Assembly (NCBI GenBank): GCA_040221175.1
Contig: JAVJVK010000019.1
Coordinates: 186,001-250,000, forward strand
Length of the DNA: 64,000 bases
Reading direction: 5' to 3'
Source: Phycisphaerales bacterium
Lineage (GTDB): Bacteria > Planctomycetota > Phycisphaerae > Phycisphaerales > UBA1924
The notes under the pieces: model-generated
The model's input: the letters and a program-made list of their open reading frames with translations, nothing else
Database searches by the model: none
What the model was told of the DNA's origin: nothing
Shown here: in pieces, positions 1 to 64,000 of the stretch
How positions within the stretch are numbered: position 1 is the stretch's first letter
Layout: the number at the start of each line of letters is the position of its first letter
Program-made: the position numbers and the translations under genes

Positions 1-800
1 CCACTGCAGAGCTGGTCATGGGGTTCGTGGCCGCCATCTTCGGGGCCGGGCTGGCCGCGGCCGGCGCCAACACGCTCAATCAATGGATGGAGCGAACCCG
101 CGACGCCCGGATGGCCCGGACGAGCAATCGTCCCCTGCCAACCAGCCGGGTGACGCCGCGGGCGGTGCTGCTGTTCGGCATCGAACTGTGCGCGCTCGGC
201 GTCGCCCTGGCCTGGGCCCTGGCCGGCATTGCCCCGGCCGCGCTGATCGCCGCCACGGTGCTCAGCTACCTCTTTGTATACACGCCCAGCAAGCCCGGGC
301 TCTGGAGCAGCACGTGGATTGGCGCCGTGCCTGGCGCGCTTCCGCCGGTGATTGGCTGGGCATGCGCCGGAGGTACGTGGGCGTCGCTGGCCGAGATCGG
401 CCCCTGGGCGCTGTTCACCATCATGTTCGTCTGGCAGATCCCGCACTTCCTGGCGATCGCGTGGATGTACAAGGACGACTACGCCGCCGGCGGCTACAGC
501 GTGCTGCCCGTGGTCGATCGCAGCGGCCGGTGGACGTGGGCCATGATGGTCCTCTGGGCGGCAATCCTGCTTCCGGTCACCATCCTTCCGCCCATGGTCA
601 TGGACGTGACGCCGGGCTTCGTCGCGGTGCCCGTTGGCGCGGTCGCGGGCGTGTGGTTCCTGCTCTTGACTATCCGGGTCGCCAGGACACGAACGCGCGC
701 CGATGCGCGGCGGGTGCTGATCGGTTCGGTCATCTACCTGCCCATCCTCCTGGCTGCCTTGGTGGTCGATGCGGGTCTGGGGGCCGCGCTGGGGTGGTAG
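1..800 (+). CDS. ctaB: Protoheme IX farnesyltransferase (haem O synthase), 5' truncated
   Basis: Membrane UbiA-type prenyltransferase that adds a farnesyl group to haem B to make haem O for terminal oxidases. The frame is open from the window edge, so the N-terminus is missing; the first ATG at 18 is probably internal. The visible part has the family region NTLNQWMERTRDARMART followed by NRPLP, the conserved prenyl-diphosphate/Mg binding segment, and the second conserved region YKDDYAAGGYSVLPVV. Several hydrophobic helices follow. The stop overlaps the start of the ABC ATPase (GTGGTAG), so the genes are translationally coupled. With the SCO protein downstream, an aa3-type oxidase operon probably lies just upstream of the window; that is inference. 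Confidence 0.93.
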   Translation, partial: TAELVMGFVAAIFGAGLAAAGANTLNQWMERTRDARMARTSNRPLPTSRVTPRAVLLFGIELCALGVALAWALAGIAPAALIAATVLSYLFVYTPSKPGLWSSTWIGAVPGALPPVIGWACAGGTWASLAEIGPWALFTIMFVWQIPHFLAIAWMYKDDYAAGGYSVLPVVDRSGRWTWAMMVLWAAILLPVTILPPMVMDVTPGFVAVPVGAVAGVWFLLLTIRVARTRTRADARRVLIGSVIYLPILLAALVVDAGLGAALGW

Positions 801-1696
801 CCGACACCGACTGGCTCGTGCGTATCGAAGATGGCGTCGTCGAACATCGCACGCGGCGAGGCACGCCAAGGCGTGCCCTGGCGGGCGTCGATCTCGAACT
901 GCGCCCCGGTGACGCGATTGCCCTGCTTGGGCCCAACGGCTCTGGAAAGTCCACGCTGCTGCGCACGATCGCGGGGCTTCAGTCGCTCGCGTCCGGCCGC
1001 GTCCACGCCCGCGCCGGGCTGCGCCTGGGCGTGGTCTTCCAGCACCCAGCCCTCGATCCGCTCCTGACCGTCCGCGAGAACCTGCGTCTCCAGGCGGCGC
1101 TCTTCGGGATCCCCGATACGGCAGGCCGCATCGAGCGGCTGTGCGGCGAGCAGGCCATCGACGACCGGCTGGATGATCGAGTCCGGACGCTCTCGGGCGG
1201 ACTCGTGCGACGCGTCGAATTCACGCGGGCGATCCTGGCCGAGCCGGACGTCCTGCTCCTGGATGAACCCACGGTCGGGCTGGACCTGCCCGCCCGAGCC
1301 GGGCTCCTGGGCGCCATCGATTCGTTGCGCGCTCATCGCCCGGACCTTGCCGTGGTCATGAGCACGCACCTGATGTCCGATGCCGAGCGCACTTCGACGG
1401 TCATGATGATGCACGAGGGCCGCATCGTGGCGTCCGGCGCTCCCGGCGACCTCGTCGCCAACCTGGGCTCGCTGCTCATCACGATTCCCCCCGGCGTTGA
1501 CGTGCCCGAGCCGGTTGAGTTCGAGCGTCGAGCCGACGGATCGGGCGTGGCTCGGCCCGCGGACGAATCACAACTCGCCGCGTGGACCGCCCGGCTTGCC
1601 GCACGGGGCATCGCCTTCAGCGTTCGTCCGCCCACGCTCGCCGACGCGTACCTGCACCTGGCCCGGGCGCCGCTGGATGGGGAGGTCGCGGCGTGA
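794..1696 (+). CDS. ABC transporter ATP-binding protein
   Basis: About 300-residue ABC ATPase that would power the permease encoded next. Visible motifs in order are Walker A GPNGSGKST, signature LSGGL, Walker B VLLLDEP with a D-loop, and an H-loop in STHLMSDAE. A longer open frame reaches back inside ctaB but is out-of-frame read-through of that gene. The GTG at 794, overlapping the ctaB stop, is the sensible start. The last roughly 70 residues form the C-terminal extension usual for ABC-2 exporters. In oxidase operons such pairs are often annotated as haem or copper related exporters (compare NosF/CcmA); the substrate cannot be read from the sequence. Confidence 0.88.
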   Translation: MVADTDWLVRIEDGVVEHRTRRGTPRRALAGVDLELRPGDAIALLGPNGSGKSTLLRTIAGLQSLASGRVHARAGLRLGVVFQHPALDPLLTVRENLRLQAALFGIPDTAGRIERLCGEQAIDDRLDDRVRTLSGGLVRRVEFTRAILAEPDVLLLDEPTVGLDLPARAGLLGAIDSLRAHRPDLAVVMSTHLMSDAERTSTVMMMHEGRIVASGAPGDLVANLGSLLITIPPGVDVPEPVEFERRADGSGVARPADESQLAAWTARLAARGIAFSVRPPTLADAYLHLARAPLDGEVAA

Positions 1697-2457
1697 GTGG
1701 CGCGGGCGCGGCCATCGCGCTCGCCGGGCGCGAGGTGCGCCGACTGGTGCGCCAGCCGCTGCGCATTGCCGTGGCGATCGCCACGCCGGCGATGATGTGG
1801 TTGTTCGTGGCCAGCGGCTTTGCCGGCAGCATCCGCCCCGAGTCGCTGGGCGATGACGCAGCCTCGCTATCGCTCTACCTGGTGCCCGGCATGGCGTCGC
1901 TGGTCGTGCTGTTCAACGCGATCTTCGTCTCGATCTCGCTGATCGAGGATCGCCACGAGGGGTTTCTCCAGGCGGTGCTGGTCAGCCCGGCGCCGCGGTG
2001 GTCGATCGCCGCGGGCAAGCTCATCGGCGGCGGCGTGCTCGGCTTCGTACAGGCCCTGGTCCTGGTCTCCTGCGCGCCCCTGGTGGGCGCAAGCGTGACG
2101 GCGGTGGGGGTCGCTGCGGCCCTTGGGGCGCTGGCCTGCCTGTCGCTTGGCATCACCGGCCTGGGACTCGCCGCGGCGTGGCGCGTCGATTCGGCGTCGG
2201 GCTTCCACGGCGTGATGAACCTGGTCTTCATGCCCATGTGGCTGCTCAGCGGAGCGATCTTTCCGGTCGAGGGCGCCAGCGGGTGGCTGCGGACGGTGGC
2301 CATGGTCAATCCGCTGCGATGGTGCCACCGAGCCGTGGCGGCCGGGGTCGATGGCGGCGTCGACCTGCCGGCCACGATGCTCTCGCTGGGCTTTGCCGCC
2401 GTGGGAATCGTCGTCGCGCTGCTGGCCATGGGACGCACGCGCCCGCAAGGAGGTTGA
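1693..2457 (+). CDS. ABC-2 type permease
   Basis: About 254-residue integral membrane partner of the preceding ATPase. The GTG start at 1693 overlaps the upstream stop by four bases (GTGA) and has GGGGAGGT about ten bases upstream; an upstream ATG in the same frame lies inside the ATPase gene and is rejected. Six hydrophobic helices can be traced. The segment SLIEDRHEGFLQAVLVSP is typical of the ABC-2 family, as is the late motif LSGAIFPVEGA. The gene lies between ctaB and the SCO gene with no gaps, suggesting a role in oxidase or metal-centre assembly, which is inference from context. Confidence 0.87.
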   Translation: MSGAGAAIALAGREVRRLVRQPLRIAVAIATPAMMWLFVASGFAGSIRPESLGDDAASLSLYLVPGMASLVVLFNAIFVSISLIEDRHEGFLQAVLVSPAPRWSIAAGKLIGGGVLGFVQALVLVSCAPLVGASVTAVGVAAALGALACLSLGITGLGLAAAWRVDSASGFHGVMNLVFMPMWLLSGAIFPVEGASGWLRTVAMVNPLRWCHRAVAAGVDGGVDLPATMLSLGFAAVGIVVALLAMGRTRPQGG

Positions 2458-2458
2458 C

Positions 2459-3136
2459 TTGTCTCAGAAACGACTCTTCATGGCGATCGTCATCGTCGCA
2501 CTGATCTTCCTGGGCCTGGTCGGCACGCTGATCATGATGCGGCCGACCGCCGTCACCGATGCCGAATTGGTCCGCCCCGGCGACGACCCGCTGCAGCCCG
2601 ACGAGATGCTGGTGGGCTACGCCATCCCCGACTTCGAGCTGACCGACCAGGACGGGCGGCCCGTGGACGCCTCGATCCTCGACGGCCACGTCACGATCCT
2701 GGCGTTCATCTTCACCAACTGCCCCTTTGCCTGCCCGGGCATGACCGGCCAGATGGTCGAGCACCAGGACAGGCTCGAGGGCACCGGCGTGCGGTTCCTG
2801 AGCATCAGCGTCGACCCAGACAACGACACGCCCGAAGTGCTGCGGGCCTACGGCGAGCGCAACGAGGTCGACTTCGAGCGATGGAGCTTCCTGACCGGTC
2901 CCTTCGAGCAGGTGCGCTCGATCGTCCGCGACAGCCTGAACTTCCACGTGGGCGAAGACGCCAGCCGGCAGATCACCAAGGCCGACGGCACCACGATGAA
3001 CAACGTGAGCCATCCCTCGCATTTGATCCTGGTGGGGCCGGGCCGCGAGGTGCTGGGCATCTACCTGTACTACGAAGAAGACCGCATGGCCGAGCTGCGC
3101 AGCCGCGCCCGCGCGGCCGCCCGCGCGCTGCGCTAG
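2459..3136 (+). CDS. SCO1/SenC-family copper chaperone
   Basis: Membrane-anchored thioredoxin-fold protein of about 225 residues that delivers copper to the CuA site of cytochrome c oxidase. It has an N-terminal anchor helix (residues about 7-25), the copper-binding CxxxC in FTNCPFACPG and the conserved downstream histidine in NNVSHPSHLI. The start is a TTG at 2459: AAGGAGG sits directly upstream, whereas the next upstream ATG lies inside the permease gene. The cbb3 oxidase encoded later in this window has no CuA, so this chaperone more likely serves an aa3-type enzyme upstream of the window. The 3' end overlaps the convergent SDR gene by four bases. Confidence 0.9.
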   Translation: MSQKRLFMAIVIVALIFLGLVGTLIMMRPTAVTDAELVRPGDDPLQPDEMLVGYAIPDFELTDQDGRPVDASILDGHVTILAFIFTNCPFACPGMTGQMVEHQDRLEGTGVRFLSISVDPDNDTPEVLRAYGERNEVDFERWSFLTGPFEQVRSIVRDSLNFHVGEDASRQITKADGTTMNNVSHPSHLILVGPGREVLGIYLYYEEDRMAELRSRARAAARALR

Positions 3137-4668
3137 GCCGACCGGTTCGAATCGCTCGGACCGCCTGGCGCCTTGGCGCCGTCGCGGGCGATGCGCTCCG
3201 AGGCGCGCTTCATGCCCTGGAGCATGCCGTTGAAGACGAAGTGGTGCAGCGGCAGCACGCTGTACCAGTATGCCAGGCCCAGCAGCCCCTTGGGCTTGAA
3301 CCGGGCCGTCATGTGCAGCGTGCTGCGCTGCCCATCATCGCTCGGGTCGATGCAGAACTCCAGGGCCGCCTGGCCGGGCAGGCGCATCTCGGCCAGCAGG
3401 TGCAGCCGGCGCGGGCGATCGACGGCGATGACGCGCCAGAAGTCCAGGGCCTCGCCGAAGGCGACCTCTTCGGGATGTCGTCGCCCGCGCCGCAGCCCGG
3501 GGCCGCCGGCGATGGTGTCCATCCACCCGCGGATGCGCCAGAGGACGTCCGCCGCGTACCAGCCGTGGCCCCCGCCCACCCGGCAGACGGCCTGGAAGAC
3601 CGCCTCGGGGGGCGCATCGATCTCGCACGTGCGCGCATCGATGAACACGCGGCCCCCGGCCCAGTCGGGGTCGCCCTCGACCACGCCCGCCGACGACCAG
3701 GAGGTCTCCACCTCGGCCAGGCTGGTGCGCTTGAGCGCCAGGGCGATGGCCTCTTCGGGGGTCCTGGGCTCGTGGGGCATGGCCTCGCGCACGTCGTTCT
3801 CGCGCACCACCACGGGGTTGCGCAGGCCCTCGGCCAGCGGGCGGCCGATGCGGGCGCTCACCGGCGTCACCAGGCCGATCCACCGGCTGCTGAGCTCGGG
3901 GGTGAGCACCGGCACGGGGATGACCAGCCGCCGCGGCAGGCCCAGCTCGCGCGCCATCGTGCGCATGAGCTGGTTGTACGTCCTCACGCCCGCGCCGCCC
4001 ACCTCGTAGGTCTGCCCGGTCGTGTGCGGCTCCTGCAGGCACCGCACCAGCCAGTGCAGCACGTCGGCGATGGCCACCGGCTGGCAGGGCGTGCTGACCC
4101 ATTTGGGCGTGACCATGATGGGCAGGCGCTCGACCAGGTACCGCAGGATCTCGAACGAGGCCGAGCCCGAGCCGATGATCATCGCCGCCCGCAGCACCGT
4201 GACGGGCACGTCGCCCTCGGCCAGCACGCGCTCGACCTCGCGGCGCGAGCGCAGGTGGTCGCTCAGGTCTTCGCCCATCTCGCCCAGGCCGCCGAGGTAG
4301 ACGATGCGCTTCACGCCCGCCCGGGCGGCCGCGGCGGCGAACGACTCGGCCAGCTTCCGGTCGTGCTCGGCGTAGCCGCCCCCGGCCGAGAGCATCGAGT
4401 GCACGAGGTAGTAGGCGTAGTCGCAGCCGCGCATGCGTTCGGCCAGCGCGTCGGTGTCCTCGATGTCGCCCTGGACGACCTCGCACGCCGGATCGCTGGC
4501 CCAGCGGCGGTCTTCGAGCTTGCGCGGCTCGCGGGCCAGGCAGCGCAGGGTGAAGCCCGCCTCGAGCAGGCGGGGCGCCAGGCGGCCGCCGATGTAGCCG
4601 GTGCCGCCGGTCAGGAAGACGCGCGGCCGCTCGGCCGGCGCATTGCGTTGCGGCTGGGGCGAAGCCAT
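3133..4668 (-). CDS. SDR-family NAD(P)-binding protein with DUF2867 C-terminus
   Basis: About 511 residues. The N-terminal half is an extended/NmrA-like Rossmann domain with the nucleotide motif GGTGYIG and a following VVQGDIED segment. The C-terminal half matches the DUF2867 region commonly fused to such domains, ending in a hydrophobic stretch (FKPKGLLGLAYWYSVLPLHH). This family is usually annotated as an SDR oxidoreductase of unknown substrate, and I cannot assign one. The ATG at 4668 is chosen; a GTG at 4698 is possible and adds ten residues. No strong ribosome site is visible for either. Confidence 0.82.
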   Translation of the reverse strand: MASPQPQRNAPAERPRVFLTGGTGYIGGRLAPRLLEAGFTLRCLAREPRKLEDRRWASDPACEVVQGDIEDTDALAERMRGCDYAYYLVHSMLSAGGGYAEHDRKLAESFAAAAARAGVKRIVYLGGLGEMGEDLSDHLRSRREVERVLAEGDVPVTVLRAAMIIGSGSASFEILRYLVERLPIMVTPKWVSTPCQPVAIADVLHWLVRCLQEPHTTGQTYEVGGAGVRTYNQLMRTMARELGLPRRLVIPVPVLTPELSSRWIGLVTPVSARIGRPLAEGLRNPVVVRENDVREAMPHEPRTPEEAIALALKRTSLAEVETSWSSAGVVEGDPDWAGGRVFIDARTCEIDAPPEAVFQAVCRVGGGHGWYAADVLWRIRGWMDTIAGGPGLRRGRRHPEEVAFGEALDFWRVIAVDRPRRLHLLAEMRLPGQAALEFCIDPSDDGQRSTLHMTARFKPKGLLGLAYWYSVLPLHHFVFNGMLQGMKRASERIARDGAKAPGGPSDSNRSA

Positions 4669-4704
4669 GCCGGGTTGTATTCCTTGGCGGTGGGGCACGC
4701 CGGG

Positions 4705-4905
4705 CTACACGCGCGACCGGATGCGGGGCAGGCGACCCAGGCTCAGCGTGATGGGCACGCCCGCGGGCCGGGCGCCCGCGCGACGCATGGCCCGGCGCGC
4801 CCGCCAGAGCTGGATGGCCGGGGTGAGCACGTCGTCGCTGCTGACGTGCACCGCGCCCTGTTCGAAGCGGACCGTGAGGCGCGAGGTCTTCTCGCCGCGG
4901 CGCAC
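4705..4905 (-). CDS. Small hypothetical protein
   Basis: A 66-codon frame from GTG at 4905, rich in Arg and beta-forming segments (RLTVRFEQGAVHVSSDD). It lies 23 bases after the stop of the preceding small gene, in the same direction. No good ribosome site is visible, and the open frame extends upstream of the GTG without another start. It could be a separate coupled gene or the frameshifted tail of the 4929-5171 gene. I do not recognise a family. Confidence 0.35.
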   Translation of the reverse strand: MRRGEKTSRLTVRFEQGAVHVSSDDVLTPAIQLWRARRAMRRAGARPAGVPITLSLGRLPRIRSRV

Positions 4906-4928
4906 GTGCGCATCGAGCCGGCCCGCGG

Positions 4929-5171
4929 TCAGGATTTTGGGCCGCCGCCCCCCGACGCGTTGTCGCGCGTGCGGATGCGGACGGATCCGTCGAGCGTCCA
5001 GGCGGCGTGGGCCGCGCGCTCGCCGGTGCCGCTGGGCACGTGGACGTTGAGCTTGTCGAACTCGTAGGTGATCTCGGCGCCGCGGCCGGTCAGCCGGTCG
5101 TACAGGCCGATGGCAAGGTCGGGCCAGGTGGTGGTGTGGTTGGTGGTGTGGGTGCTGGTCGCGTCGGACAT
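4929..5171 (-). CDS. Small conserved-looking hypothetical protein
   Basis: 80 residues starting at the ATG at 5171. An AAAGGAGT ribosome site lies six bases upstream, which makes this start convincing although the open frame extends much further back. The N-terminus is a Ser/Thr/His-rich tail (MSDATSTHTTNHTTTW), followed by DLAIGLYDRLTGRGAEITYE and a beta-like VHVPSGTGE segment. There is no signal peptide and no membrane helix. The function is unknown. It is transcribed in the same direction as the other two unrecognised genes between 4705 and 6289. Confidence 0.6.
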   Translation of the reverse strand: MSDATSTHTTNHTTTWPDLAIGLYDRLTGRGAEITYEFDKLNVHVPSGTGERAAHAAWTLDGSVRIRTRDNASGGGGPKS

Positions 5172-5528
5172 GGTGGACTCCTTTCGGATCTGCTTGCGTT
5201 GGACGGCTCGCGCCGTCGTGCTGCCCCCTTCACGAGCAGGGGGCGGCCGCGCGACAACGCTTGCACCCCCGGCGATTGCCCGGTCAAGCCGCACGGCAAA
5301 CCCGCGGGGCAACCAACACCCGCGGTGGCGTCGGCCCGGTGGCCGTTGGGGCATTCCGGACCCACACCGGGCCCGCTGAGCGCACGGCGTGCATGAAGCC
5401 GCGTTCACGGACCGTTGCCGCCCGCGCCGGCGGGCGATGCGGGCGGCATCCGCACCGGTGCGCGGGGCGCGCGCCGGCCCGCGTGGCCGCAGCGTTCGAT
5501 TGGGTGGAGGCGCTGTTGGCGCGCGAAA

Positions 5529-5550
5529 GCGGGCCCTCGGCGGGGCCCGC
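5529..5550 (-). terminator. Hairpin downstream of the 5573-6289 gene
   Basis: Perfect 8-bp stem (GCGGGCCC / GGGCCCGC) with a six-base loop. On the minus strand it is followed by a weak CTTTC run. It lies 23 bases after the stop of the minus-strand gene ending at 5573, so it is a plausible transcription terminator, though without a proper U-tract. Confidence 0.45.
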
Positions 5551-5572
5551 GGCACCGGTGCTGGCGGTTGGT

Positions 5573-6289
5573 TCAGGACGCCTGGGCGCTCGGGCCCTCG
5601 TCGGCCCTGGCCGCCTCGACCGCCCGGGCGACCACGCCCGGATCGACGCCGAAGCTGGCGGTGGCCCACTCGCTCCACTCGCTCTGCACGCCGGTGGTCA
5701 GGCGCGTGGCCACGCGGTAGATGTACGCCGAGACGCCCGAGTTGGCGGTGCGGTCGGTGTACTTCTTGTCGCTGTTGGCCAGGCCCAGGTCTTCCCACGG
5801 CCCGGTGTAGCCGTCCAGCGAGATGGTCTTGCGCTGGACGGGGAAGGTGGCCGAGCCGCCGGCGGCGACCTTGAAGGTGAACACGACGTCGCCGTTGCTG
5901 GTGATGCGGGTGGCGATGTCGGCGGGGGTGGGGGCCTCGGTGCGGGCGCTGGGCTTCTTGGGCTCGGCGATGCCGGCCAGCGCGTAGACGCCCGGGTCCT
6001 TGGTGCTCTTGGCGAAGCCGTCGATGATGTCGATCATGCCGGCCATGTAGCTGTCGGTCTCGGCGTAGGCCGTGTCCTTGACACCGGTCGCCGTTTCCGC
6101 GGCGTCGCGTTTTGCGATCATGCTTGCGTGCTTGGTCTCCAGGTCGGTCACGAGCGCATCGGCCTGGTTGATCTGATCGATCGTCAGCCCGATATTCGGC
6201 GGCCCGGCCTGCCCGCCCAGCCACTGGTTGACCCGGGCCCGGCTCCACGCGATGAATGCGGCTTCCTGTTCAGGCTTGCGTCGTGCCAT
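5573..6289 (-). CDS. Hypothetical protein with a fibronectin-III-like C-terminus
   Basis: 238 residues from the ATG at 6289, which has an AGGGGG site upstream; the longer frame above it is non-coding GC-rich sequence. The N-terminal half is alpha-helical (Gln/Ala/Asp-rich, residues about 30-90). The C-terminal half looks like one beta-sandwich: TFKVAAGGSATFPVQRK, then YTGPWEDLG and YRVATRLTTGVQSEWSEWA, the last resembling the G strand of fibronectin type III domains. There is no signal peptide. The role is unknown. The following 400 bases (5172-5572) hold only the hairpin listed separately and no convincing gene. Confidence 0.65.
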   Translation of the reverse strand: MARRKPEQEAAFIAWSRARVNQWLGGQAGPPNIGLTIDQINQADALVTDLETKHASMIAKRDAAETATGVKDTAYAETDSYMAGMIDIIDGFAKSTKDPGVYALAGIAEPKKPSARTEAPTPADIATRITSNGDVVFTFKVAAGGSATFPVQRKTISLDGYTGPWEDLGLANSDKKYTDRTANSGVSAYIYRVATRLTTGVQSEWSEWATASFGVDPGVVARAVEAARADEGPSAQAS

Positions 6290-6919
6290 GGGGGCACCCC
6301 CTTCTCGTCTGCGCGGCGGTCGAGCCTTGCGTGGCCCGGTTGGTTGCGTCCCACGTTCCTTTGGTGGGTGTGTGTGTCGCCGCTGGGAGACGAACGAACC
6401 GCTCTTCGCGTCCGCGCCGGTCGTCTGGCTGCGTCGGGCCCGTTGCCCCCCGTGGGGCGCCCTCGGCTCGCCACGCCCGCCGGTGCGGCGCGACTGTCGA
6501 AACCGGGTATCGAGAAGATCGCGGGGCCGCTTGAGGGTTTTGCTTTGTGAATCTGCAAGAAGCGGGCGAGATTTCGTGAAAATGCAGGCGGGAACTGGAT
6601 TTTTCGGGGCGATTTTTTTGTCGCGCCCGGCCGGCCAGCGGGCCCCTGCTGGGTCCCGACCCCCCCGGTCTGGCGGGGAGACCGCGCCCGGCATTGGACG
6701 TTTGCCTCCCTCTCCCGCACGCGGAGAGGGCCGGGGTGAGGGGCCGGGTTCGGCTCGGCGGGGGCGTGATTCGCGAGCCTCTGACGAGCCTCCGCGGCGA
6801 CGCCGGGGGCCTGGTCACGTGGATGACGACATGCCAAGACTCGCGCGGCCGGAACGAGCCGCTGGCGTGAGCCAGCGGAGAGGGCGTGCTCTTGGCCACG
6901 TTGCGCCATAGCCTGGCGT
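6290..6919. other. Intergenic region at the left edge of the defence island
   Basis: About 630 bases without a convincing gene. It contains a lower-GC stretch at about 6540-6620 (T-rich runs, including seven T after GGGGCGA), which is a reasonable place for the promoter of the minus-strand 5573-6289 gene. The left REP-like palindrome is at 6708-6743. Open frames here are short, lack ribosome sites and overlap each other. Confidence 0.5.
6708..6743. repeat. REP-like palindromic element, left copy
   Basis: CCCTCTCCCGC-AC-GCGGAGAGGG forms an imperfect stem (one unpaired C) and is followed by CCGGGGTGAGGGG. The same composite element occurs in reverse orientation at 14123-14160. Elements with this CCCTCTCC...GGGGTGAGGG layout are common dispersed repeats in GC-rich bacterial genomes. 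Confidence 0.75.
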
Positions 6920-7699
6920 ATGCCGCGCAACACGCACTGGACGGAATCTGAGACCCTTGCGGCCTTCTGGCTCTACTCGGTGACTCCACGCCACCGCTGG
7001 AATGAGCAAACACCAGACATTCGAGTTCTAGCCGAGCACCTGGACCGGACTCCTGCAGCCGTCTTGATGAAGCTTCACAATCTCGCCAGCCGAGATCCGG
7101 CGCGGCTGGCGATCGGGCGGAAGGGACTCGGCCACGCCAGTGAACTCGACGCAAAAATATGGAAGCGGCTTGAGCAGGACCACCCCAATACGGTTCTGTC
7201 CGCCGAACGAGCTTGGTTGGAGCTGACAGGTCAGACCCCCACCGAGTCAGAACACACGACGGAGCCCAGATCTCTGGCTGCCGTTGCCAGTGATTCGACT
7301 CTAAACACATTCTTTCGGAGAGCTGTTCTGGCTTGCTACGAAGAGAGATGCATCTTGACGGGACTTGCCATACCCGAGTTGCTGGTAGCGACCCACATCA
7401 TTACGCCTGCTAGCGATCCGCAGCGGGTGGGGGATCCACAGAACGGCCTCTGCCTTAATCCTTTGCATCATCAGGCTTTTGCTAAGGGCTTCCTGGCGCT
7501 AGACGCCAATTGGACGATCTTGGTTACACCGGCGCTTTCGCTCGACGGTGTCGGGGGTGGGCTGGCCAACCAACTCGGCGGGCTGGCCGGTCGAAAGGCC
7601 GAGATGCCGGAACGGTTCGAGCCAGATCGGGAAGCACTGCGCTGGCATCGGGAACACGTCTTCCGGGCTAAGGCTGCCAAGTCAGAGTGCCCTGATTAG
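6920..7699 (+). CDS. HNH endonuclease (HNH_2 type)
   Basis: 259 residues. The C-terminal half carries an HNH_2-like nuclease domain at about residues 143-192: RCILTGL, then ATHIITPAS with H159, the DPQNGLCLN segment with N175, and LHHQAF with H183/H184 followed by KGFLALD. The N-terminal 80 residues (WTESETLAAFWLYS and onward) resemble the helical region that precedes this nuclease in restriction-linked proteins. It is the first gene of the island and lies 66 bases before the MORC-like ATPase, in the same direction. It probably cleaves unmodified or foreign DNA as part of that system; that is inference from neighbours. Confidence 0.82.
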   Translation: MPRNTHWTESETLAAFWLYSVTPRHRWNEQTPDIRVLAEHLDRTPAAVLMKLHNLASRDPARLAIGRKGLGHASELDAKIWKRLEQDHPNTVLSAERAWLELTGQTPTESEHTTEPRSLAAVASDSTLNTFFRRAVLACYEERCILTGLAIPELLVATHIITPASDPQRVGDPQNGLCLNPLHHQAFAKGFLALDANWTILVTPALSLDGVGGGLANQLGGLAGRKAEMPERFEPDREALRWHREHVFRAKAAKSECPD

Positions 7700-7765
7700 G
7701 GCAGGACCACCCAGCTGCTTTAGGACCACGGTAGGGATAGCATCGGCCTGCAAGGGGAACTGCGT

Positions 7766-9346
7766 ATGCCTGAAGCCGCGTCTCGAGTGGGAATCCGCCC
7801 TGGCGTAAATATTCTGGGTGTTCTTCGCCACCTTGAGTACAAGCCGTGGCATGCGCTCGCCGAGTATGTGGACAACTCCACGCAGAGTTTTCTGTCTAAT
7901 CGGGATCGCTTGGCCGATGCGGGCTCTCGTGCTGTTCGTGTTGAGATTGAGTTCGACACGAACGGCAAGACTATTCAGGTCCGAGACAATGCTGCGGGGA
8001 TCCGAATCGAAGACTTCCCGCGCGCCTTTCGCCCAGCGGAAGCACCACCACAAAAGGGAGGCCTTAGCGAATTCGGCATGGGTATGAAGAGTGCCTCGTG
8101 TTGGTTTGCTCCACAGTGGTCTGTACGCACGAGTGCTTTGGGCGACCCTTTCGAGAGACGCGTGTCTTTCAATATCGAGCAGATCGTGCAGGACAAGATC
8201 GAAGAGCTTGACATTGAGCGTCACTCGGCTCCAGCTGACGCACACTACACCATTGTCGAGCTCAACGATTGCCGGACGAATCCCAAGGGTCGGACAATCG
8301 GCAAGATCAAGGATCACCTCAGCGATATCTACCGGGACTTCCTTCGTCACGGCGAATTGGAGTTGATCTGTCATGGACAGCAGCTTGAGTACCAAGAGCC
8401 AGACGTTCTCAATGCGCCACGATTTGGTAGTAACCATGAGCCCGATGGCGACCCCATTGAATGGCGACGCACGATTGACCTTGAGATCGGTGATAATGGC
8501 CAGGGCGGCCAACTGAGGGCACGGGGCTTTGCTGGACTACTGCGCAAGGGCAGTACAGCGACAGCCGGCCTGTCTCTGTTCAGGCGTAGGCGCGTCATCC
8601 AGGGCAGCGGGGATGAGAAGTATCGGCCACCCTACATCTTCGGTGCTTCGAATAGCTATGTGTTTCAGCGACTCTTCGGCGAGATACACCTGGAAGGCTT
8701 TGACGTTAGCCACACGAAGGATGGCTTTCGCTGGGAAGACCGCGAACAAGATTTCCTGGACTTGCTCAAGCACTGCCTCGACGAGGATGACCTTCCGCTC
8801 ATCCGGCAAGCGCGCAACTACCGCGAAAAAGTGTCACGAGAGTCCGTTGGCAAGGTGGCAGAGCAAGCCGCTCAAGCAACCGCGGAGGGCATTCGGCACG
8901 GCGTACCGGGTGCGGTGCACGACGCACGCACTCAGCCCCCTCCGGCAACAGAGCCCGAGTCGGCGTTGCCGCCATCGGAGGAGCTTGCAGCCCAACACAT
9001 CATTGAGATGGAGGTTGACGGCCACCCATGGCAGGTTGTGCTTGAACTCGACGCAACGCCGTCTGACAAGTGGCTAGATATTGCTCAGGCCGTCACAGCG
9101 GGCGTCGATGGGAACGGACGCCATCAGTTGGGCGTTCGTATGTCCTTGGCCCATCCATTTATGTCATGCCTGCCGAAGCTTGATCGCGGACACGTCGAGC
9201 CTTTGTTGCGTGTGGCAGCTGGCCTGGCGTTGGCGGAGAAGATTGCGGCAGATGCAGGAAACAACTACCCCGCAGCAGTACGCACAATACTCAACAGACT
9301 AATGCGCGGCCCGCTCGCAGGCCCAGGTATTCAAGAAGACGAGTAA
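7766..9346 (+). CDS. MORC/MutL-like GHKL ATPase of a restriction-modification system
   Basis: 526 residues with an N-terminal GHKL (HSP90/MutL-fold) ATPase. The N box is ALAEYVDNS (E33, D36, N37), the G1 box is DNAAGI (74-79), and the G2 glycine lid is SEFGMGMKSA (101-110). The middle and C-terminal parts look like an S5-like domain and a helical tail. GHKL ATPases of the MORC type occur with Z1 ATPases, REase-fold proteins and DNA methylases in predicted restriction systems described by Iyer, Aravind and colleagues. The gene order here fits that description. The likely role is ATP-dependent clamping or DNA sensing. Base composition is visibly less GC-rich than the rest of the window. Confidence 0.87.
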   Translation: MPEAASRVGIRPGVNILGVLRHLEYKPWHALAEYVDNSTQSFLSNRDRLADAGSRAVRVEIEFDTNGKTIQVRDNAAGIRIEDFPRAFRPAEAPPQKGGLSEFGMGMKSASCWFAPQWSVRTSALGDPFERRVSFNIEQIVQDKIEELDIERHSAPADAHYTIVELNDCRTNPKGRTIGKIKDHLSDIYRDFLRHGELELICHGQQLEYQEPDVLNAPRFGSNHEPDGDPIEWRRTIDLEIGDNGQGGQLRARGFAGLLRKGSTATAGLSLFRRRRVIQGSGDEKYRPPYIFGASNSYVFQRLFGEIHLEGFDVSHTKDGFRWEDREQDFLDLLKHCLDEDDLPLIRQARNYREKVSRESVGKVAEQAAQATAEGIRHGVPGAVHDARTQPPPATEPESALPPSEELAAQHIIEMEVDGHPWQVVLELDATPSDKWLDIAQAVTAGVDGNGRHQLGVRMSLAHPFMSCLPKLDRGHVEPLLRVAAGLALAEKIAADAGNNYPAAVRTILNRLMRGPLAGPGIQEDE

Positions 9347-9349
9347 TCA

Positions 9350-11593
9350 ATGAACACGACAATTTCTTTGCAATCTGGATCAGAAAAAGATTGGGATCCA
9401 AAGATCGGTGAAGAACTGCGCTCTGTGAGCAAGCAAAAACTAGAGAACGATACCGATGCCATTGAGCGACTCCACGAGGCAACGATTGATATTTTGCGGC
9501 AATGTAAGCCACCAGTGAATTCGACTAAGGCGCGGCCCAGCTATCGAACCGGCCTCGTTGTAGGAAGAGTACAGAGTGGCAAGACGCTTTCCTTTACATC
9601 CGTAGCAGCTGCAGCTCACGACAATGGGTACAGGTTGATCGTCGTGCTAGCGGGCACGCAGAAAAACCTTGCCGAGCAGACATGCAGGCGACTCATGGCT
9701 GATCTCGATATTGATGAATATCGAAGGCCATGGGTCATGAAACACAATCCCAAGCAGTCTGATGTGTCCAATATTCGCGCGGTCTTGTCTGCATGGGACG
9801 ACCCCGACGAGCTTGAGGAAGAACGACACACGTACATTATCACGGTTCTGAAACACCAGGCACACCTTCGTCGTCTCGCGACTGTGTTACGCGAACTCGC
9901 AGATGTTATGGATTCCCCAATCGTCATAGACGACGAGGCCGATCAAGCTGGCCTGAATACTCGCGTTCGCCAAGGCGAACAAAGTACCATCTATTCCGCC
10001 ATCCTCGAAATGCGGCGGGCGATGCCAAGCCATACCTATCTCCAATACACAGCTACCCCGCAGGGCCCTCTACTGATTTCACTTATTGACTTGCTGTCCC
10101 CCAACTTTGCGAGTGTCCTGCGCCCAGGGCAGGATTATGTGGGTGGTGAGGATTTCTTTCGTACAACCAACGGAGTGGCACTTGTTCGACCAATACCACC
10201 AAGTGAGGCCGATGCTGACGCCGAAGATGTGCAGCCCCCGGAAACTCTACACGAAGCAATGCGTTTGTTCTTTCTTGGCGTAGCTGACTTCAATGCTTCG
10301 CAAGCTAGAGGTAATCGATCGATGATGGTGCACCCTTCTCGTTTGATTGGAAGCCATGACAGGTTCTACCGCTGGGTGCAGTCCGCAGTATCGGATTGGC
10401 AAGAATTGTTGGCAGATGAGTCCGGCCGCCAGCAGTTGTTGCCAGATTTCTTTCACTGCTACCAGAGCTTGAAGGCCACGGTACCACAATTGAGACCGTT
10501 CGATGAGTTGGTGAGGCGGCTGCCGAAAGCGATCGCGCGGACCCAAGTAGAAAAGGTCAATTCGGACAGCGAAACAAACAATCTGACTTGGCGTCAGCAT
10601 CCATCCTGGCTGCTTGTCGGTGGGCAGAAGCTCGATCGTGGATTCACAGTCGAAGGGCTGACGGTTACCTATATGCCTCGTGGAGTCGGTGTCGGAAACG
10701 CGGACACTGTTCAGCAGCGCGGGCGATTCTTCGGATACAAGCGGCCTTATCTTGGCTTTTGTCGACTGTTTCTAGAGACCGGCTTGATCGATGCCTATCG
10801 CGATTACGTCGAGCATGAACGTAGTATACATGATTTCTTACTGAGAGCAGCAGCTCAGACGCCCTCGCTGGATCTTAGCAGAGTCCGTAGAGAGATTCTC
10901 ATCGGCAAAGGGATGCATCCTACCCGATCGTCGATAATGGATCCAAGCGTTGAACGGCTCAGTAAAGGCAACAATTGGTTCCGGCAACAGGGCATGCTGT
11001 CAGACCTAAGTGCGTGCCGGAAGAATCTCGAGTTGTTTGAGGCGTTCATCGAGCCTCTGCAAGACTTGTTTGTGCCTGATGACTTTGGCAAGCCCGGCGG
11101 CGATCGCGAGCGTCACAGAGTGGCCGATGTGCCGCTTAAGGACCTGTATGAAAACCTGCTCGTAGACTTTCGTATACCAGGTGACCAAGATGCGGAAGAC
11201 TGGGCCAATGCCATGTTCCTTATCCGAAACCGGCTTGAACAGCATCCCGACGAGTTGGCTATGTTGGCGAGAATGCGCCCTGGTGATGGTGACCGTGCAC
11301 GCCAGATCAAGGTACACGCAGACCGCAGAGCATCACTAAATCCTTTTGCCGGCGAGGTGCCCGGTCGTGATAGCTCGCGCGGGCCTCAAGGCTCGATTTA
11401 TCCGGGTGATCAGAAAGTTCATAGGCACGAGGTCACGCTCCAGATCCATGTGTTTGACCTGTACAAGAACATGACCGTGGCCCAGGCAAAGAAGGCGGAG
11501 GCCTTGCCTGAAGCCTCGAACGTACCCGTTCTCGCGCTCTGGGTGAGCGATGGTGTGTTGAGTGATCGCATCATCTTGGAGCCGACGCCTTGA
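9350..11593 (+). CDS. Z1-domain superfamily II helicase-like ATPase
   Basis: 747 residues. Walker A is GRVQSGKT (72-79) and the acidic box is VIDDEAD (192-198). The Z1 domain follows with VGGQKLDRGFTVEGLTVTY and the arginine-finger-like VQQRGRFFGYKRPY. The gene starts three bases after the MORC-like stop and overlaps the next gene by four bases (TTGA), so all three are one coupled unit. Z1 proteins are predicted DNA-dependent motor ATPases of restriction systems. Codons such as AGA, ATA and TTA are more frequent than in neighbouring housekeeping genes, consistent with horizontal transfer. Confidence 0.9.
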   Translation: MNTTISLQSGSEKDWDPKIGEELRSVSKQKLENDTDAIERLHEATIDILRQCKPPVNSTKARPSYRTGLVVGRVQSGKTLSFTSVAAAAHDNGYRLIVVLAGTQKNLAEQTCRRLMADLDIDEYRRPWVMKHNPKQSDVSNIRAVLSAWDDPDELEEERHTYIITVLKHQAHLRRLATVLRELADVMDSPIVIDDEADQAGLNTRVRQGEQSTIYSAILEMRRAMPSHTYLQYTATPQGPLLISLIDLLSPNFASVLRPGQDYVGGEDFFRTTNGVALVRPIPPSEADADAEDVQPPETLHEAMRLFFLGVADFNASQARGNRSMMVHPSRLIGSHDRFYRWVQSAVSDWQELLADESGRQQLLPDFFHCYQSLKATVPQLRPFDELVRRLPKAIARTQVEKVNSDSETNNLTWRQHPSWLLVGGQKLDRGFTVEGLTVTYMPRGVGVGNADTVQQRGRFFGYKRPYLGFCRLFLETGLIDAYRDYVEHERSIHDFLLRAAAQTPSLDLSRVRREILIGKGMHPTRSSIMDPSVERLSKGNNWFRQQGMLSDLSACRKNLELFEAFIEPLQDLFVPDDFGKPGGDRERHRVADVPLKDLYENLLVDFRIPGDQDAEDWANAMFLIRNRLEQHPDELAMLARMRPGDGDRARQIKVHADRRASLNPFAGEVPGRDSSRGPQGSIYPGDQKVHRHEVTLQIHVFDLYKNMTVAQAKKAEALPEASNVPVLALWVSDGVLSDRIILEPTP

Positions 11594-12570
11594 GCGGTGT
11601 GCATCTGTGGTCGGACCTGCTTGCCGTACCACCCGCAACCAAAGAGCGGTTTCCAGTTATCCGGCTTGAACCCATTGAAGACGCCTATCTTGCGCGAGAT
11701 GACAGAGGCTGTCCGATTGTTCTGTTGAATGCTGAGGGCCCGCAAACCACTCCGGGGATGCGCCTTCGAGTTGTAGCCGTAGATCACGATGTGCCCTCTA
11801 TAATCGATCACGACGGCAACCGCGAGGCGCGCCGTCTGTCAATAGTGCGTTGCACAATAGACGGCGAAGAGGGTCGCCAGTTGTTCGTTAGGTGCGTGGC
11901 AAATGCGTTACCGGCTGAATCAGCCGGTCGACAACGCGCTGGCGTGAATCGAGCTATCTCTCATCTCGCCAATCTCTTTGCTGCGGCTGCTCGACCCGGT
12001 AGGCCGCCCGCCGGTCTCTGGGCGGAGTTGCTCTTGATTGCCCGTGCTGCGGATGGCGTGTCAATGCTCGAGGCCTGGCATGCTGATGCCGCCGAGCGAC
12101 ATGATTTCGCTCTCGGAGTGGAGAGACTAGAGGTTAAGGCAACGACTGGTGAGGCTCGCGTTCACGATTTCTCGCTTGAGCAGTTGCGGCCTCCGCGCGA
12201 CGAGTTGTTTGTATCGGTTGCCTCACTGCTCCTGTCCCGCCAGGATGGAGGCACATCGATTGGTGATCTTTGGGCAGATTGCCTGGTGATCGCTGGTCAG
12301 AGCGAAACACTGCGGAGCAAGGTAGATCGCTTGTGCGTCGAGTACCTTGGGGATGCATGGATAAGCGCGGCGGAATTTGCCTTCGATGAGGCATCGGCAA
12401 TGCGATCCCTTCGACTGTACGATGGCTCGTCTATTCCTCAGCCACACCCGCCCCCACCCGATGTCTCCGCCGTGCGTTTCCGATCGCACCTAGAGAACGC
12501 GACGACGCTCACCTTGGAGCAAAGAGGCTCGCGCCCGCTGGCCGAGATCGTGTATGGCGCGATGATCTGA
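11590..12570 (+). CDS. PD-(D/E)XK motif protein, predicted restriction endonuclease
   Basis: 326 residues, starting with TTG at 11590 inside the Z1 stop. The nuclease-like core is at about residues 140-200: GLWAELLLI (conserved E), HDFALG (conserved D) and LEVKATTGEARVHDF, where E-V-K gives the D/E-X-K element. This layout matches the family usually named PD-(D/E)XK motif protein (DUF4420). It probably supplies the DNA-cutting activity for the Z1/MORC machinery. The 3' end overlaps the convergent methyltransferase by 62 bases. Confidence 0.82.
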   Translation: MSGVHLWSDLLAVPPATKERFPVIRLEPIEDAYLARDDRGCPIVLLNAEGPQTTPGMRLRVVAVDHDVPSIIDHDGNREARRLSIVRCTIDGEEGRQLFVRCVANALPAESAGRQRAGVNRAISHLANLFAAAARPGRPPAGLWAELLLIARAADGVSMLEAWHADAAERHDFALGVERLEVKATTGEARVHDFSLEQLRPPRDELFVSVASLLLSRQDGGTSIGDLWADCLVIAGQSETLRSKVDRLCVEYLGDAWISAAEFAFDEASAMRSLRLYDGSSIPQPHPPPPDVSAVRFRSHLENATTLTLEQRGSRPLAEIVYGAMI

Positions 12571-13870
12571 TTGGCCGATTCCTCTCTGGTTGTCGTGTGT
12601 CGTTCAGCAACTGCCGAGCGACCAATGTGACCAAATCGGCGCTTACTGCGTTTCCGATGGCCCTATATGCGTTTGTGGGCTTGAGCTGTGCGAGATTGAG
12701 TTGCCCCAACCCCTGAAGCCGAGAGCACTCCCGCACGGTCATGTATCGTTGTTCCCAGGTGATGACCGGGACCTGCGTTGTCGTCATGGCAACCAGTGCC
12801 GGCGCCCAATTCGAACGCTTCACTCGAACGCCGGAAGCTCGAAACTGCAAGACATGCTCACGCAGTTCTCGCACTTCACCCTTGCAGTTCCACTCAAGCT
12901 TCTGCAAGCTGGGGGCAAAGGGTTTGAGCTTCGGAAGCCAACCTCTCAATCTGCGCCGATGCCTCTCGTAGAACTCTCGGTTCTGCGAGATGAACGTCTG
13001 CTTCCATTGAGGAAACGGACTGGATCCGCGCGCATAGCTGGGGAGCGCATTGGCACGCTCCTCATCGGTGAGGCCCTTCAAGGGCTGGCCAAATGAGCCT
13101 CGTGTACGTGCCAGGTACCTCGGGTCTCGCAGGAGCGGGGGGCGGCCGTCGTAGGGATACGTGGCGCCGAATTCGAACGTCCAGATTGGGAACGAGGGTA
13201 GGGGCTCATCTTGCGGAATGCGGTCGAGGAACTCCTGCCAGACCGCGAGGCACTCGGCGTAGTGCTCGGGGAGCGAACGCGCGTTCTTGGGCTTGCGATC
13301 GAGGATGCCTCGAATACTCGGTTCAACGTCGGACGGGTTTGGCCACTCGAAGGCGTCAAGCCCATTCAATGAGCCCACGATGAAGGCGCGATCTCGGATC
13401 TGCGCGATCTCAAATTTGTGGGGAGAAAGCACTTTTTCGGACACGGTGTACCCGAGCGACTGCAATTCGTCCTTCATCCAGCGAAACGTGCCGCCGCCGT
13501 CGTGCCTGAGAAGATTTGCGACATTCTCCAGTAGGATCCAACGGGGTCGGTGGTGATCGAGAATCCGAACTATCTCGCTAAAGAGGTCCCCGTCTCGCTC
13601 GCAATCAAGGCCCAGTTGTTCTCCCGCCTTGGAAAATGGTTGGCACGGGAATCCGGCGCACAACACGTCATGCGCCGGTATGTCGAGGACGTCGAGTTCA
13701 CGGATGTCACCTGCAGGGACGATGCCGTAGTTTTGGCCGTAGATCTCCCTGAGCTGCTCATCCTTCTCGCAAGCAAAGACGCACCGATGCCCGAGACGTT
13801 GTAGGCCGGTGTGGAAACCGCCTAGGCCGGCGAAAAGATCGATGAATCGCAGCGAATGGCGTTTTGGCAT
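12509..13870 (-). CDS. DNA (cytosine-5-)-methyltransferase
   Basis: 453 residues from the ATG at 13870; an upstream ATG would add 75 residues without homology-like motifs. All C5-methylase motifs are visible: motif I FIDLFAGLGGFHTGL, motif IV with the catalytic Cys76 in GFPCQPFS, motif VI LLENVANL, motif VIII QIRDRAFIVG, motif IX RECSRLQG and motif X YRAIGNAVSADLV. It should methylate the recognition site and protect host DNA from the island's nucleases. It is convergent to the nuclease operon and overlaps it at the 3' end. About 20 basic residues follow motif X inside the overlap and may be non-essential. Confidence 0.93.
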   Translation of the reverse strand: MPKRHSLRFIDLFAGLGGFHTGLQRLGHRCVFACEKDEQLREIYGQNYGIVPAGDIRELDVLDIPAHDVLCAGFPCQPFSKAGEQLGLDCERDGDLFSEIVRILDHHRPRWILLENVANLLRHDGGGTFRWMKDELQSLGYTVSEKVLSPHKFEIAQIRDRAFIVGSLNGLDAFEWPNPSDVEPSIRGILDRKPKNARSLPEHYAECLAVWQEFLDRIPQDEPLPSFPIWTFEFGATYPYDGRPPLLRDPRYLARTRGSFGQPLKGLTDEERANALPSYARGSSPFPQWKQTFISQNREFYERHRRRLRGWLPKLKPFAPSLQKLEWNCKGEVRELREHVLQFRASGVRVKRSNWAPALVAMTTTQVPVITWEQRYMTVRECSRLQGLGQLNLAQLKPTNAYRAIGNAVSADLVTLVARQLLNDTRQPERNRPIRSSRHTRSRPAGASLFAPR

Positions 13871-13907
13871 TGCGGGTCCTGACGGGTCCGTGTCGACGAC
13901 CGTGCGA

Positions 13908-14099
13908 ATGATAGCCAAACATCGTCTGGTTGCTGTGGAAGCCATGAGTTCGTTGGAAGACCGCTTTGCCCACGTGGGCTTAGGAATCGATCTGCGAAGC
14001 CGGCTCACGCCCGGAACGGTAATCGAGTTCGTATTCCGCGGGCCTATGTCGCTGGAGGAGGTCAACTTTCGGGTCCAAACGCCAGCGGCGTTCATGTAG
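13908..14099 (+). CDS. Possible small ORF divergent from the methyltransferase
   Basis: 63 codons from the ATG at 13908 (or 51 from the ATG at 13944), ending just before the right REP-like repeat. The translation has a protein-like composition, for example GLGIDLRSRLTPGTVIEFVF. No ribosome site is obvious. It could be a small regulator of the island, a remnant, or chance. It faces away from the methyltransferase start, with 37 bases between the two starts. Confidence 0.3.
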   Translation: MIAKHRLVAVEAMSSLEDRFAHVGLGIDLRSRLTPGTVIEFVFRGPMSLEEVNFRVQTPAAFM

Positions 14100-14122
14100 C
14101 GGCCGCGAGGCGGAACGGTCAG

Positions 14123-14160
14123 CCCCTCACCCTCAGCCCTCTCCCGCGCGCGGGAGAGGG
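14123..14160. repeat. REP-like palindromic element, right copy (inverted)
   Basis: Contains a perfect 24-bp palindrome at 14137-14160 (CCCTCTCCCGCG / CGCGGGAGAGGG) preceded by CCCCTCACCCTCAG. Its reverse complement closely matches the element at 6708-6743, so the two copies form an inverted pair around the restriction island. Confidence 0.78.
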
Positions 14161-14194
14161 AGCCAGACCCCCTCAGCCTCGGCAGACCTCGGCA

Positions 14195-14219
14195 GCTCCC
14201 CCGCTGGGAGCGGGGGAGC
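14195..14219. repeat. Perfect 10-bp stem hairpin next to the right REP-like element
   Basis: GCTCCCCCGC / GCGGGGGAGC with a five-base loop TGGGA. A short direct repeat (CCTCGGCAG, twice) lies just before it at about 14177-14195. It may be the second hairpin of a composite REP (BIME-like) unit, or a terminator. Confidence 0.6.
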
Positions 14220-14396
14220 GGGAAGAAAGGTCCGCGTGCGTACGCAGGGCCGCCCGGAGGGGTGGGGGTGTGGACCGGCCCCTCGTCGCGTGTTCGCGGA
14301 CCCGCGGCGTCCCCGGATCGCGCGCGGGCGGCGCCTCGCCGGGGGTCCGGATATGGAAACCGGCCCGAAGGGGCGTGGGGGCCGTTCTGGGCCGGG

Positions 14397-14711
14397 GACT
14401 ACGGGACGTCCTATCGAGGAGAATCGTGCTCGCACGCGCGGCGATAGATATCGCCTATGCGAGCGTCGACCTCGCATGGGCGGGGGACGACCTCGCGGCC
14501 GCCGTAGCAAGGCTCGCGGCCGGGGTGACGATGGGTGCAGCCGTGGGCGCGACGCGCGCGGACGCGGAATCGGCGGTCGCGGCGGGGAAGGTGGCCCGTG
14601 CGGCCGCACGAACCAGCCTCGCGGCCGCACGAACACCCCGCGCGGCGGCGGGCCCGCGCCTCGCGGCCGCGAGCAGGCCCCGCGCGGCGGGGAGCTCGGG
14701 TCCGGGTGCGC
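14397..14711. repeat. 21-bp tandem array A (palindromic units)
   Basis: At least 15 consecutive units of exactly 21 bp with no insertions or deletions, in phase at 14397, 14418, 14439, 14460 and so on to 14691. Units are diverged but share CTCGCGGCCG or a close variant at the same phase (14492, 14513, 14618 and 14660 regions). Several units have palindromic cores: GGACGTCC at about 14405, CGTGCTCGCACG, and GCGGCCGC. The period continues faintly on both sides (about 14270-14785). The array lies 3' of the minus-strand EF-hand gene ending at 14786. Because 21 is divisible by three, most frames stay open, which explains the long spurious ORFs here; no ribosome site or start supports coding. Confidence 0.8.
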
Positions 14712-14785
14712 CCCCGTGGGGCGGTCGCTTGCGGGCAGGAGCCGGCAAGGCGCCGGGAACCAGCTCGGCGGGCGCCGGGGCGGCC

Positions 14786-16942
14786 CTAGGGGCAGCCGGC
14801 GTCGAACGCGTTCTGGAACGCCAGGAAGTCGAAGATCGTCAGCGCGCCGTCGCCGTCCAGGTCGGCCGTGGGATCGCCCGCGTCGAACAGGTTCTGGAAC
14901 GCCAGGAAGTCGAACAGCGAGAGCTCGCAGTCGCCGTCGGCGTCGGCCGTGCAGCGGGCCCGCAGCTCCAGCGCCGCGCCCCCGGCCGCGTCGACCACCG
15001 CCAGCGACCAGCGCACGCCGCCGGCCGTCGCCGGCAGCGCCAGCGCGTCGAAGACGCCCTCGATCGAAGACCCGCGCAGCAGCGTGAACGTGTCGCATCG
15101 GCCCGGCTCGTACCCGTCGATCGCCGAGGCCTCCAGCGTGCCGCCCAGCGTCCAGGCCGCGTCGCCCGTGAGCCGGTCGTGGCCGGTGGGGTCGGCGGGG
15201 CCCGCCAGGTCCAGGCGCAGGCGCGATGGGGCGGCCAGCGTCACCTCGCCCGAGACCTCCAGCGTGCCGATCGGCCCCGGCGCCGCGCCGCCGGGAGCCA
15301 GCGCGCCCTCGACCAGGTAGCTGCCCGACACGCGGCCGCGGCCGGTGATCGACGTGCCCGGGCCGATGGTGGTGCGCAGCCCCGCCGCGGCCTGGACCAG
15401 CTGGGCCGCGCCCGTGGGGGCGCCGGCGTCGTGGAGGCGCACCTCGCCCGCCCCGCGGATCGAGCCGCTGGTGGCCAGCACGGCCCGCGCGGGCTCGGGC
15501 CCGCCATCGCGGTTGATCAGCAGCACGCCGTCGCTGGTGATGTCGCCGCGCAGCGTCAGGTCGCGGCCGGCCTGGACGCCCACCTGGCCGCCCAGCAGCG
15601 TGATTCGCTCGAGCGATGCGTTGCCGCCGGCGACCTCGATGGGCCCGCCGCGGGCATCGAGCCGCCCGCCGATGACCGAACCGATAAGCCGGACCGACCC
15701 CCCGTCGTTGATGATAAGCCCGCCCACGCTCTGGGTGACGTCGCACTGGATGCGGAGCAGGCCGCCGGCGGTGGCCTCGATGCGGCCGCGGTTGTCCTTG
15801 TCGTTCTCGGTCAGGGCCAGCTCGGCGCCGTCCTGGTCGGCGCTGATCACGCCGCGATTAATCAGCGTGGCGCTCACCACGCCCGAGCCGCGCACCGCGA
15901 CGCCGGTGTCCAGCGTCGTGGTCGGCCGGCTGGTGAACCAGTCGGCGAGCTGGGCGGCGCCGATGGCCACCGGCGTGCCCTCGTTGAGGGCGATGGTCAT
16001 CGCGCCCGAGAGGGTCTGGTCGGTGGCCAGGTACACCCTGGAGAATCCTCCGGCGGCCACGCCGGTCACGTGCAGCGTGCCGTTCATCGTCATGCCATCG
16101 AGGATGCGGACCGAGCCCTGCTCGGGCAGGACCAGGTCGCCCTGCACCAGCGTAATGTCGGTCAGGTCGCCGCCAGCCTCGACCACGCCGCCGGTCGCGA
16201 TGATGCCGCCCCCGCGGACGTCGCCGGCCAGCCGCACGCGCCCGCCGTTGGCCACGATGCGCCCGCTGCCGACCTGCTCGACGATGCTGCTGATCAGCAG
16301 GACGCCGTCGTCGGTGGCCTCCAGCACGCCGGTGTTCGTCACGATGCCTCGCACCTGCAGCTCGCGCCCGGGCGCATCGGCCCGCACCGTGCCGGTGTTG
16401 GAAAAGTCCAGGCTCACCCAGCCCGAGCCGCGGATGGTGATGCCCGGGCCGATGGTCTTGGGGTTGCGCGTGCCCGCGTCGTCCAGGTCGGCATAGGTGG
16501 TGCTCCAGTGCGAATCGTCCACCAGCACGATCTCGCCCGTGCCCACGATGGCGATCGGCCCCGAGCTCAGCAGCGTCAGCTCCGAGAGTGCCGGCAGACC
16601 CTCGTCGTTGATCACCAGCGTGCCGTCGAGCACGTGGGTGGGGCCGGTGAGGGTCAATTGCCGCGCGGCGCCGATGCCGAGCACCGCGTCGGGATTGCGC
16701 ATCTCGATGGAGCGCACCTGGGCGTCCTCGTCGCGGAGCAGAACCTGGTAGGCGCCCGGCAGCGTGAAGCGCGCGGTCGCGCCGCTGGAAGGAACGGCCA
16801 GCAGATCCCAGTTGGCCGCCTCGTGCCACGATCCGCCCGCGGGGTTGGTCCATTCGAACGCCTGGGCCGCGGCCGACCCGGGCGCCCCGATGACGGCCGC
16901 CAGCGCCGCCGCGCCGGCCGTGGGAATCCTCAAGCTCGCCAT
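14786..16942 (-). CDS. Exported beta-strand-rich adhesin-like protein with C-terminal EF-hand pair
   Basis: 718 residues from the ATG at 16942 with a clear GAGGAGG ribosome site. A signal peptide ends near AAAQ (about residue 27). The body is made of repeated short beta segments with T/G/V-rich turns (for example TLTGPTHVLDGTLVINDEGL), resembling the beta-helix passenger of autotransporter or polymorphic outer-membrane proteins. The last 55 residues hold two dockerin-like EF-hands, DADGDCELSLFDFLAFQN and DLDGDGALTIFDFLAFQN, and the protein ends in GCP. The tag probably binds calcium and may mediate surface sorting or assembly; that is inference. An array of 21-bp repeats lies just 3' of the gene. 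Confidence 0.8.
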   Translation of the reverse strand: MASLRIPTAGAAALAAVIGAPGSAAAQAFEWTNPAGGSWHEAANWDLLAVPSSGATARFTLPGAYQVLLRDEDAQVRSIEMRNPDAVLGIGAARQLTLTGPTHVLDGTLVINDEGLPALSELTLLSSGPIAIVGTGEIVLVDDSHWSTTYADLDDAGTRNPKTIGPGITIRGSGWVSLDFSNTGTVRADAPGRELQVRGIVTNTGVLEATDDGVLLISSIVEQVGSGRIVANGGRVRLAGDVRGGGIIATGGVVEAGGDLTDITLVQGDLVLPEQGSVRILDGMTMNGTLHVTGVAAGGFSRVYLATDQTLSGAMTIALNEGTPVAIGAAQLADWFTSRPTTTLDTGVAVRGSGVVSATLINRGVISADQDGAELALTENDKDNRGRIEATAGGLLRIQCDVTQSVGGLIINDGGSVRLIGSVIGGRLDARGGPIEVAGGNASLERITLLGGQVGVQAGRDLTLRGDITSDGVLLINRDGGPEPARAVLATSGSIRGAGEVRLHDAGAPTGAAQLVQAAAGLRTTIGPGTSITGRGRVSGSYLVEGALAPGGAAPGPIGTLEVSGEVTLAAPSRLRLDLAGPADPTGHDRLTGDAAWTLGGTLEASAIDGYEPGRCDTFTLLRGSSIEGVFDALALPATAGGVRWSLAVVDAAGGAALELRARCTADADGDCELSLFDFLAFQNLFDAGDPTADLDGDGALTIFDFLAFQNAFDAGCP

Positions 16943-17164
16943 TTCCACGCCTCCTCTAGGCCCCCTTGAGCACGCCCCCTCGAACACGCACCCCTCGAAA
17001 GTTCCTCGACGCCGCATCGGACCGGTGCGATCGCGCCGGGTGCCAGTACGGCTGCGCGCCGTTCGACCGCCCGCGGCGGTGTATACCGGCGGTGGGCGCC
17101 CGGGTTACACCAAACATGGGACTCGGCGGCCGATGGACGCGCAGGCGTGGGTCGCCGACGCTCC

Positions 17165-17422
17165 TCAGGGGCCCGCGGGCGAGAGCATCGGTCCGATCAC
17201 GTGCCGCAGCAGGGCCAGGCCAAGCAGGATGGCGAAAACGATGCCGGCGGCCTTCCAGCTAGAGCCCATGCCGCCCTGCCACCAGACCGAGCGGTACGTG
17301 CCCCGGTCGCCGCAGTCCTCGGCCCTGGGCGGCGGGGCGGCCGTGGGGCAGGGATGGTTTTCGACCACGCGAGAGGGCCAGGTCTGGTGGGTCGGGCGGG
17401 GGTTGGAGCCGTCGGCGGCCAT
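17165..17422 (-). CDS. Small single-span membrane protein
   Basis: 85 residues. The first 50 are polar, with CxxC-like spacing absent. A C-terminal helix, KAAGIVFAILLGLALLRHVI, would anchor it. It follows the SOUL lipoprotein gene by 36 bases on the same strand and may be the last gene of the cbb3 operon. No ribosome site is obvious at the ATG at 17422, so the start is uncertain. The function is unknown. Confidence 0.45.
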   Translation of the reverse strand: MAADGSNPRPTHQTWPSRVVENHPCPTAAPPPRAEDCGDRGTYRSVWWQGGMGSSWKAAGIVFAILLGLALLRHVIGPMLSPAGP

Positions 17423-17458
17423 GGGCGATCGTACGGGGTCGCCGTTCTGATCGAGGCG

Positions 17459-18100
17459 TTATTCTCCTTGATCGGCCGGCGCCACGGGCACCTGCACCTC
17501 GCCATACCGCCAGAACCACGGCGTGAAGGGCCCGTTGTAGCCCAGGTAGCGCGGCGGGCCGGCCGGCGTCCAGCCCTGCTGGCTGGCCAGCCATGCCTCG
17601 ACGCGCTCGAGCCCGCGCTGGAAGTTCTTCTGGGAGTAGCGGCCGCGGACGCCGGTGCTGGCGTAGGTCGTAGGCGGTACGTCCTCGATACGCACCAGGC
17701 CATCGCTGCCGACCTGGCCGAGCTCGGTCGTGCGATACAGGAAGGCCATGGACGACATCGCGTCGGGCTCGCCCGATGGATCGGCCGCCGCGTAGCCCAT
17801 GTCGACCGGCGCGGTCATGGCGATGTCGTTGGACTTGATGTGCGCAAAGAGCGTGTTGAACATGGGACCCATGCCGCCGTCGGCATCGTCGCGCGTCACG
17901 CTGGCGGCCCGGTAGACCGGATACGAGCGGATGTGGACCTCGCCCACGGGCGTCAGCTCGGGCCAGCCTTCGGGGAAGGCGGCGCTGTTGAAGTACCACA
18001 CGCCCCCGCTGGTGCGGACGCACCCGACCAGCGTGAGCAGGCCGATGGCCAGCAAACCGACGGCGGCGAACGCGGCGACGCGGAGGCACTTTCGTGGCAT
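17459..18100 (-). CDS. SOUL-family haem-binding lipoprotein
   Basis: 213 residues. The signal peptide ends in a lipobox (LLTLVGC, Cys27), so the protein should be a lipoprotein outside the cytoplasmic membrane. The remainder matches the SOUL/HBP family, including the hallmark DIAMTAPVDMGY and the closing segments NFQRGLERVEAWL and YNGPFTPWFWRYGEV. SOUL proteins bind haem or porphyrin. The gene is 56 bases downstream of ccoS and oriented with the cbb3 cluster, which suggests haem handling during oxidase maturation; that link is inference. Confidence 0.86.
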   Translation of the reverse strand: MPRKCLRVAAFAAVGLLAIGLLTLVGCVRTSGGVWYFNSAAFPEGWPELTPVGEVHIRSYPVYRAASVTRDDADGGMGPMFNTLFAHIKSNDIAMTAPVDMGYAAADPSGEPDAMSSMAFLYRTTELGQVGSDGLVRIEDVPPTTYASTGVRGRYSQKNFQRGLERVEAWLASQQGWTPAGPPRYLGYNGPFTPWFWRYGEVQVPVAPADQGE

Positions 18101-18155
18101 GCCCGATTCTTCGAGCTTCCACGACGGGGCGGTCGGGGCCGAGGGAAGCCCCGAC

Positions 18156-18299
18156 TCAGCGGTCGTCGTCGACCAGCACGCGCGAGGCGGGGGTGTCCAG
18201 GTCGTCGCACTGGCCCGACCGGACCATCCACACGAACCCCCACACGGCGGCGCCGGCGAGCACCAGCGCGAGCGGCAGGACGATGAAGAGGACGCTCAT
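18156..18299 (-). CDS. ccoS: cbb3-type oxidase assembly protein CcoS
   Basis: 47 residues from the ATG at 18299. The sequence is one membrane helix, SVLFIVLPLALVLAGAAVWG, followed by the family-typical VRSGQCDDLDTPASRVL, where the GQxDDLDTPxxRxL motif identifies CcoS. The start overlaps the ccoI stop by four bases. CcoS is needed for inserting cofactors into CcoN in bacteria where it has been studied. A much longer open frame in the same register upstream is a shadow of ccoI. Confidence 0.93.
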   Translation of the reverse strand: MSVLFIVLPLALVLAGAAVWGFVWMVRSGQCDDLDTPASRVLVDDDR

Positions 18300-20743
18300 G
18301 GCGTGGACTCCTGCGTCTGGGGCGATGGGCGGCCGGCGCCGATCGCGATGGCCAGGACGGTCAGCGAACTGAGCGGCATGACGATGGCCGCCACGATGGG
18401 GGACATCAGCCCGGCCAGCGTGAGGGCCGCGGCCACGGCGTTGTACGTAATCGCAAGGCCCAGGCACAGGCGGATGCGCGCGATCACGCCGCGGCTGGTG
18501 CGCGCCAGGTCGACCAGGGGGGCCAGGCCCGGGCGGCCGAGGTAGACGTCCGCCGCGGCCATCGAGGCCTCGGCGCCACCGCTGACCGCCACGCCCATCG
18601 TTGCGGTGGCCAGCGCGGCGGCATCGTTCACGCCGTCGCCCACCATGACGACCGGGCCGTCTGTCTTGAGCGTGGCGATGGCGTCGCGCTTGGCCTCGGG
18701 CAGGGCGTCGCCCGCCGCGTCGTCGATGCCCACCTGGGCGGCGATGGCCGTCACGGTGCGCTGGTCGTCGCCCGAGAGCACACGCGGCCGCCAGCCCAGC
18801 GCGCGGAGGTCGTCGACGGCCCGGCGCGCCTCGGCCCGCGGCGCATCGCCCAGCAGCGCGACGGCCGCCACGTCGTCGTCCTTGGCGATGAACACGGCCG
18901 TCAAGCCCGCGGCCTGGGCCCGGGCGGCGGCGTCCCGGGCCCAACCCGGCATGGTCGCGTGCTCGCGAAGCGTGAGCGCCGCCGAGCCCGCCGCGATACG
19001 CCGCCCCTCGCACGACGCGGTCACGCCCAGACCACCGTGATGGACGATATCGCCGACGCGCGGATGCTGGTCGCCGGCGGCCAGGGCCCGGGCGATCGGA
19101 TGCGATGCGCCCGATTCCATCGCGGCAACGACCGGACGCAGGGCGTCTTCGCCCAGCCAGTCGCGCACCTTGTAGGCCCCTTCGGTCAGCGTGCCCGTCT
19201 TGTCCAGCACGAGCGTTGGCGCCCCGGCCAGGGTCTCGAAGGTATCGCCGCCCTTGACGAGCGTGCCGCGGCCGGCCAGGCGACCGATCGCCATGGAGGT
19301 CGCCAGCGGCGTGGCCAGGGCGACGGCGCAGGGGCAGCAGACGATCAGCATGGCGACCGTCGACTCGAATGCCGCGTGCACGCCCGCGGGGAGCCGCAGC
19401 AGGAAGCACAACGCGGCGAGCGTGATTACGCCCAGCACGAACGGCCTGGCCAGACGGTCGGCGCTGCCGATGACCGGCGTTCGTGCTCGGCTCAGGCGCT
19501 CGATGTCAGCCATGAGCCTGCCCACGCGGGTGTCGCGGCCCGTGGCGGTCACGCGCACGCGGATGGCGCCCGAGAGATTGAGCGCCCCCGCGGCCACGGG
19601 ATCTCCGATGGTCGCCGCAATCGGTCGGCTCTCGCCGGTGAGCACCGCGGCGTCCACGTGCGTAGTGCCGTGTTCGATCACGCCATCGACCGGGACGCAC
19701 TGCTGGGGCGCAACTTCCACGAGGTCGCCCACGACCACCGCGTCGATCGCCGCGTCGACCGGCTCACGGTCGCGGATGAGCGTGACGCGTCGGGGCGTGA
19801 CCGAGAAGAGCAACTCGATGGCGTCGGTCGCGCGGCGTTGCTGACGCATCTGCAGCCACCGGCCGATGAGCAGCAGGAAGATCAGCATCGTGATCGAGTC
19901 GAAGTAGATCTCCCCGGCGTTCAGCACGACCGCCAGCAGGCCGGCGGCGCTACCGGCGACCAGGGCGATGGCGATGGGCGTGTCCAGGTGCCACGTCCGC
20001 GTGCGGATGGCCGCCAACGCGCCGCGGATGAACACGCTGCCCGGCCAGGCCAGGGCGAGCAATCCGATGGCGGCGCTCAGGACGCGGAACGCGGTGCGGT
20101 AGGGCTCGCCGATGGCGTCGAACTGCCCGCTGTAGAGCGCAAAGGCCAGCAGCATGACGTTGCCCGCGCACGCCGCGGCGACACCGATGCGGATCAGGTA
20201 GGCGCGGTCCTCCAGCCGGCGGGCGTCGCGGGCGGCCGAGGGCTCGACCGGATGCGGGGGGTAGCCAAAACGGGCGAACTCGCGCGCGATGGTCGAGAGC
20301 GTTACCTCGGCGGGGTTCCACACGAGCGAAGCCGTGCGGCGTGCGAGGTCGAGTTCCACGCTCTGCAAGCCATGGACGACCGTCGGCAGGCGCTCGAGTA
20401 GCCAGAGGCATGCGGCGCAGTGCACGCCCTGCACGTACATCTCGATGCGCATGAGGCCCGCGGGCAGCGGCGTTGCGTGGCGGGCCAGGAACGCGGCGTC
20501 GTCGAGCTCTATGAAGCTGCCCGCGGGCTGGCTGGCTGGCTCGCGTTGCGCATCCAGGCGACGCTTGAGGTCGTAGTAGTGCTCCAGCCCGCAGGCCGAG
20601 ATCGTCTCGTAGACCATGGCGCATCCGTTGCAGCAGAAGCGTTCGCCGGCGGGCGATGGCAGCCCGCAGTGTGCGCAGGGCTGGCTCGCCTGCGCCTCGC
20701 GGGGCGACCTGGTCGTCGAACTGGGTGCGGCAATGGCGGTCAT
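18296..20743 (-). CDS. ccoI: Copper-translocating P1B-type ATPase CcoI (FixI)
   Basis: 815 residues from the ATG at 20743, which overlaps the preceding stop (ATGA). The N-terminus has the Cys-rich metal-binding region of this family (C23, C26, C37, C38, C41), then an HMA domain with GVHCAAC. Transport and catalytic motifs follow: CCPCAVALATP (the membrane CPC), DKTGTLTEG (phosphorylated Asp), GASHPIARAL (HP motif) and GDGVNDAAALA. CcoI exports copper for the haem-CuB centre of CcoN. The longer open frame that continues upstream is read-through of the SafE-like gene in another frame. Confidence 0.94.
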   Translation of the reverse strand: MTAIAAPSSTTRSPREAQASQPCAHCGLPSPAGERFCCNGCAMVYETISACGLEHYYDLKRRLDAQREPASQPAGSFIELDDAAFLARHATPLPAGLMRIEMYVQGVHCAACLWLLERLPTVVHGLQSVELDLARRTASLVWNPAEVTLSTIAREFARFGYPPHPVEPSAARDARRLEDRAYLIRIGVAAACAGNVMLLAFALYSGQFDAIGEPYRTAFRVLSAAIGLLALAWPGSVFIRGALAAIRTRTWHLDTPIAIALVAGSAAGLLAVVLNAGEIYFDSITMLIFLLLIGRWLQMRQQRRATDAIELLFSVTPRRVTLIRDREPVDAAIDAVVVGDLVEVAPQQCVPVDGVIEHGTTHVDAAVLTGESRPIAATIGDPVAAGALNLSGAIRVRVTATGRDTRVGRLMADIERLSRARTPVIGSADRLARPFVLGVITLAALCFLLRLPAGVHAAFESTVAMLIVCCPCAVALATPLATSMAIGRLAGRGTLVKGGDTFETLAGAPTLVLDKTGTLTEGAYKVRDWLGEDALRPVVAAMESGASHPIARALAAGDQHPRVGDIVHHGGLGVTASCEGRRIAAGSAALTLREHATMPGWARDAAARAQAAGLTAVFIAKDDDVAAVALLGDAPRAEARRAVDDLRALGWRPRVLSGDDQRTVTAIAAQVGIDDAAGDALPEAKRDAIATLKTDGPVVMVGDGVNDAAALATATMGVAVSGGAEASMAAADVYLGRPGLAPLVDLARTSRGVIARIRLCLGLAITYNAVAAALTLAGLMSPIVAAIVMPLSSLTVLAIAIGAGRPSPQTQESTP

Positions 20744-21513
20744 GGCTCTGGGCACAGGGGGCAATGGGCCTCGGTAGGCGGCGATTGCAACGAGGCAGGC
20801 TGGGCTGCCGTGCGGGCGCCCAGGCCGCTGAGGTCGGCGCGATACACCCGCACCACGGTGAGGGTCGCGATGGCGATCATCGCGACGGCCGCCAGGGCGC
20901 GGGCACGTGGGCCCAGCCGTGCCCGCAGGGCGCCGATGCCCAGCCCCAGCCCCGCCAGGATGGGGACGGTCCCGATCCAGAACGTGGCCATCACCGCGGC
21001 GCCCCAGATCGGCGAGGCCGAGCCGGCGGCGATGATTGCGAAGGCCCAGAGCCAGCCGCAGGGCAGGAGGGCCGTGAGCAGCCCGATGGTCAGGGCGCGA
21101 CCGGTCGCGCCGAAGCGATCCGCCCTCGAAATGCCGGCCCGGAAGGCGGACCGGATCAGCCGCGGCGTCGGCATGCGCGGAAGCCGCAGGCCCGTCTCGG
21201 CCAGCAGCCACGCGCCGCCCACGACGAGCATCGTCGCTGCCGCAAGGATCGCCGCGGCATGCTGGAGGCCGGCGGCGTCGGCGCCGAGGTTGATGGCGCC
21301 GCCCAGGGCGCCGGCGATGGCGCCGAGCGTTGCATAGCCCGCCAGCCGCCCGCCGTGGTAGGCCAGTTGGGTGCGCACGTGCGCCGAGCGACCGGCGTCA
21401 CGATTCGCACCGCACGCCATGGCCACGAACACCCCGCACATGCCCGCGCAGTGCGGGCTGCCCGCAAGGCTCGCCAGCAGCACGGCGGCCAGACTGGCGA
21501 TCGTCGGCGTCAC
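20740..21513 (-). CDS. Sulfite exporter TauE/SafE-like (DsbD_2) membrane protein
   Basis: 257 residues from GTG at 21513, overlapping the ccoH stop by four bases (GTGA). It has six or seven membrane helices with the family motif SLAGSPHCAGMCG in the first helix and LLPCGWLWAFA in the middle. This family is a regular member of cbb3 maturation clusters, where it lies between CcoG/CcoH and CcoI, and is thought to aid copper or thiol handling. Its exact function there is not settled. The C-terminus has a HCPLCPEP tail that could bind metal. Confidence 0.85.
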   Translation of the reverse strand: MTPTIASLAAVLLASLAGSPHCAGMCGVFVAMACGANRDAGRSAHVRTQLAYHGGRLAGYATLGAIAGALGGAINLGADAAGLQHAAAILAAATMLVVGGAWLLAETGLRLPRMPTPRLIRSAFRAGISRADRFGATGRALTIGLLTALLPCGWLWAFAIIAAGSASPIWGAAVMATFWIGTVPILAGLGLGIGALRARLGPRARALAAVAMIAIATLTVVRVYRADLSGLGARTAAQPASLQSPPTEAHCPLCPEP

Positions 21514-22019
21514 GGCGCGTCCACCCGGCTGAAGACGTCCTGCGTCGAGACGTACTGGTCCCGTCCGCGAACGGCACGGATGCGGACCTGCCATTGCCCC
21601 GCCCGAGCGTTGGTCAGCGGGGCGGTGTACAGGCCATCGCCCTGGGAAATCAGGCGAAGGGCTCGGGCATCGCCGCGGCGTGCGTGGTGGAAGGCAAGAG
21701 CACGAACGGAAGCATCCGCGATGGGCTCGCCATCAGCATCGCGCAGCACGATCGAAAGTGTTTCATTGCCAGTTAGAACCCGTGGCTCGGCTCGCCAGCC
21801 GAGCTTCGCGCTTGCCCGTTCGAGTTCGCGCGACTGGTCCCAGTCGACGGCCTTCTGGTAGTAGTCGTCCTCGATCGCGTAGCTCGGATCACTGACGGCC
21901 GCGACCACCGTGATCGCGCAGACGGACATCGAGATCGCAAGCATGCCGACGACCGCGAGCGGCCAGAGCCACGCACGATTGCGCGAAGGAGCGCTGGTTG
22001 CTGAAGCATGGTCCGTCAT
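21510..22019 (-). CDS. ccoH: FixH/CcoH family protein
   Basis: 169 residues. One membrane helix near residues 17-42 is followed by the family-defining DDYYQKAVDWDQ segment and a periplasmic beta-rich domain (RVLTGNETLSIVLRDADG, then DGLYTAPL and AGQWQVRIRAVRG). FixH/CcoH stabilises the cbb3 complex during assembly. The gene starts one base after the ccoG stop, so they are cotranscribed. Confidence 0.9.
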   Translation of the reverse strand: MTDHASATSAPSRNRAWLWPLAVVGMLAISMSVCAITVVAAVSDPSYAIEDDYYQKAVDWDQSRELERASAKLGWRAEPRVLTGNETLSIVLRDADGEPIADASVRALAFHHARRGDARALRLISQGDGLYTAPLTNARAGQWQVRIRAVRGRDQYVSTQDVFSRVDAP

Positions 22020-22020
22020 G

Positions 22021-23439
22021 TCAATTCGCCCCCGCTCGATGCACCGGGCCGCGCATCATGTATTCCACGCTGTGATCGAAGTCCTTGCCGCGCACGCGGA
22101 TGCTGACCGGAAGCCGGTCTGTGGAGAACACCTCGGGCGGCACGACCAGCGTCATCGGCTCCGAGAAGGTCTCGCCAGCGGAGACGTCGACGCTGGTCAT
22201 GCCTTCGAGTCGGCCGCCCTCGACGCCCTCGAGTTCGATCGTGTACGTCCCGCCCGACTCGGAGCGATCCTGGATCTTGAACTTGATCGGGTTGGCGACC
22301 ATGCCGCTCTCGAGGACCGTGAACGGGTGGCCCGGCCCGCGGACGATGGTAACCAGTGCTGGTTCGCGTCCGATCAGCAGCGCGATCATGACCGAGACCA
22401 GGACGAAAATGGCCGCCGGATACACGATGACGCGAGGGCGCAGCCAGTGTCGCCCATCGCCCTCGAGCGAGCGCTGGGAGGCATAACGGATGAGCCCTCG
22501 GGGCCGGCCGATGCGGTCCATCACGGCGTCACAGGCGTCGATGCACTGGGTGCAGTTCACGCACTCCATCTGCAGACCGTCGCGGATGTCGATGCCGGTG
22601 GGGCAGGTCTGCACGCACAGCGTGCAATCGATGCAATCGCCGAGCTGCTCGGATTCCTGGACAACCTTGAGCGACACATCGGACCCCGGCTTGGGGCCGC
22701 GCCGCTTCTTGCCGCGGGGTTCGCCGCGCCGCCGGTCGTAGCCCACGATCAGCGAGTCGCGATCCAGCATGACGCTCTGGAAGCGGCCGTACGGGCACGC
22801 GACGATGCACGTCTGCTCGCGGAAGAAACCGAAGTCGAAGAGCATGGCGCCCGTCACGCCGGCGATGACCATGAACGCGATCGGGTGATCAAGCGGCGAC
22901 CCGAAGATCCACTGCCGCAGGTTGTCGGTGCCGACGAAGTAGCTCAGGAACGTGTGTGCCAGGGCAAAGGCCAAGGCGATGTAGACGAGCATCTTCAGAA
23001 GGCCGCCGGCTGCGCCGAAGCGGCCCTTGCTCTTGCCGGGCGTGCCTTGGAAGAACCGCTCGATGGGACGGAAGACCAGCTCGAGGTACACCGTTTGCGG
23101 ACACCCCCAGCCGCACCAGACACGCCCGAACATGGCCGTGAAGAAGAAGATCGACAGGGCCACCGTGATCAACAGCAACGCGAGCAACAACGTGTCGGTC
23201 GGATACAACGTCGTGCCGAAGAAGGTGAACTCGCGCTCCAGGATGTCCAGCAGTAGCGGGGGCTTCCCAGCGATGCGCAAATGTGGCAGCAGCACGAACA
23301 GGGCGATCAACCCGTAGCCGACGATGCGTCGACGGTTCAGCCAGCGCCCCTTGGAAGGCCGCGGCTTCAGCCAGCGACGCGAGCCATCGGCATTGAGCGT
23401 CGACAGGACGCGTTCGGGCTGTGCTGCGGTGGTCGACAT
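22021..23439 (-). CDS. ccoG: Cytochrome c oxidase accessory protein CcoG (FixG)
   Basis: 472 residues. Several membrane helices are followed by polyferredoxin-type Cys motifs: CGWGCPQ and CPYGRFQ in the membrane part, then CIDCTLCVQTCP and CVNCTQCIDACD, which should hold two 4Fe-4S clusters. The C-terminal third is an Ig-like beta domain (IELEGVEGGRLEGM onward), as in the CcoG family. CcoG reduces Cu(II) for delivery to the oxidase in characterised systems. It follows ccoP by 18 bases. Confidence 0.94.
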   Translation of the reverse strand: MSTTAAQPERVLSTLNADGSRRWLKPRPSKGRWLNRRRIVGYGLIALFVLLPHLRIAGKPPLLLDILEREFTFFGTTLYPTDTLLLALLLITVALSIFFFTAMFGRVWCGWGCPQTVYLELVFRPIERFFQGTPGKSKGRFGAAGGLLKMLVYIALAFALAHTFLSYFVGTDNLRQWIFGSPLDHPIAFMVIAGVTGAMLFDFGFFREQTCIVACPYGRFQSVMLDRDSLIVGYDRRRGEPRGKKRRGPKPGSDVSLKVVQESEQLGDCIDCTLCVQTCPTGIDIRDGLQMECVNCTQCIDACDAVMDRIGRPRGLIRYASQRSLEGDGRHWLRPRVIVYPAAIFVLVSVMIALLIGREPALVTIVRGPGHPFTVLESGMVANPIKFKIQDRSESGGTYTIELEGVEGGRLEGMTSVDVSAGETFSEPMTLVVPPEVFSTDRLPVSIRVRGKDFDHSVEYMMRGPVHRAGAN

Positions 23440-23457
23440 ACGGCCTCCCTGGGGCTC

Positions 23458-24048
23458 TCAGTTGTCCCCGCTTACCGATGGCCAGGGGGGAATGACCTCG
23501 CCCTCAGGGCCCTTGGTTGGCAGGTTGTTGCCGCGAAGGGAGGCCACGTACGAGCTCAGGAGCACGACCTCGTTGGGATGCAGTCGCTTGCCCCACGCGG
23601 GCATCGCGCCGTTATTGGCGCCCTGGTCGATCACCGTGTGGATGTCGGTGATGGTCTTGACGTTCAGGTACGCGTCGTCGGTGAGGTTTGGCCCTACGCC
23701 GCCGCCGCCATTGCTGCCGTGGCAGGAGGTGCAGTGCGTGCTGAAGACCGATGCGCCAAAGCTCATCCATTGCGGATCGCCCATCAGCGACACGATGGTC
23801 TCCTGGTCGCCTTCAAGATCGCCCAGGTCGGCGAACAAACGCTCGATCTCGGCGATCTGGGCCCGCTCGAGCCGCTGGGTCTGGTGCACGAACCACGGGC
23901 TCTCCAGCGATAGGAAGAAGTACACCACGCTGAAGATCATGGATCCGAGCCAGATCAGGTGCCACCACAGGGGCGTCGGGTTGTCGTACTCCATGATGCC
24001 GTCGTACTCGTGGCCGCGGATCAGGGTGTTTTCGGTCTCTTCAGACAT
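23458..24048 (-). CDS. ccoP: cbb3-type oxidase subunit III CcoP, short one-haem form
   Basis: 196 residues, against roughly 300 for typical CcoP. The N-terminus has the conserved IRGHEYDGIMEYDNPTPLWW and one membrane helix (residues 29-48). Only one c-type haem site is present, CTSCH at 106-110, with a distal-ligand region around NNGAMPAWGKRL. The usual first or second CxxCH is absent. The reading frame is clean and the overlapping gene order is intact, so this looks like a real one-haem variant rather than a frameshift. It passes electrons to the CcoO haem. It overlaps ccoQ by eight bases. Confidence 0.92.
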   Translation of the reverse strand: MSEETENTLIRGHEYDGIMEYDNPTPLWWHLIWLGSMIFSVVYFFLSLESPWFVHQTQRLERAQIAEIERLFADLGDLEGDQETIVSLMGDPQWMSFGASVFSTHCTSCHGSNGGGGVGPNLTDDAYLNVKTITDIHTVIDQGANNGAMPAWGKRLHPNEVVLLSSYVASLRGNNLPTKGPEGEVIPPWPSVSGDN

Positions 24049-24244
24049 GGACCAGGTCCTCCCCTTCGGTGCACGTCGCGACGGCGACGCCCTCGTCGAG
24101 CGCCGCGGCGGCCATGGCCCGCTCGTACGCCTTGCCGGCTCGCAGGGTCCGCAGCGTGACCATGACGAACACGCCGACGAACAGCACGAGCGCGGCCTCG
24201 GGCCAGACGGACAGATCGATGTGGCGGATGGTGTCGGAGAGCAT
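24041..24244 (-). CDS. ccoQ: CcoQ-like small subunit of cbb3 oxidase
   Basis: 67 residues from the ATG at 24244, overlapping the ccoNO stop (TAATG). One membrane helix (AALVLFVGVFVMVTL) is followed by a charged cytoplasmic segment. Sequence similarity in this family is weak; the assignment rests on size, topology and position between ccoNO and ccoP. Longer open frames in the same register upstream lie inside ccoNO and are shadows. Confidence 0.75.
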   Translation of the reverse strand: MLSDTIRHIDLSVWPEAALVLFVGVFVMVTLRTLRAGKAYERAMAAAALDEGVAVATCTEGEDLVHV

Positions 24245-26652
24245 TATGGCGTCCCTCCCTCTGCGGCGTCGCCGGGGGCCGCTTCTTCGGTGGATGGCTC
24301 CTTCGAGATGTCCGTGCCCAGACGCTGGATATAGGCGATCAGGGCGATGATCTTGCGATCGCTCAGGTCGAGCGTGGGGTTCTGGGCCTGGCTCGCAATC
24401 TCGTCGGAGAGCTGACGCGCCTGCTCGCGGGCCATGTCCGGCGCGTTCTTCACCGCTTCGCCGTAGGGCACGCCCAGCATGGCCATGGCGCCCACACGAG
24501 CCTGGATGCCCTCGAAGTCGAGCGGCTGCTGGATGAGGTGCTTGTAGCTGGGCATGATCGACCCGGCGACGTACTCGGACGGGTTCTCGAAGTGGGCGTA
24601 GTGCCAGAACGAGCTTTGCCGGCCACCCTCGCGTGCCAGATCGGGACCGATGCGGCGGCTGCCCCACTGGAACGGACGGTCGTAGATGAACTCACCCGGC
24701 TTGCTGTAGTCGCCGTACCGCTTCACCTCCGCGAAGATCGGGCGGATCATCTGCGAGTGGCAGTTGTAGCAGCCCTCGGCAATGTAGATGTCCCGTCCGG
24801 CCAGTTCGAGGGGGGTGTAGGGCTCGACGCTCGCGATGGTCGGAACGTTGCTCTTGATGAGGAACGTCGGGATGATCTCGAACAGCGATGCGACGGCCAC
24901 GGCGATCACAACCCATATCGTGAACTTGATGGGGCGGGCCTCGAGCCGGCGATGCCAGGCGCCCTGGAGCCATCGGTCGGCCTTGTGGCCGAGTTCGATG
25001 TTGGCGGTCAGGCGGCTGGCTGTGCGCTCGTAGTTCTCGTTCAGTGGCGCCAACGGCGCAGCCTCGTGGACCACGATGTCGTACTTCTCGGGTCGCATCC
25101 GCCACGTCTGGAACAGGTTGAGCACGCCGATGATCATGCCGCCCAGGTACATCACGCCGCCGATGCCGCGGATCCAGTACAGCCACTCGAGCGAGGTGAC
25201 CGTCTCGATGAACTCCCCGTACATGAGCTGGCCATTGCTGTCAAAGGCGCGCCACATCAGCCCCTGTGTCACGCCGGCGGCGTACATCGAGAGCACGTAG
25301 AGCGCGATGCCGATGGTGCTCACCCAGAAGTGGGCGTTGGCAAGCTTGACGCTGAACAGGCCCTTGGTCTGGAAAATGCGCGGCGCCAGCCAGTAGGCCA
25401 TGCCGAAGATCATGAACCCGTTCCAACCCAGCGTGCCGCTGTGCACGTGGGCGATGGTCCAGTCGGTGTAGTGGCTCAGGCTGTTGACGGTCTTGACGCT
25501 CAGCATGGGCCCTTCGAACGTCGCCATCATGTAAAACGTAATTCCAACCACGAAGAACTTGAGCACCGGGTCGGTCGTCACCTTGTGCCAGGCGCCGCGG
25601 AGCGTGAGCAGGCCGTTCAGGCCGCCACCCCAGCTGGGCATCCACAGCATGACGCTGAAGATCATGCCCAGGCTGCTGGCCCACTCGGGCAGCGACGTGT
25701 AATGGAGGTGGTGAGGGCCCGCCCAGATGTAGATGAAAACCAGGCTCCAAAAGTGCACGATGCTGAGTTTGTAGCTGAACACCGGACGCTCGGCTGCCTT
25801 GGGCAGGAAGTAGTACATCAGGCCAAGGAACGGCGTGGTCAGGAAGAACGCCACCGCGTTGTGGCCGTACCACCATTGCATGAAGGCGTCCTGCACGCCC
25901 GCATACAGCGGATAGCTCTTCAGCGCGATGTCCGGGCTTGAGATCTTGCCCGTGGTGAAGAGCTCGTACACGCCGACTGGGATCCACAGATTGTTGAACA
26001 CGTGGAGAACCGCCACGGTGATGATCGTGGCGATGTAGAACCACAGCGCGACATACAGGTGCCGCTGGCGGCGACGTACCAGGGTCATGAAGAAGTTGAC
26101 GCCAAAGAAGCCAACCCACACCACCGCGATGGCCAGGTCGATCGGCCACTCGAGCTCGGCATATTCCTTGGCCTGCGTGACGCCGAAAGGCAGGGTCAGC
26201 GCCGCCGACACGATGATCGCTTGCCAGCCCCAGAAGTGCAGCCTGCTGAGCTTGTCGCTCCACATCCGAGCCTTGCACAGGCGTTGGGTCGAGTAGTACA
26301 CGGCCGCAAAAATGGCGTTGCCCGCAAACGCGAAGATCGCCGCGTTGGTATGCAGCGGCCGCAGCCGGCCGAAGGCGATCTGAGGCAACAGGTTCAACTC
26401 GGGCACCGCCAACTGGAACGCCAGGATCACGCCCACCAGCATCGCCACGATGCCCCAGGCCAGCGTGGCCCAGAAGAACATCCGCACGATGGCGTCGTCG
26501 TAGCTGAACCGGTCGAGCCTCGCCACCGGGTTGGGGTCGTTTCCGTAAGTGCGGTCCCGGGCGGTCGCCGCCGGAGAGGCAGGACCGCCCGGGGCCGGCA
26601 GGTCCGAGCCGGCCTCAGTGGGTGAGGGGGAACGAAGCATCGGCTCAGACAT
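24244..26652 (-). CDS. ccoNO: cbb3-type cytochrome c oxidase, fused subunits I and II (CcoN-CcoO)
   Basis: 802 residues joining catalytic CcoN and monohaem CcoO in one chain. The CcoN part has the helix-2 haem ligand in LRPLHTNAAIFAF, CuB ligands in WYGHNAVAF and AGPHHLHYTS, and the helix-10 haem ligands in DWTIAHVHSG. After a hydrophilic linker and a single helix (FTIWVVIAVAVASLFEII), the CcoO part has EGCYNCHSQMIRP with the haem-c site at about 628-632. The start is the ATG at 26652 with GGGAG upstream; an in-frame ATG 33 bases earlier is less likely. It is the first gene of the operon. Fused forms are known in some other bacteria but are the exception. Confidence 0.94.
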   Translation of the reverse strand: MSEPMLRSPSPTEAGSDLPAPGGPASPAATARDRTYGNDPNPVARLDRFSYDDAIVRMFFWATLAWGIVAMLVGVILAFQLAVPELNLLPQIAFGRLRPLHTNAAIFAFAGNAIFAAVYYSTQRLCKARMWSDKLSRLHFWGWQAIIVSAALTLPFGVTQAKEYAELEWPIDLAIAVVWVGFFGVNFFMTLVRRRQRHLYVALWFYIATIITVAVLHVFNNLWIPVGVYELFTTGKISSPDIALKSYPLYAGVQDAFMQWWYGHNAVAFFLTTPFLGLMYYFLPKAAERPVFSYKLSIVHFWSLVFIYIWAGPHHLHYTSLPEWASSLGMIFSVMLWMPSWGGGLNGLLTLRGAWHKVTTDPVLKFFVVGITFYMMATFEGPMLSVKTVNSLSHYTDWTIAHVHSGTLGWNGFMIFGMAYWLAPRIFQTKGLFSVKLANAHFWVSTIGIALYVLSMYAAGVTQGLMWRAFDSNGQLMYGEFIETVTSLEWLYWIRGIGGVMYLGGMIIGVLNLFQTWRMRPEKYDIVVHEAAPLAPLNENYERTASRLTANIELGHKADRWLQGAWHRRLEARPIKFTIWVVIAVAVASLFEIIPTFLIKSNVPTIASVEPYTPLELAGRDIYIAEGCYNCHSQMIRPIFAEVKRYGDYSKPGEFIYDRPFQWGSRRIGPDLAREGGRQSSFWHYAHFENPSEYVAGSIMPSYKHLIQQPLDFEGIQARVGAMAMLGVPYGEAVKNAPDMAREQARQLSDEIASQAQNPTLDLSDRKIIALIAYIQRLGTDISKEPSTEEAAPGDAAEGGTP

Positions 26653-26756
26653 AGCGGGATCTCCCTGATATTCCGTGCGAGGCATCGCCGCTCGCTGCTG
26701 TCAAACCGGAATGTTCACGGCGATACAGCATTTCCTCCTGCATCGTCGAAATCAAG

Positions 26757-26778
26757 ACATAAATCTATATTTTTATGT
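26757..26778. promoter_or_regulatory. Candidate operator: AT-rich inverted repeat between ccoNO and rrf2
   Basis: ACATAAA and TTTATGT form a 7-bp inverted repeat separated by eight bases (TCTATATT). It lies in the 219-base divergent region, which is strikingly AT-rich for this genome. Rrf2 regulators bind AT-rich dyads of roughly this size, so it is a good candidate site for the adjacent regulator. It lies about 105 bases from the ccoNO start and 94 from the rrf2 start. Confidence 0.55.
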
Positions 26779-26871
26779 ACAACTCGTCTGTATGGGTCGA
26801 TGTGGCTATAACTCACCGCCTGAACGAGCCCGCGCCGCCACTGGCGGACCGCCCCGAAGGAGGCCCGCTCG

Positions 26872-27363
26872 ATGTTCTCGATGACCACCGAATACGCGCT
26901 GCGGGCGGCGGTCTATCTCAGCGAGATGAAGGGTGAGACCCAGACCGCCAGCCGTGTGGCCGAAGCGACCAGGACCCCGGTTCGCTATGCCTCGCGCGTT
27001 CTGCAGTTGTTGGTCGAAGCCGGCCTGGCCACCAGCCAGCGTGGGCCAACCGGCGGGTTTGCACTCGCCCGGGAACCCCGAGCGATCACCCTGCTGGACG
27101 TCGTGCAGGCCATCGAGCCGATCCAGCGCATCTTGAAGTGCCCGCTCGATCTGCCCGAACACGAGCACGAACTGTGCCCGCTCCACAAGGCGCTCGATGC
27201 GGTTGCGTCAAATGCCGAGCAGACGCTGGGCAAGCTGACCCTGGCCGACGTCATGTCACAGCAGGTGGTGCCGCTGGGCATCACCATCAACGGGCGCAAG
27301 GCCGACGTGGCACCGATGACGACGTTTCCCGAGCCCGACGTCGACGATGACGCGTCCGAGTAG
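26872..27363 (+). CDS. Rrf2-family transcriptional regulator
   Basis: 163 residues. The winged-helix DNA-binding domain has MTTEYALRAAVYLSE at the start and the family wing QRGPTGGFALAR. Two cysteines (C90 and C102, in LKCPLDLPEHEHELCP) with histidines between them could hold an iron-sulfur cluster, as in NsrR or IscR, though the usual three-cysteine spacing is not present. It is divergent from the cbb3 operon and probably controls it in response to oxygen, nitric oxide or iron-sulfur status; that is inference. The acidic C-terminal tail is poorly conserved-looking. Confidence 0.88.
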   Translation: MFSMTTEYALRAAVYLSEMKGETQTASRVAEATRTPVRYASRVLQLLVEAGLATSQRGPTGGFALAREPRAITLLDVVQAIEPIQRILKCPLDLPEHEHELCPLHKALDAVASNAEQTLGKLTLADVMSQQVVPLGITINGRKADVAPMTTFPEPDVDDDASE

Positions 27364-27371
27364 CGGCCACC

Positions 27372-29681
27372 CTACTTGAGCACCATCTCCAGGAACGCCC
27401 ACTCGTCGGCGACGCCTTCGATTTGCTTGGACGTACTCGTACCCGACCCGTGGCCCGCGTCGCGTTCGATCCGGATCAGGACGGGATCGGCCGACCCCGT
27501 CGCGGCCTGCAGCGCGGCGGCGAACTTGAAGCTGTGCATCGGCACGACCCGGTCGTCGCGGTAGGCCGTCACGACCATCGTGGCCGGATACTCGACGCCC
27601 TTGCGCACGTTGTGGTACGGGCTGTAGCCGTAGAGCACTTCGAATTGTGCGGGATCAGCGGCGCTGCCGTAATCGCTCACCCAGAAGCGTCCGGCGCTGA
27701 ACAAGTGGAAGCGGAGCATGTCCAGCACGCCCACGCGCGGAATAGCAGCGCCGAACAATTCGGGCCGCTGTGTCATGCAGGCGCCCGTGAGCAGGCCGCC
27801 GTTGCTCGTGCCGGTGATCGCCGTCGTCGCAGGCGAGCAGTAGCCGTTCGCCTGGAGGTATTCGGCGGCGGCAATGAAATCGTCGAAGGTGTTCTGCTTC
27901 TCGAGCCGGCTGCCGGCTTCTCGCCACGGCAGTCCATACTCGCTGCCGCCCCGAAGGTTGGCCACGGCGTAGATATGCCCGCGCTCGAGCCAGGCTGCGC
28001 GGCTCGAACTGAACCCCGGCGTGATGGCGATGCCGAATCCGCCGTAGCCGTAGAGCAGCAACTTGCTCTTTCCGTTCAGGGGCGTGTCCTTCCGCTTGGT
28101 AATGAACATCGGGATCTCGGTGCCATCCGCGGAGGGATAGAACACCTGGATGGTCTCGTAGGGCTCGGGGTCGAAGTCGACCTCGCTCTCACGAAACACT
28201 TCGCTCTCGCCCGAAGCAACGTGATAGCGGTAGGTCGTGCTGGGTTGGGCAAAGCTGGAGAAGGCGTAATAGGTGTACTCGTCGCTCTGCCGACCCCCGA
28301 ACCCGCGCACGCTGCCGATCCCAGGCAGTTCCACCGTGCGCACGAGCTCACCGTTTGGCGTGTACACGTTCACCTCGGGCAGCACGTCGCGCAGCGCCTC
28401 GGTGATGATGTGGCCACCGACCATCGAAGCACCCTGCAGTGCGATGTCGCCCTCCGGGACGATCTCGACCCAGCCATCACGGGAGGGGTTGGCTGGATCG
28501 ATCGAGATCACGCGGCCGAACGGTGCTTCATCCGTAGTGTACACGATCAGGCGCGCCGGCTCGTGACCCTCCTGGCTACCGGCCATGACTGGGACGCTGC
28601 CCAGCACGCTGTAGCGTGCCTCGAACTCTGTAATGATCGGCTGGAAGCCCGCGTCGTCGGCCAAGTCGTCCACGTACAGCAGGTTCTGCGGCGCGGTGGT
28701 CTCGCTGCCGTACAGCAAGAGGAATCGCCCGTCATCGGTCAAGCTCGCGCCCCAACCACGGTTGGGATGCTCGGGGGTCTCCCACACGAGTTCGTCTTCC
28801 CACGCGATCGCCTCGTCTTCGGACTCGGTCATGCGATGGAAGTAGACCTTCTGGTTCTCGTTCAGGCTCGTCAACTCGGCGCTGCCTTCGGGTCGCTCGG
28901 GATATCGGCTGTAGTAAAAGCCGCTGCCGTCCTTGGCCCATGAGATGCCGGTGAACTTCGCCTCTTCGATCTCAACGCCGAGGTCCTCGCCGGTTTCCAC
29001 GTCGATCACGCGGATCGTCCGCCAATCGCTGCCGCCCGTTTGTTCGAGGTACGCGAGCATGGCTCCGTCCTCGCTGGGCTGCCAGCCGGCAAGGCTGTCG
29101 GTCCCTTCCTCACTCCACGTGTTGGGATCCAGCAGCACGCGACCGCTTCCGGCCTGGGCTTGCTCGAGCGAACTGGCCACGCGCAGCACGCTCTGGTTCT
29201 GAAGGCCGTCGTTGGTCGTGAAGAAGAAGCGTCCGCCTCGCTCCTCGGGCGTGCCGGTACGCGGGTAGTCGTAGAGCGCCGTCAGCCGTTGGACGTAGGT
29301 GTCACGGGTCGAGGCGTGCTCCATGATGTGCTCAAAGAGCGTGTCCTGCCGCCGCGCCCAGTCAGCAAGCCGCGGATCATCGGGGCTTTCCATCCAGCGA
29401 TAGGGATCCGAAACCGTGACCCCGTGAATGGTCTCCACCAGTGGCTCTGTGGGCGCATTCGGATAGTCCAGGACCTGCCAGGGCTCGAAGCCAGCCCGGT
29501 AGCCTTGTTCCCACCTGGCCAGGGGCATGCCTCCACGAGCGGCGGCTTCGAGCGGGCCTGCGTATGCGTCCCGGTCGGGATGGTGTACGGTGCAGCCGGC
29601 GAGCGTCGCCGCGGTGGCCAGACCGGCCAGGCCCACGGTGATGCAGGTGCGTGGAAGCAGCTTCGATCGAATCGATGGCAT
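27372..29681 (-). CDS. Prolyl oligopeptidase family serine peptidase (S9A), lipoprotein
   Basis: 769 residues. A signal peptide with lipobox TLAGC (Cys30) predicts an exported lipoprotein. The N-terminal region has YRWMESPDDPRLADWARRQ, typical of S9A, then a seven-bladed propeller region and a C-terminal alpha/beta hydrolase. Catalytic residues are Ser in TGTSNGGLLTG, Asp in YRDDRVVPMH and His in RDAGHGSG. It hydrolyses proline-containing peptides, probably in the periplasm. The start at 29681 has GAGGA upstream. The gene ends eight bases from the convergent rrf2. Confidence 0.93.
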   Translation of the reverse strand: MPSIRSKLLPRTCITVGLAGLATAATLAGCTVHHPDRDAYAGPLEAAARGGMPLARWEQGYRAGFEPWQVLDYPNAPTEPLVETIHGVTVSDPYRWMESPDDPRLADWARRQDTLFEHIMEHASTRDTYVQRLTALYDYPRTGTPEERGGRFFFTTNDGLQNQSVLRVASSLEQAQAGSGRVLLDPNTWSEEGTDSLAGWQPSEDGAMLAYLEQTGGSDWRTIRVIDVETGEDLGVEIEEAKFTGISWAKDGSGFYYSRYPERPEGSAELTSLNENQKVYFHRMTESEDEAIAWEDELVWETPEHPNRGWGASLTDDGRFLLLYGSETTAPQNLLYVDDLADDAGFQPIITEFEARYSVLGSVPVMAGSQEGHEPARLIVYTTDEAPFGRVISIDPANPSRDGWVEIVPEGDIALQGASMVGGHIITEALRDVLPEVNVYTPNGELVRTVELPGIGSVRGFGGRQSDEYTYYAFSSFAQPSTTYRYHVASGESEVFRESEVDFDPEPYETIQVFYPSADGTEIPMFITKRKDTPLNGKSKLLLYGYGGFGIAITPGFSSSRAAWLERGHIYAVANLRGGSEYGLPWREAGSRLEKQNTFDDFIAAAEYLQANGYCSPATTAITGTSNGGLLTGACMTQRPELFGAAIPRVGVLDMLRFHLFSAGRFWVSDYGSAADPAQFEVLYGYSPYHNVRKGVEYPATMVVTAYRDDRVVPMHSFKFAAALQAATGSADPVLIRIERDAGHGSGTSTSKQIEGVADEWAFLEMVLK

Positions 29682-29790
29682 GGAGTGGTCCTCGTGGAGT
29701 GGGCGTGGATGCTCATCTCGGGCGCCCCGGGCGCCTCGCGGCGTGGTTCAGCCGCCGGGCATGCTAAGCGGGCTCTTCCAACAACGACAC

Positions 29791-29822
29791 GACCCCCGCC
29801 CCTTGGAATCGGGGCAGGGGTC
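29791..29822 (-). terminator. Terminator-like hairpin after the DUF1579 gene
   Basis: GACCCCCGCCCC and GGGGCAGGGGTC form a 12-bp stem with one C/A mismatch and an eight-base loop. It lies 28 bases after the stop of the minus-strand DUF1579 gene. No U-run follows, so termination is plausible but not certain. Confidence 0.5.
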
Positions 29823-29849
29823 GCAGGCGGCCAGTGCTCGTCAGCGGGC

Positions 29850-30614
29850 TCACCGGTTGCGGTTGCCCCCCTGATTGCGGTTCATGCCGGCGCCGTCGCG
29901 GTTGCCCTGGTCTCCCCCCTGAGCGCGGCTGTAGTCGATGCGGAACGCGTCCACCCACTTCTGGCCGTCCTCGGCCTGCGCCCCCATCTGGGCCGCGACC
30001 TCGGGAGGGTATTGCATTGTGAAGCTGAACTTGTCCTTGCCTTCCATCGTGATGACGTGGCGGATCGGGTAGGTCTGGCCGCTCATGGGGTCGGTCTCTT
30101 TGCCCTCGTAGACCCATCCGTCGTCGGTCTTGTCGCCGGTCATGAAGTACATGGCCGTGCCCATGTCGTCATGCCACACCGACTCGTACCGCTTGGCCGC
30201 CTTGTTGTAGCCGCTGAGGCCCACGCCCTTGAAGTTCTGGCCCATCATCGAGCCGTGGTAGGTCTGGGCGATGAATCGACCGCCCATGGTGGCTTCGAAG
30301 GTGGCCTTGCCCGTGCTGTTGAACGCTTCCATCCCGGGGGTCAGGGCCTTCATCTGCGTGTTCCAGGTGCCGACGAAGTCGTGGAGCTCTTCGTGGTGCT
30401 CGTCGGGCGCGCCCAACTGGGCCATCATCTGCATCATGGCCTCAGGGTCCATCTCGCCCATGCCTGCCTGGCCCTCCTGGACGGGATGGACCGGAGCGAT
30501 GCCATCGTGCGCACCGGCGGCCAGGCCCAGGCCGATGGCCATGCCGGTCGCCAGGGCGAGGGCGGCAATGGGGGTGCGGCCGCACGAGGCGAGCAGATTC
30601 TTGATGCTGTTCAT
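29850..30614 (-). CDS. Exported DUF1579 family protein
   Basis: 254 residues from the ATG at 30614 with GGGAGAA upstream. A signal peptide runs to about residue 35. The core matches DUF1579: HDFVGTWNTQMKALTPGME, then MGGRFIAQTYHGSMMGQNF, GVGLSGYNKAAKRYES and WHDDMGTAMYFM. The Met-rich segment DPEAMMQMMAQLG near the N-terminus and a Asn/Arg/Gly-rich tail are low-complexity additions. The family is a lipocalin-like beta-barrel of unknown function. Confidence 0.85.
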   Translation of the reverse strand: MNSIKNLLASCGRTPIAALALATGMAIGLGLAAGAHDGIAPVHPVQEGQAGMGEMDPEAMMQMMAQLGAPDEHHEELHDFVGTWNTQMKALTPGMEAFNSTGKATFEATMGGRFIAQTYHGSMMGQNFKGVGLSGYNKAAKRYESVWHDDMGTAMYFMTGDKTDDGWVYEGKETDPMSGQTYPIRHVITMEGKDKFSFTMQYPPEVAAQMGAQAEDGQKWVDAFRIDYSRAQGGDQGNRDGAGMNRNQGGNRNR

Positions 30615-30720
30615 GGTCGTTCTCCCAGCGACCCGGGCGTGCGGGGTGGGAAAATCGGGGGAGGGTGCCGCCCGGGCGAGGATTCAGTCTATACCCGGGG
30701 TACCCGGCACGGAATGCGGA

Positions 30721-32070
30721 CTATCCCTGACGGTTGGCCACAACCTTGGGAGCCTCAGCCCGCACCGCCGCGATGTCTCTCCTCAACTGCATGCCCTTGA
30801 AGTGGATCGCGTCGGCCGCGGCGTAGGCCTTGGCCCGGGCCTCGTCGACGTCGGCGCCCAGGGCGGTGACACCCAGCACGCGACCGCCGGCGGTCACCGG
30901 GTCTCCCGTTGCCTTGTCGATCTTCGTGCCGGCGTGGTAGACATAGATGCCCTCCATCGCCAGGGCCTCGTCGATGCCGGTGATGGCCTGCCCGGTGATG
31001 GGCTTCTGCGGGTAGCCCTCACTGGCGAGGACCACGCACACCGCCGCGCCGGGATGAAAGGCCAGTTCGAGGCCTTCAACGTTGCCAGTGGCGGTTGCGT
31101 AAAGCATCTCGAGGGCGTCGCTGGCAAGGCGGGGCATGAGCACCTGGCATTCGGGGTCGCCGAAGCGGACGTTGAACTCGAGCACCTTGGGGCCCGAGGC
31201 AGTCAGCATGAGGCCGACGTAAATGACGCCCCGATAATCGATGCCCTCGCGACGCAAGCTATCGATGGTGGGTAAGAGGACCTCTCGCTGGACGCGCTCC
31301 ATGGCCGCGTCGTCGAGGAGCGCGCTCGGGCAAAACGCGCCCATGCCTCCGGTATTGGGTCCCTCATCGCCGTCGCGCAGACGCTTGTGGTCCTGGCAGG
31401 TGTCCAGGATGTACACACCCTTGCCGTCCGTGAGCGCGAAAACCGAGACTTCTGGTCCGCTCAGGCGTTCCTCGATCAGCACGCGGGCGCTGGCATCGCC
31501 AAAGGCCTTGCCGTCCAGCATCCAGCGGATGGCGTCGGCGGCCTCCTTGTGCGTACGGGGCACGACCACGCCCTTGCCTGCGGCCAGCCCCGTTGCCTTG
31601 ATGACGGGTGGCTCGGTGCGGCTGAGCGAATACTCCACCGCCCTCTGTGCGTCGGTAAAGCTCCGGCTCTCGGCGGTGGGAACCGCCGCCTGGCGCATGA
31701 GGTCCTTGGCCCAGTGCTTGTCGGCCTCGAGCTGCGCACCGGCCTTGCCCGGGCCGAAGACCGCCACGCCCTTGGCTCGCAATGCGTCCGCCAGTCCGGC
31801 GGCCAGGGGCGCCTCCGGCCCGATGACCACAAGGTCGATGGCCTTGTCGCGGCAGAAGAGTTCGGCCCGGTAGGCTTGGGTCGCGTCGATCGGCACGCCC
31901 GCGTCGGCGGCTACGGCGGCAATTCCCGGATTGCCCGGGTGGCTGGTGTAGAGCGTGCCCAGGCGGGGCGAGGCGGCGATGGCCTCGGCCAGGGCGTGCT
32001 CGCGGCCGCCACCGCCGACCAGCAGGACGTTGAGCTTCTTCGATGCATCGTTGTCGCTGGGAGTACTCAC
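30721..32070 (-). CDS. purD: Phosphoribosylamine-glycine ligase
   Basis: 449 residues, the usual length. PurD joins phosphoribosylamine and glycine using ATP in purine synthesis. Visible features are the N-domain VLLVGGGGREHALA and HPGNPGIA, the ATP-grasp segments VIKATGLAAGKGVVVP and RVLIEERLSGPEVS, and the metal-binding EFNVRFGDPE. The start is GTG at 32070. No other pur genes are nearby. It is divergent from the acetyltransferase gene with 42 bases between starts. Confidence 0.97.
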   Translation of the reverse strand: MSTPSDNDASKKLNVLLVGGGGREHALAEAIAASPRLGTLYTSHPGNPGIAAVAADAGVPIDATQAYRAELFCRDKAIDLVVIGPEAPLAAGLADALRAKGVAVFGPGKAGAQLEADKHWAKDLMRQAAVPTAESRSFTDAQRAVEYSLSRTEPPVIKATGLAAGKGVVVPRTHKEAADAIRWMLDGKAFGDASARVLIEERLSGPEVSVFALTDGKGVYILDTCQDHKRLRDGDEGPNTGGMGAFCPSALLDDAAMERVQREVLLPTIDSLRREGIDYRGVIYVGLMLTASGPKVLEFNVRFGDPECQVLMPRLASDALEMLYATATGNVEGLELAFHPGAAVCVVLASEGYPQKPITGQAITGIDEALAMEGIYVYHAGTKIDKATGDPVTAGGRVLGVTALGADVDEARAKAYAAADAIHFKGMQLRRDIAAVRAEAPKVVANRQG

Positions 32071-32112
32071 GGACCAGTGTAGTGCCCGGCCGCGGGGGTG
32101 TAAGCTTCACGC

Positions 32113-32646
32113 ATGCCCACCGTGCGTGATTTCGCGCAGCAGGACGTCGCCCAGGCCAATGCGCTCACCAACTGGTACATCGAGCACACGGCGGTCCACT
32201 TCGACACGCGGCCAGCCACTCACGCAGAGTTCGAGGCCCTGTGGCGCACGGGCAGCCGCACGCACCCGTGGCTGGCCGCCGAGGTCGACGGGCAGTTCGC
32301 CGGCTACGCCAAGGCGGGCCCGTGGCGAGCACGGACGGCCTACCAGCACACCTGTGAGACGGGCATCTACGTCGCCCGCGGCATGGAACGCCGCGGCGTG
32401 GGGCTGGCGCTCTACGCCGAGTTGCTGCCCCGGCTGCGGACTGCGGGCTTCCACGCGGTCGTCGCGGGCATGACGCTACCCAACGACGCCTCGGCCGCGC
32501 TCCATGAGCGCGCGGGGTTTCGCAAGGTGGGCAGCTTCGAGCAGGTGGGCCGAAAGTTCAACCGATGGCACGATGTGGGCTTCTGGCAACTGACTTTCCC
32601 CGATACGGCGGCCAACGGGCTGGATTCGGGCCAAGACGGGGCGTAA
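32113..32646 (+). CDS. GNAT acetyltransferase of the phosphinothricin/methionine-sulfone type
   Basis: 177 residues. Features of the PAT/MnaT branch are NWYIEHTAVHFDTRP at the N-terminus, the acetyl-CoA loop RGMERRGVGLALY and NDASAALHERAGFRKVG followed by GRKFNRWHDVGFWQ. Members acetylate small amino-acid-like toxins or methionine sulfone; the substrate here is not resolved. The gene stands alone, followed by a tRNA. Confidence 0.9.
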   Translation: MPTVRDFAQQDVAQANALTNWYIEHTAVHFDTRPATHAEFEALWRTGSRTHPWLAAEVDGQFAGYAKAGPWRARTAYQHTCETGIYVARGMERRGVGLALYAELLPRLRTAGFHAVVAGMTLPNDASAALHERAGFRKVGSFEQVGRKFNRWHDVGFWQLTFPDTAANGLDSGQDGA

Positions 32647-32664
32647 ACTCTCGACCACAAAGAT

Positions 32665-32738
<74 letters not shown>

Positions 32739-32742
32739 TTGA

Positions 32743-32771
32743 AGGCCGGCTGCGAGAGCAGCCGGCTTTTT
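32743..32771 (+). terminator. Rho-independent terminator after tRNA-fMet
   Basis: GCCGGCTGC and GCAGCCGGC form a 9-bp perfect stem with a GAGA tetraloop, followed directly by TTTTT. It lies four bases after the tRNA 3' end. This is the clearest intrinsic terminator in the window. Confidence 0.92.
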
Positions 32772-32794
32772 CAACTGGGAACCAGCCAGCCAAC

Positions 32795-35700
32795 CTAGCC
32801 CTCATCGGCGACGTTCACCCCCTCGGTGCGAGGCTCGCGCGTGCCGTCATCGGTCGACTGCGTCGGCTCGTCCACGTCCATCGTCCGCTTGATGAAGTCC
32901 CACTGCAGGCGGCGGTACTGGCGAGACCAGATGCCATGGCGCATGCCGGGGTAGATGGCCATCTCGAAGAGCTTGTCGGCCCGCTGGAGGGCAGCAATGA
33001 GCAGGGTCGAGTTGTGCATATGCACGTTGTCGTCGATATCGCCGTGGGCGATCAGCAGGCGCCCCTTGAGGTTGCTGGCTCCCTCGACGGCGCTCGTGCG
33101 TTTGTAACCCTCGGGGTTGGCCTGTGGTGTGGACATGTACCGCTCAGTGTAAATGGTGTCGTAGTCGCGCCAATCGGTTACCGGGGCGCCCGCAATGCCC
33201 GCGGTGAACAGGTCGCTGTGCGTGAGGGCGTACGCGGTGATGTAGCCGCCAAAAGAGTGGCCGTTGATGCCCACACGCGATGGATTGGCCCATCCCTGGG
33301 CGAGGGCCCATCGCACTGCGTCCTCCAGGTCTTTCAGCTCGCCTACGCCCAGATTCAGGTAGCTCGTCCAGGCACTCTTTGCGCCCTTGCCGCTGGCGGC
33401 GTAGGGATCCACGCGCATGACCACGATGCCAGCAGAGCAGAGTAACTGCTCCCACGTGCGGCCGGCCTGCCACGAATCGCGCACGGTGGGGGCGTGCGGG
33501 CCGGCGTAGGTCATCAGCCACAGCGGGTAGGTGCCCGCGGGGTCGAAGTCTGGTGGGTAGTAGAGAATCGCCTCGAGCTGCTGGCCCTCGTGCCGCGAGG
33601 GGATTTGCACGTGCTCAATCGTCGCCAACTCGTAATCGTCCAATTCGTAGACCGGGTTCGAGTCCAGCCAACGAATCAGGGCGCCGTCTTTGGTCGAACG
33701 CAGGGCGGTCTTGTTGGGATGGTGGACGCTCGACCAGCGATCGATAAACATCGTGGCAGACGGATTGAGGGTCACCGAGTGGCTGCCTGACTCGGGGGTC
33801 AGCCGGGTAAGCTCGGAGCCATTCAGGCGAATCTTGTACAGATCGTTGCCGATGTGCGAGGCGGTGGTGCCGGTGAAGTAGATCCAACCGGCATCTTCGT
33901 CAATGTGCTGAACCTGCCGGCATTCCCAGTCGCCGCTGGTGACCTGACGGATGATGCGGCCATCGGTGGTGTAGTGATACAAATGCTTGAATCCATCGCG
34001 CTCGGAGAACATCAGGAACGTGCCGTCCTCGAGATACATGAAGTCGCCCGGGGAGCCGATCCATGCCTCGGTTTGATCTCGCATCAGTTTGGTGGGTGGG
34101 CCGCCGCGGGGCGAGACGTGCAGGATGTCGACCCAGGTCTGGATGCGGTCCTGCACGTGCACGACGCACTGCCGGCCGTCGGGCGTCCAGGAGACTCCGC
34201 TGATCAAGAAGTCACCCTCGTCGTACGCGGTGAGATCGGCAGTCTGCACGCTGCCACCCTCTGGGCTGACGAACGCGAGCTTGACGTCGGGGTTCCGCTC
34301 GCCCGGCCGCGCGTATCGCTCGACTTCGATCTTCTGCTCGCGCCGCTGGTTGTCGACGATCGTGTACGTGGGCACGGCAGTGCTGTCAGTGATCAGGAAG
34401 GCGATGTGGGCCGAGTCGGGGCTCCACCAGTACGCCTTCCAGCTCCTGCCGAAGAGCTCTTCGAAGTAGAGCCAGCTCGCTTTGCCGTGGCGGACGTCGT
34501 CGGTCCCGCCTTCGGTGAGGGCTCGTGGGGACTGGGTCGCCACGTCGACCACCCATAGGTTGTTGTCGTTGATGTATGCGACGAAGGCGCCATCGGGGCT
34601 CAACGACCATGACTCCTCCCGCTGGGGCGTCGAGGTCAGCCGGACTGCCTTCGTGCCGTCCATCGAAACGTGGTACAGGTCGCGCTCGTGCTCGAAGACG
34701 AAACCATCCTTGCGACTGGTTCGGAAGTTCGAACTGGCGATGCGGCGGGCCCGGTCGGCATCGATCGTCGGAAGCTCAGAGATCACCTTGGCGACCGCTT
34801 GCCAATCCTGCTCGCCCTCGACTTCGATCACGCGGCCCGTGACGGCATCGACGCGATGCTGGCCATCCACGCCCGGCACGCTCTTGCGCAGGTGCTCGTC
34901 GTCGATCCAATCCAGCCGGGCGGACTGGGCACCGTTGAGCGAGGGCGCACCGCGGCGATCCAGGACCATGTCGCTCGTGATGCGCCTGGGAGGGTCGCGA
35001 AACTCGTCGAGTGGCTTGGCGCTCCGCGTCAGGATCGGGGCCGGCTCGGGCAGGCGGTAGATCGGGAAGTCCTTGCCCTCGGCCACGTAGTCATCCAGGA
35101 AGCTCCAACTCGCCAGTCCATCGGTGGCCTGCGGTTCGAGCATGTACGCCGCCAGGATGCCAAGCTCCTGCTCGGTGCGAACCAGGTGCCAGCCTGGTTC
35201 GACACGCACGCCCCGCGTGCGCGCCGTGACCTCCGAGACGTCGAGCATGCGGTGACCCTGAAACACCCGTTCGGCCCGGCTTACTTCGTCCACGCGGTAG
35301 ACCCGGGCGTCCAGTTCCATCTCTTCACGGACTTCCTGGACCTCGATGCCGTGCCGCTGCAGGTGCTCGGCAACGTGGCGAAGGTCGGCGGGGATCAGGT
35401 ACGCCCAAGGCCGCTCGACGCTGAGGGTGGCCTCAAAGTCATTGACCAGTTCGACCTCGTAGTCTCTGGCCTCGTCGGTGGGCTCGATCTTGTTGCCCTG
35501 TTCGTCATATTCAACATACCCCAGGGCGGTGAAGGTTCGGTCGAACGGAATCGCGCGCGTGCGAACGGCGATCGTATCGGCACGTCCGTTTCGGTTGTAC
35601 GAATCTGCGGCACGGATTGTCTTACGAATCGCGTCGGCGTGCTCGGCCGACTCCTGGAGGATCGCCCGGCAGAACTCGAGCGTGCCAAGCACGCGGTCCT

Positions 35701-36598
35701 TGAATGTGGCATAGGCGTACGCCTCGGACAGGATGCCGATGCGATTCCGCAGCCCGCGATAGGACGTGCCGTAGCGCGGCGAGGCCGGGTAGGTCGTCCA
35801 CTTGCTGTGCATGCCGGCGAAGTTGCCGTACACCCACGCGTTGTACTCTGTCTGGTCCTCGAATCGCTCGTCGATCTGGGGAATGAACGTATCGCGGGCA
35901 AACTCAATCAGCCCCGGGTCGCCCGCGGGGTGCTTGGGCCCCTGGTAGGTTATGACGTATCGGTGGTTTGAGCCGTTGGTGGTATGGGTGTCGACAACGA
36001 CGGCCGGGTCCCACTGGTGCATGAACTTGACCAGTGCGCGTGTCTCGGGCGCTTCGAGCTTGATCCAGTCGCGGTTCAGGTCCAGGTCCTGGGCATTGTG
36101 CCGCAGGCCCATCTCGTCCGGGCCGTTCTGGTTACGACGGTTGCCCGGGTCCATCTTGTCGTTGGAATCGGGGTTGTAGTTGGGCACGAAGCACACGATC
36201 AGGTCGTCGAGCAACGCCGATCGTTCGCCCAGGGCAAGCTCCCTGGCGAGCATCTGCAAGGCTTCCTTGCCACACGTTTCTCCCGAGTGGATGTTGCCAA
36301 ACAGCAGAACGACGAGTTTGCCGCTCCGCCGGGCCTGCTCGGCGGAGGACACCGGCGGATCGGCGACGACCAGCAGCGGAAGGGGCTTGCCCTCGTTCGA
36401 TGTGCCGATCGACCCGAGCCAGGCCCGCTCGCTCTGTTCGTCGAGCGTCTCCAGGAATGCCTCGACCTGGGCCGAGGTACTCGTCTTGCGATACTCGGTC
36501 TCTTCGGCCACCGTGACGGGCGGGCCGGCCGCATCCTGAGAAAGCACCGATGCCGGCCAGGCCAGCAGAACGACGAGGGCCAGGATCCAGGTTCGCAT
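32795..36598 (-). CDS. Exported fusion of M14 metallocarboxypeptidase and S9 (DPP-IV-like) peptidase
   Basis: 1267 residues from the ATG at 36598 (CCGGAGG upstream), with a signal peptide ending near VLSQ. Residues about 35-340 are an M14 carboxypeptidase: zinc ligands His104 and Glu107 in NIHSGETCGKE and His205 in VVVDTHTTNG, and catalytic Glu292 in ILSEAYAY. After a linker of about 300 residues comes a DPP-IV-type beta-propeller (VRLTSTPQREESWSLSPDGA onward). A C-terminal S9 hydrolase follows with Ser1115 in GHSFGGY, the DDNVH acid region and His1221 in GMRHG. All catalytic residues are present in both domains. It would attack peptides from both ends. Confidence 0.93.
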   Translation of the reverse strand: MRTWILALVVLLAWPASVLSQDAAGPPVTVAEETEYRKTSTSAQVEAFLETLDEQSERAWLGSIGTSNEGKPLPLLVVADPPVSSAEQARRSGKLVVLLFGNIHSGETCGKEALQMLARELALGERSALLDDLIVCFVPNYNPDSNDKMDPGNRRNQNGPDEMGLRHNAQDLDLNRDWIKLEAPETRALVKFMHQWDPAVVVDTHTTNGSNHRYVITYQGPKHPAGDPGLIEFARDTFIPQIDERFEDQTEYNAWVYGNFAGMHSKWTTYPASPRYGTSYRGLRNRIGILSEAYAYATFKDRVLGTLEFCRAILQESAEHADAIRKTIRAADSYNRNGRADTIAVRTRAIPFDRTFTALGYVEYDEQGNKIEPTDEARDYEVELVNDFEATLSVERPWAYLIPADLRHVAEHLQRHGIEVQEVREEMELDARVYRVDEVSRAERVFQGHRMLDVSEVTARTRGVRVEPGWHLVRTEQELGILAAYMLEPQATDGLASWSFLDDYVAEGKDFPIYRLPEPAPILTRSAKPLDEFRDPPRRITSDMVLDRRGAPSLNGAQSARLDWIDDEHLRKSVPGVDGQHRVDAVTGRVIEVEGEQDWQAVAKVISELPTIDADRARRIASSNFRTSRKDGFVFEHERDLYHVSMDGTKAVRLTSTPQREESWSLSPDGAFVAYINDNNLWVVDVATQSPRALTEGGTDDVRHGKASWLYFEELFGRSWKAYWWSPDSAHIAFLITDSTAVPTYTIVDNQRREQKIEVERYARPGERNPDVKLAFVSPEGGSVQTADLTAYDEGDFLISGVSWTPDGRQCVVHVQDRIQTWVDILHVSPRGGPPTKLMRDQTEAWIGSPGDFMYLEDGTFLMFSERDGFKHLYHYTTDGRIIRQVTSGDWECRQVQHIDEDAGWIYFTGTTASHIGNDLYKIRLNGSELTRLTPESGSHSVTLNPSATMFIDRWSSVHHPNKTALRSTKDGALIRWLDSNPVYELDDYELATIEHVQIPSRHEGQQLEAILYYPPDFDPAGTYPLWLMTYAGPHAPTVRDSWQAGRTWEQLLCSAGIVVMRVDPYAASGKGAKSAWTSYLNLGVGELKDLEDAVRWALAQGWANPSRVGINGHSFGGYITAYALTHSDLFTAGIAGAPVTDWRDYDTIYTERYMSTPQANPEGYKRTSAVEGASNLKGRLLIAHGDIDDNVHMHNSTLLIAALQRADKLFEMAIYPGMRHGIWSRQYRRLQWDFIKRTMDVDEPTQSTDDGTREPRTEGVNVADEG

Positions 36599-36775
36599 GC
36601 GGTGCCTCCGGTTCACGTTCGCGTCGGCCACACGGCCGGGCCGGCGAGTATCCATTCAGAGCGGTTATACCTCGTTACGCAGGTCCGTTCTACGAGATCA
36701 GGGACTCAACGCAGATTTGGCGCTCTGGGCGGCTCCGATAGCCATGCGTGGTCGGGGAAACCAAGGACGGGTAGG

Positions 36776-37252
36776 CTATTGCAGGGGCACCGACCCCACG
36801 TGCGTCGCACCGCCAACCTGCTGCACCTCGATCCACCAAACGGCGCTTGCGGGCAACGGGTCGGGCGCGGTGGCACGGAGCTCGTAGCCGCCCAATTGTT
36901 CGGCGTAGGCGGCTTCGGCGACCGCCGAGTCGAACCGTCCGTCCGTCCCGATCCAGCCTCGAACCGACGCTGTGGTCGCGTCGTCGGGGACCTGGATAAC
37001 CAGGCGGAGTTGCTGGCCCGCGACAGCGGGGCCGCGGCCTCGAAGCACGCGAACGTCGATGGTGCCGATGGCCACCGAACCAGCGTCGATCAGGTCGGAT
37101 GGCTCCTGCGATGGCCGTGCCGGCTCAACCCGACGGTGCTGCTCTTCAGCAGCGGGCGCAGCCTGGCTGGTCGCGGGATTCCCGAGTTCCTCGCAGCCCG
37201 CCCCAGCGCAACCAGCAAGCAAGACGATCGCCATCCAACGCTTCAAGCCCAT
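36776..37252 (-). CDS. Hypothetical lipoprotein
   Basis: 158 residues from the ATG at 37252 with a good GGAGG site. The signal peptide ends in a lipobox-like LLAGC or AGAGC. A low-complexity Ala/Glu/Pro linker is followed by a small beta domain (VAIGTIDVRVLRGRGPAVAG onward, then LRLVIQVPDD and VWWIEVQQVGG). No family recognised. Confidence 0.68.
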   Translation of the reverse strand: MGLKRWMAIVLLAGCAGAGCEELGNPATSQAAPAAEEQHRRVEPARPSQEPSDLIDAGSVAIGTIDVRVLRGRGPAVAGQQLRLVIQVPDDATTASVRGWIGTDGRFDSAVAEAAYAEQLGGYELRATAPDPLPASAVWWIEVQQVGGATHVGSVPLQ

Positions 37253-37364
37253 TACCGCCTCCGTGCGTTCAGCCGCCCCTCCTATCGGCTCGATGCTGTG
37301 GCCGCGCACGAAACACCCGCGGCCGGATCGACCGCGGGCTGTGGCTTGACTCTGGGTTGAGGCG

Positions 37365-37574
37365 TCAGCCTGCCTTGGCGGGCACGAACCCCGCGCAGCC
37401 GCTGGTGGCCGTCACGGTCAGGTTTAGTGGCTTGAGGTCGGGATGGCCGCAGTGTTCCTGGAAATTCTCGGGGGCCTGGCCGCTGATGCGGATCTGAACG
37501 AGCTTTTCCTCGGTCGGGTGGTCTTCGCCGAAATGGGCGCACTTGCCGCACTGGCCGTCTGTGATCTGGAGCAT
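37365..37574 (-). CDS. Small Cys-rich putative metal-binding protein
   Basis: 69 residues from the ATG at 37574 with an ideal AAGGAGG site eight bases upstream. Cysteines and histidines lie in CGKCAHFGEDHP, EHCGHPDL and SGCAGFVP, suggesting a zinc or iron site. Not recognised as a named family. The 230 bases between it and tRNA-Thr contain no other gene. Confidence 0.7.
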   Translation of the reverse strand: MLQITDGQCGKCAHFGEDHPTEEKLVQIRISGQAPENFQEHCGHPDLKPLNLTVTATSGCAGFVPAKAG

Positions 37575-37804
37575 GGGATGCCTCCTTGTCGCAATGGGGC
37601 CGGCGAATCCGGCTCCCACACCAAGGAGTATGACATCAATCCCGCCAGATTGCACTGAGAATCGGTCTCATTCCAGAAGTGAGACGGAGTCGCACTCTCA
37701 AACGCTGCGAGACTGGACTGGAGCCCCCGACCGCCGAATACTTGGGGCCTGCCGATTCGAGCCGAGCGACGACTTCGGCCCCGATTGGTAGGGTCACATT
37801 CGGT

Positions 37805-37877
37805 GCCACCTTAGCTCAGTTGGTAGAGCGAAGCTTTCGTAAAGCTTAGGTCATCGGTTCGAGTCCGATAGGTGGCT
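37805..37877 (+). tRNA. tRNA-Thr (CGT)
   Basis: Acceptor GCCACCT pairs with AGGTGGC; the discriminator is T. The D arm is GCTC...GAGC, the anticodon stem is AAGCT/AGCTT with loop TTCGTAA (anticodon CGT), and the T loop is GGTTCGAGTCC. CCA is not encoded. It ends 31 bases before the convergent peptidase gene. Confidence 0.92.
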
Positions 37878-37907
37878 CTTTCGCCTGGCCGGTTCGCAGG
37901 TAGTGGC

Positions 37908-39179
37908 TCAGACCCCACCGCGACCCTGGAGCGTCGCCTTCAGGTCAATCCGCTGGCCGTCGCGATCCACCGTCACCGTCACGACATCGCCCGGCTCGTG
38001 TCGCATGAGTTGGCCCATCCAATCACGGACGTCGCCCACGGGCTGGCCGTTCCACGCCACCAGGACGTCGCCTGCTTGCAGCCCGGCGTAGTCGGCCGGT
38101 GAATCGGGCGTCACGCCGCCCACGGCTACGCCCTTGATGCCTTCAACATACGTGCCGGGCCGGATGCCAAAACGAACCTTGATGTCACCCATGCTGGGGC
38201 CGGCGGCGGGTCGCTGGCCGCCGACGAACTGAATCGTCTCGGTGCTACTGGCAATTGCATGCACGACCTGAGCGAAGACCTCGGCCGTCGCGGCGCCTTG
38301 CGTGCGGTTGATCTTCCACGACACGTCGTTCTGCGTGTGGTAATCGTCGTGGCTATCGCTCTGGGTGACGAAGAGCACCGGTACGCCGGCCTCGTAGAAC
38401 GCCCAGTGGTCGCTGCGGCCGCTGAGCCCTTCTTCAACCTGCTCGATGAGCTTTGAGGCGTCGAAGATGGGGGTGACGATCTGGGTCAGACTGCTGCCCG
38501 TGCCGACGCCCGAGACGCTCAGACGGCCTTCCTTCACGCGGCCAATCATGTCGAAGTTGATCATGAGCGCGTGCGTTGGGGTGGGTGCGATCGGGTTGTT
38601 GACGTAGTGCGTCGCGCCCATCAACCCAGATTCCTCGCCGCTGAAGGCGATGAACAGCACGCTGCGGCGGTCGCCCGAGAGTTGCTCGTACTCGGCCGCC
38701 AGCGTCTGGGCCATCACCAGCATGCCTGCGACGCCCGACGCATTGTCGTCGGCTCCGAGGTGCGGCTGGCCCGACTCGCCGCGCGAGCCCTCCTCACCAT
38801 TTCCCAGGTGATCGAGGTGCGCGCCCACGACGATGAACTGATCGGCCAGTTCGCCCTTGCCCGGCAGCACGCCCGCGACGTTCTCGGCGTTGATGTTCTC
38901 GATAGCGAAGGCCTGCCGCCACGACGAGCCAAACGCGGGTTCGAGACCAGCAAGCTCCATCGAACGCTCGACGTAGCTCTTGGCCATCTCCATGCCCGGG
39001 CTGCCCGGAAGACGCCCGCCCATGGCTGGGCTGGAGAGCGTGGTAACGTGGGTGTCGAAGAGGCGGACCTGCGTATCACTATCGGCCAAGGCCTCAGCGA
39101 TGGGGCAGTCCTGAGCCAGTGCGCTGAGGCTGACGGTGAACGCGATGAGAACTGCGAGAAGGCTCGAGATCGTGGGCAT
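37908..39179 (-). CDS. Exported M28 zinc aminopeptidase with C-terminal PDZ domain
   Basis: 423 residues from the ATG at 39179 (AAGGAG upstream), with a signal peptide ending near SALAQ. Zinc ligands of the M28 family are seen in GAHLDHLG, LGADDNASGVAG, SGEESGLMG (catalytic and ligand Glu), NFDMIGR and DDYHTQND. The last 100 residues form a PDZ domain (GVTPDSPADYAGLQAGD, then GDVVTVTVDRDG). Such M28-PDZ proteins are secreted or periplasmic aminopeptidases. The preceding long frame upstream of 39179 is not needed. Confidence 0.93.
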   Translation of the reverse strand: MPTISSLLAVLIAFTVSLSALAQDCPIAEALADSDTQVRLFDTHVTTLSSPAMGGRLPGSPGMEMAKSYVERSMELAGLEPAFGSSWRQAFAIENINAENVAGVLPGKGELADQFIVVGAHLDHLGNGEEGSRGESGQPHLGADDNASGVAGMLVMAQTLAAEYEQLSGDRRSVLFIAFSGEESGLMGATHYVNNPIAPTPTHALMINFDMIGRVKEGRLSVSGVGTGSSLTQIVTPIFDASKLIEQVEEGLSGRSDHWAFYEAGVPVLFVTQSDSHDDYHTQNDVSWKINRTQGAATAEVFAQVVHAIASSTETIQFVGGQRPAAGPSMGDIKVRFGIRPGTYVEGIKGVAVGGVTPDSPADYAGLQAGDVLVAWNGQPVGDVRDWMGQLMRHEPGDVVTVTVDRDGQRIDLKATLQGRGGV

Positions 39180-39231
39180 GGTCGCTCCTTGAGACGTGGT
39201 CTCAATAGTGTAGGAGGCACCGATCACCGGC

Positions 39232-39681
39232 TCAGCCCCGCTTGAGCCGCCGAATCGCAGTATCACGTCGCAACAGCGCCACCATGGCCGACATCAGCAG
39301 CACCGCGACGGCCATGCCAAAGAGCAGGCCGCCGTCGTCGCCCCCGTCGGGTGTGGATATGGCGATGCCCAGGATGGTCAGGTGCGAGCCGATGGCCCCG
39401 AGCATCATCAGCAAGCCCCCCAGCGCGCCGAAGAACGCGGTTCTGGGAATCAGAATCAGCACGACCACGAAAAGCTCGAACACGCCCGAAGCAATCGCCG
39501 CGGGCCGGCCGCCCAGGTCTTCGAAGATCACTTGGGTTTCCGGTGCGTTGGTGAACTTGAAGAACAGCGTCTGCCCCAGGATCAGAGCGACGATGATCTG
39601 ACCGATCCATGACGCAATGCGAAAGGGCGTGCCACTGGCCACGGTGGGCAGCGCGGACGATCGAGGGGCGGGGTCTGTCAT
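39232..39681 (-). CDS. DoxX-like membrane protein
   Basis: 149 residues with four hydrophobic helices (about 23-41, 62-80, 83-106 and 118-137). The first helix and loop, ILGQTLFFKFTNAPET, and the conserved Gly/Glu positions in VFELFVVVLIL fit the DoxX superfamily. Members are small quinone- or oxidoreductase-linked membrane proteins of unclear role. It follows the methyltransferase gene by 43 bases in the same direction. Confidence 0.78.
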   Translation of the reverse strand: MTDPAPRSSALPTVASGTPFRIASWIGQIIVALILGQTLFFKFTNAPETQVIFEDLGGRPAAIASGVFELFVVVLILIPRTAFFGALGGLLMMLGAIGSHLTILGIAISTPDGGDDGGLLFGMAVAVLLMSAMVALLRRDTAIRRLKRG

Positions 39682-39724
39682 GATGGGGTCTCCTGAGAGC
39701 AGGCGGACCCTTCCCGGTGCCCGG

Positions 39725-40534
39725 CTATTCCCGCCGTCCCGTCACACACACGATGAAACTGTCGTCCAAGTCGCTCGGATCGACGATCGGCTCGATATAC
39801 GGGCGCCCCTGGTCGTCAACGGCGTCCGGCAACTGGTTGTAGACCGCCGTGCCCGAGAACCCGGCCTCCGTCATCGCGTCGCGCAGTTCCGGCACGCTCC
39901 ACAGCCGCCAGCGGTAGATGAACGCGTCGGGGTACTCTGCGTCGATCATGCCGGCCCGTTCGATGCGAAAGTGCAGCACGTCGGTCACCATGCCCGTCAG
40001 CGGGTCGGCCTCACGTTGCTCCCAGGTATATCGCACGCGCCAGCCGCCCGTACCATCGGGCGCCAGGTGCGCCGGCAGCGGGTGAAATCGGTGAACTTCG
40101 CCGGTAATGAATGCCGTCTCGCCGCCATAGGTGTCGCACACGAACACGCCGCCGGGCGTCAGCCGCTCGCGTACATGCTTGAGATACGCCACGAGGCTTA
40201 CGCGGTCGTGGTGGTAGCCGATGGAAAAGTTGCCCACCCACAGCGCGTCGACGCTCGCCGTTTCTTCCATGACGTCACCCACGCGCGTGCTCACGCCCTC
40301 CACGCCATGGCATCGCGCGAGCGCCTCAGCGTCCTGATCAACGCACCAGGCTTGATGCGCGCCGCCTTGGGCCACCCACGCCCGGCCGACCGCGCCGCTG
40401 CCGGCGAAGTCTTCGCCCAGTCGCACCGGTTCGTTGCCGTGGATCGCGCGCAGCAGATCGACCACGTGCTTGGGGCTCTGCACGCAAATCTCGTAGAGGT
40501 CCTGGGCGGTGGGTGAGTTGGCCAATTCGCTCAC
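39725..40534 (-). CDS. SAM-dependent methyltransferase (class I)
   Basis: 269 residues from GTG at 40534, overlapping the ABC permease stop (GTGA). The SAM-binding motif I is EDFAGSGAVGRAW, followed by the acidic VDQDAEAL, then VSTRVGDVMEE and LWVGNFSIGYH. The remaining part holds WRLWSVPELRDAMTEAGFS, common near the C-terminus of small-molecule methylases. The substrate is unknown. Coupling to an ABC exporter suggests a shared pathway. Confidence 0.86.
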   Translation of the reverse strand: MSELANSPTAQDLYEICVQSPKHVVDLLRAIHGNEPVRLGEDFAGSGAVGRAWVAQGGAHQAWCVDQDAEALARCHGVEGVSTRVGDVMEETASVDALWVGNFSIGYHHDRVSLVAYLKHVRERLTPGGVFVCDTYGGETAFITGEVHRFHPLPAHLAPDGTGGWRVRYTWEQREADPLTGMVTDVLHFRIERAGMIDAEYPDAFIYRWRLWSVPELRDAMTEAGFSGTAVYNQLPDAVDDQGRPYIEPIVDPSDLDDSFIVCVTGRRE

Positions 40535-41907
40535 GCCATGCGGACCCAGCGGATGAGCGTGCGAAAGTTCGGAGGCTTGCCGAACATCAGCATGCCGACT
40601 CGGAAGATCTTGCCCGCCAGCCAGACCGCGACCACCGCGCCCGCGGCAGACACCAGCAGGCTCAGCAGGATCTGCCAGAGCGGCGGGGGGTCGTTGCTGG
40701 CGATACGCAGCATCATGATGAAGGGATTGATGGGCGGCGTGAAGCTCAGTACGATGGCCAGCATCGAATTGGGCGCCCGTGGGATGACCAGCATCATCAG
40801 GTACGGGATCATCATGAACATCATGATGGGCGTCATGAACGTCTGCGCCTCTCGCAGGTCGTTGACGGCGGCGCCCGCGGCGGCCATGAGCGAGGCGATC
40901 ATGCCGTAGCCGGTCAGGAAGAACAGGAACATCCACACCAGATCCAGCGGGCTGATGAGATCGCCCAGGCTGAACGCGATGAGGGCGCTGATGCCCACGC
41001 CCGAGTAGATGGTCAGCATGGCCAGGCCGACAAGCATCTGGCCCAGGATCTTGCCGGCCATGAGTTGCGTGGGTGAAACAGCGCTCAGCAGCACCTCGAC
41101 CACGCGGTTGGACTTCTCCTCGACCGTCGTCGTCAGCAGATACTGCCCGCCCGTAAAGACAGCGCCCAGCACGAGCAGCATCATAACCATGGGCAGGATG
41201 AAGCTCATGGCGCTGGTCGATTCGCGCTCGCCCTGTTCGGTGACCTCGGTCGTGTTCTCTGCGTTCACCGTTGTGAGGGCTTGGATGGCCGTCTTCTCGA
41301 AGCCGTTGGCCTGGTAGCGAGCGTCGAGCACGCCTCGACGCAGCCCACTCTCGATCTCACCCACGATGCGTTCATCAAGCCGGGGCATGTGCGTCAACGC
41401 GAATGCGCCGAATTGCTCTTCGGAGTCGCCCTTGACCACGGCGTCGGGGTCGATCCGCGCCACCGCGATGGTCGAGTTTGGATCGTCCTTGACCGCCTGA
41501 CGGATGCGCTCTTTGGCTTGGTCGAAGTCGGCATCGGGCGGCAGCACCTCGACGGTGAGTTGGGGAAGCTCCCCCTGGGCCATCGCCATGGCCTGGTCCA
41601 TCGAGCCATCGGGGGCGGCGGGCATGCCCGGCAGCGCCTCGCTCACGCGCCTCGCCAGTTCCCCGCGACGCTCGGCGATGGCCTGCGGGCTCAGGTACTC
41701 GGTGAGCCGCGGGGCCACTTCGCCGGTGGGGTCGATGATTGCCACCGTGCCGACGACGGCGGGGGCCTTCTGCTGGCTGATGATGAAGATGATGACCGGG
41801 ATGGCTACCGCAATGATTGCCGGCACGACCACGGCCCCGATGAGGAAGCCCTTGGTGAGCACCGTGGAGGCAAACTCGCGGGCGGCAACGTGCAGGACGC
41901 GCTTCAT
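40531..41907 (-). CDS. ABC-2 type permease (NatB-like)
   Basis: 458 residues. An N-terminal helix (LIGAVVVPAIIAVAIPVIIF) is followed by a large extracytoplasmic domain of about 190 residues and then five or six helices. The motif EEKSNRVVEVLLSAVSPTQL is diagnostic for the NatB/YhaP-type ABC-2 permeases. It pairs with the ATPase whose stop overlaps its start by four bases. Confidence 0.9.
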   Translation of the reverse strand: MKRVLHVAAREFASTVLTKGFLIGAVVVPAIIAVAIPVIIFIISQQKAPAVVGTVAIIDPTGEVAPRLTEYLSPQAIAERRGELARRVSEALPGMPAAPDGSMDQAMAMAQGELPQLTVEVLPPDADFDQAKERIRQAVKDDPNSTIAVARIDPDAVVKGDSEEQFGAFALTHMPRLDERIVGEIESGLRRGVLDARYQANGFEKTAIQALTTVNAENTTEVTEQGERESTSAMSFILPMVMMLLVLGAVFTGGQYLLTTTVEEKSNRVVEVLLSAVSPTQLMAGKILGQMLVGLAMLTIYSGVGISALIAFSLGDLISPLDLVWMFLFFLTGYGMIASLMAAAGAAVNDLREAQTFMTPIMMFMMIPYLMMLVIPRAPNSMLAIVLSFTPPINPFIMMLRIASNDPPPLWQILLSLLVSAAGAVVAVWLAGKIFRVGMLMFGKPPNFRTLIRWVRMA

Positions 41908-42965
41908 GCCGAGGCTCCTTCCAGGGCTTCGCTCTCGTCGGCCGAGCCGCGCAGGGCGTCGCGGACTTCTGCCTCGCTCGCGCCCGTGCCCCCGGCGACC
42001 TGCTCGACGAACACGTCCTCCAGCGTGACGCGCTTTGCGGCGACGCTGCGAACATCAATCGCATGGGCGATCGCCCGGACGGCTTGGGGAGCCGGCAGGG
42101 CGTGGGGGTCGATATGGGCCGCCCAGCTCTCGCGTGTCTGCTCCACGCTGCGCACGCCGTCGATGCGCGACACACGCTGGGGGTCTTGGCCGTCCACGGG
42201 GTCAAAGAGCACAACGCTCGGCTCATGGTTGGCGCGGATCTCATCGATCGATGCGTCGAGCACCTTCTGCCCGTTGTTGATCATCACGATGCCCTGGCAC
42301 ATCTGCTCGGCCTGGAACATCACGTGCGTGCACAGGATGACGGTCCGGCCCTGCTGGTGCTGCTCGACCATGAGCTGCTGGAGCAGCCGCAGGTTGACCG
42401 GATCGAGCCCGCTGAAGGGTTCATCGAGGATGATCAACTCCGGCTCGTGCAGGACCGCGGCGATGAACTGCACCTTCTGCTGCATGCCCTTGGAGAGTTC
42501 TTCGCACCGCTTGCTCGCCGCATCGGCCAGGTTCACGCGCTCAAGCCATTCGTGCACACGGGTGCTGAGCTCGGGGTCCTTGAGGCCCTTGAGCTTGCCC
42601 ATGTACTTGAGGAACTGGGTGACCTTCATCTTGCGGTAGACGCCGCGTTCTTCGGGCAGGTAGCCGATGCGGTCCTTGCTCTGCAGGGCGCTCTTCTTGC
42701 CCAGGACCTGGAGCGTTCCCGAGTCGGGAAACAGGATGGACATGAGCATGCGAATCGTCGTGCTCTTTCCAGCGCCATTGGGACCAATGAGCCCCGTCAG
42801 GCTGCCGGATTTGACGCGCAGGTCCAAGCCTTCGACGGCGACCTTTGGCCCGAAGGTCTTGCGCAGGTTCTCCATGACGACGGCATCTTCCACGAGCGTT
42901 GCTCCTGCGAGTGATGAAGGGGCAACCATAGGGGCGGGCCGCCGGTCGTCGGTCTTGTCAGGCAT
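41904..42965 (-). CDS. ABC transporter ATP-binding protein (NatA-like)
   Basis: About 353 residues. Motifs are Walker A GPNGAGKST, a Q-loop region IGYLPEERGVY, the signature ELSKGMQQKVQ, Walker B LIILDEPFSGLD and an H-loop in LCTHVM. A regulatory C-terminal domain of about 100 residues follows. The ATG at 42965 overlaps the rhodanese stop by eight bases; an ATG 36 bases downstream is an alternative. The GYLPEERG variant is typical of NatA-type sodium or drug exporters; the substrate is unknown. Confidence 0.9.
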   Translation of the reverse strand: MPDKTDDRRPAPMVAPSSLAGATLVEDAVVMENLRKTFGPKVAVEGLDLRVKSGSLTGLIGPNGAGKSTTIRMLMSILFPDSGTLQVLGKKSALQSKDRIGYLPEERGVYRKMKVTQFLKYMGKLKGLKDPELSTRVHEWLERVNLADAASKRCEELSKGMQQKVQFIAAVLHEPELIILDEPFSGLDPVNLRLLQQLMVEQHQQGRTVILCTHVMFQAEQMCQGIVMINNGQKVLDASIDEIRANHEPSVVLFDPVDGQDPQRVSRIDGVRSVEQTRESWAAHIDPHALPAPQAVRAIAHAIDVRSVAAKRVTLEDVFVEQVAGGTGASEAEVRDALRGSADESEALEGASA

Positions 42966-43524
42966 CCGCGGCGAGGGTTTTACCGGGCAGGCGATTCCAC
43001 GGCATGCGGGCGAGCAACTTCGCCATCCCGCACCAGCCGCTCGCGCCCGCGAAGACCAGACCGCACCCGACGAACCCGGGCACCACGAGGAACCACGGCG
43101 ACACCAGCACGCCCAGCAGCGTACCGACGGCAACCAGCGAACCAGCGGTGATCTGGACCTGGCGCATGATGTCCAGCCGTGGCCTGCCACGCGGAAGCTC
43201 GACCGGATTTCCCGCAGCTTTCCAGGCCTCGATCCCGCCCTGCAGGTGGAACACGTCGATGCCGGCGCCGCGAAGGGCCTGCTCGCACCGTTCCAGGGCC
43301 TTGCCCGATCGCGCGCCGCTGCGGCAGTGAAAGACCAGGCGTTCGGCCGGCAGATCAGCGTTCAGGCGATCCGGTTCGATCTGGCCAAGGGGCACGTGCC
43401 TGGCGCCCGCGATCCGCTCGGTCGCGTGCTCAAAGGGTTCGCGAACATCCACCAGCACGGCCTGACCCGACTCGAGCCAGGCCCGCAGCGTGCTGGCATC
43501 AACCGTACGGTCGTTGCCATCCAT
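42958..43524 (-). CDS. Rhodanese with C-terminal DUF2892 membrane segment (YgaP-like)
   Basis: 188 residues. The rhodanese domain has VLVDVREPFEHATERIAGA and the active-site Cys in VFHCRSGARSGKA. Two hydrophobic helices follow (residues about 125-168, LLGVLVSPWFLVVPGFVGCG), matching the YgaP layout. It transfers sulfane sulfur at the membrane. It is 14 bases downstream of the persulfide dioxygenase gene on the same strand. Confidence 0.9.
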   Translation of the reverse strand: MDGNDRTVDASTLRAWLESGQAVLVDVREPFEHATERIAGARHVPLGQIEPDRLNADLPAERLVFHCRSGARSGKALERCEQALRGAGIDVFHLQGGIEAWKAAGNPVELPRGRPRLDIMRQVQITAGSLVAVGTLLGVLVSPWFLVVPGFVGCGLVFAGASGWCGMAKLLARMPWNRLPGKTLAADA

Positions 43525-43538
43525 GAAATGAGACTCCC

Positions 43539-44981
<1,443 letters not shown>

Positions 44982-45021
44982 GGGTGGGCCGGCCTCCTGT
45001 GCGTGCCATTCTAGAGCGTGC

Positions 45022-45060
45022 GGTGGGGACGGTGGGGGTCGGTGGGGGTCGGTGGGGGGC
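45022..45060. repeat. Short 10-bp tandem repeat
   Basis: GGTGGGGGTC is repeated three to four times with small changes between the persulfide dioxygenase start and the surE stop. G-rich on one strand; it could form unusual DNA structure, but is too short to say more. Confidence 0.6.
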
Positions 45061-45064
45061 CGCG

Positions 45065-46075
45065 TCAGGCGGTGGTCTGGCCGGCCGCCCCGCTGGTCGC
45101 CTTCTCGGCCGCCTTGCTCCAGCGCTCCAGCGACGCCTCATTGGTCAGGTCGTAGCGCAGCGGCGTCACCGTCACCGCCCGCTTGAACAGCCAGTCGACG
45201 TCGGTTCCAGCCTCGGTATCCTGGAAATCCATGCCCCCCGCGGCCGCCCAGAAGTATGCGCGGCCCCCGGGGCTGACGCGGCCTTCGAACCGGTCGACGT
45301 GGCCGTGGGTGTTCATCGGGCACGCGACGATGGGCAGCGTCTCGTCGGGGTCGGCCTTGTGCACCTGCGCCTGCTCGCCCTGACGCGTCACGCGCGTATC
45401 GCTCTGGTCGAAGTTCGTCGGCAGCCCCGCGCTGGTGCGCTGGCGGTCGGCGGCGGCCCGGGCCTCGGGCGTGTCCTCGATCGGGTCCTCGCAGCGCGGC
45501 ACGTTGAGGTTCAGCACCTCGTGGGGGTTGGGCAGCCCGCCGGCCAGCAGCGTCTCGATCGCCCGGCGGGCGTGGATCGCCCCGATGTCGAAGCGCGTCG
45601 AGGCCCGGCCCAGGTGCAGGCTGACGGCGATGGAGGGGATGCCCAGGAACGCCGCCTCGATGGCCGCCGCGACGGTGCCGGAGTAGATGACGTTAATCCC
45701 GCAATTCGCCCCTGCGTTCATGCCGCTGATGACCAGGTCGGGCCTGGACCCCTGGCCAAACTCGGCCGGCCAGATCTCGCTGAGGGCCAGCTTCACGCAG
45801 TCGGCCGGCCGGCCGTCGACTGCCGTGCCGTGCATGCGCCCCCGGATCCGCGCTTCCTCCACCATGAGCGGCTCGTGGAAGGTCACCCCGTGGCTGGTGG
45901 CGCTCTGGACGGTGGCGGGCGCGACGGTGTAGATGGCCTCCACGGGCGTGCCGGCGATCGAGATGGGCCCGCCCAGCGTGCCCTCGCGGCCGGGGATGGT
46001 GTCCATCAAGGCGTCGTAGAGCGCCACGATGCCCGGGGCGCGGATGCCGTCGTCGTTTGTCAGCAGGATTCGCAT
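45065..46075 (-). CDS. surE: 5'/3'-nucleotidase SurE
   Basis: 336 residues from the ATG at 46075, longer than the usual 250-270. The family signature is LLTNDDG at the N-terminus (metal-binding DD), with SGMNAGANCG and SGTVAAAIEA (phosphate site) later. Compared with typical SurE, an extra segment DTIPGREGTLGGPISIAGT sits between the first helix and the VAPATVQSA strand, and the C-terminus is extended by about 30 residues. SurE dephosphorylates nucleoside monophosphates and is linked to stationary-phase survival. A longer open frame upstream is non-coding. Confidence 0.92.
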   Translation of the reverse strand: MRILLTNDDGIRAPGIVALYDALMDTIPGREGTLGGPISIAGTPVEAIYTVAPATVQSATSHGVTFHEPLMVEEARIRGRMHGTAVDGRPADCVKLALSEIWPAEFGQGSRPDLVISGMNAGANCGINVIYSGTVAAAIEAAFLGIPSIAVSLHLGRASTRFDIGAIHARRAIETLLAGGLPNPHEVLNLNVPRCEDPIEDTPEARAAADRQRTSAGLPTNFDQSDTRVTRQGEQAQVHKADPDETLPIVACPMNTHGHVDRFEGRVSPGGRAYFWAAAGGMDFQDTEAGTDVDWLFKRAVTVTPLRYDLTNEASLERWSKAAEKATSGAAGQTTA

Positions 46076-46313
46076 TGCCCCAGCGTAGGGCACGCGTCGC
46101 GAACGCCGGCTACGCTTGTGGCTGATGACCGCCACCCTCTGAACAGGTTGCTCGGCCCATCCAGGGTTTCCCGCCGCTGGCGATGATCGAGGCGGCGGCG
46201 GCCGCATGCGCGAGGCCCGCGCGCCGGATGGTCCCGCTTGCGGGCGCCGTACCACCACCTGTTCATCGCGGATCAGCCGGCCACCCGTCCGGCAAGACGG
46301 ACCATCCAACCAC
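46076..46313. other. Divergent intergenic region between surE and the RNHCP gene
   Basis: 238 bases that must hold promoters for both genes. No recognisable sigma-70 boxes or dyad stand out; open frames here lack ribosome sites. Confidence 0.4.
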
Positions 46314-46760
46314 ATGCCACGAGCCAACCGCACACGCGACCAGCGCCCAAGCTGCGCCGACGACTTCCAACATCAAGACCGCTCCGACCGCCCGCGCCAC
46401 GGCCGTCGAAACGAATCCGACGGCTTCCGATGCATCCATTGCAGGGCCCACGTCAGCGGCCGCGTCTGGGGCACGAAGCAGCGCAACCACTGCCCGGCCT
46501 GCCTGCACAGCAAGCACGTCGACGACCAGTCCGGCGACCGCGCCAGCCCTTGCGGCGGGGCGATGGAGCCCATCGCCGTCGCCGTGCGCTCCAGCGGCGA
46601 GGACGCCGGCGAGTGGGTCCTGGTGCACCGCTGCAACCGCTGCGGCGTGCTGCGCGTCAACCGCATCGCCGGCGACGACAGCGAACGCGCCCTGCTCGCG
46701 CTCGCCCTCCGACCGCTCGCGCGGCCGGCGTTCCCGATCGATGACCCAAGGGGCGGCTAG
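46314..46760 (+). CDS. RNHCP-domain zinc-ribbon protein
   Basis: 148 residues from the ATG at 46314; an ATG at 46206 is also open but its added part is low-complexity. The domain has FRCIHCRAHVSG, then the defining QRNHCPACLHSKHVD, ASPCGGAMEPI and VHRCNRCGVLRVNR. Four CxxC-type pairs should hold zinc in two ribbons. The RNHCP family is of unknown function, thought to bind nucleic acid. The N-terminal 40 residues are basic and disordered. The stop overlaps the convergent EF-hand gene by four bases. Confidence 0.82.
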   Translation: MPRANRTRDQRPSCADDFQHQDRSDRPRHGRRNESDGFRCIHCRAHVSGRVWGTKQRNHCPACLHSKHVDDQSGDRASPCGGAMEPIAVAVRSSGEDAGEWVLVHRCNRCGVLRVNRIAGDDSERALLALALRPLARPAFPIDDPRGG

Positions 46761-48139
46761 TCGCAGCCGGCGTCGAACGCCGTCTGAAACGTCAGGAAGT
46801 CGAAGATCGTCAACGCGCCGTCGCCGTCGAAGTCGGCTTGGGCGTCGCCGTCCTGGAAGAGGTTGAGGTAGGTGAGGAAGTCGAAGATGGTGAGGAGGCC
46901 GTCGGCGTCGAGGTCGGGGCGGCAGATCTCGCACGAGAGGTCGAAGAGGTGGGCCGCGCCGAGTGGCGCTCCACCCACATCATCCAGCTTGGCCCCGACC
47001 AGGGCGCGGCGCCCATCGGTTGCGATGGCCGGTCCGAAGGAGTCCGAGGGCCCCCCGGGCAGCAGCGTGGCCCGCCGCGTCCAATCATCGGCCGGCCCAC
47101 GCTGGAACACGAGCACAGCGCCCAACACGGACGGCGTGCGAGATCCCGCCAGCTGTGCCAGCAACACGCCGTCGCGGAGGGACAGGTTCCAGCCAAAATG
47201 ATCGCGGCGGATGGCATCGTCGAGCGTGATCTCCTGCAGCGGCATCCACCGGGCCCCATCGTACTCGAAGCGGTACACCACCCCCTGGGCCTCGAACTCA
47301 CGGTCGGCATTGATCGCCCCGACGAAGAGCTGATCGTTGTCCGAGGCTATCGAATAGCCGAACCGCGGACCCTGCTCGGGGTGGATCGCGTCGATCTTCT
47401 GATGGAAAACGAACTCGGTGGGCCCCTCGCGCCGGAAGACGTACACCGAGCCCACGTTCACGGCGATGCTGTCGTCGAAGGGCGTGCCCACGAACAGCCA
47501 ATCTTCCGTCAGGGCATTGGCGTTTCCACCGAAGGCTCGTCCCCCAGTCGGCGCATCGGGCGCTTCCAGTCGATCCACCTCACGCCACTCGCCCTGGCCA
47601 TCCTCCTGAAACACGTAGAGCAGTGGGGGCATGTTGACCAGGGCGACATCACGATTGATGATGACCTGGCGACCAAAGCCCGCGAACGTCACCGGCCAAG
47701 GCGAGGGGATTCGTCCGGTCTCAGACCATTGCTCGCCATCGAAGTCGTAGATGTATGCCCCGCCCGTATCGGGCCCGGCCAGATCGGCGTTTTGGGATCC
47801 CACGATCAGGCGGTCGCCATTGAGGTGGATCGAGGCGCCAAAGTTGTCGCCTTGTTGCACGTCCGCCGGGAGGAGTCGCTGCACGCGCTCCCACTGGCCG
47901 TCGATGAGGCGGAAGTCGTACACCGCCCCGGTGGCGCAATCGAACACGATCGGGCATAGGGTGGCGGCCGAGGCGTCGGCCACCAGCACGTGCCGTTCGT
48001 TCATCACCACTTCGCCCCCAAAGCCACCACCAAACGGCCCTTCCGGCGGCGTCAGCCGCTCGATGGGGCACTGGGCGAGGGTTGCAACGGCGGGGCCAAA
48101 GACGGCCACCAGGCCAGCGGCGATGCTGGTGGTGCGCAT
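46757..48139 (-). CDS. Exported FG-GAP-repeat protein with C-terminal EF-hand pair
   Basis: 460 residues from the ATG at 48139, with a signal peptide ending near ATLAQ. The body has FG-GAP/integrin-like beta-propeller repeats, recognisable by GDNFGASIHLNGDRLIVGS, GPRFGYSIASDNDQLFVGA and DSFGPAIATDGRRALVGA. The C-terminal 55 residues carry the dockerin-like pair DLDADGLLTIFDFLTYLN and DFDGDGALTIFDFLTFQT. It is a likely surface or secreted protein. The open frame continues upstream through the 21-bp array only because the period is divisible by three; that part is not coding. Confidence 0.83.
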   Translation of the reverse strand: MRTTSIAAGLVAVFGPAVATLAQCPIERLTPPEGPFGGGFGGEVVMNERHVLVADASAATLCPIVFDCATGAVYDFRLIDGQWERVQRLLPADVQQGDNFGASIHLNGDRLIVGSQNADLAGPDTGGAYIYDFDGEQWSETGRIPSPWPVTFAGFGRQVIINRDVALVNMPPLLYVFQEDGQGEWREVDRLEAPDAPTGGRAFGGNANALTEDWLFVGTPFDDSIAVNVGSVYVFRREGPTEFVFHQKIDAIHPEQGPRFGYSIASDNDQLFVGAINADREFEAQGVVYRFEYDGARWMPLQEITLDDAIRRDHFGWNLSLRDGVLLAQLAGSRTPSVLGAVLVFQRGPADDWTRRATLLPGGPSDSFGPAIATDGRRALVGAKLDDVGGAPLGAAHLFDLSCEICRPDLDADGLLTIFDFLTYLNLFQDGDAQADFDGDGALTIFDFLTFQTAFDAGCD

Positions 48140-48219
48140 GCTCACATTGTGACGCAAACGCCCGCCGATTGCAAGGCTGATGCCACCTACCCCGTGCCTC
48201 GCCGATAACCGCGGCCCGA

Positions 48220-48576
48220 CCGCCCCGTGGTCGTGCCGTCGCCCTCGCGGCCCTCCCGCGGCCACGCTGGCCCGCGCAGGGGCCGCCCACGCACGTAGAT
48301 CGATCGCTGGTGGACCTGCAGGAGCGATCGGTGCACGTGGATCGGCCGTCCATGGTCGTGGAGGAGCGGTTGCCTTCAAGAGATCGCTCGTTGCGGCAGG
48401 TGGAAGAACCGTCCCCGCACGTAAAAAAACCGTTGCTCCACGTGGAGGAACCGTTCCTGCAGGCAAAGGGATCGTTGCTTTACCTGCAGGAGCCGTTCCT
48501 ACAGCTGCAAGAACCGTTGCCGCACCTGTAGCAGCCGTCGCTGGTCGAACCGGAGCCAAACGCGAAGGCTTCGGGT
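48220..48576. repeat. 21-bp tandem array B (palindromic units)
   Basis: Seventeen consecutive 21-bp units in exact phase (48220, 48241, 48262 and so on to 48556). The clearest unit, at 48430-48450, is close to the palindrome GTTsCTnCACGTGnAGsAAC. Central hexamers differ between units but stay palindromic: CACGTG (48438), CTGCAG (48457 and 48485) and CAGCTG (48502). The array lies between two exported EF-hand genes, 3' of the one ending at 48738 and 5' of the one starting at 48139. Every frame on both strands stays open with heptad-like amino acid repeats, but no start or ribosome site supports translation. The remaining flanks (48140-48219, 48577-48737) show nothing else. Confidence 0.82.
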
Positions 48577-48737
48577 ACGGTTCTGGTTCGTGTCGGATCG
48601 GCTGGTGTTTGGGGCAAGGCCCATAACCCAGGTCCGCGGGCAAGTTGTCGACTACCCGGCGGCGCTCGTCCACCGTTCGCCCTCCATCCTCCCCAGCGCC
48701 GACCCTCCCAGCACCCATGCGCTCCGCGTTCGAACGC

Positions 48738-50033
48738 CTACGGACACCCGATGTCGAACGCGTCGAAGTACCGCAGGAAGTCAAAGATGGTCAGCACGCC
48801 GTCGCCGTCGAAGTCGGCGCCGAGATTGCCGTCCTGGAAGCGGTTCAGGAAGATCAAGAAGTCGAACACCGTGGCGTCGCCGTCGCCATCCAGATCGACC
48901 GCGCAGGGCGGGGCAGGATCGAGCACGGCGATGTAGGCCTCGGTCTGGCCGTCGGGATTGAGCCCGGCGCCGACGATCGCCACCCGGCCCGTGTCGGCGT
49001 GCACCGTCGCGTCGAGCGCGAGCGTGAGCGTCCAGCCGCTCAGGTCAAGCCCGAAGTCCGCTTCGAGCACCTCCTGCAGCGGGCGCATGCCGTCGGCCTG
49101 CGTCCAGATGAACGCCCGCAGTTCGGCGCCGTCCTGGGCCCAGCCGACGATGATCGAGCCGTCCTCGCTGACCGCTCGGGTGAAGATGCGGCTTTCGCCG
49201 AACGCGCTGCCGGTCTGGAGCACCTCGAGGCCCGCGTCGGTCCATCGGATGGCCGACTGGCCGGCATCGGTGCGCACCCAGCCCACGATCGTCGCGCCAT
49301 CGGGCGTCATGCCCTGGGCTTCGCCCGAGACCACGTCGCCCAGGGGCAGCGGCAGCGGTTCGAGGCCGCTGGACGCCGTCCAGCGGAAGGGCTGACGAAC
49401 CTCGCCGTCGGCGCTGCCGTAGCCGGCCGCGACCGATCCATCGGCGCTCACGGCGGTTGCCTGGGTCGAAGCGCCCGGCGCGAGGCGGCCGAGACCGGTC
49501 ATGCCCGTGCCGGGCGTCCATGCGAACGCCTCGTCGCCCAGCGGGCCCGAGATCGAGCGGCTGGCGCCCACGACGACGTCGCCGTCGGCGTTCGTCGCGC
49601 CCGCCTCGCTCTGGATGGACCCGCCCGCAAGATCACCCAGCGAGATCATGCCCGTCGCCTCACGCCAGCGATGCGCGAGGATGCCATCGGGCCCGGACGC
49701 GGCGCCCACGATCGTCGTCCCATCGGCGCTGATGCCCGCCGCGCTGCTGAAGAAGAACGCCCCGCCCAGGTCGCCCAGGCCCAGCATGCCTTCGGCGAGC
49801 GTCCAGCGGAAGGCCTCGCGCCCGCGCCCGCTCTCGGCGTTGCCCGACACGACGAGATTCGCCACGTCGCCGCCGGCCAGGTCGAACGAGCTGACGCCGC
49901 TGGCCGAGGAAACGAACGCCCGGCCGGGAAGATCTCCCAGCGGCGTGAACGATGATTGCGACATGGCCGCGGCCGAGGGAAGCCCCAGCGCCAGCGATGC
50001 CACGAGGACGTTTCGGATCGATACGTTCATCAT
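48738..50033 (-). CDS. Exported HAF-repeat protein with C-terminal EF-hand pair
   Basis: 431 residues from the ATG at 50033 (or the adjacent ATG at 50030), with GGGGGAG upstream and a signal peptide ending near AAAMSQ. The body holds repeats of the HAF type, each with an A-x-GIS-x-DG-x-x-IVG core: AAGISADGTTIVGAASG, AQGMTPDGATIVGWVR and TRAVSEDGSIIVGWAQ. These form a propeller-like fold in secreted proteins. The C-terminus is DLDGDGDATVFDFLIFLN and DFDGDGVLTIFDFLRYFD, ending GCP. Like the two other C-terminally tagged genes it is probably exported by the Sec route. Confidence 0.84.
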   Translation of the reverse strand: MMNVSIRNVLVASLALGLPSAAAMSQSSFTPLGDLPGRAFVSSASGVSSFDLAGGDVANLVVSGNAESGRGREAFRWTLAEGMLGLGDLGGAFFFSSAAGISADGTTIVGAASGPDGILAHRWREATGMISLGDLAGGSIQSEAGATNADGDVVVGASRSISGPLGDEAFAWTPGTGMTGLGRLAPGASTQATAVSADGSVAAGYGSADGEVRQPFRWTASSGLEPLPLPLGDVVSGEAQGMTPDGATIVGWVRTDAGQSAIRWTDAGLEVLQTGSAFGESRIFTRAVSEDGSIIVGWAQDGAELRAFIWTQADGMRPLQEVLEADFGLDLSGWTLTLALDATVHADTGRVAIVGAGLNPDGQTEAYIAVLDPAPPCAVDLDGDGDATVFDFLIFLNRFQDGNLGADFDGDGVLTIFDFLRYFDAFDIGCP

Positions 50034-50164
50034 GATCTCCCCCTTCATTGGCGCGCACGCGAACGACGCAGGCGTTCGATGCATGCCGTCGCAATTGTAC
50101 ACGAAAGGCGACGCAATCCCGCGTGAATAGGCATTCACGTAATGTTGAGAGAAGAACCCCGGGC

Positions 50165-50629
50165 TCAGGCCGTCAGCACGTCTTGCAGGAACTGCTTGTG
50201 CCGGCTGAGCTTGAGGTCGGCCGCGATGGCCCGGGCGATCGTGCCGTCCGGGGACAGCAGGTAGGTCACCCGCCGGGGCATCCCCAGCAGGCCGATGGCC
50301 TCGATGGCCCGCAGGACGTTCTTGTCCGGGTCGGCGATGATCGGAAACGGCAGGCGGTGGCGCTCGCGAAACCGCTCGTGGCTCTGTTCGCCCTGCGGAC
50401 TGACGCCCACCACGCGAACGCCCGACGCTTCCAATTCGCTGGCCATCTCCCCCATGACGTCGCGCATCGCGCAGGCCTGTCGCGTGCACATGGGCGTGCC
50501 ATCGGCCGGGTAGCTGTAGAGCACGATCGGGCCGGCCGCGGCCAGTTCGGCCAGCGGCGTGGGACGGTCGCACAGGCCGGGGGTGGGCGGCACGGTCACG
50601 TCCGGGATGGCTGAACCCGCCTTGAGCAC
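50165..50629 (-). CDS. Peroxiredoxin of the Bcp/PrxQ type
   Basis: About 154 residues from GTG at 50629. The peroxidatic and resolving cysteines are in GTPMCTRQACAMRD, spaced C-x4-C as in PrxQ/BCP proteins. The thioredoxin-fold context is VLYSYPADG before and VGVSPQGEQSHERF after. It reduces peroxides using thioredoxin. The open frame extends upstream past the divergent aminotransferase start, so the true start could be earlier. Confidence 0.88.
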   Translation of the reverse strand: MLKAGSAIPDVTVPPTPGLCDRPTPLAELAAAGPIVLYSYPADGTPMCTRQACAMRDVMGEMASELEASGVRVVGVSPQGEQSHERFRERHRLPFPIIADPDKNVLRAIEAIGLLGMPRRVTYLLSPDGTIARAIAADLKLSRHKQFLQDVLTA

Positions 50630-50650
50630 GACGCAGCGTAGGTTCGTATC

Positions 50651-51847
50651 ATGCGCGCGATGATTGCTTCGAATGCCGTTGCCGATCGGTTGAGCAGGTT
50701 TGGCTCGACCATCTTCGCCGAGATGACCGCTCTGGCGGCTCGTCACGATGCCGTGAACCTCTCACAGGGCTTTCCCGATTTCGACGGGCCCGCCGCCATG
50801 CTCGAGGCCCTTGGCCGGGCGGCCGGCTCGGGCGTCAATCAGTATGCCCCCGCAAGCGGACTGCCCGAGATGCGCCGCGGCGTGGCGCACTGGTTCGCGC
50901 AGCTGGGCGGCCTCGAGGTCGACCCCGGTTCATGGATCACCACGACGTGCGGCTGCACGGAGGCCATCGCGGCCTGCATGCTGGGGCTGATGAATCCGGG
51001 CGATGAAATCGTGGTCTTCCAGCCCTGCTACGACAGCTACCAGGCGACCGCCTCGATGGCGGGGGCCACGCTCGTGCCCGTCACGCTCGAACCCGACGAC
51101 GAGGGCGGCTTCTCGTTCGACGCCGACGCCCTGCGAGCCGCGTTCGAGCGCAAGCCCAAGGCGCTGCTGCTCAACACCCCGCACAATCCCACCGGAAAGG
51201 TGTTCGACGCCGACGAACTGGCTCTCATCGCCGAGCTCTGCGTGCAGCACGACGTGATCGCCATTACCGACGAGGTCTACGACCACCTCGTGTACGAAGG
51301 CGAGCATCGCCGCCTGGCCGGTTTCGAGGGGATGGCCGAGCGAACGATCACCATGGGCAGCATCGGCAAGCTGTTCAGCGCCACGGGCTGGAAGGTGGGC
51401 TGGGCCGTGGCAAGACCGGGGCTGGGCCAGGCCGTCCGCAGCGCGCACCAGTTCCTGACGTTCTGCGCCAATGCGCCCGCGCAAGCCGCCGCCGCGAAGG
51501 CCCTGCTCGAGCACCTGGACAGCACGATCGAGCTCCGCGAGAACATGCGCCAGAATCGCGACCTGCTCTGCGACGCCCTGGAACGCGCCGGGCTCAGGGT
51601 CTTCCGACCGGCATCGGGCTACTTCGTGCTGTGCGAGCACACGCCGGTGTCGGAGCGCCTGGGCATCAACGGAGCTCAGGCGGACGTCGCGTTCTGCAAG
51701 CACCTGGTCGAGAACGTCGGCATCGCGGCGATCCCGCCCAGCTCGTTTTACGTCGATCGCTCGCTCGGCGGACCGTACGTGCGTTTTGCATTCTGCAAGA
51801 AGCGCGAGACCATCGAGCGTGCCATCGAGCGACTCGACAGGCTCTAG
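50651..51847 (+). CDS. Class I/II PLP aminotransferase (kynurenine/methionine aminotransferase type)
   Basis: 398 residues. Fold-type I features are NLSQGFPDFDGP, NQYAPASGLPEMR, CGCTEAIAACMLGLMNPGDE, LNTPHNPTGKVF, TDEVYDHLVYEG and the PLP lysine in SIGKLFSATGWKVGW. This set matches kynurenine-oxoglutarate/glutamine transaminase K and the YbdL methionine aminotransferase. Exact substrate is not fixed by the sequence. The stop overlaps the convergent mutase gene by four bases. Confidence 0.92.
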   Translation: MRAMIASNAVADRLSRFGSTIFAEMTALAARHDAVNLSQGFPDFDGPAAMLEALGRAAGSGVNQYAPASGLPEMRRGVAHWFAQLGGLEVDPGSWITTTCGCTEAIAACMLGLMNPGDEIVVFQPCYDSYQATASMAGATLVPVTLEPDDEGGFSFDADALRAAFERKPKALLLNTPHNPTGKVFDADELALIAELCVQHDVIAITDEVYDHLVYEGEHRRLAGFEGMAERTITMGSIGKLFSATGWKVGWAVARPGLGQAVRSAHQFLTFCANAPAQAAAAKALLEHLDSTIELRENMRQNRDLLCDALERAGLRVFRPASGYFVLCEHTPVSERLGINGAQADVAFCKHLVENVGIAAIPPSSFYVDRSLGGPYVRFAFCKKRETIERAIERLDRL

Positions 51848-53334
51848 CCAAGCAAGCCCTGCGCTTCATCCAAGAGCGCGTTGGCGGCAGCCTCATCGGG
51901 GGCCTCGGCGATCAACCGAACGATGGGCTCGGTGTTGCTCGCCCGGACGCTCAGCCAGGCCTTCTGATCATCCAGATCGATACGCACGCCGTCCTGCAGG
52001 TCGACTCGGCCTCGATCCTTGAAGTGGGCGGCCACGGCCTCAATCGCCGGCCTGGCGGCGTCCTTGCTCGCAATGTCCTGCTTGCGCTTCACGATGGCGT
52101 AGCTGGGCAGGCCGTCGACGAGTTCGCTCAGCGGCTTGCCGTGCCGGGCCATGAGCGCGAGCGTCAGCCCCATGGCCACGACCGAGTCGCGCACGAAGGA
52201 GACCTCCGGCCAGATCACCCCGCCGTTGCCCTCGCCGCCAAGCACGACGTTCTTCTCATCAGCCAGCAGTTCCAGCATCCGGCCCACCACGTGGGCTTCG
52301 CCCACCGGCGTGCGCTCGACGCGGGCGCCGAAGCTTTCGGCCAGGTCGTCGATCATCCGGCTGGTCGAGAGGTTGGTGACCAGGACGGCGTCGCTCGGGT
52401 CGTCCTCGACCTCGAGCAGCGCGAGCGCCGAGAGCACGAGCGTGTACTCTTCGCCGATGTAGCGGCCCTTCTCGTCCACGATTGCGAGTCGATCGGCGTC
52501 AGGGTCCTGTGCGAAGCCCACGTCGGCATTGATGCCCGGCACCACCGTGCACAGCCCGCCCTTGCCCGAGAGGTTCTCACGCGTCGGCTCGGGCGTATGG
52601 GGGAAGACGCCGCTTGTCGAACAATTCAGGGGCACCACGTCGCTCAAGTAGTCCAGGAACGGGACGCCAACCAGCGCGCCCGAACTGTTCACCGCGTCGA
52701 GCACGCACCGCAGCCCCAGGGAACCGTCCTGCTCCCAGCGCTCGACGGCCGCGTCGGAGAGCAAGCCGATCACGCGCCCGGCAACCTCGACCCAATGGTG
52801 GTACGAGGCGTCGTTCTCATCGGTGAGCGGCCGGAACGCCACGGACTCGCCCCAGCTCGGCCCCCGCTGGAACTGCTCGATGATCTCGCTGGCCAATTCG
52901 GCAGGCGGGGCGCACGCGAAGTCGAACTCGAACTGGCCGCCGCCAGCGACGCCGGCAATCAGCAGCTTCAGCCCGTTCCATTCCTGGGGGTTGTGGCTGG
53001 CCGTCACGATGACCGCCCCGTCGACCTCGCCCATGGCCGCATGACCGATGGTGGGGGTGCTGGCCACGCCCAGCCTGCTGACCGAGCAACCCGTCCCGAG
53101 AAGCCCGGCCACCGCCGCTTCGTAGATCGCCTCGCCGCCCCGCCGGCCGTCGCGTCCGATGAGTAGGTGCGGCGACGATCCGCGCTGGGCCAGGAACGTC
53201 CCGAAGGCCGCGGCGTACCGCAACGCCAGGTCCGGGGTCAGGCTCTTGCCGGTAATGCCTCGCATGCCGCTGACGCCAAGCATGAGGGGGGCATGGGACT
53301 GGTTCTCGGTCGCGCTGGTGGTGTTCTGGGCCAT
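51844..53334 (-). CDS. Alpha-D-phosphohexomutase (phosphoglucosamine/phosphomannomutase family)
   Basis: 496 residues from the ATG at 53334. The family landmarks are the N-terminal LMLGVSGMRGITGK, the phosphoserine loop VIVTASHNPQEWNG, the metal loop DPDADRLAIVDE, the sugar-binding GGEGNGGVIWP and the C-terminal phosphate loop VRASNTEPIVRLI. It interconverts hexose 1- and 6-phosphates for cell-envelope sugars. It is somewhat longer than GlmM (about 445), so glucosamine, mannose or glucose specificity is open. Confidence 0.93.
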   Translation of the reverse strand: MAQNTTSATENQSHAPLMLGVSGMRGITGKSLTPDLALRYAAAFGTFLAQRGSSPHLLIGRDGRRGGEAIYEAAVAGLLGTGCSVSRLGVASTPTIGHAAMGEVDGAVIVTASHNPQEWNGLKLLIAGVAGGGQFEFDFACAPPAELASEIIEQFQRGPSWGESVAFRPLTDENDASYHHWVEVAGRVIGLLSDAAVERWEQDGSLGLRCVLDAVNSSGALVGVPFLDYLSDVVPLNCSTSGVFPHTPEPTRENLSGKGGLCTVVPGINADVGFAQDPDADRLAIVDEKGRYIGEEYTLVLSALALLEVEDDPSDAVLVTNLSTSRMIDDLAESFGARVERTPVGEAHVVGRMLELLADEKNVVLGGEGNGGVIWPEVSFVRDSVVAMGLTLALMARHGKPLSELVDGLPSYAIVKRKQDIASKDAARPAIEAVAAHFKDRGRVDLQDGVRIDLDDQKAWLSVRASNTEPIVRLIAEAPDEAAANALLDEAQGLLG

Positions 53335-53407
53335 GGGGTCGAGGCTAGGCCCCGGACGGTGCGGCCTTCGGCGGTGTCTACCTGTATGAACCCCGTAGGA
53401 GCCCTCC

Positions 53408-54490
53408 ATGAAACACCAACGGATCGCAATCCTGGCCCTCAGCGGCCTGGTCCTCACGCAGGCCGCATCGGCCACACCGCTGCCGACGCATTGGCTGCAG
53501 CCACAAATGGCTGGGTTGAACCAACCCGCCGACCGAAACGCCGCCCTGGACTACTGGCGGCTGGTGAACACCGCCACGTACGCCGATGACCTGCCCGCAC
53601 GGGCCGGCGAAGCCTTCAAGCTGTTCCACCCCGACCCCGAGGGAGAAGCCGAGGCCGTTGAGGCGCCCGCCTTGCTCCTGCCTGGCGGCGCGTTGCATGC
53701 CGAATTGGCCGAGATCGGCGACTTCCTGGAAGACCTCGAGCGTGCCAGCCGCGAGACGCACTGCGACTTTCAGGTCCGCTATGAAGACGGGTACGCCGCC
53801 TTGCTGCCCCATCTGGGGCACATGCGAAACTTCGCCCGCTTGCTGGTGACCGACGCCAGACGGTTGGCCCTTGCCGGAGAGACGCAAGCCGCCGCCGAAC
53901 GACTGGCGACCGCCCTCCGAATGGCTCGACACGTCACCGGCGACCGGATCCTCATCAGCTCCCTGGTCTCGGCGGCCATGACCGACGTGGCAATCAAGGA
54001 GGCCTACTGGCTGCTCGACCGAACGCAGGACGCCGAACACGTCCGCGAGATCCTGGGTCAGGCGCTCGAGCGCTTCCCCGCCGACGACCCTCACAACGTC
54101 GAACTCGCCCTGCGGACCGAGCGTGACCTGATCGGCTCGCTGGCCCGGCAGTTCCGCGGGCCAAACGCCGGGGATGACTTCGCCGACGTGTTCTTCCAGA
54201 TGACCGAGTCGACCAGCGACGACGTCGAGCGGGAGCTGCGGTCGCTCGATGGCGAGCAATTCAGGCGGCAGGTCGAGCGTGCGGTCGATTCGTTTGATCT
54301 CGTGTTCGACGCTTGGGACAGCAGCGATCCGCAGGGAGAATTGCGGGCGATCGAGTCGCGGCTGGTGGAGGGCGACTTCGGGCCGGTCGCCCGCGTGGCC
54401 GCTCCGTCGTTGTTGCGGGCCCAGGCCTCGGACGCTCGGGCCCGCGCGCAGCTCGAGCAGTTCCGCGGGCGCGTGAACCCGGATGGCTGA
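53408..54490 (+). CDS. Exported helical protein of unknown function
   Basis: 360 residues with a signal peptide ending near AASA. The rest is predicted to be mainly alpha-helical and resembles a tandem helical scaffold (LVTDARRLALAGETQAAAER, then ATALRMARHVTGDRIL). The gene overlaps the following sigma-factor gene by eight bases, so it heads a three- or four-gene operon. I do not recognise the family. Confidence 0.72.
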   Translation: MKHQRIAILALSGLVLTQAASATPLPTHWLQPQMAGLNQPADRNAALDYWRLVNTATYADDLPARAGEAFKLFHPDPEGEAEAVEAPALLLPGGALHAELAEIGDFLEDLERASRETHCDFQVRYEDGYAALLPHLGHMRNFARLLVTDARRLALAGETQAAAERLATALRMARHVTGDRILISSLVSAAMTDVAIKEAYWLLDRTQDAEHVREILGQALERFPADDPHNVELALRTERDLIGSLARQFRGPNAGDDFADVFFQMTESTSDDVERELRSLDGEQFRRQVERAVDSFDLVFDAWDSSDPQGELRAIESRLVEGDFGPVARVAAPSLLRAQASDARARAQLEQFRGRVNPDG

Positions 54491-55079
54491 ACACCCTTCC
54501 AACCACGCGAGCAGCGGCGGCCTTGCAGAAGACCGCGCGCTGCTGCGTGCCATGCACGCGGGCGATGAGCGTGCAGCACGGGAGCTGTGGAGCCGATTCG
54601 CCGGCAGGCTTCGTGTATACGCACGGTCGCTTTCGGTTGACGCCGACGCCGACGACCTGGTGCAGGGCGTGTTCCTCGAGGTCCTACGGCTGCGTCGAAG
54701 CAGGATACGAGCCGTGAAGGACCCCGCGGCGTGGCTCTGCACGCTGACCCGAAATGCGGCGATGAACGACCGGAGAAGCCATCGGCGACGGTGCCAGCGG
54801 GAAGCGTCGGCAGGAATGCCGGCCGACCGGACGCGCACCGCATCGGATCACGATGACGCGAGCCTGGTGCTCGAACGCGTTCCCCAGCCCTTGCGCGAGG
54901 CCGTCGTGCTCCGCCATGCCTATGGCTTTACGCTCGAACGCCTGGCCGACGCGTTGGGCGTGTCACGTTCGACGGCCGCGGATCGATACAGCCGGGGCCT
55001 GGCCCTGGCCCGCGAACTGGCCGCCGAGCCCGTCCACCCCCCTGCCCGCCTGCCGGAGGAACCAAGCCATGCCCCTTGA
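54483..55079 (+). CDS. ECF-type RNA polymerase sigma factor
   Basis: 198 residues. Region 2 is visible in ARELWSRFAGRLRVYARSL and ADDLVQGVFLEVLRLR, and region 4 in LREAVVLRHAYGFTLERLA with the helix-turn-helix GVSRSTAADRYSRGLA. Regions 2 and 4 are linked by a short Arg-rich segment and no region 3 is present, as expected for group IV sigma factors. Overlaps the next gene, a membrane protein that may be its anti-sigma factor. The target regulon is unknown. Confidence 0.88.
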   Translation: MAEHPSNHASSGGLAEDRALLRAMHAGDERAARELWSRFAGRLRVYARSLSVDADADDLVQGVFLEVLRLRRSRIRAVKDPAAWLCTLTRNAAMNDRRSHRRRCQREASAGMPADRTRTASDHDDASLVLERVPQPLREAVVLRHAYGFTLERLADALGVSRSTAADRYSRGLALARELAAEPVHPPARLPEEPSHAP

Positions 55080-55452
55080 CGATCGACGTGACTATCCGGC
55101 GGGACCGATGCCCGAGGTCATCTCGCGCGCCGTTGCCAGGCGTCGCCGCGTGATCCGCGTGCGACGCGGGGGCGTCGTCGCCGCGGCCCTGCTGCTGGCA
55201 GGGACTGGCGTATGGCTCGCATGGCCCCAAGCCCGCTTGGTGGACGAAACCGAGCGCATCGCGTCGGTAGACCCACCGAACGCGATCGACCCACCGCCCG
55301 CGTCGTTCGCGCGTGTCTCGGTGCTGGCGCTCCGGCTGGCCGGTCCAGACGAGGTGGAGGCAATGCCCGCCGCGGCCGTTGCAACGCGGTCCGAGACGGT
55401 GTTCGGGCTCCGCCACCGGGATTCGGGCGAGGGGCCCTCTCCGGCTTCATGA
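55069..55452 (+). CDS. Single-span membrane protein, possible anti-sigma factor
   Basis: 127 residues from the ATG at 55069, with GGAGGA nine bases upstream and an 11-base overlap with the sigma gene. A basic N-terminal region (ISRAVARRRRVIRVRRGG) precedes one membrane helix (GVVAAALLLAGTGVWLAW), and a short periplasmic tail follows. There is no zinc anti-sigma (HCxxC) motif. The assignment as sigma regulator rests on position and topology only. Confidence 0.65.
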   Translation: MPLDDRRDYPAGPMPEVISRAVARRRRVIRVRRGGVVAAALLLAGTGVWLAWPQARLVDETERIASVDPPNAIDPPPASFARVSVLALRLAGPDEVEAMPAAAVATRSETVFGLRHRDSGEGPSPAS

Positions 55453-55486
55453 AGACGCCGCGCGCCCCCGGCCGATAAGGCTTGCA

Positions 55487-58400
55487 ATGGCGCCCCAGCC
55501 CTTTCAATGCGTCCTCGCCGTCCTGGCCGCCCTGCTGGCGTCCCTCGCCCCGGCCCAGATTCCCGAGGACCAGGGCGAATCGGCGCCCGTGATCACCCGA
55601 CCGAGTTCGATCGGCCGCATCGTGCGGCACTTCGACTTCGAGGAGCGCAGCTTCAACGCGCTGGACATCCCGCTGTACTGGATCCGCGCCCAGCACGACC
55701 CCGAGGTACGCGAACGCCCGGGCTTTCCCATCACCAACCTTGGCCGACTCGATTACGCCTCGCCCACGTCCAGCGGCGTCGGCTCGGTCAGGCTGGCGAC
55801 CACGGGCGGGGGCACCAGCCTGCGGCTCGAGCGCGGCGTCGTGCCCACCTTTCCATCGGTGCGTTACGCCGTGGGGGCCATGGTCCGCGTCGAGGGCCTC
55901 ACGCACGCACGGCCCAGGCTGGCGGCGCGCCTGCTCGACGAAGCGGGCCTGCCCATCGAGGGCGCATCAGCCAGCGCGCTCGTCCACCCGTCGGCCGAGG
56001 GCTGGTCGAACGCGTTCGTGCCCGTGCTCATCAAGCTGCCCGCGGCGCCTCCGGGCGCCGTCTCGCTGCAGATCGACCTCGAACTCGTCCAGCCCGAACA
56101 ATTCGATGATCGGGGCGCCCAGTCCTACCAGCTTTGGAGCGAGGACTACCAGGGCACGGTCTGGTTCGACGACGTCGTGATCGTCCAACTGCCCACCGCC
56201 TCGCTCCAGACCGCGCGGGCCAGCAACGTCTTCCTCGCCGACGAAACGCCCGAGTTGCTGGTGCGCCTGCGGGATCTCTCGGGCGACCCGATCGACGTCG
56301 ACCTGCGCATCCGCGACGTCGATGGCGTGGTAGTGGCCCAGCGCAGCGAGCGCTTCGGCGCCGGCGCCCGCGAGTTTGGCTGGCGGCCCGACCTGCCGGC
56401 CCTGGGCTGGTACGAGGCCGAGCTCCTGCTGCGCGTCGGCCCCACGCCCATGCTGCGGCTCCGCGACCGGTTCGCGTGGCTGCCCGGGGGCGAGGGCGTG
56501 CACCTGGTCCTGCCCAGGGTCGACGGCGGCACGCCCGACCGGGTCGCCCTGGCGGCGCTGGGCGATCGCCGCCGCCTGGCGCTGCTCGTGCCCGGACACG
56601 AGGGCCAGCCCCTGCCCGACGCGGCGCAGGAAGTCTTCGAGCGTGCCGGGACGCGCTCGCTGCTGGCCACGGTGCGGGTCGATGCGGCGTCCGCTGAGCG
56701 GGCCGGCGCCCCGCCCCACGCGCCATGGACCGATCTTGCGCGTCGCTTGACGACCCTCCGATCGCGGCTTGGCGCCCAGAGCACCGCCGTCCTGGAGGTC
56801 GAGCCGGCCGGGCCCCACGACGCGGCGGCCGACCGGAGCGAGGCCGATCGCGCCCTGGCCGCGCTCGACGACGGGGCCCTGTGGGACGGCGTGCTCGTGC
56901 CGGTGGTCGATCGCCTGGCCGAGGGCGTCACGCGCTGGCACGTTGGCCCCCTGGGCGGCGACGCGCTGGCCGCCACGCCCGCCAGCGCGGCCCGGCTGGC
57001 CAGCATCGCGCGACGCCTGCACCGCCTGGCGCCCGACCCGACCATCGGCGTGCCGTGGTGGGGGGGCTTCGACCCCGCCGCCGCGCGCCTGCCCGACGCC
57101 CGCCCGCCGCGCGGCGGGGCCGAACGCATCGACTGGTCCCTCACCGTGCGCGCCCCGCGCGACGCCGATGGCCCCTGGGTCCGCGAGACGGCCCGCAAGA
57201 TCCGCACGATGCTGGACTCGGGTGCCGCCGCCGAGGGCGTCATCGTGCTGACGCCCCTGGACGAAGCGCAGTTCGGCCGCCACGCCGTGGTGGCGCGCCT
57301 GGCCGAGCAGGTGCTGGCCTTCTGGGACACCCTTGATGCGCCCCCGCCCAGCGCCCGGGCCGAGGCGCCGCCGGCCACGCTGCGCCTGGCGTTGGCCGAC
57401 GCCTTCCGCTGGCGGCCCGACAACGAGCACGAGGAAGCGCGAGCCAGCGGCGAGGCCATGAGCGACGCCGGCGGCGAGCCCGCCGAAGCCCCCGGCATCG
57501 AGGCCACCGCCCAGTTGGCGGCCTTTCGCGGCATCGGCGACCGGCTGGTCGGCCGGCGGCTGGTGCACGGCTTCACCAACGCCGACGGCGTGCGCGCGAG
57601 CGTGTACGAGCCGGTGGTCTCCCGCTCGGGCGGCGGCGGGGGCCTGCTCGTGCTCCATCCGGCCGGCCCCACGACATCCGCCGGCCCCGGCGGCCCGGGC
57701 GGGAGCGCGCCCACCCACTTCGAGCTCTACCTGGGCGACGAGCCGGTCCGCGTGTACGACGTCTTCGGCAACGCGCGCGAGGTCGCCGCGACGCCGCTGG
57801 ATGGGCAGGCGAGCGAGTCGCCGCGGCTTGCCCACCGCATCGAGCTTGGCGACTGGCCGGTCTTCGTCGAGGGGGTGGACGTCGACCTGCTGCTGTTCAT
57901 CGCCTCGCTGCGGCTCGAGCCGGCGCGCCTGCCGGCCATCGACGCCGAGCACCGCGCGGCCCTGGTGATGCGCAATCCCTGGCCGGGGGCCACCAGCGTG
58001 CGCGTGCGGGTGGTCTCGCCGGGGGGCTTCGGGGGCCAGCCGGTGACCCGGCGCTCGTGGGAGATCTCCCCGCGGCTGACCGAGCTGCTGCTCGAGGGCG
58101 CCGCCGAGCGGCGCACGCCCATCAACATCCGCTTCCGGCGCAGCGAGCCGGCCGGCCGCAAGAACCTGGGGCTCGAGCTGGACGTCCGCGGCGAGCACGC
58201 CGCGCGGCGCGTCTACGTCGACGTGCCCTTCGAGATCGGGCTGGATTACCTGAGCGTGTCGGCCTCGGCGCGGCGCACGCCCGAGGGGCTGCTGGTGCAG
58301 GCCGAGGTGCGCAACCTGGGCGATCGCCCCGTGTCGCTGGAGGCCACCGCCATCGCGCCCGGGGCCCGGCGCGAGCGGGCGACCATCGCGCGCCTGCCCG

Positions 58401-58525
58401 CGGGCGCCACCGCGCGGCGCGACATCCTCATCCGCGCCTCGGCCAGCGCGGGCGACCGCGTGCTGCTGGCCATCGAGGACATCGACGCGGGCGGGCGGCT
58501 GAACTACGAGGTCGAGGTTCCCTGA
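55487..58525 (+). CDS. Large exported protein of unknown function
   Basis: 1012 residues from the ATG at 55487; a signal peptide ends near LAPAQ. The frame is open further upstream inside the anti-sigma-like gene, which is not used. A beta-rich N-terminal part resembles a carbohydrate-binding or jelly-roll domain (residues about 80-210, ending EDYQGTVWFDDVVIVQLP). The middle has a TIM-barrel-like region with WWGGFDPA and a helix pattern, but no catalytic motif I can name. The last 100 residues look like an Ig-like CARDB domain (LLVQAEVRNLGDRPVSLEAT, then LPAGATARRDILI). Probably part of the sigma-factor operon. Not recognised. Confidence 0.75.
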   Translation: MAPQPFQCVLAVLAALLASLAPAQIPEDQGESAPVITRPSSIGRIVRHFDFEERSFNALDIPLYWIRAQHDPEVRERPGFPITNLGRLDYASPTSSGVGSVRLATTGGGTSLRLERGVVPTFPSVRYAVGAMVRVEGLTHARPRLAARLLDEAGLPIEGASASALVHPSAEGWSNAFVPVLIKLPAAPPGAVSLQIDLELVQPEQFDDRGAQSYQLWSEDYQGTVWFDDVVIVQLPTASLQTARASNVFLADETPELLVRLRDLSGDPIDVDLRIRDVDGVVVAQRSERFGAGAREFGWRPDLPALGWYEAELLLRVGPTPMLRLRDRFAWLPGGEGVHLVLPRVDGGTPDRVALAALGDRRRLALLVPGHEGQPLPDAAQEVFERAGTRSLLATVRVDAASAERAGAPPHAPWTDLARRLTTLRSRLGAQSTAVLEVEPAGPHDAAADRSEADRALAALDDGALWDGVLVPVVDRLAEGVTRWHVGPLGGDALAATPASAARLASIARRLHRLAPDPTIGVPWWGGFDPAAARLPDARPPRGGAERIDWSLTVRAPRDADGPWVRETARKIRTMLDSGAAAEGVIVLTPLDEAQFGRHAVVARLAEQVLAFWDTLDAPPPSARAEAPPATLRLALADAFRWRPDNEHEEARASGEAMSDAGGEPAEAPGIEATAQLAAFRGIGDRLVGRRLVHGFTNADGVRASVYEPVVSRSGGGGGLLVLHPAGPTTSAGPGGPGGSAPTHFELYLGDEPVRVYDVFGNAREVAATPLDGQASESPRLAHRIELGDWPVFVEGVDVDLLLFIASLRLEPARLPAIDAEHRAALVMRNPWPGATSVRVRVVSPGGFGGQPVTRRSWEISPRLTELLLEGAAERRTPINIRFRRSEPAGRKNLGLELDVRGEHAARRVYVDVPFEIGLDYLSVSASARRTPEGLLVQAEVRNLGDRPVSLEATAIAPGARRERATIARLPAGATARRDILIRASASAGDRVLLAIEDIDAGGRLNYEVEVP

Positions 58526-58544
58526 GCGGCCCGGAGCCATCCGC

Positions 58545-59348
58545 TCACGCCCGGCGCAGCAGCCAGACGGCGTAGCCGGGCGCGCCCGGCGCGGGCGGCT
58601 CCATGGGCGCGCCCGCCTCGTCGGCGCAGCCGGCAAGCTCGAAGCCCGACGCCCGAATCAACGCGTCCCACTGGGCCCGGTCGTAGCTGCGCAGCTCGTA
58701 GTGGCTGGGGATGATCTCGCTGCCGCCCGGCCGGGTGACGGCCAGCACGTTGTGGACCTGCTCCATCCGGTCGCGGCCGCCGCGGGCGGGGGTGTACTGG
58801 ACGACCTGCCGCACGTGCAGCGGGCCGCGGGCGCCCTCCCACACGTCCTCGCTGGGCTGCTCGACGCCGTAGACGCTCATGCTCAGGCCCACCGCGTAGA
58901 CGCCCCCGGGCCGCAGGGCCCGCCGCACGCGCTCCAGGTGGTCCAGCACGGCCCGGTCGCCCTCCAGGTGGCGGATGGTGTTGATGGGGTTGAAGGCCAG
59001 CTCGAAGCGCCAGCCGGGGGCCAGGGCGTGGGCGTCGAAGCCCTCCATGGTCGCCACGCCCAGCCTGTAGAGCCGCTCGTCGGCGGCCTCCAGGCGCTGC
59101 TTCGCGTAGTCGATCATCTCGGCCGAGGCGTCGAAGCCGGCGATGCGCACGCCGCGGACCACGGCGGCGCGCACGCAGCGCCCGCTTCCGCAGGCCGGCT
59201 CGAGCCACGGGCCGGCGGGGTCCAGGCCCAGGCGCTCGCACAGGCGCTGCAGGCCGTCGATCTCGGCGGCCGTGCCGGTGGCGTGCAGCACGTCGTAGAG
59301 CAGCGGCTGGTCGTAGAATCCGCGCGCGATGTCGCCGGCGTCGCTCAC
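58545..59348 (-). CDS. SAM-dependent methyltransferase (class I)
   Basis: 267 residues. The SAM motif I is WLEPACGSGRCVRAA, motif II is IAGFDASAEMIDYAKQRL, motif IV is FELAFNPINTIRHL and the post-motif segment is ALRPGGVYAVGLSMSVYG. The substrate is unknown. It is transcribed alone, convergent with the large exported gene (20-base gap) and divergent from the next gene. Confidence 0.87.
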   Translation of the reverse strand: MSDAGDIARGFYDQPLLYDVLHATGTAAEIDGLQRLCERLGLDPAGPWLEPACGSGRCVRAAVVRGVRIAGFDASAEMIDYAKQRLEAADERLYRLGVATMEGFDAHALAPGWRFELAFNPINTIRHLEGDRAVLDHLERVRRALRPGGVYAVGLSMSVYGVEQPSEDVWEGARGPLHVRQVVQYTPARGGRDRMEQVHNVLAVTRPGGSEIIPSHYELRSYDRAQWDALIRASGFELAGCADEAGAPMEPPAPGAPGYAVWLLRRA

Positions 59349-59464
59349 GCGGGCAGGTTAGGGCCCCGGCCCGGGCGCCATGGGCCGACCCGCCTCGCCG
59401 AACCGCGCTGCGCGAACCACGCGACACGCACGCGACACGAACGATGCCACGCGAGCGACGCCAA

Positions 59465-59496
59465 GCAAGCCCCGAGAGAGCAAGCCCCGAGAGATT
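59465..59496. repeat. Short tandem duplication upstream of the 59515 gene
   Basis: GCAAGCCCCGAGAGA occurs twice in direct tandem just before the ribosome site of the downstream gene. It is short and may be chance duplication; its place in the leader could affect translation. Confidence 0.55.
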
Positions 59497-59514
59497 TCCC
59501 CTGGAGGAACGCCC

Positions 59515-60792
59515 ATGATCGAGCCCGCGCGGTGGATGCCCAAGCCAAACTCCTTACGAGCCAGCCTGCGCGCTCCGCTGGTCGGCGCGCTGGCGCTGCT
59601 GGCGGTGGGTGCGCCCGCGCTCGCCCAATCCACCAGTCAGCCCGCCAGCCAACCCACCAACGAGCCCACCAGCGAGCCCGTGCGCCTGTTCGAGGCCGGC
59701 GGCCGCGCGGTGCTGGTGCACGGGGTCCCCGGCGATGGGCGGATCGACTTCGGCGGCGCGCCCCTGGCGGTCGAGGGCCAGCCGGTGCGGCGCGTGGTGG
59801 GCGCGGCGGCCATGGGCGGGCACCTGCTGGTGGCCGTGCGCGACGGCGCGGTGCTGGTGTTCGAGCTGCCCGGCGCGTTCGAGGCGGGCGAAGCGGGTGG
59901 GGCGGGTGAGACGGGTGAAACGGTTGGCGCGGCCGGCGCCGGGGGCGGCGATGCCGGGCGAACGCCCCGTCTGGTGCAGGTGCTCGACGGCCTGGGCCGC
60001 GACCTCCGGGCGGCGGGGGTCGATCGCGAGCGCGGGCGGCTGCTGGTGCTGGCCGGCGGCACGACCGAGATGTTCGGCGTGACGCTGCACGAGCCCTCGT
60101 TCTGGCAGGAGGGGGATTCGACCCAGCGGGCCTACGTCGACCACGCCCGCTTCCTGGACATGCTGCGCGAGCCGGCCCCCACACCGGACGAGCCCGCCGG
60201 CGGCCAGCGTGGCGAAGACGGCCGGCCGGTCGCTGCCGAGCCCGGCGCCTCGGCCGATCCGCGGACGATGGCCATCGGCCCGCGTTCGCTGCTGCTGGCG
60301 ACCGATCGCGGTCTGCTCGAGCTGCTGCACCCCAACCGCAGCTACGCCGTGCTGGCCCGCGCGCCGCTGCCGGCGGGCGTGGCCCGGGTCGAGTCGCTGG
60401 CCTTCGCCGCGGGCGTGGGCGAGGGTCGCTGGCTGCTGGCCGGGCTGAACGAGCGTGCCGAGTGCGTGCTGCTGGCCGCCGCCCGCCCCGGCGGGCCGTG
60501 GACGGACCTTGGCGTGGCCACGCTGGACGCGGCGCTGGCGGGCGTCGGCGACGATGGCGAGGCGACGCCCATCGCCTGGCTTCCCGGATCATTCACGGTG
60601 GCCGACGACCGGGTGACCCTGTGCATCCGCGGCGAGCGCGGCGCGGCGGCGAGCTGGCCCGCCTGGCGCGAGACGCTGGCGGCCGACGATCTGACCATCC
60701 GCTGGCTGGACGGCGAAGGGGATGCGGGCGGTGATGGCGGCGGTGGGGGTGCTGGTGGGAGTGGCGGCGACGCCCCCGACGCGGGCCGATAA
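59515..60792 (+). CDS. Exported hypothetical protein
   Basis: 425 residues from the ATG at 59515 with CTGGAGGA eight bases upstream. A signal peptide ends near APALAQ, followed by a Ser/Thr/Gln/Pro linker (STSQPASQPTNEPTSEP). The body is propeller-like beta strands (VRDGAVLVFELPG, AIGPRSLLLATDRGLLELL), and the C-terminus is Gly/Asp-rich. No family recognised. A 21-bp palindromic array begins 17 bases after its stop. Confidence 0.7.
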   Translation: MIEPARWMPKPNSLRASLRAPLVGALALLAVGAPALAQSTSQPASQPTNEPTSEPVRLFEAGGRAVLVHGVPGDGRIDFGGAPLAVEGQPVRRVVGAAAMGGHLLVAVRDGAVLVFELPGAFEAGEAGGAGETGETVGAAGAGGGDAGRTPRLVQVLDGLGRDLRAAGVDRERGRLLVLAGGTTEMFGVTLHEPSFWQEGDSTQRAYVDHARFLDMLREPAPTPDEPAGGQRGEDGRPVAAEPGASADPRTMAIGPRSLLLATDRGLLELLHPNRSYAVLARAPLPAGVARVESLAFAAGVGEGRWLLAGLNERAECVLLAAARPGGPWTDLGVATLDAALAGVGDDGEATPIAWLPGSFTVADDRVTLCIRGERGAAASWPAWRETLAADDLTIRWLDGEGDAGGDGGGGGAGGSGGDAPDAGR

Positions 60793-60809
60793 GGCCCCGC
60801 CCCGGAGAA

Positions 60810-61103
60810 TCCTGCGGACGCGACGAAGGCTTCCGTGCCAGCCCGAGACGCTTCGGAGCCGGCACGGGCGGTGTTTGTGCCAGCACAAGATTCTTCCGTG
60901 CCAGTGCAGACGGTGTTCGTGCCAGCACGGAATCTTTCCGTGCATGGGCAGAACTCTTCTGTGCTTGTGCAGATTGATTCCGTGCTGGCACAAACTCTTT
61001 GGGCACTCGTGCAAAACACTTCTGCGCGAGCGCAGAACTGTTCTGCACGCCCACAAGATCATTCTGCGAGCCCGCAGAATCTTTCGCGGCCCCGTCAGGG
61101 CGG
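60810..61103. repeat. 21-bp tandem array C (palindromic hairpin units)
   Basis: Fourteen units of exactly 21 bp (60810, 60831 and so on to 61083) without indels. Most follow TTCYGYGC-NN-GYRCARAA plus three bases, so each is an inverted repeat. Arms change together: GTGC/GCAC at 60873, 60915 and 60978, GCAC/GTGC at 60999, TTCTGCGC/GCGCAGAA (perfect, 61020) and TTCTGCG/CGCAGAA (61062). A few units (60831, 60852, 61041) are weak. In the forward frame of the upstream gene the array would encode heptapeptides (SVPAQNS-like), but that gene ends at TAA before the array. 18 bases separate the stop and the first unit. Confidence 0.85.
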
Positions 61104-61535
61104 TTGTTGTATCGGACGGAGGTCGGCTGGCGGGTTCTCGGCCGTCGCGCCTCGCACAGCAAGACAAGGCGCTTTCGAAGTGGGCGCCTTCATGGCGTTG
61201 ATGGAGCAGAGCTTTCATTCGCTACGCATGACTACGCAGTGGCATACCCGCAGCCTCTCGTGGCGGATGTCGAAAGCCCGAGATTTTTCGCAGTAATTTT
61301 GAGTGCTTCAGCAGCTACCGCGCCCACGAGCCAGTGATGACGATTTCTCTCGTAAAGAGTTGGAGAGTGCTTGACTTGCGACAGTCAGCCGTGCGCCTCC
61401 ACGCTGCGTTGTCCTGAGTGCGTCGACGGCGAGGTCTCAGATTTTTCCCTTGAAGGGCAGGGAGCTTTGGGGTAGGTTGACTCGAGTCGTGTTCTACACA
61501 AAAGGGCGCGACGCACTCGATCCGGGGGTTTTGAC
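61104..61535. other. Intergenic leader between array C and the RHS gene
   Basis: About 430 bases, less GC-rich than the surroundings from about 61190. It has no convincing gene. It probably holds the promoter of the RHS gene; no clear sigma-70 boxes can be named. A CTCGAGTC-like palindromic stretch lies near 61480. Confidence 0.4.
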
Positions 61536-64000
61536 ATGTTTGCTCGTCTGATTTGCGTCACCGTGGCCGCGGTTCTCGCGTGCTCGTCCAGCGTTTTCGC
61601 CCAGCCGGTGTGCCCGGCGGATTGCGACATGGACGGCGAGCTGACGCTGTTCGACTTCCTGTGCTTCCAGAACCAGTTCGCTTCGGGCGATCCGGCGGCC
61701 GACTGCGACGGCGACGGCTCGCTGACGCTGTTCGACTTCCTGTGCTTCCAGAATAACTTCGCCGCCGGCTGCGACGAGCCGGCCTTTCCCGGCGACCCCA
61801 ACCCCAACGCGCCCGGCGAGAAGCCCTTCGCCGTGCCCGGCCCGCGCGGCGGCTGCGCGCCGGTTGAGATGCTCGAGCCGAAGGTGGACCAGTGGGTGCA
61901 CGGCGTGTATCCGTTCTCGGGCGAGACGTGGCAGACGGTCGTCGACTTCCGCGTGAAGGGCCGCGTGCTCGACTTCGTGTGGGCCCGCCGGTACCGCTCG
62001 CAGAGCGACGTGGATTCCGCGATGGGCGTGCGCTGGGACTTCTCGTACAACATCTTCCTCGAGGCCGACGGCATTGACCTGGTGCTGCACGACGGCTTTG
62101 GCCGCATCAACACCTACGAGGCCCAGGGCGATGGCACGTGGGCCCGGCCCGAGTTCTTCCGCGCGATCAGAACATCGCCGGATGGCAGCTACGTCATCGC
62201 GTTCGCCAATCGCGGCGAGTGGCGCTTCCTCCCGCTGGACGGCTCGGCCGCCGAGGGCAGGATCAGCGCGATCGTCGATCGCAACGGCAACACGATGTCG
62301 TTCGAGTACGACGCGGCCGGACGGCTCGAGACCATCCGCGATGACCTGAACAGGGTTTATACGCTGAGCTACGGCGCAGACGGACGGCTGGACAGCATCT
62401 GCGATTTCACGGGGCGCTGCTGGACGTACGACCATTACGGAGCCGGCGAGATGGGCGGCAGCCCGGGCGACCTCAAGAGCGTGACCACCGCAGCCGTCGT
62501 GGGCACGCCCACGGGCAACGACTTTCCCGACGGCAAGACCACGACGTACACGTATACGCAGGACACCGGCGACGAGCGGCTGGACCACCTGCTGCTGACG
62601 GTCACCGACGCCTCGGGCGTGACGCGCGTGGCCAACGAGTACGCGGCGACCACGAGCCCCGGCGACCTGCTCTACGGCCGGCTCGTGCGCCAGACCTGGG
62701 GCGACCCGGGCGACGTCATCGACCTGGTGTACGTCGACGTCGAGCCTGCGCCAGAGAACAACTTCGCCGAGATCCACGCGATCCTCAACGACCGCGAGGG
62801 CCACGTCAAGGACCTCTTTTACGACGGCGACAATCGCGGCGTGCTGTTCCGCGAGTACACGGGCCTGGCCGACCCCGACCTACCAACGACGCTCACCGAA
62901 AACCGGCCTGGCCCCCCCGTGCGTGGCCCGGAGACCGAGTTTGTCACGCGCTGGAGCTACAACGACGAGTCGATGCCCACGCTGGTGGTGCACCCGAACC
63001 TGAACGAGACCGAGCTGACCTACGACGACGTGGCCGTCTCGCCGCTGGCCCGCGGCAACCTGCTGGAGCGCCGTCTTCTGCCCGGTCCGCTGGGCGGTGA
63101 TCAACTCGAGCGCGTCGAGAGCTTCACCTACCTCGCCGGCGGGGGCGGCTGCTGCGGCAGCAAATTCGTCACCAGCCACACCGACTTCCGGGGCAACACG
63201 ACGACGCACGAGTACGACGCGTTCGCCAACCGAACGCGCACCATCGGCCGCGAGCCGGGCGTCGAGTACGACTTCGAGTACGATGCGTTCGGCCGCATGA
63301 TCGCCACGGTGCACCCGAGCCAGAACGGCGTCGATCGCCGCCGGGATGAATACGCCTACTACGCCGACGGGCCGGCCCGCGGGTATCGCGAGCGGACCAT
63401 CGTCGATGCGGGCGGGCTCGACCTGACGACCACGCACCTGTGGACGCCGCGTGGCTATGACGCCGGCGAGGTCGATGCCGAGGGGCGCCGTACCGACCAC
63501 GTCCGCAACCAGCTCGACCAGGTCGTCCGCACGCTCTTGCCCCAGGTCACCCTGGCCGGCACGACGGTGCGCTACACCCGTGATCGGATCTATGACGGGG
63601 ACGACAACGTCGTGCGACGCGATGTCTCGAACATCGACGAGAACGGCATGATCGAGGCCAATCTGGTGATCTCGACCACGTACACCTACGGCACGCTCGA
63701 CGAGCTGCTGACGGTAGCCCAGGAGATCGACGAGTCGACCTCGGCAACGACGCGATACAGCTACGACGCCAACCGAAACCGCGTGCTCATCGAGCATCCC
63801 GCGGCAGTCGCGGGCTCGCGAACGGGCAACAGCGAGCGATTCGATTACACGCCTCGGGACCTCGTCTGGCGGCACGTCCGCGGGCCCGGCACTCTGGAGA
63901 AGTCTTCGACATCATTCAGCTTCGACGGCAACCGCCAACTGACCTTCCGGGGCGAAGGCCTGGAAGGCGACTCGTCCGAGTACAACTACCGATACACGGG
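61536..64000 (+). CDS. RHS/YD-repeat protein with N-terminal EF-hand pair, 3' truncated
   Basis: At least 821 residues, running off the window. A signal peptide (MFARLICVTVAAVLACSSS) is followed by two Cys-containing EF-hands, DMDGELTLFDFLCFQN and DCDGDGSLTLFDFLCFQN, then a Pro-rich linker. The main part has many YD/RHS repeats, for example RNGNTMSFEYDAAGRLETI, GNTTTHEYDAFANRTRT and TRYSYDANRNRVLIEH. RHS proteins form large shells around C-terminal domains, often toxins, and are usually exported or surface-bound. The C-terminal domain is not visible here. Placing the EF-hand tag at the N-terminus, and with cysteines, differs from the three C-terminally tagged proteins. Confidence 0.9.
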   Translation, partial: MFARLICVTVAAVLACSSSVFAQPVCPADCDMDGELTLFDFLCFQNQFASGDPAADCDGDGSLTLFDFLCFQNNFAAGCDEPAFPGDPNPNAPGEKPFAVPGPRGGCAPVEMLEPKVDQWVHGVYPFSGETWQTVVDFRVKGRVLDFVWARRYRSQSDVDSAMGVRWDFSYNIFLEADGIDLVLHDGFGRINTYEAQGDGTWARPEFFRAIRTSPDGSYVIAFANRGEWRFLPLDGSAAEGRISAIVDRNGNTMSFEYDAAGRLETIRDDLNRVYTLSYGADGRLDSICDFTGRCWTYDHYGAGEMGGSPGDLKSVTTAAVVGTPTGNDFPDGKTTTYTYTQDTGDERLDHLLLTVTDASGVTRVANEYAATTSPGDLLYGRLVRQTWGDPGDVIDLVYVDVEPAPENNFAEIHAILNDREGHVKDLFYDGDNRGVLFREYTGLADPDLPTTLTENRPGPPVRGPETEFVTRWSYNDESMPTLVVHPNLNETELTYDDVAVSPLARGNLLERRLLPGPLGGDQLERVESFTYLAGGGGCCGSKFVTSHTDFRGNTTTHEYDAFANRTRTIGREPGVEYDFEYDAFGRMIATVHPSQNGVDRRRDEYAYYADGPARGYRERTIVDAGGLDLTTTHLWTPRGYDAGEVDAEGRRTDHVRNQLDQVVRTLLPQVTLAGTTVRYTRDRIYDGDDNVVRRDVSNIDENGMIEANLVISTTYTYGTLDELLTVAQEIDESTSATTRYSYDANRNRVLIEHPAAVAGSRTGNSERFDYTPRDLVWRHVRGPGTLEKSSTSFSFDGNRQLTFRGEGLEGDSSEYNYRYT

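Follow-up and report, generated by a model that had tools for sequence, protein, structure and literature searches.

The question raised by this locus is what holds the length of a tandem repeat constant while its letters drift. Within the 64,000-nucleotide stretch of Phycisphaerales DNA analysed here, which we call the window, a preliminary description had placed a tandem array of 21-bp units (array C) at 60810-61103, just behind a gene for an exported protein. Our analysis bears this out: the sequence of the unit drifts, and its length stays the same. Over positions 60830-61100 the identity at lag 21 was 0.572, compared with 0.256 in 5000 single-base shuffles (sd 0.027, maximum 0.368), and the best lags were 42, 63 and 21, the next among lags 1-69 reaching only 0.317. 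The palindromic arms that had been described were also present, GTGC/GCAC in units 60873, 60915 and 60978, GCAC/GTGC in unit 60999 and GCGC/GCGC in unit 61020. The best dyad of array C scored 0.57 compared with 0.42 in column-permuted units (p=0.0025), and base-centred and gap-centred dyads take turns along the array every 10.5 bp.

Table 1. Positions in the window of the three arrays and of the features that flank array C.
Feature	Position	Strand	Remarks
Array A	14431..14709		~13 units of 21 bp; dyad not significant, p=0.11
Array B	48386..48550		~8 units of 21 bp; dyad p=0.0025
Upstream exported-protein gene	59380..60792	+	start may be 59515; signal-like N-terminal stretch, by eye
Array C	60809..61102		~13-14 units of 21 bp, dyad-symmetric
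Leader motif, TCCGATANNNAAACCGCCCTGGCGCCCC-like, with first half-unit	61076..61119	-	adjoins array C, reading into the array
CCGAGAACNCC-like motif, one mismatch	61131..61141	-	outside the leader of array C
Downstream gene	61536..63998	+	GC-type dockerin and RHS/YD repeats; extends past the window edge

Searches that relied on the letters of array C returned few relatives. A rigid search pattern for the unit found no matches, and the sole meaningful BLAST match of array C in its own genome was array C. Hits from the sequence search were otherwise largely at chance level, with three weak ones in the genus (loci L002, L003 and L004), each of which proved to be a 21-bp array that has a leader in common with array C. 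The flanks of these three loci resemble the minus-strand flank of array C, that of L004 being, by eye, more diverged. The preliminary description had captured the array itself and had left unmentioned both this conserved flank and the occurrence of such arrays across the genus and the family. L003, from another species of the genus, shows a further level of order at 1434-1640: two different palindromes alternate there with an identity of 0.95 at lag 42, forming a 42-bp higher-order repeat on a 21-bp ruler.

The leader was described by a 44-position sequence model, built from 26 sequences of which the window's is one and aligned without L089 and L092; the leader of array C scores 34.1 bits against it (E=2.5e-8 in 1.26 Mb). 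A leader pattern search of the genus gave 33 matches in six of seven genomes, including that of the window, compared with a single match for the reversed-pattern control. Thirty of these were taken as loci, and the window is one of the remaining three. We discarded L103's own match, L107 and L110 (lag-21 identity 0.30-0.35) and set aside two matches in genome G000 (C4:434605 and C4:686860); the set of leader loci used below comprises 28 with array-like sequence, the window included. With E<=1.4e-7 as the limit, the model itself found 28 copies, scattered over six of the seven genus genomes; the two sets overlap without being identical, and their equal count is coincidental.

At the strength seen within the genus, the leader was found in none of the 54 genomes outside it (61 searched with strict filters and at most 104 scored candidates in each; best E=9.3e-4), 20 of which gave weak matches with E from 9e-4 to 0.1. 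Two of the 21 loci taken from the model search (L199-L219) exceeded 0.5 at lag 21, and both were rejected as members of the class, L209 being a 7-bp repeat and L218 coding. A loose pattern allowing up to three mismatches was likewise discarded: it matched 117 of 120 genomes of the family, its reversed control often matched outside the genus, and none of the 30 loci that it returned exceeded 0.50 at lag 21 (L056 and L074 equalled it). The exact pattern, searched in 84,980 species genomes, occurred in 12 stretches. Seven came from Phycisphaeraceae or Phycisphaerae records, and six of these then showed a lag-21 identity of at least 0.51; the five from unrelated bacteria were not array-like (0.31-0.39). 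Leader loci beside pheS-, feoAB- and polyphosphate-kinase-like genes, which were identified by eye in the translations, are each found in two species, whose unit consensuses have identities of 0.57, 0.81 and 0.33, respectively. Read in reverse, the leader is similar to one half of an apparently complete intrinsic-terminator hairpin at L199 near 1480-1520, in another genus, and judging from this resemblance the leader may be derived from a terminator. An ECF-promoter reading of the DNA upstream of the leader was considered by eye and not adopted.

We also surveyed 2.06 Mb from 13 genomes for periodicity at lags 14-45, counting the window with G000 and skipping segments with masked bases. The survey yielded 90 periodic loci, 37 of them with a period of 21 bp. 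Among arrays that a codon model classed as non-coding-like, 24 had a period of 21 bp, array C included, and 17 had other periods (two at 14 bp, three at 18, six at 27, one at 30, one at 39, three at 42 and one at 45); 21 bp was thus the commonest period and 27 bp the next. Non-coding-like arrays with a period of 19, 20, 22 or 23 bp were absent from this sample. When unit columns were permuted, a dyad was significant at p<=0.01 in 12 of the 24 arrays of 21 bp as against 0 of the 17 of other periods. Parts of the survey were not blind, namely the window (three arrays) and the G006 stretches on leader-bearing contigs (five arrays), and with these excluded the counts become 8/16 and 0/15. The remaining 12 of the 24 had no significant dyad, for example L259 3721 (p=0.99) and L223 (p=0.80). 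The dyad test alone is no proof, because it is passed at p<=0.01 by 13 of the 49 periodic loci classed as coding-like as well, and by L209, the 7-bp repeat of another family. In none of the six 27-bp arrays, three each in G000 and G005, did a dyad reach p<=0.01.

Non-coding-like 21-bp arrays were found in the samples of G000, G004, G005, G006, G097 and G105 and in none of those of G002, G021, G018, G106, G077 and G039; the sample of G045 contained a 21-bp array without a dyad. Besides the genus of the window, two further genera of its family (G097 and G105) contain dyadic 21-bp arrays, and most 21-bp arrays of the sampled stretches have no leader match. Their letters have little in common. The consensus units of 23 leader arrays have a mean pairwise identity of 0.49 (sd 0.19), and the sequences of the non-leader arrays appear mutually unrelated. 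A functional-looking repeat class can thus escape a search by sequence similarity, given that BLAST with array C in its own genome gave a meaningful match to itself only and the periodicity scan gave 24 arrays.

What the arrays keep is their register. Neighbouring units were in register at 230 of 237 steps despite 1699 letter differences; from one unit to the next about 7 of the 21 letters change (~34%), and register shifts account for the other 7 of the 237 steps. In this the arrays resemble iteron-like, phased protein-binding arrays: 21 bp is an integral number of helical turns (two turns of B-DNA), and this length is retained under letter drift. Five arrays with a weak phase or a weak array (L082, L087, L089, L092 and L106) were omitted from these register counts and from the pooled dyad and covariation counts.

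The position of the symmetry is also shared. For 19 of the 25 leader arrays that could be scored (L086, L087 and L090 fell below the scoring cut-off), the two highest-scoring dyad centres lay 8.0 and 18.5 bp away from the leader. These two centres are not independent, since in a perfectly periodic array either implies the other. L094 and L109 fitted in part, L089 was shifted by one base, and L082, L092 and L106 did not fit. When 23 array consensuses were compared with one another, complementarity across the dyad was 0.678 compared with 0.508±0.024 in shuffles that dealt letters among arrays; 0 of 2000 shuffles reached the observed value, and the next-best centre scored 0.40. Covariation within arrays, pooled, showed a small excess over shuffles (0.584 compared with 0.558, 0 of 200 shuffles; 0.597 compared with 0.582, 2 of 200). 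Inside array C it was not significant, as 119 and 105 of 500 column-preserving shuffles reached the observed values. Covariation of the arms, as originally described for array C, is thus significant for arrays pooled or compared and does not go beyond chance in array C by itself, so that the inference of a selected shape is valid for the class and not derivable from array C alone.

At the base-centred dyad most dyadic arrays follow a purine/pyrimidine rule, purines occupying positions -5 to -2 and pyrimidines positions +2 to +5. All 11 dyad-significant non-leader arrays had a corresponding R-index above 0.5 (permuted mean 0.50), or all 10 without L259 8474, which the script tallied as non-leader and which is a leader array by position. 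With the dyad threshold relaxed to p<=0.15 the R-index was above 0.5 in 16/17 arrays (15/16 without L259 8474), with no dyad filter in 18/24 (17/23 without it) and among coding-like controls in 3/7; the CAG-rich L140 was excluded from the tally. These arrays are not independent counts, since leader arrays share ancestry and, by eye, L126 and L243 resemble each other. No conserved recognition sequence was found across the arrays, and only the purine/pyrimidine dyad tendency is common to them.

Our tentative reading, which we put forward as quite possible, is that array C is a putative helically phased DNA-binding platform for a dimeric or oligomeric protein and is one member of a lineage-wide class of non-coding arrays located between genes. 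Among the roles proposed in the preliminary description, the one that agrees best with the sequences is a dimeric protein bound in phase. Such a protein would sit once per 21 bp on a single face of the helix, and would read the spacing and the purine/pyrimidine dyad by indirect readout more than the exact letters. Where a conserved leader is present, it may nucleate binding together with the first unit. Tandem turnover would homogenise each array, and the binding geometry would retain its length and symmetry. The proposal that selection, or some ruler, acts on inverted-repeat shape and on a period of two helical turns, and not on sequence or protein, is supported by the constant period in arrays that differ in sequence, by the covariation between arrays and by the lack of a coding signature. 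A structural role, in the nucleoid, in supercoiling or in chromosome organisation, seems likelier than control of adjacent genes, since neither promoter gaps nor terminator gaps are clearly favoured. The weakest points of the platform reading are that it has no candidate protein and that half of the 21-bp arrays lack a clear dyad. The wide divergence among the arrays of a single genome also speaks against it, as hardly any sequence-specific protein could read them all. A broader proposal, conceivable and put forward with some reserve, is that the arrays form an element class defined by geometry, with many intergenic members in each genome, a two-turn ruler, alternating dyads and a purine-N3-pyrimidine rule under free turnover of the letters, and would serve as docking tracks for a family-specific architectural protein. 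If geometry is the constraint, the arrays would be natural experiments on DNA features that are read through spacing and shape, and would point to a factor that organises the chromosome in planctomycetes, a group with unusually condensed nucleoids.

The main rival of the platform reading is a serious one, and on balance we consider it somewhat unlikely: the arrays would be an unselected or selfish satellite, in which slippage and quasi-palindrome template switching seed and homogenise palindromic repeats in long gaps. Symmetry and covariation would then stem from the copying mechanism and not from function. The genomic context is consistent with such an origin. In four genus genomes, 20 of 23 non-coding-like arrays each lie in a gap that separates two called genes, and the other three (array C, L140 and L248 14574) are not assigned to a gap. 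These gaps are longer than others (median 576 compared with 333 bp), and their gene orientation is without clear bias, with 4 divergent, 13 tandem and 3 convergent compared with 57, 97 and 17 for all gaps of at least 200 bp. The coding labels and gap classes are approximate, since gene calls came from a codon-score script trained on 12 window ORFs; the tandem class of array A in particular is unsafe and may be convergent, because the gene caller called nothing in 6290-14785. Array interiors are more homogeneous than both ends, as unequal exchange predicts: identity to the array consensus by sixths from the leader is 0.62, 0.81, 0.84, 0.80, 0.73 and 0.63, the first sixth containing a first unit that is partly leader.

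Comparison of loci between genomes also suits a satellite. The exported-protein gene upstream of array C (no NCBIfam match, and in Pfam just a sub-threshold 'PT') has homologues in all six other genus genomes, and in none of the six was an array like array C or a leader found within about 1.5 kb of the homologue. Array C is therefore not essential after the homologous gene. The top lag-21 score beyond these homologues was 0.50 (L185, ~1.2 kb further), and the next genes downstream differ at the loci read (L184, L185, L187 and L189). Unit consensuses turn over between apparently orthologous loci as well, with identities of 0.33 for L086/L104 and 0.57 for L105/L108, and the absence of a dyad from half of the 21-bp arrays points the same way. 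Slippage, however, leaves three observations unexplained: one exact length across different sequences in three genera, register shifts that are rare despite the many differences between neighbouring units, and the common purine/pyrimidine orientation.

The position of array C behind an exported-protein gene, to which the preliminary description had drawn attention, holds at this locus and is only a weak tendency across the class. The 3' end of a dockerin gene borders 5 of 20 array gaps compared with 10 of 151 others (Fisher p=0.018, uncorrected); counting a dockerin gene on any side gives p=0.21, and 14 of the 20 gaps have one on neither side. The dockerin motif is present in 61 of 872 called genes in the samples of four genus genomes, and the genes that carry it are a large family of anchored exported proteins. 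GC-type dockerin genes (NF041540) are frequent neighbours of the arrays in the genus, and neighbours only.

It is unlikely that the arrays act as RNA, as chains of tandem hairpins transcribed in a 3' UTR or leader that stabilise or terminate the transcript. Some arrays do start directly behind a stop codon, and both strands of array C fold well beyond dinucleotide shuffles (z -8.65 and -8.11), which is expected anyway from the DNA palindromes. A selected RNA strand should tolerate its G.U-type mismatches, and the roughly balanced G.T and A.C counts, 342 and 372 pooled over both dyads (p=0.28) and 183 and 180 at the base-centred dyad (binomial p 0.92), therefore speak against a stranded hairpin. 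At the gap-centred dyad A.C slightly exceeded G.T (192 compared with 159, p=0.09), which would place G.U on the strand opposite the leader and leaves room for what may be a weak effect there. Mismatch frequencies were near those of shuffled columns (0.097 and 0.104, 0.095 and 0.100, 0.090 and 0.089, 0.109 and 0.103, observed and shuffled respectively), the leader has no conserved RNA fold, and Rfam searches of 11 loci gave two sub-threshold hits and no family. The arrays also show no clear bias towards convergent gaps or 3' ends. Mismatch balance, Rfam and gap orientation thus all leave the suggested hairpin chain in a 3' UTR unsupported.

The idea that leader and array together form a repeat of the MITE or REP kind that a transposase has spread is improbable. 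In its favour are the scatter of the leader copies over six of the seven genus genomes and a second motif, CCGAGAACNCC, which lies upstream of the leader at 10 of the 28 leader loci, pointing inward every time and reversed at none, and past the far end of the array at 6 of 28 pointing inward and at 1 of 28 outward. Paired inward copies at both ends, however, occur at just one of the 28 loci, so that the terminal inverted repeats of a MITE are lacking in a test that covered the CCGAGAACNCC motif only. At 26 other arrays, among which array C and one further leader array were counted, the motif is unoriented (4 inward and 3 outward on the left, 2 and 4 on the right). With up to one mismatch it occurs 290 times in 1.06 Mb of samples from four genus genomes, compared with 128 for its reversed control, and it is possibly a promoter element. 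Transposases of the Y1/RAYT type (PF01797) gave no match in G000, in a search for which 5 of 14 control genomes were positive; the leader match is missing from most sampled 21-bp arrays, and viral contigs contained no match to the exact leader pattern.

Translation of the array as a heptapeptide-repeat protein (21 bp being seven codons), which the preliminary description had named as the outcome that would overturn its own reading, is already largely refuted and can practically be set aside: array C has several open frames, some arrays read as heptad-like peptides and at least one of six frames is open in 28 of 28 leader arrays, yet the best single frame is open in at most 18 of 28, mismatches fall evenly over the three codon phases (0.330/0.336/0.322), and the best open frame of array C has a codon score of -27.

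Several known systems resemble the arrays in part. In the passages of PMC3733652 and PMC2817692 that deal with them, REP/BIME elements are intergenic palindromic units, single or in regularly spaced clusters and many per genome; they are described as protein-binding sites with a hypothesised role in supercoiling, and REPs as palindromes of 20-40 bp in families tagged GTAG or CGTC, the GTAG family often near RAYT transposases. As far as these accounts go, the 21-bp arrays are likewise intergenic and palindromic, and they differ in that their unit consensus varies among the arrays of one genome with the period constant at 21 bp, and in that G000 has no Y1 transposase. No family consensus common to the copies of one genome was found. 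REPs can occur without RAYT. Iterons and phased operators of the MetJ or ParR type have tandem sites about two helical turns apart, which place their proteins on one face of the helix. Iterons have a conserved sequence, one Rep protein and a single origin, whereas the 21-bp arrays occur at many places in the chromosome and differ in sequence. Prokaryotic satellites, as outlined in part of PMC6749651, are intergenic tandem repeats, some families of which are dispersed in a genome, and that part mentions neither a constant length of 21 bp nor a dyad rule or a leader. By architecture the nearest elements are BIMEs and iterons, and by the features tested here the 21-bp arrays are neither. Our literature search found no account of such 21-bp arrays in planctomycetes, the REP/BIME and satellite papers being the nearest.

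The other two arrays of the window also lie near dockerin-like sequences. Array A adjoins the 3' terminus of a gene that carries the dockerin motif (stop at 14786), and array B is located on the 3' side of an ORF in which a dockerin-like motif was recognised by regular expression only (stop at 48738). The same kind of expression finds GC-type dockerin-like motifs in window ORFs at 14786-14951, 46757-46804, 48738-48785 and 61632-61781, the NF041540 match being confirmed for the ORF at 61536-63998 only. A long ORF at 55313-58525 (1070 aa) has no Pfam or NCBIfam match at E<=0.001. In the region 6290-14785, ORFs of 326-747 aa are present, none of them gene-like under the codon model of the remaining window, and this region is possibly DNA of other origin.
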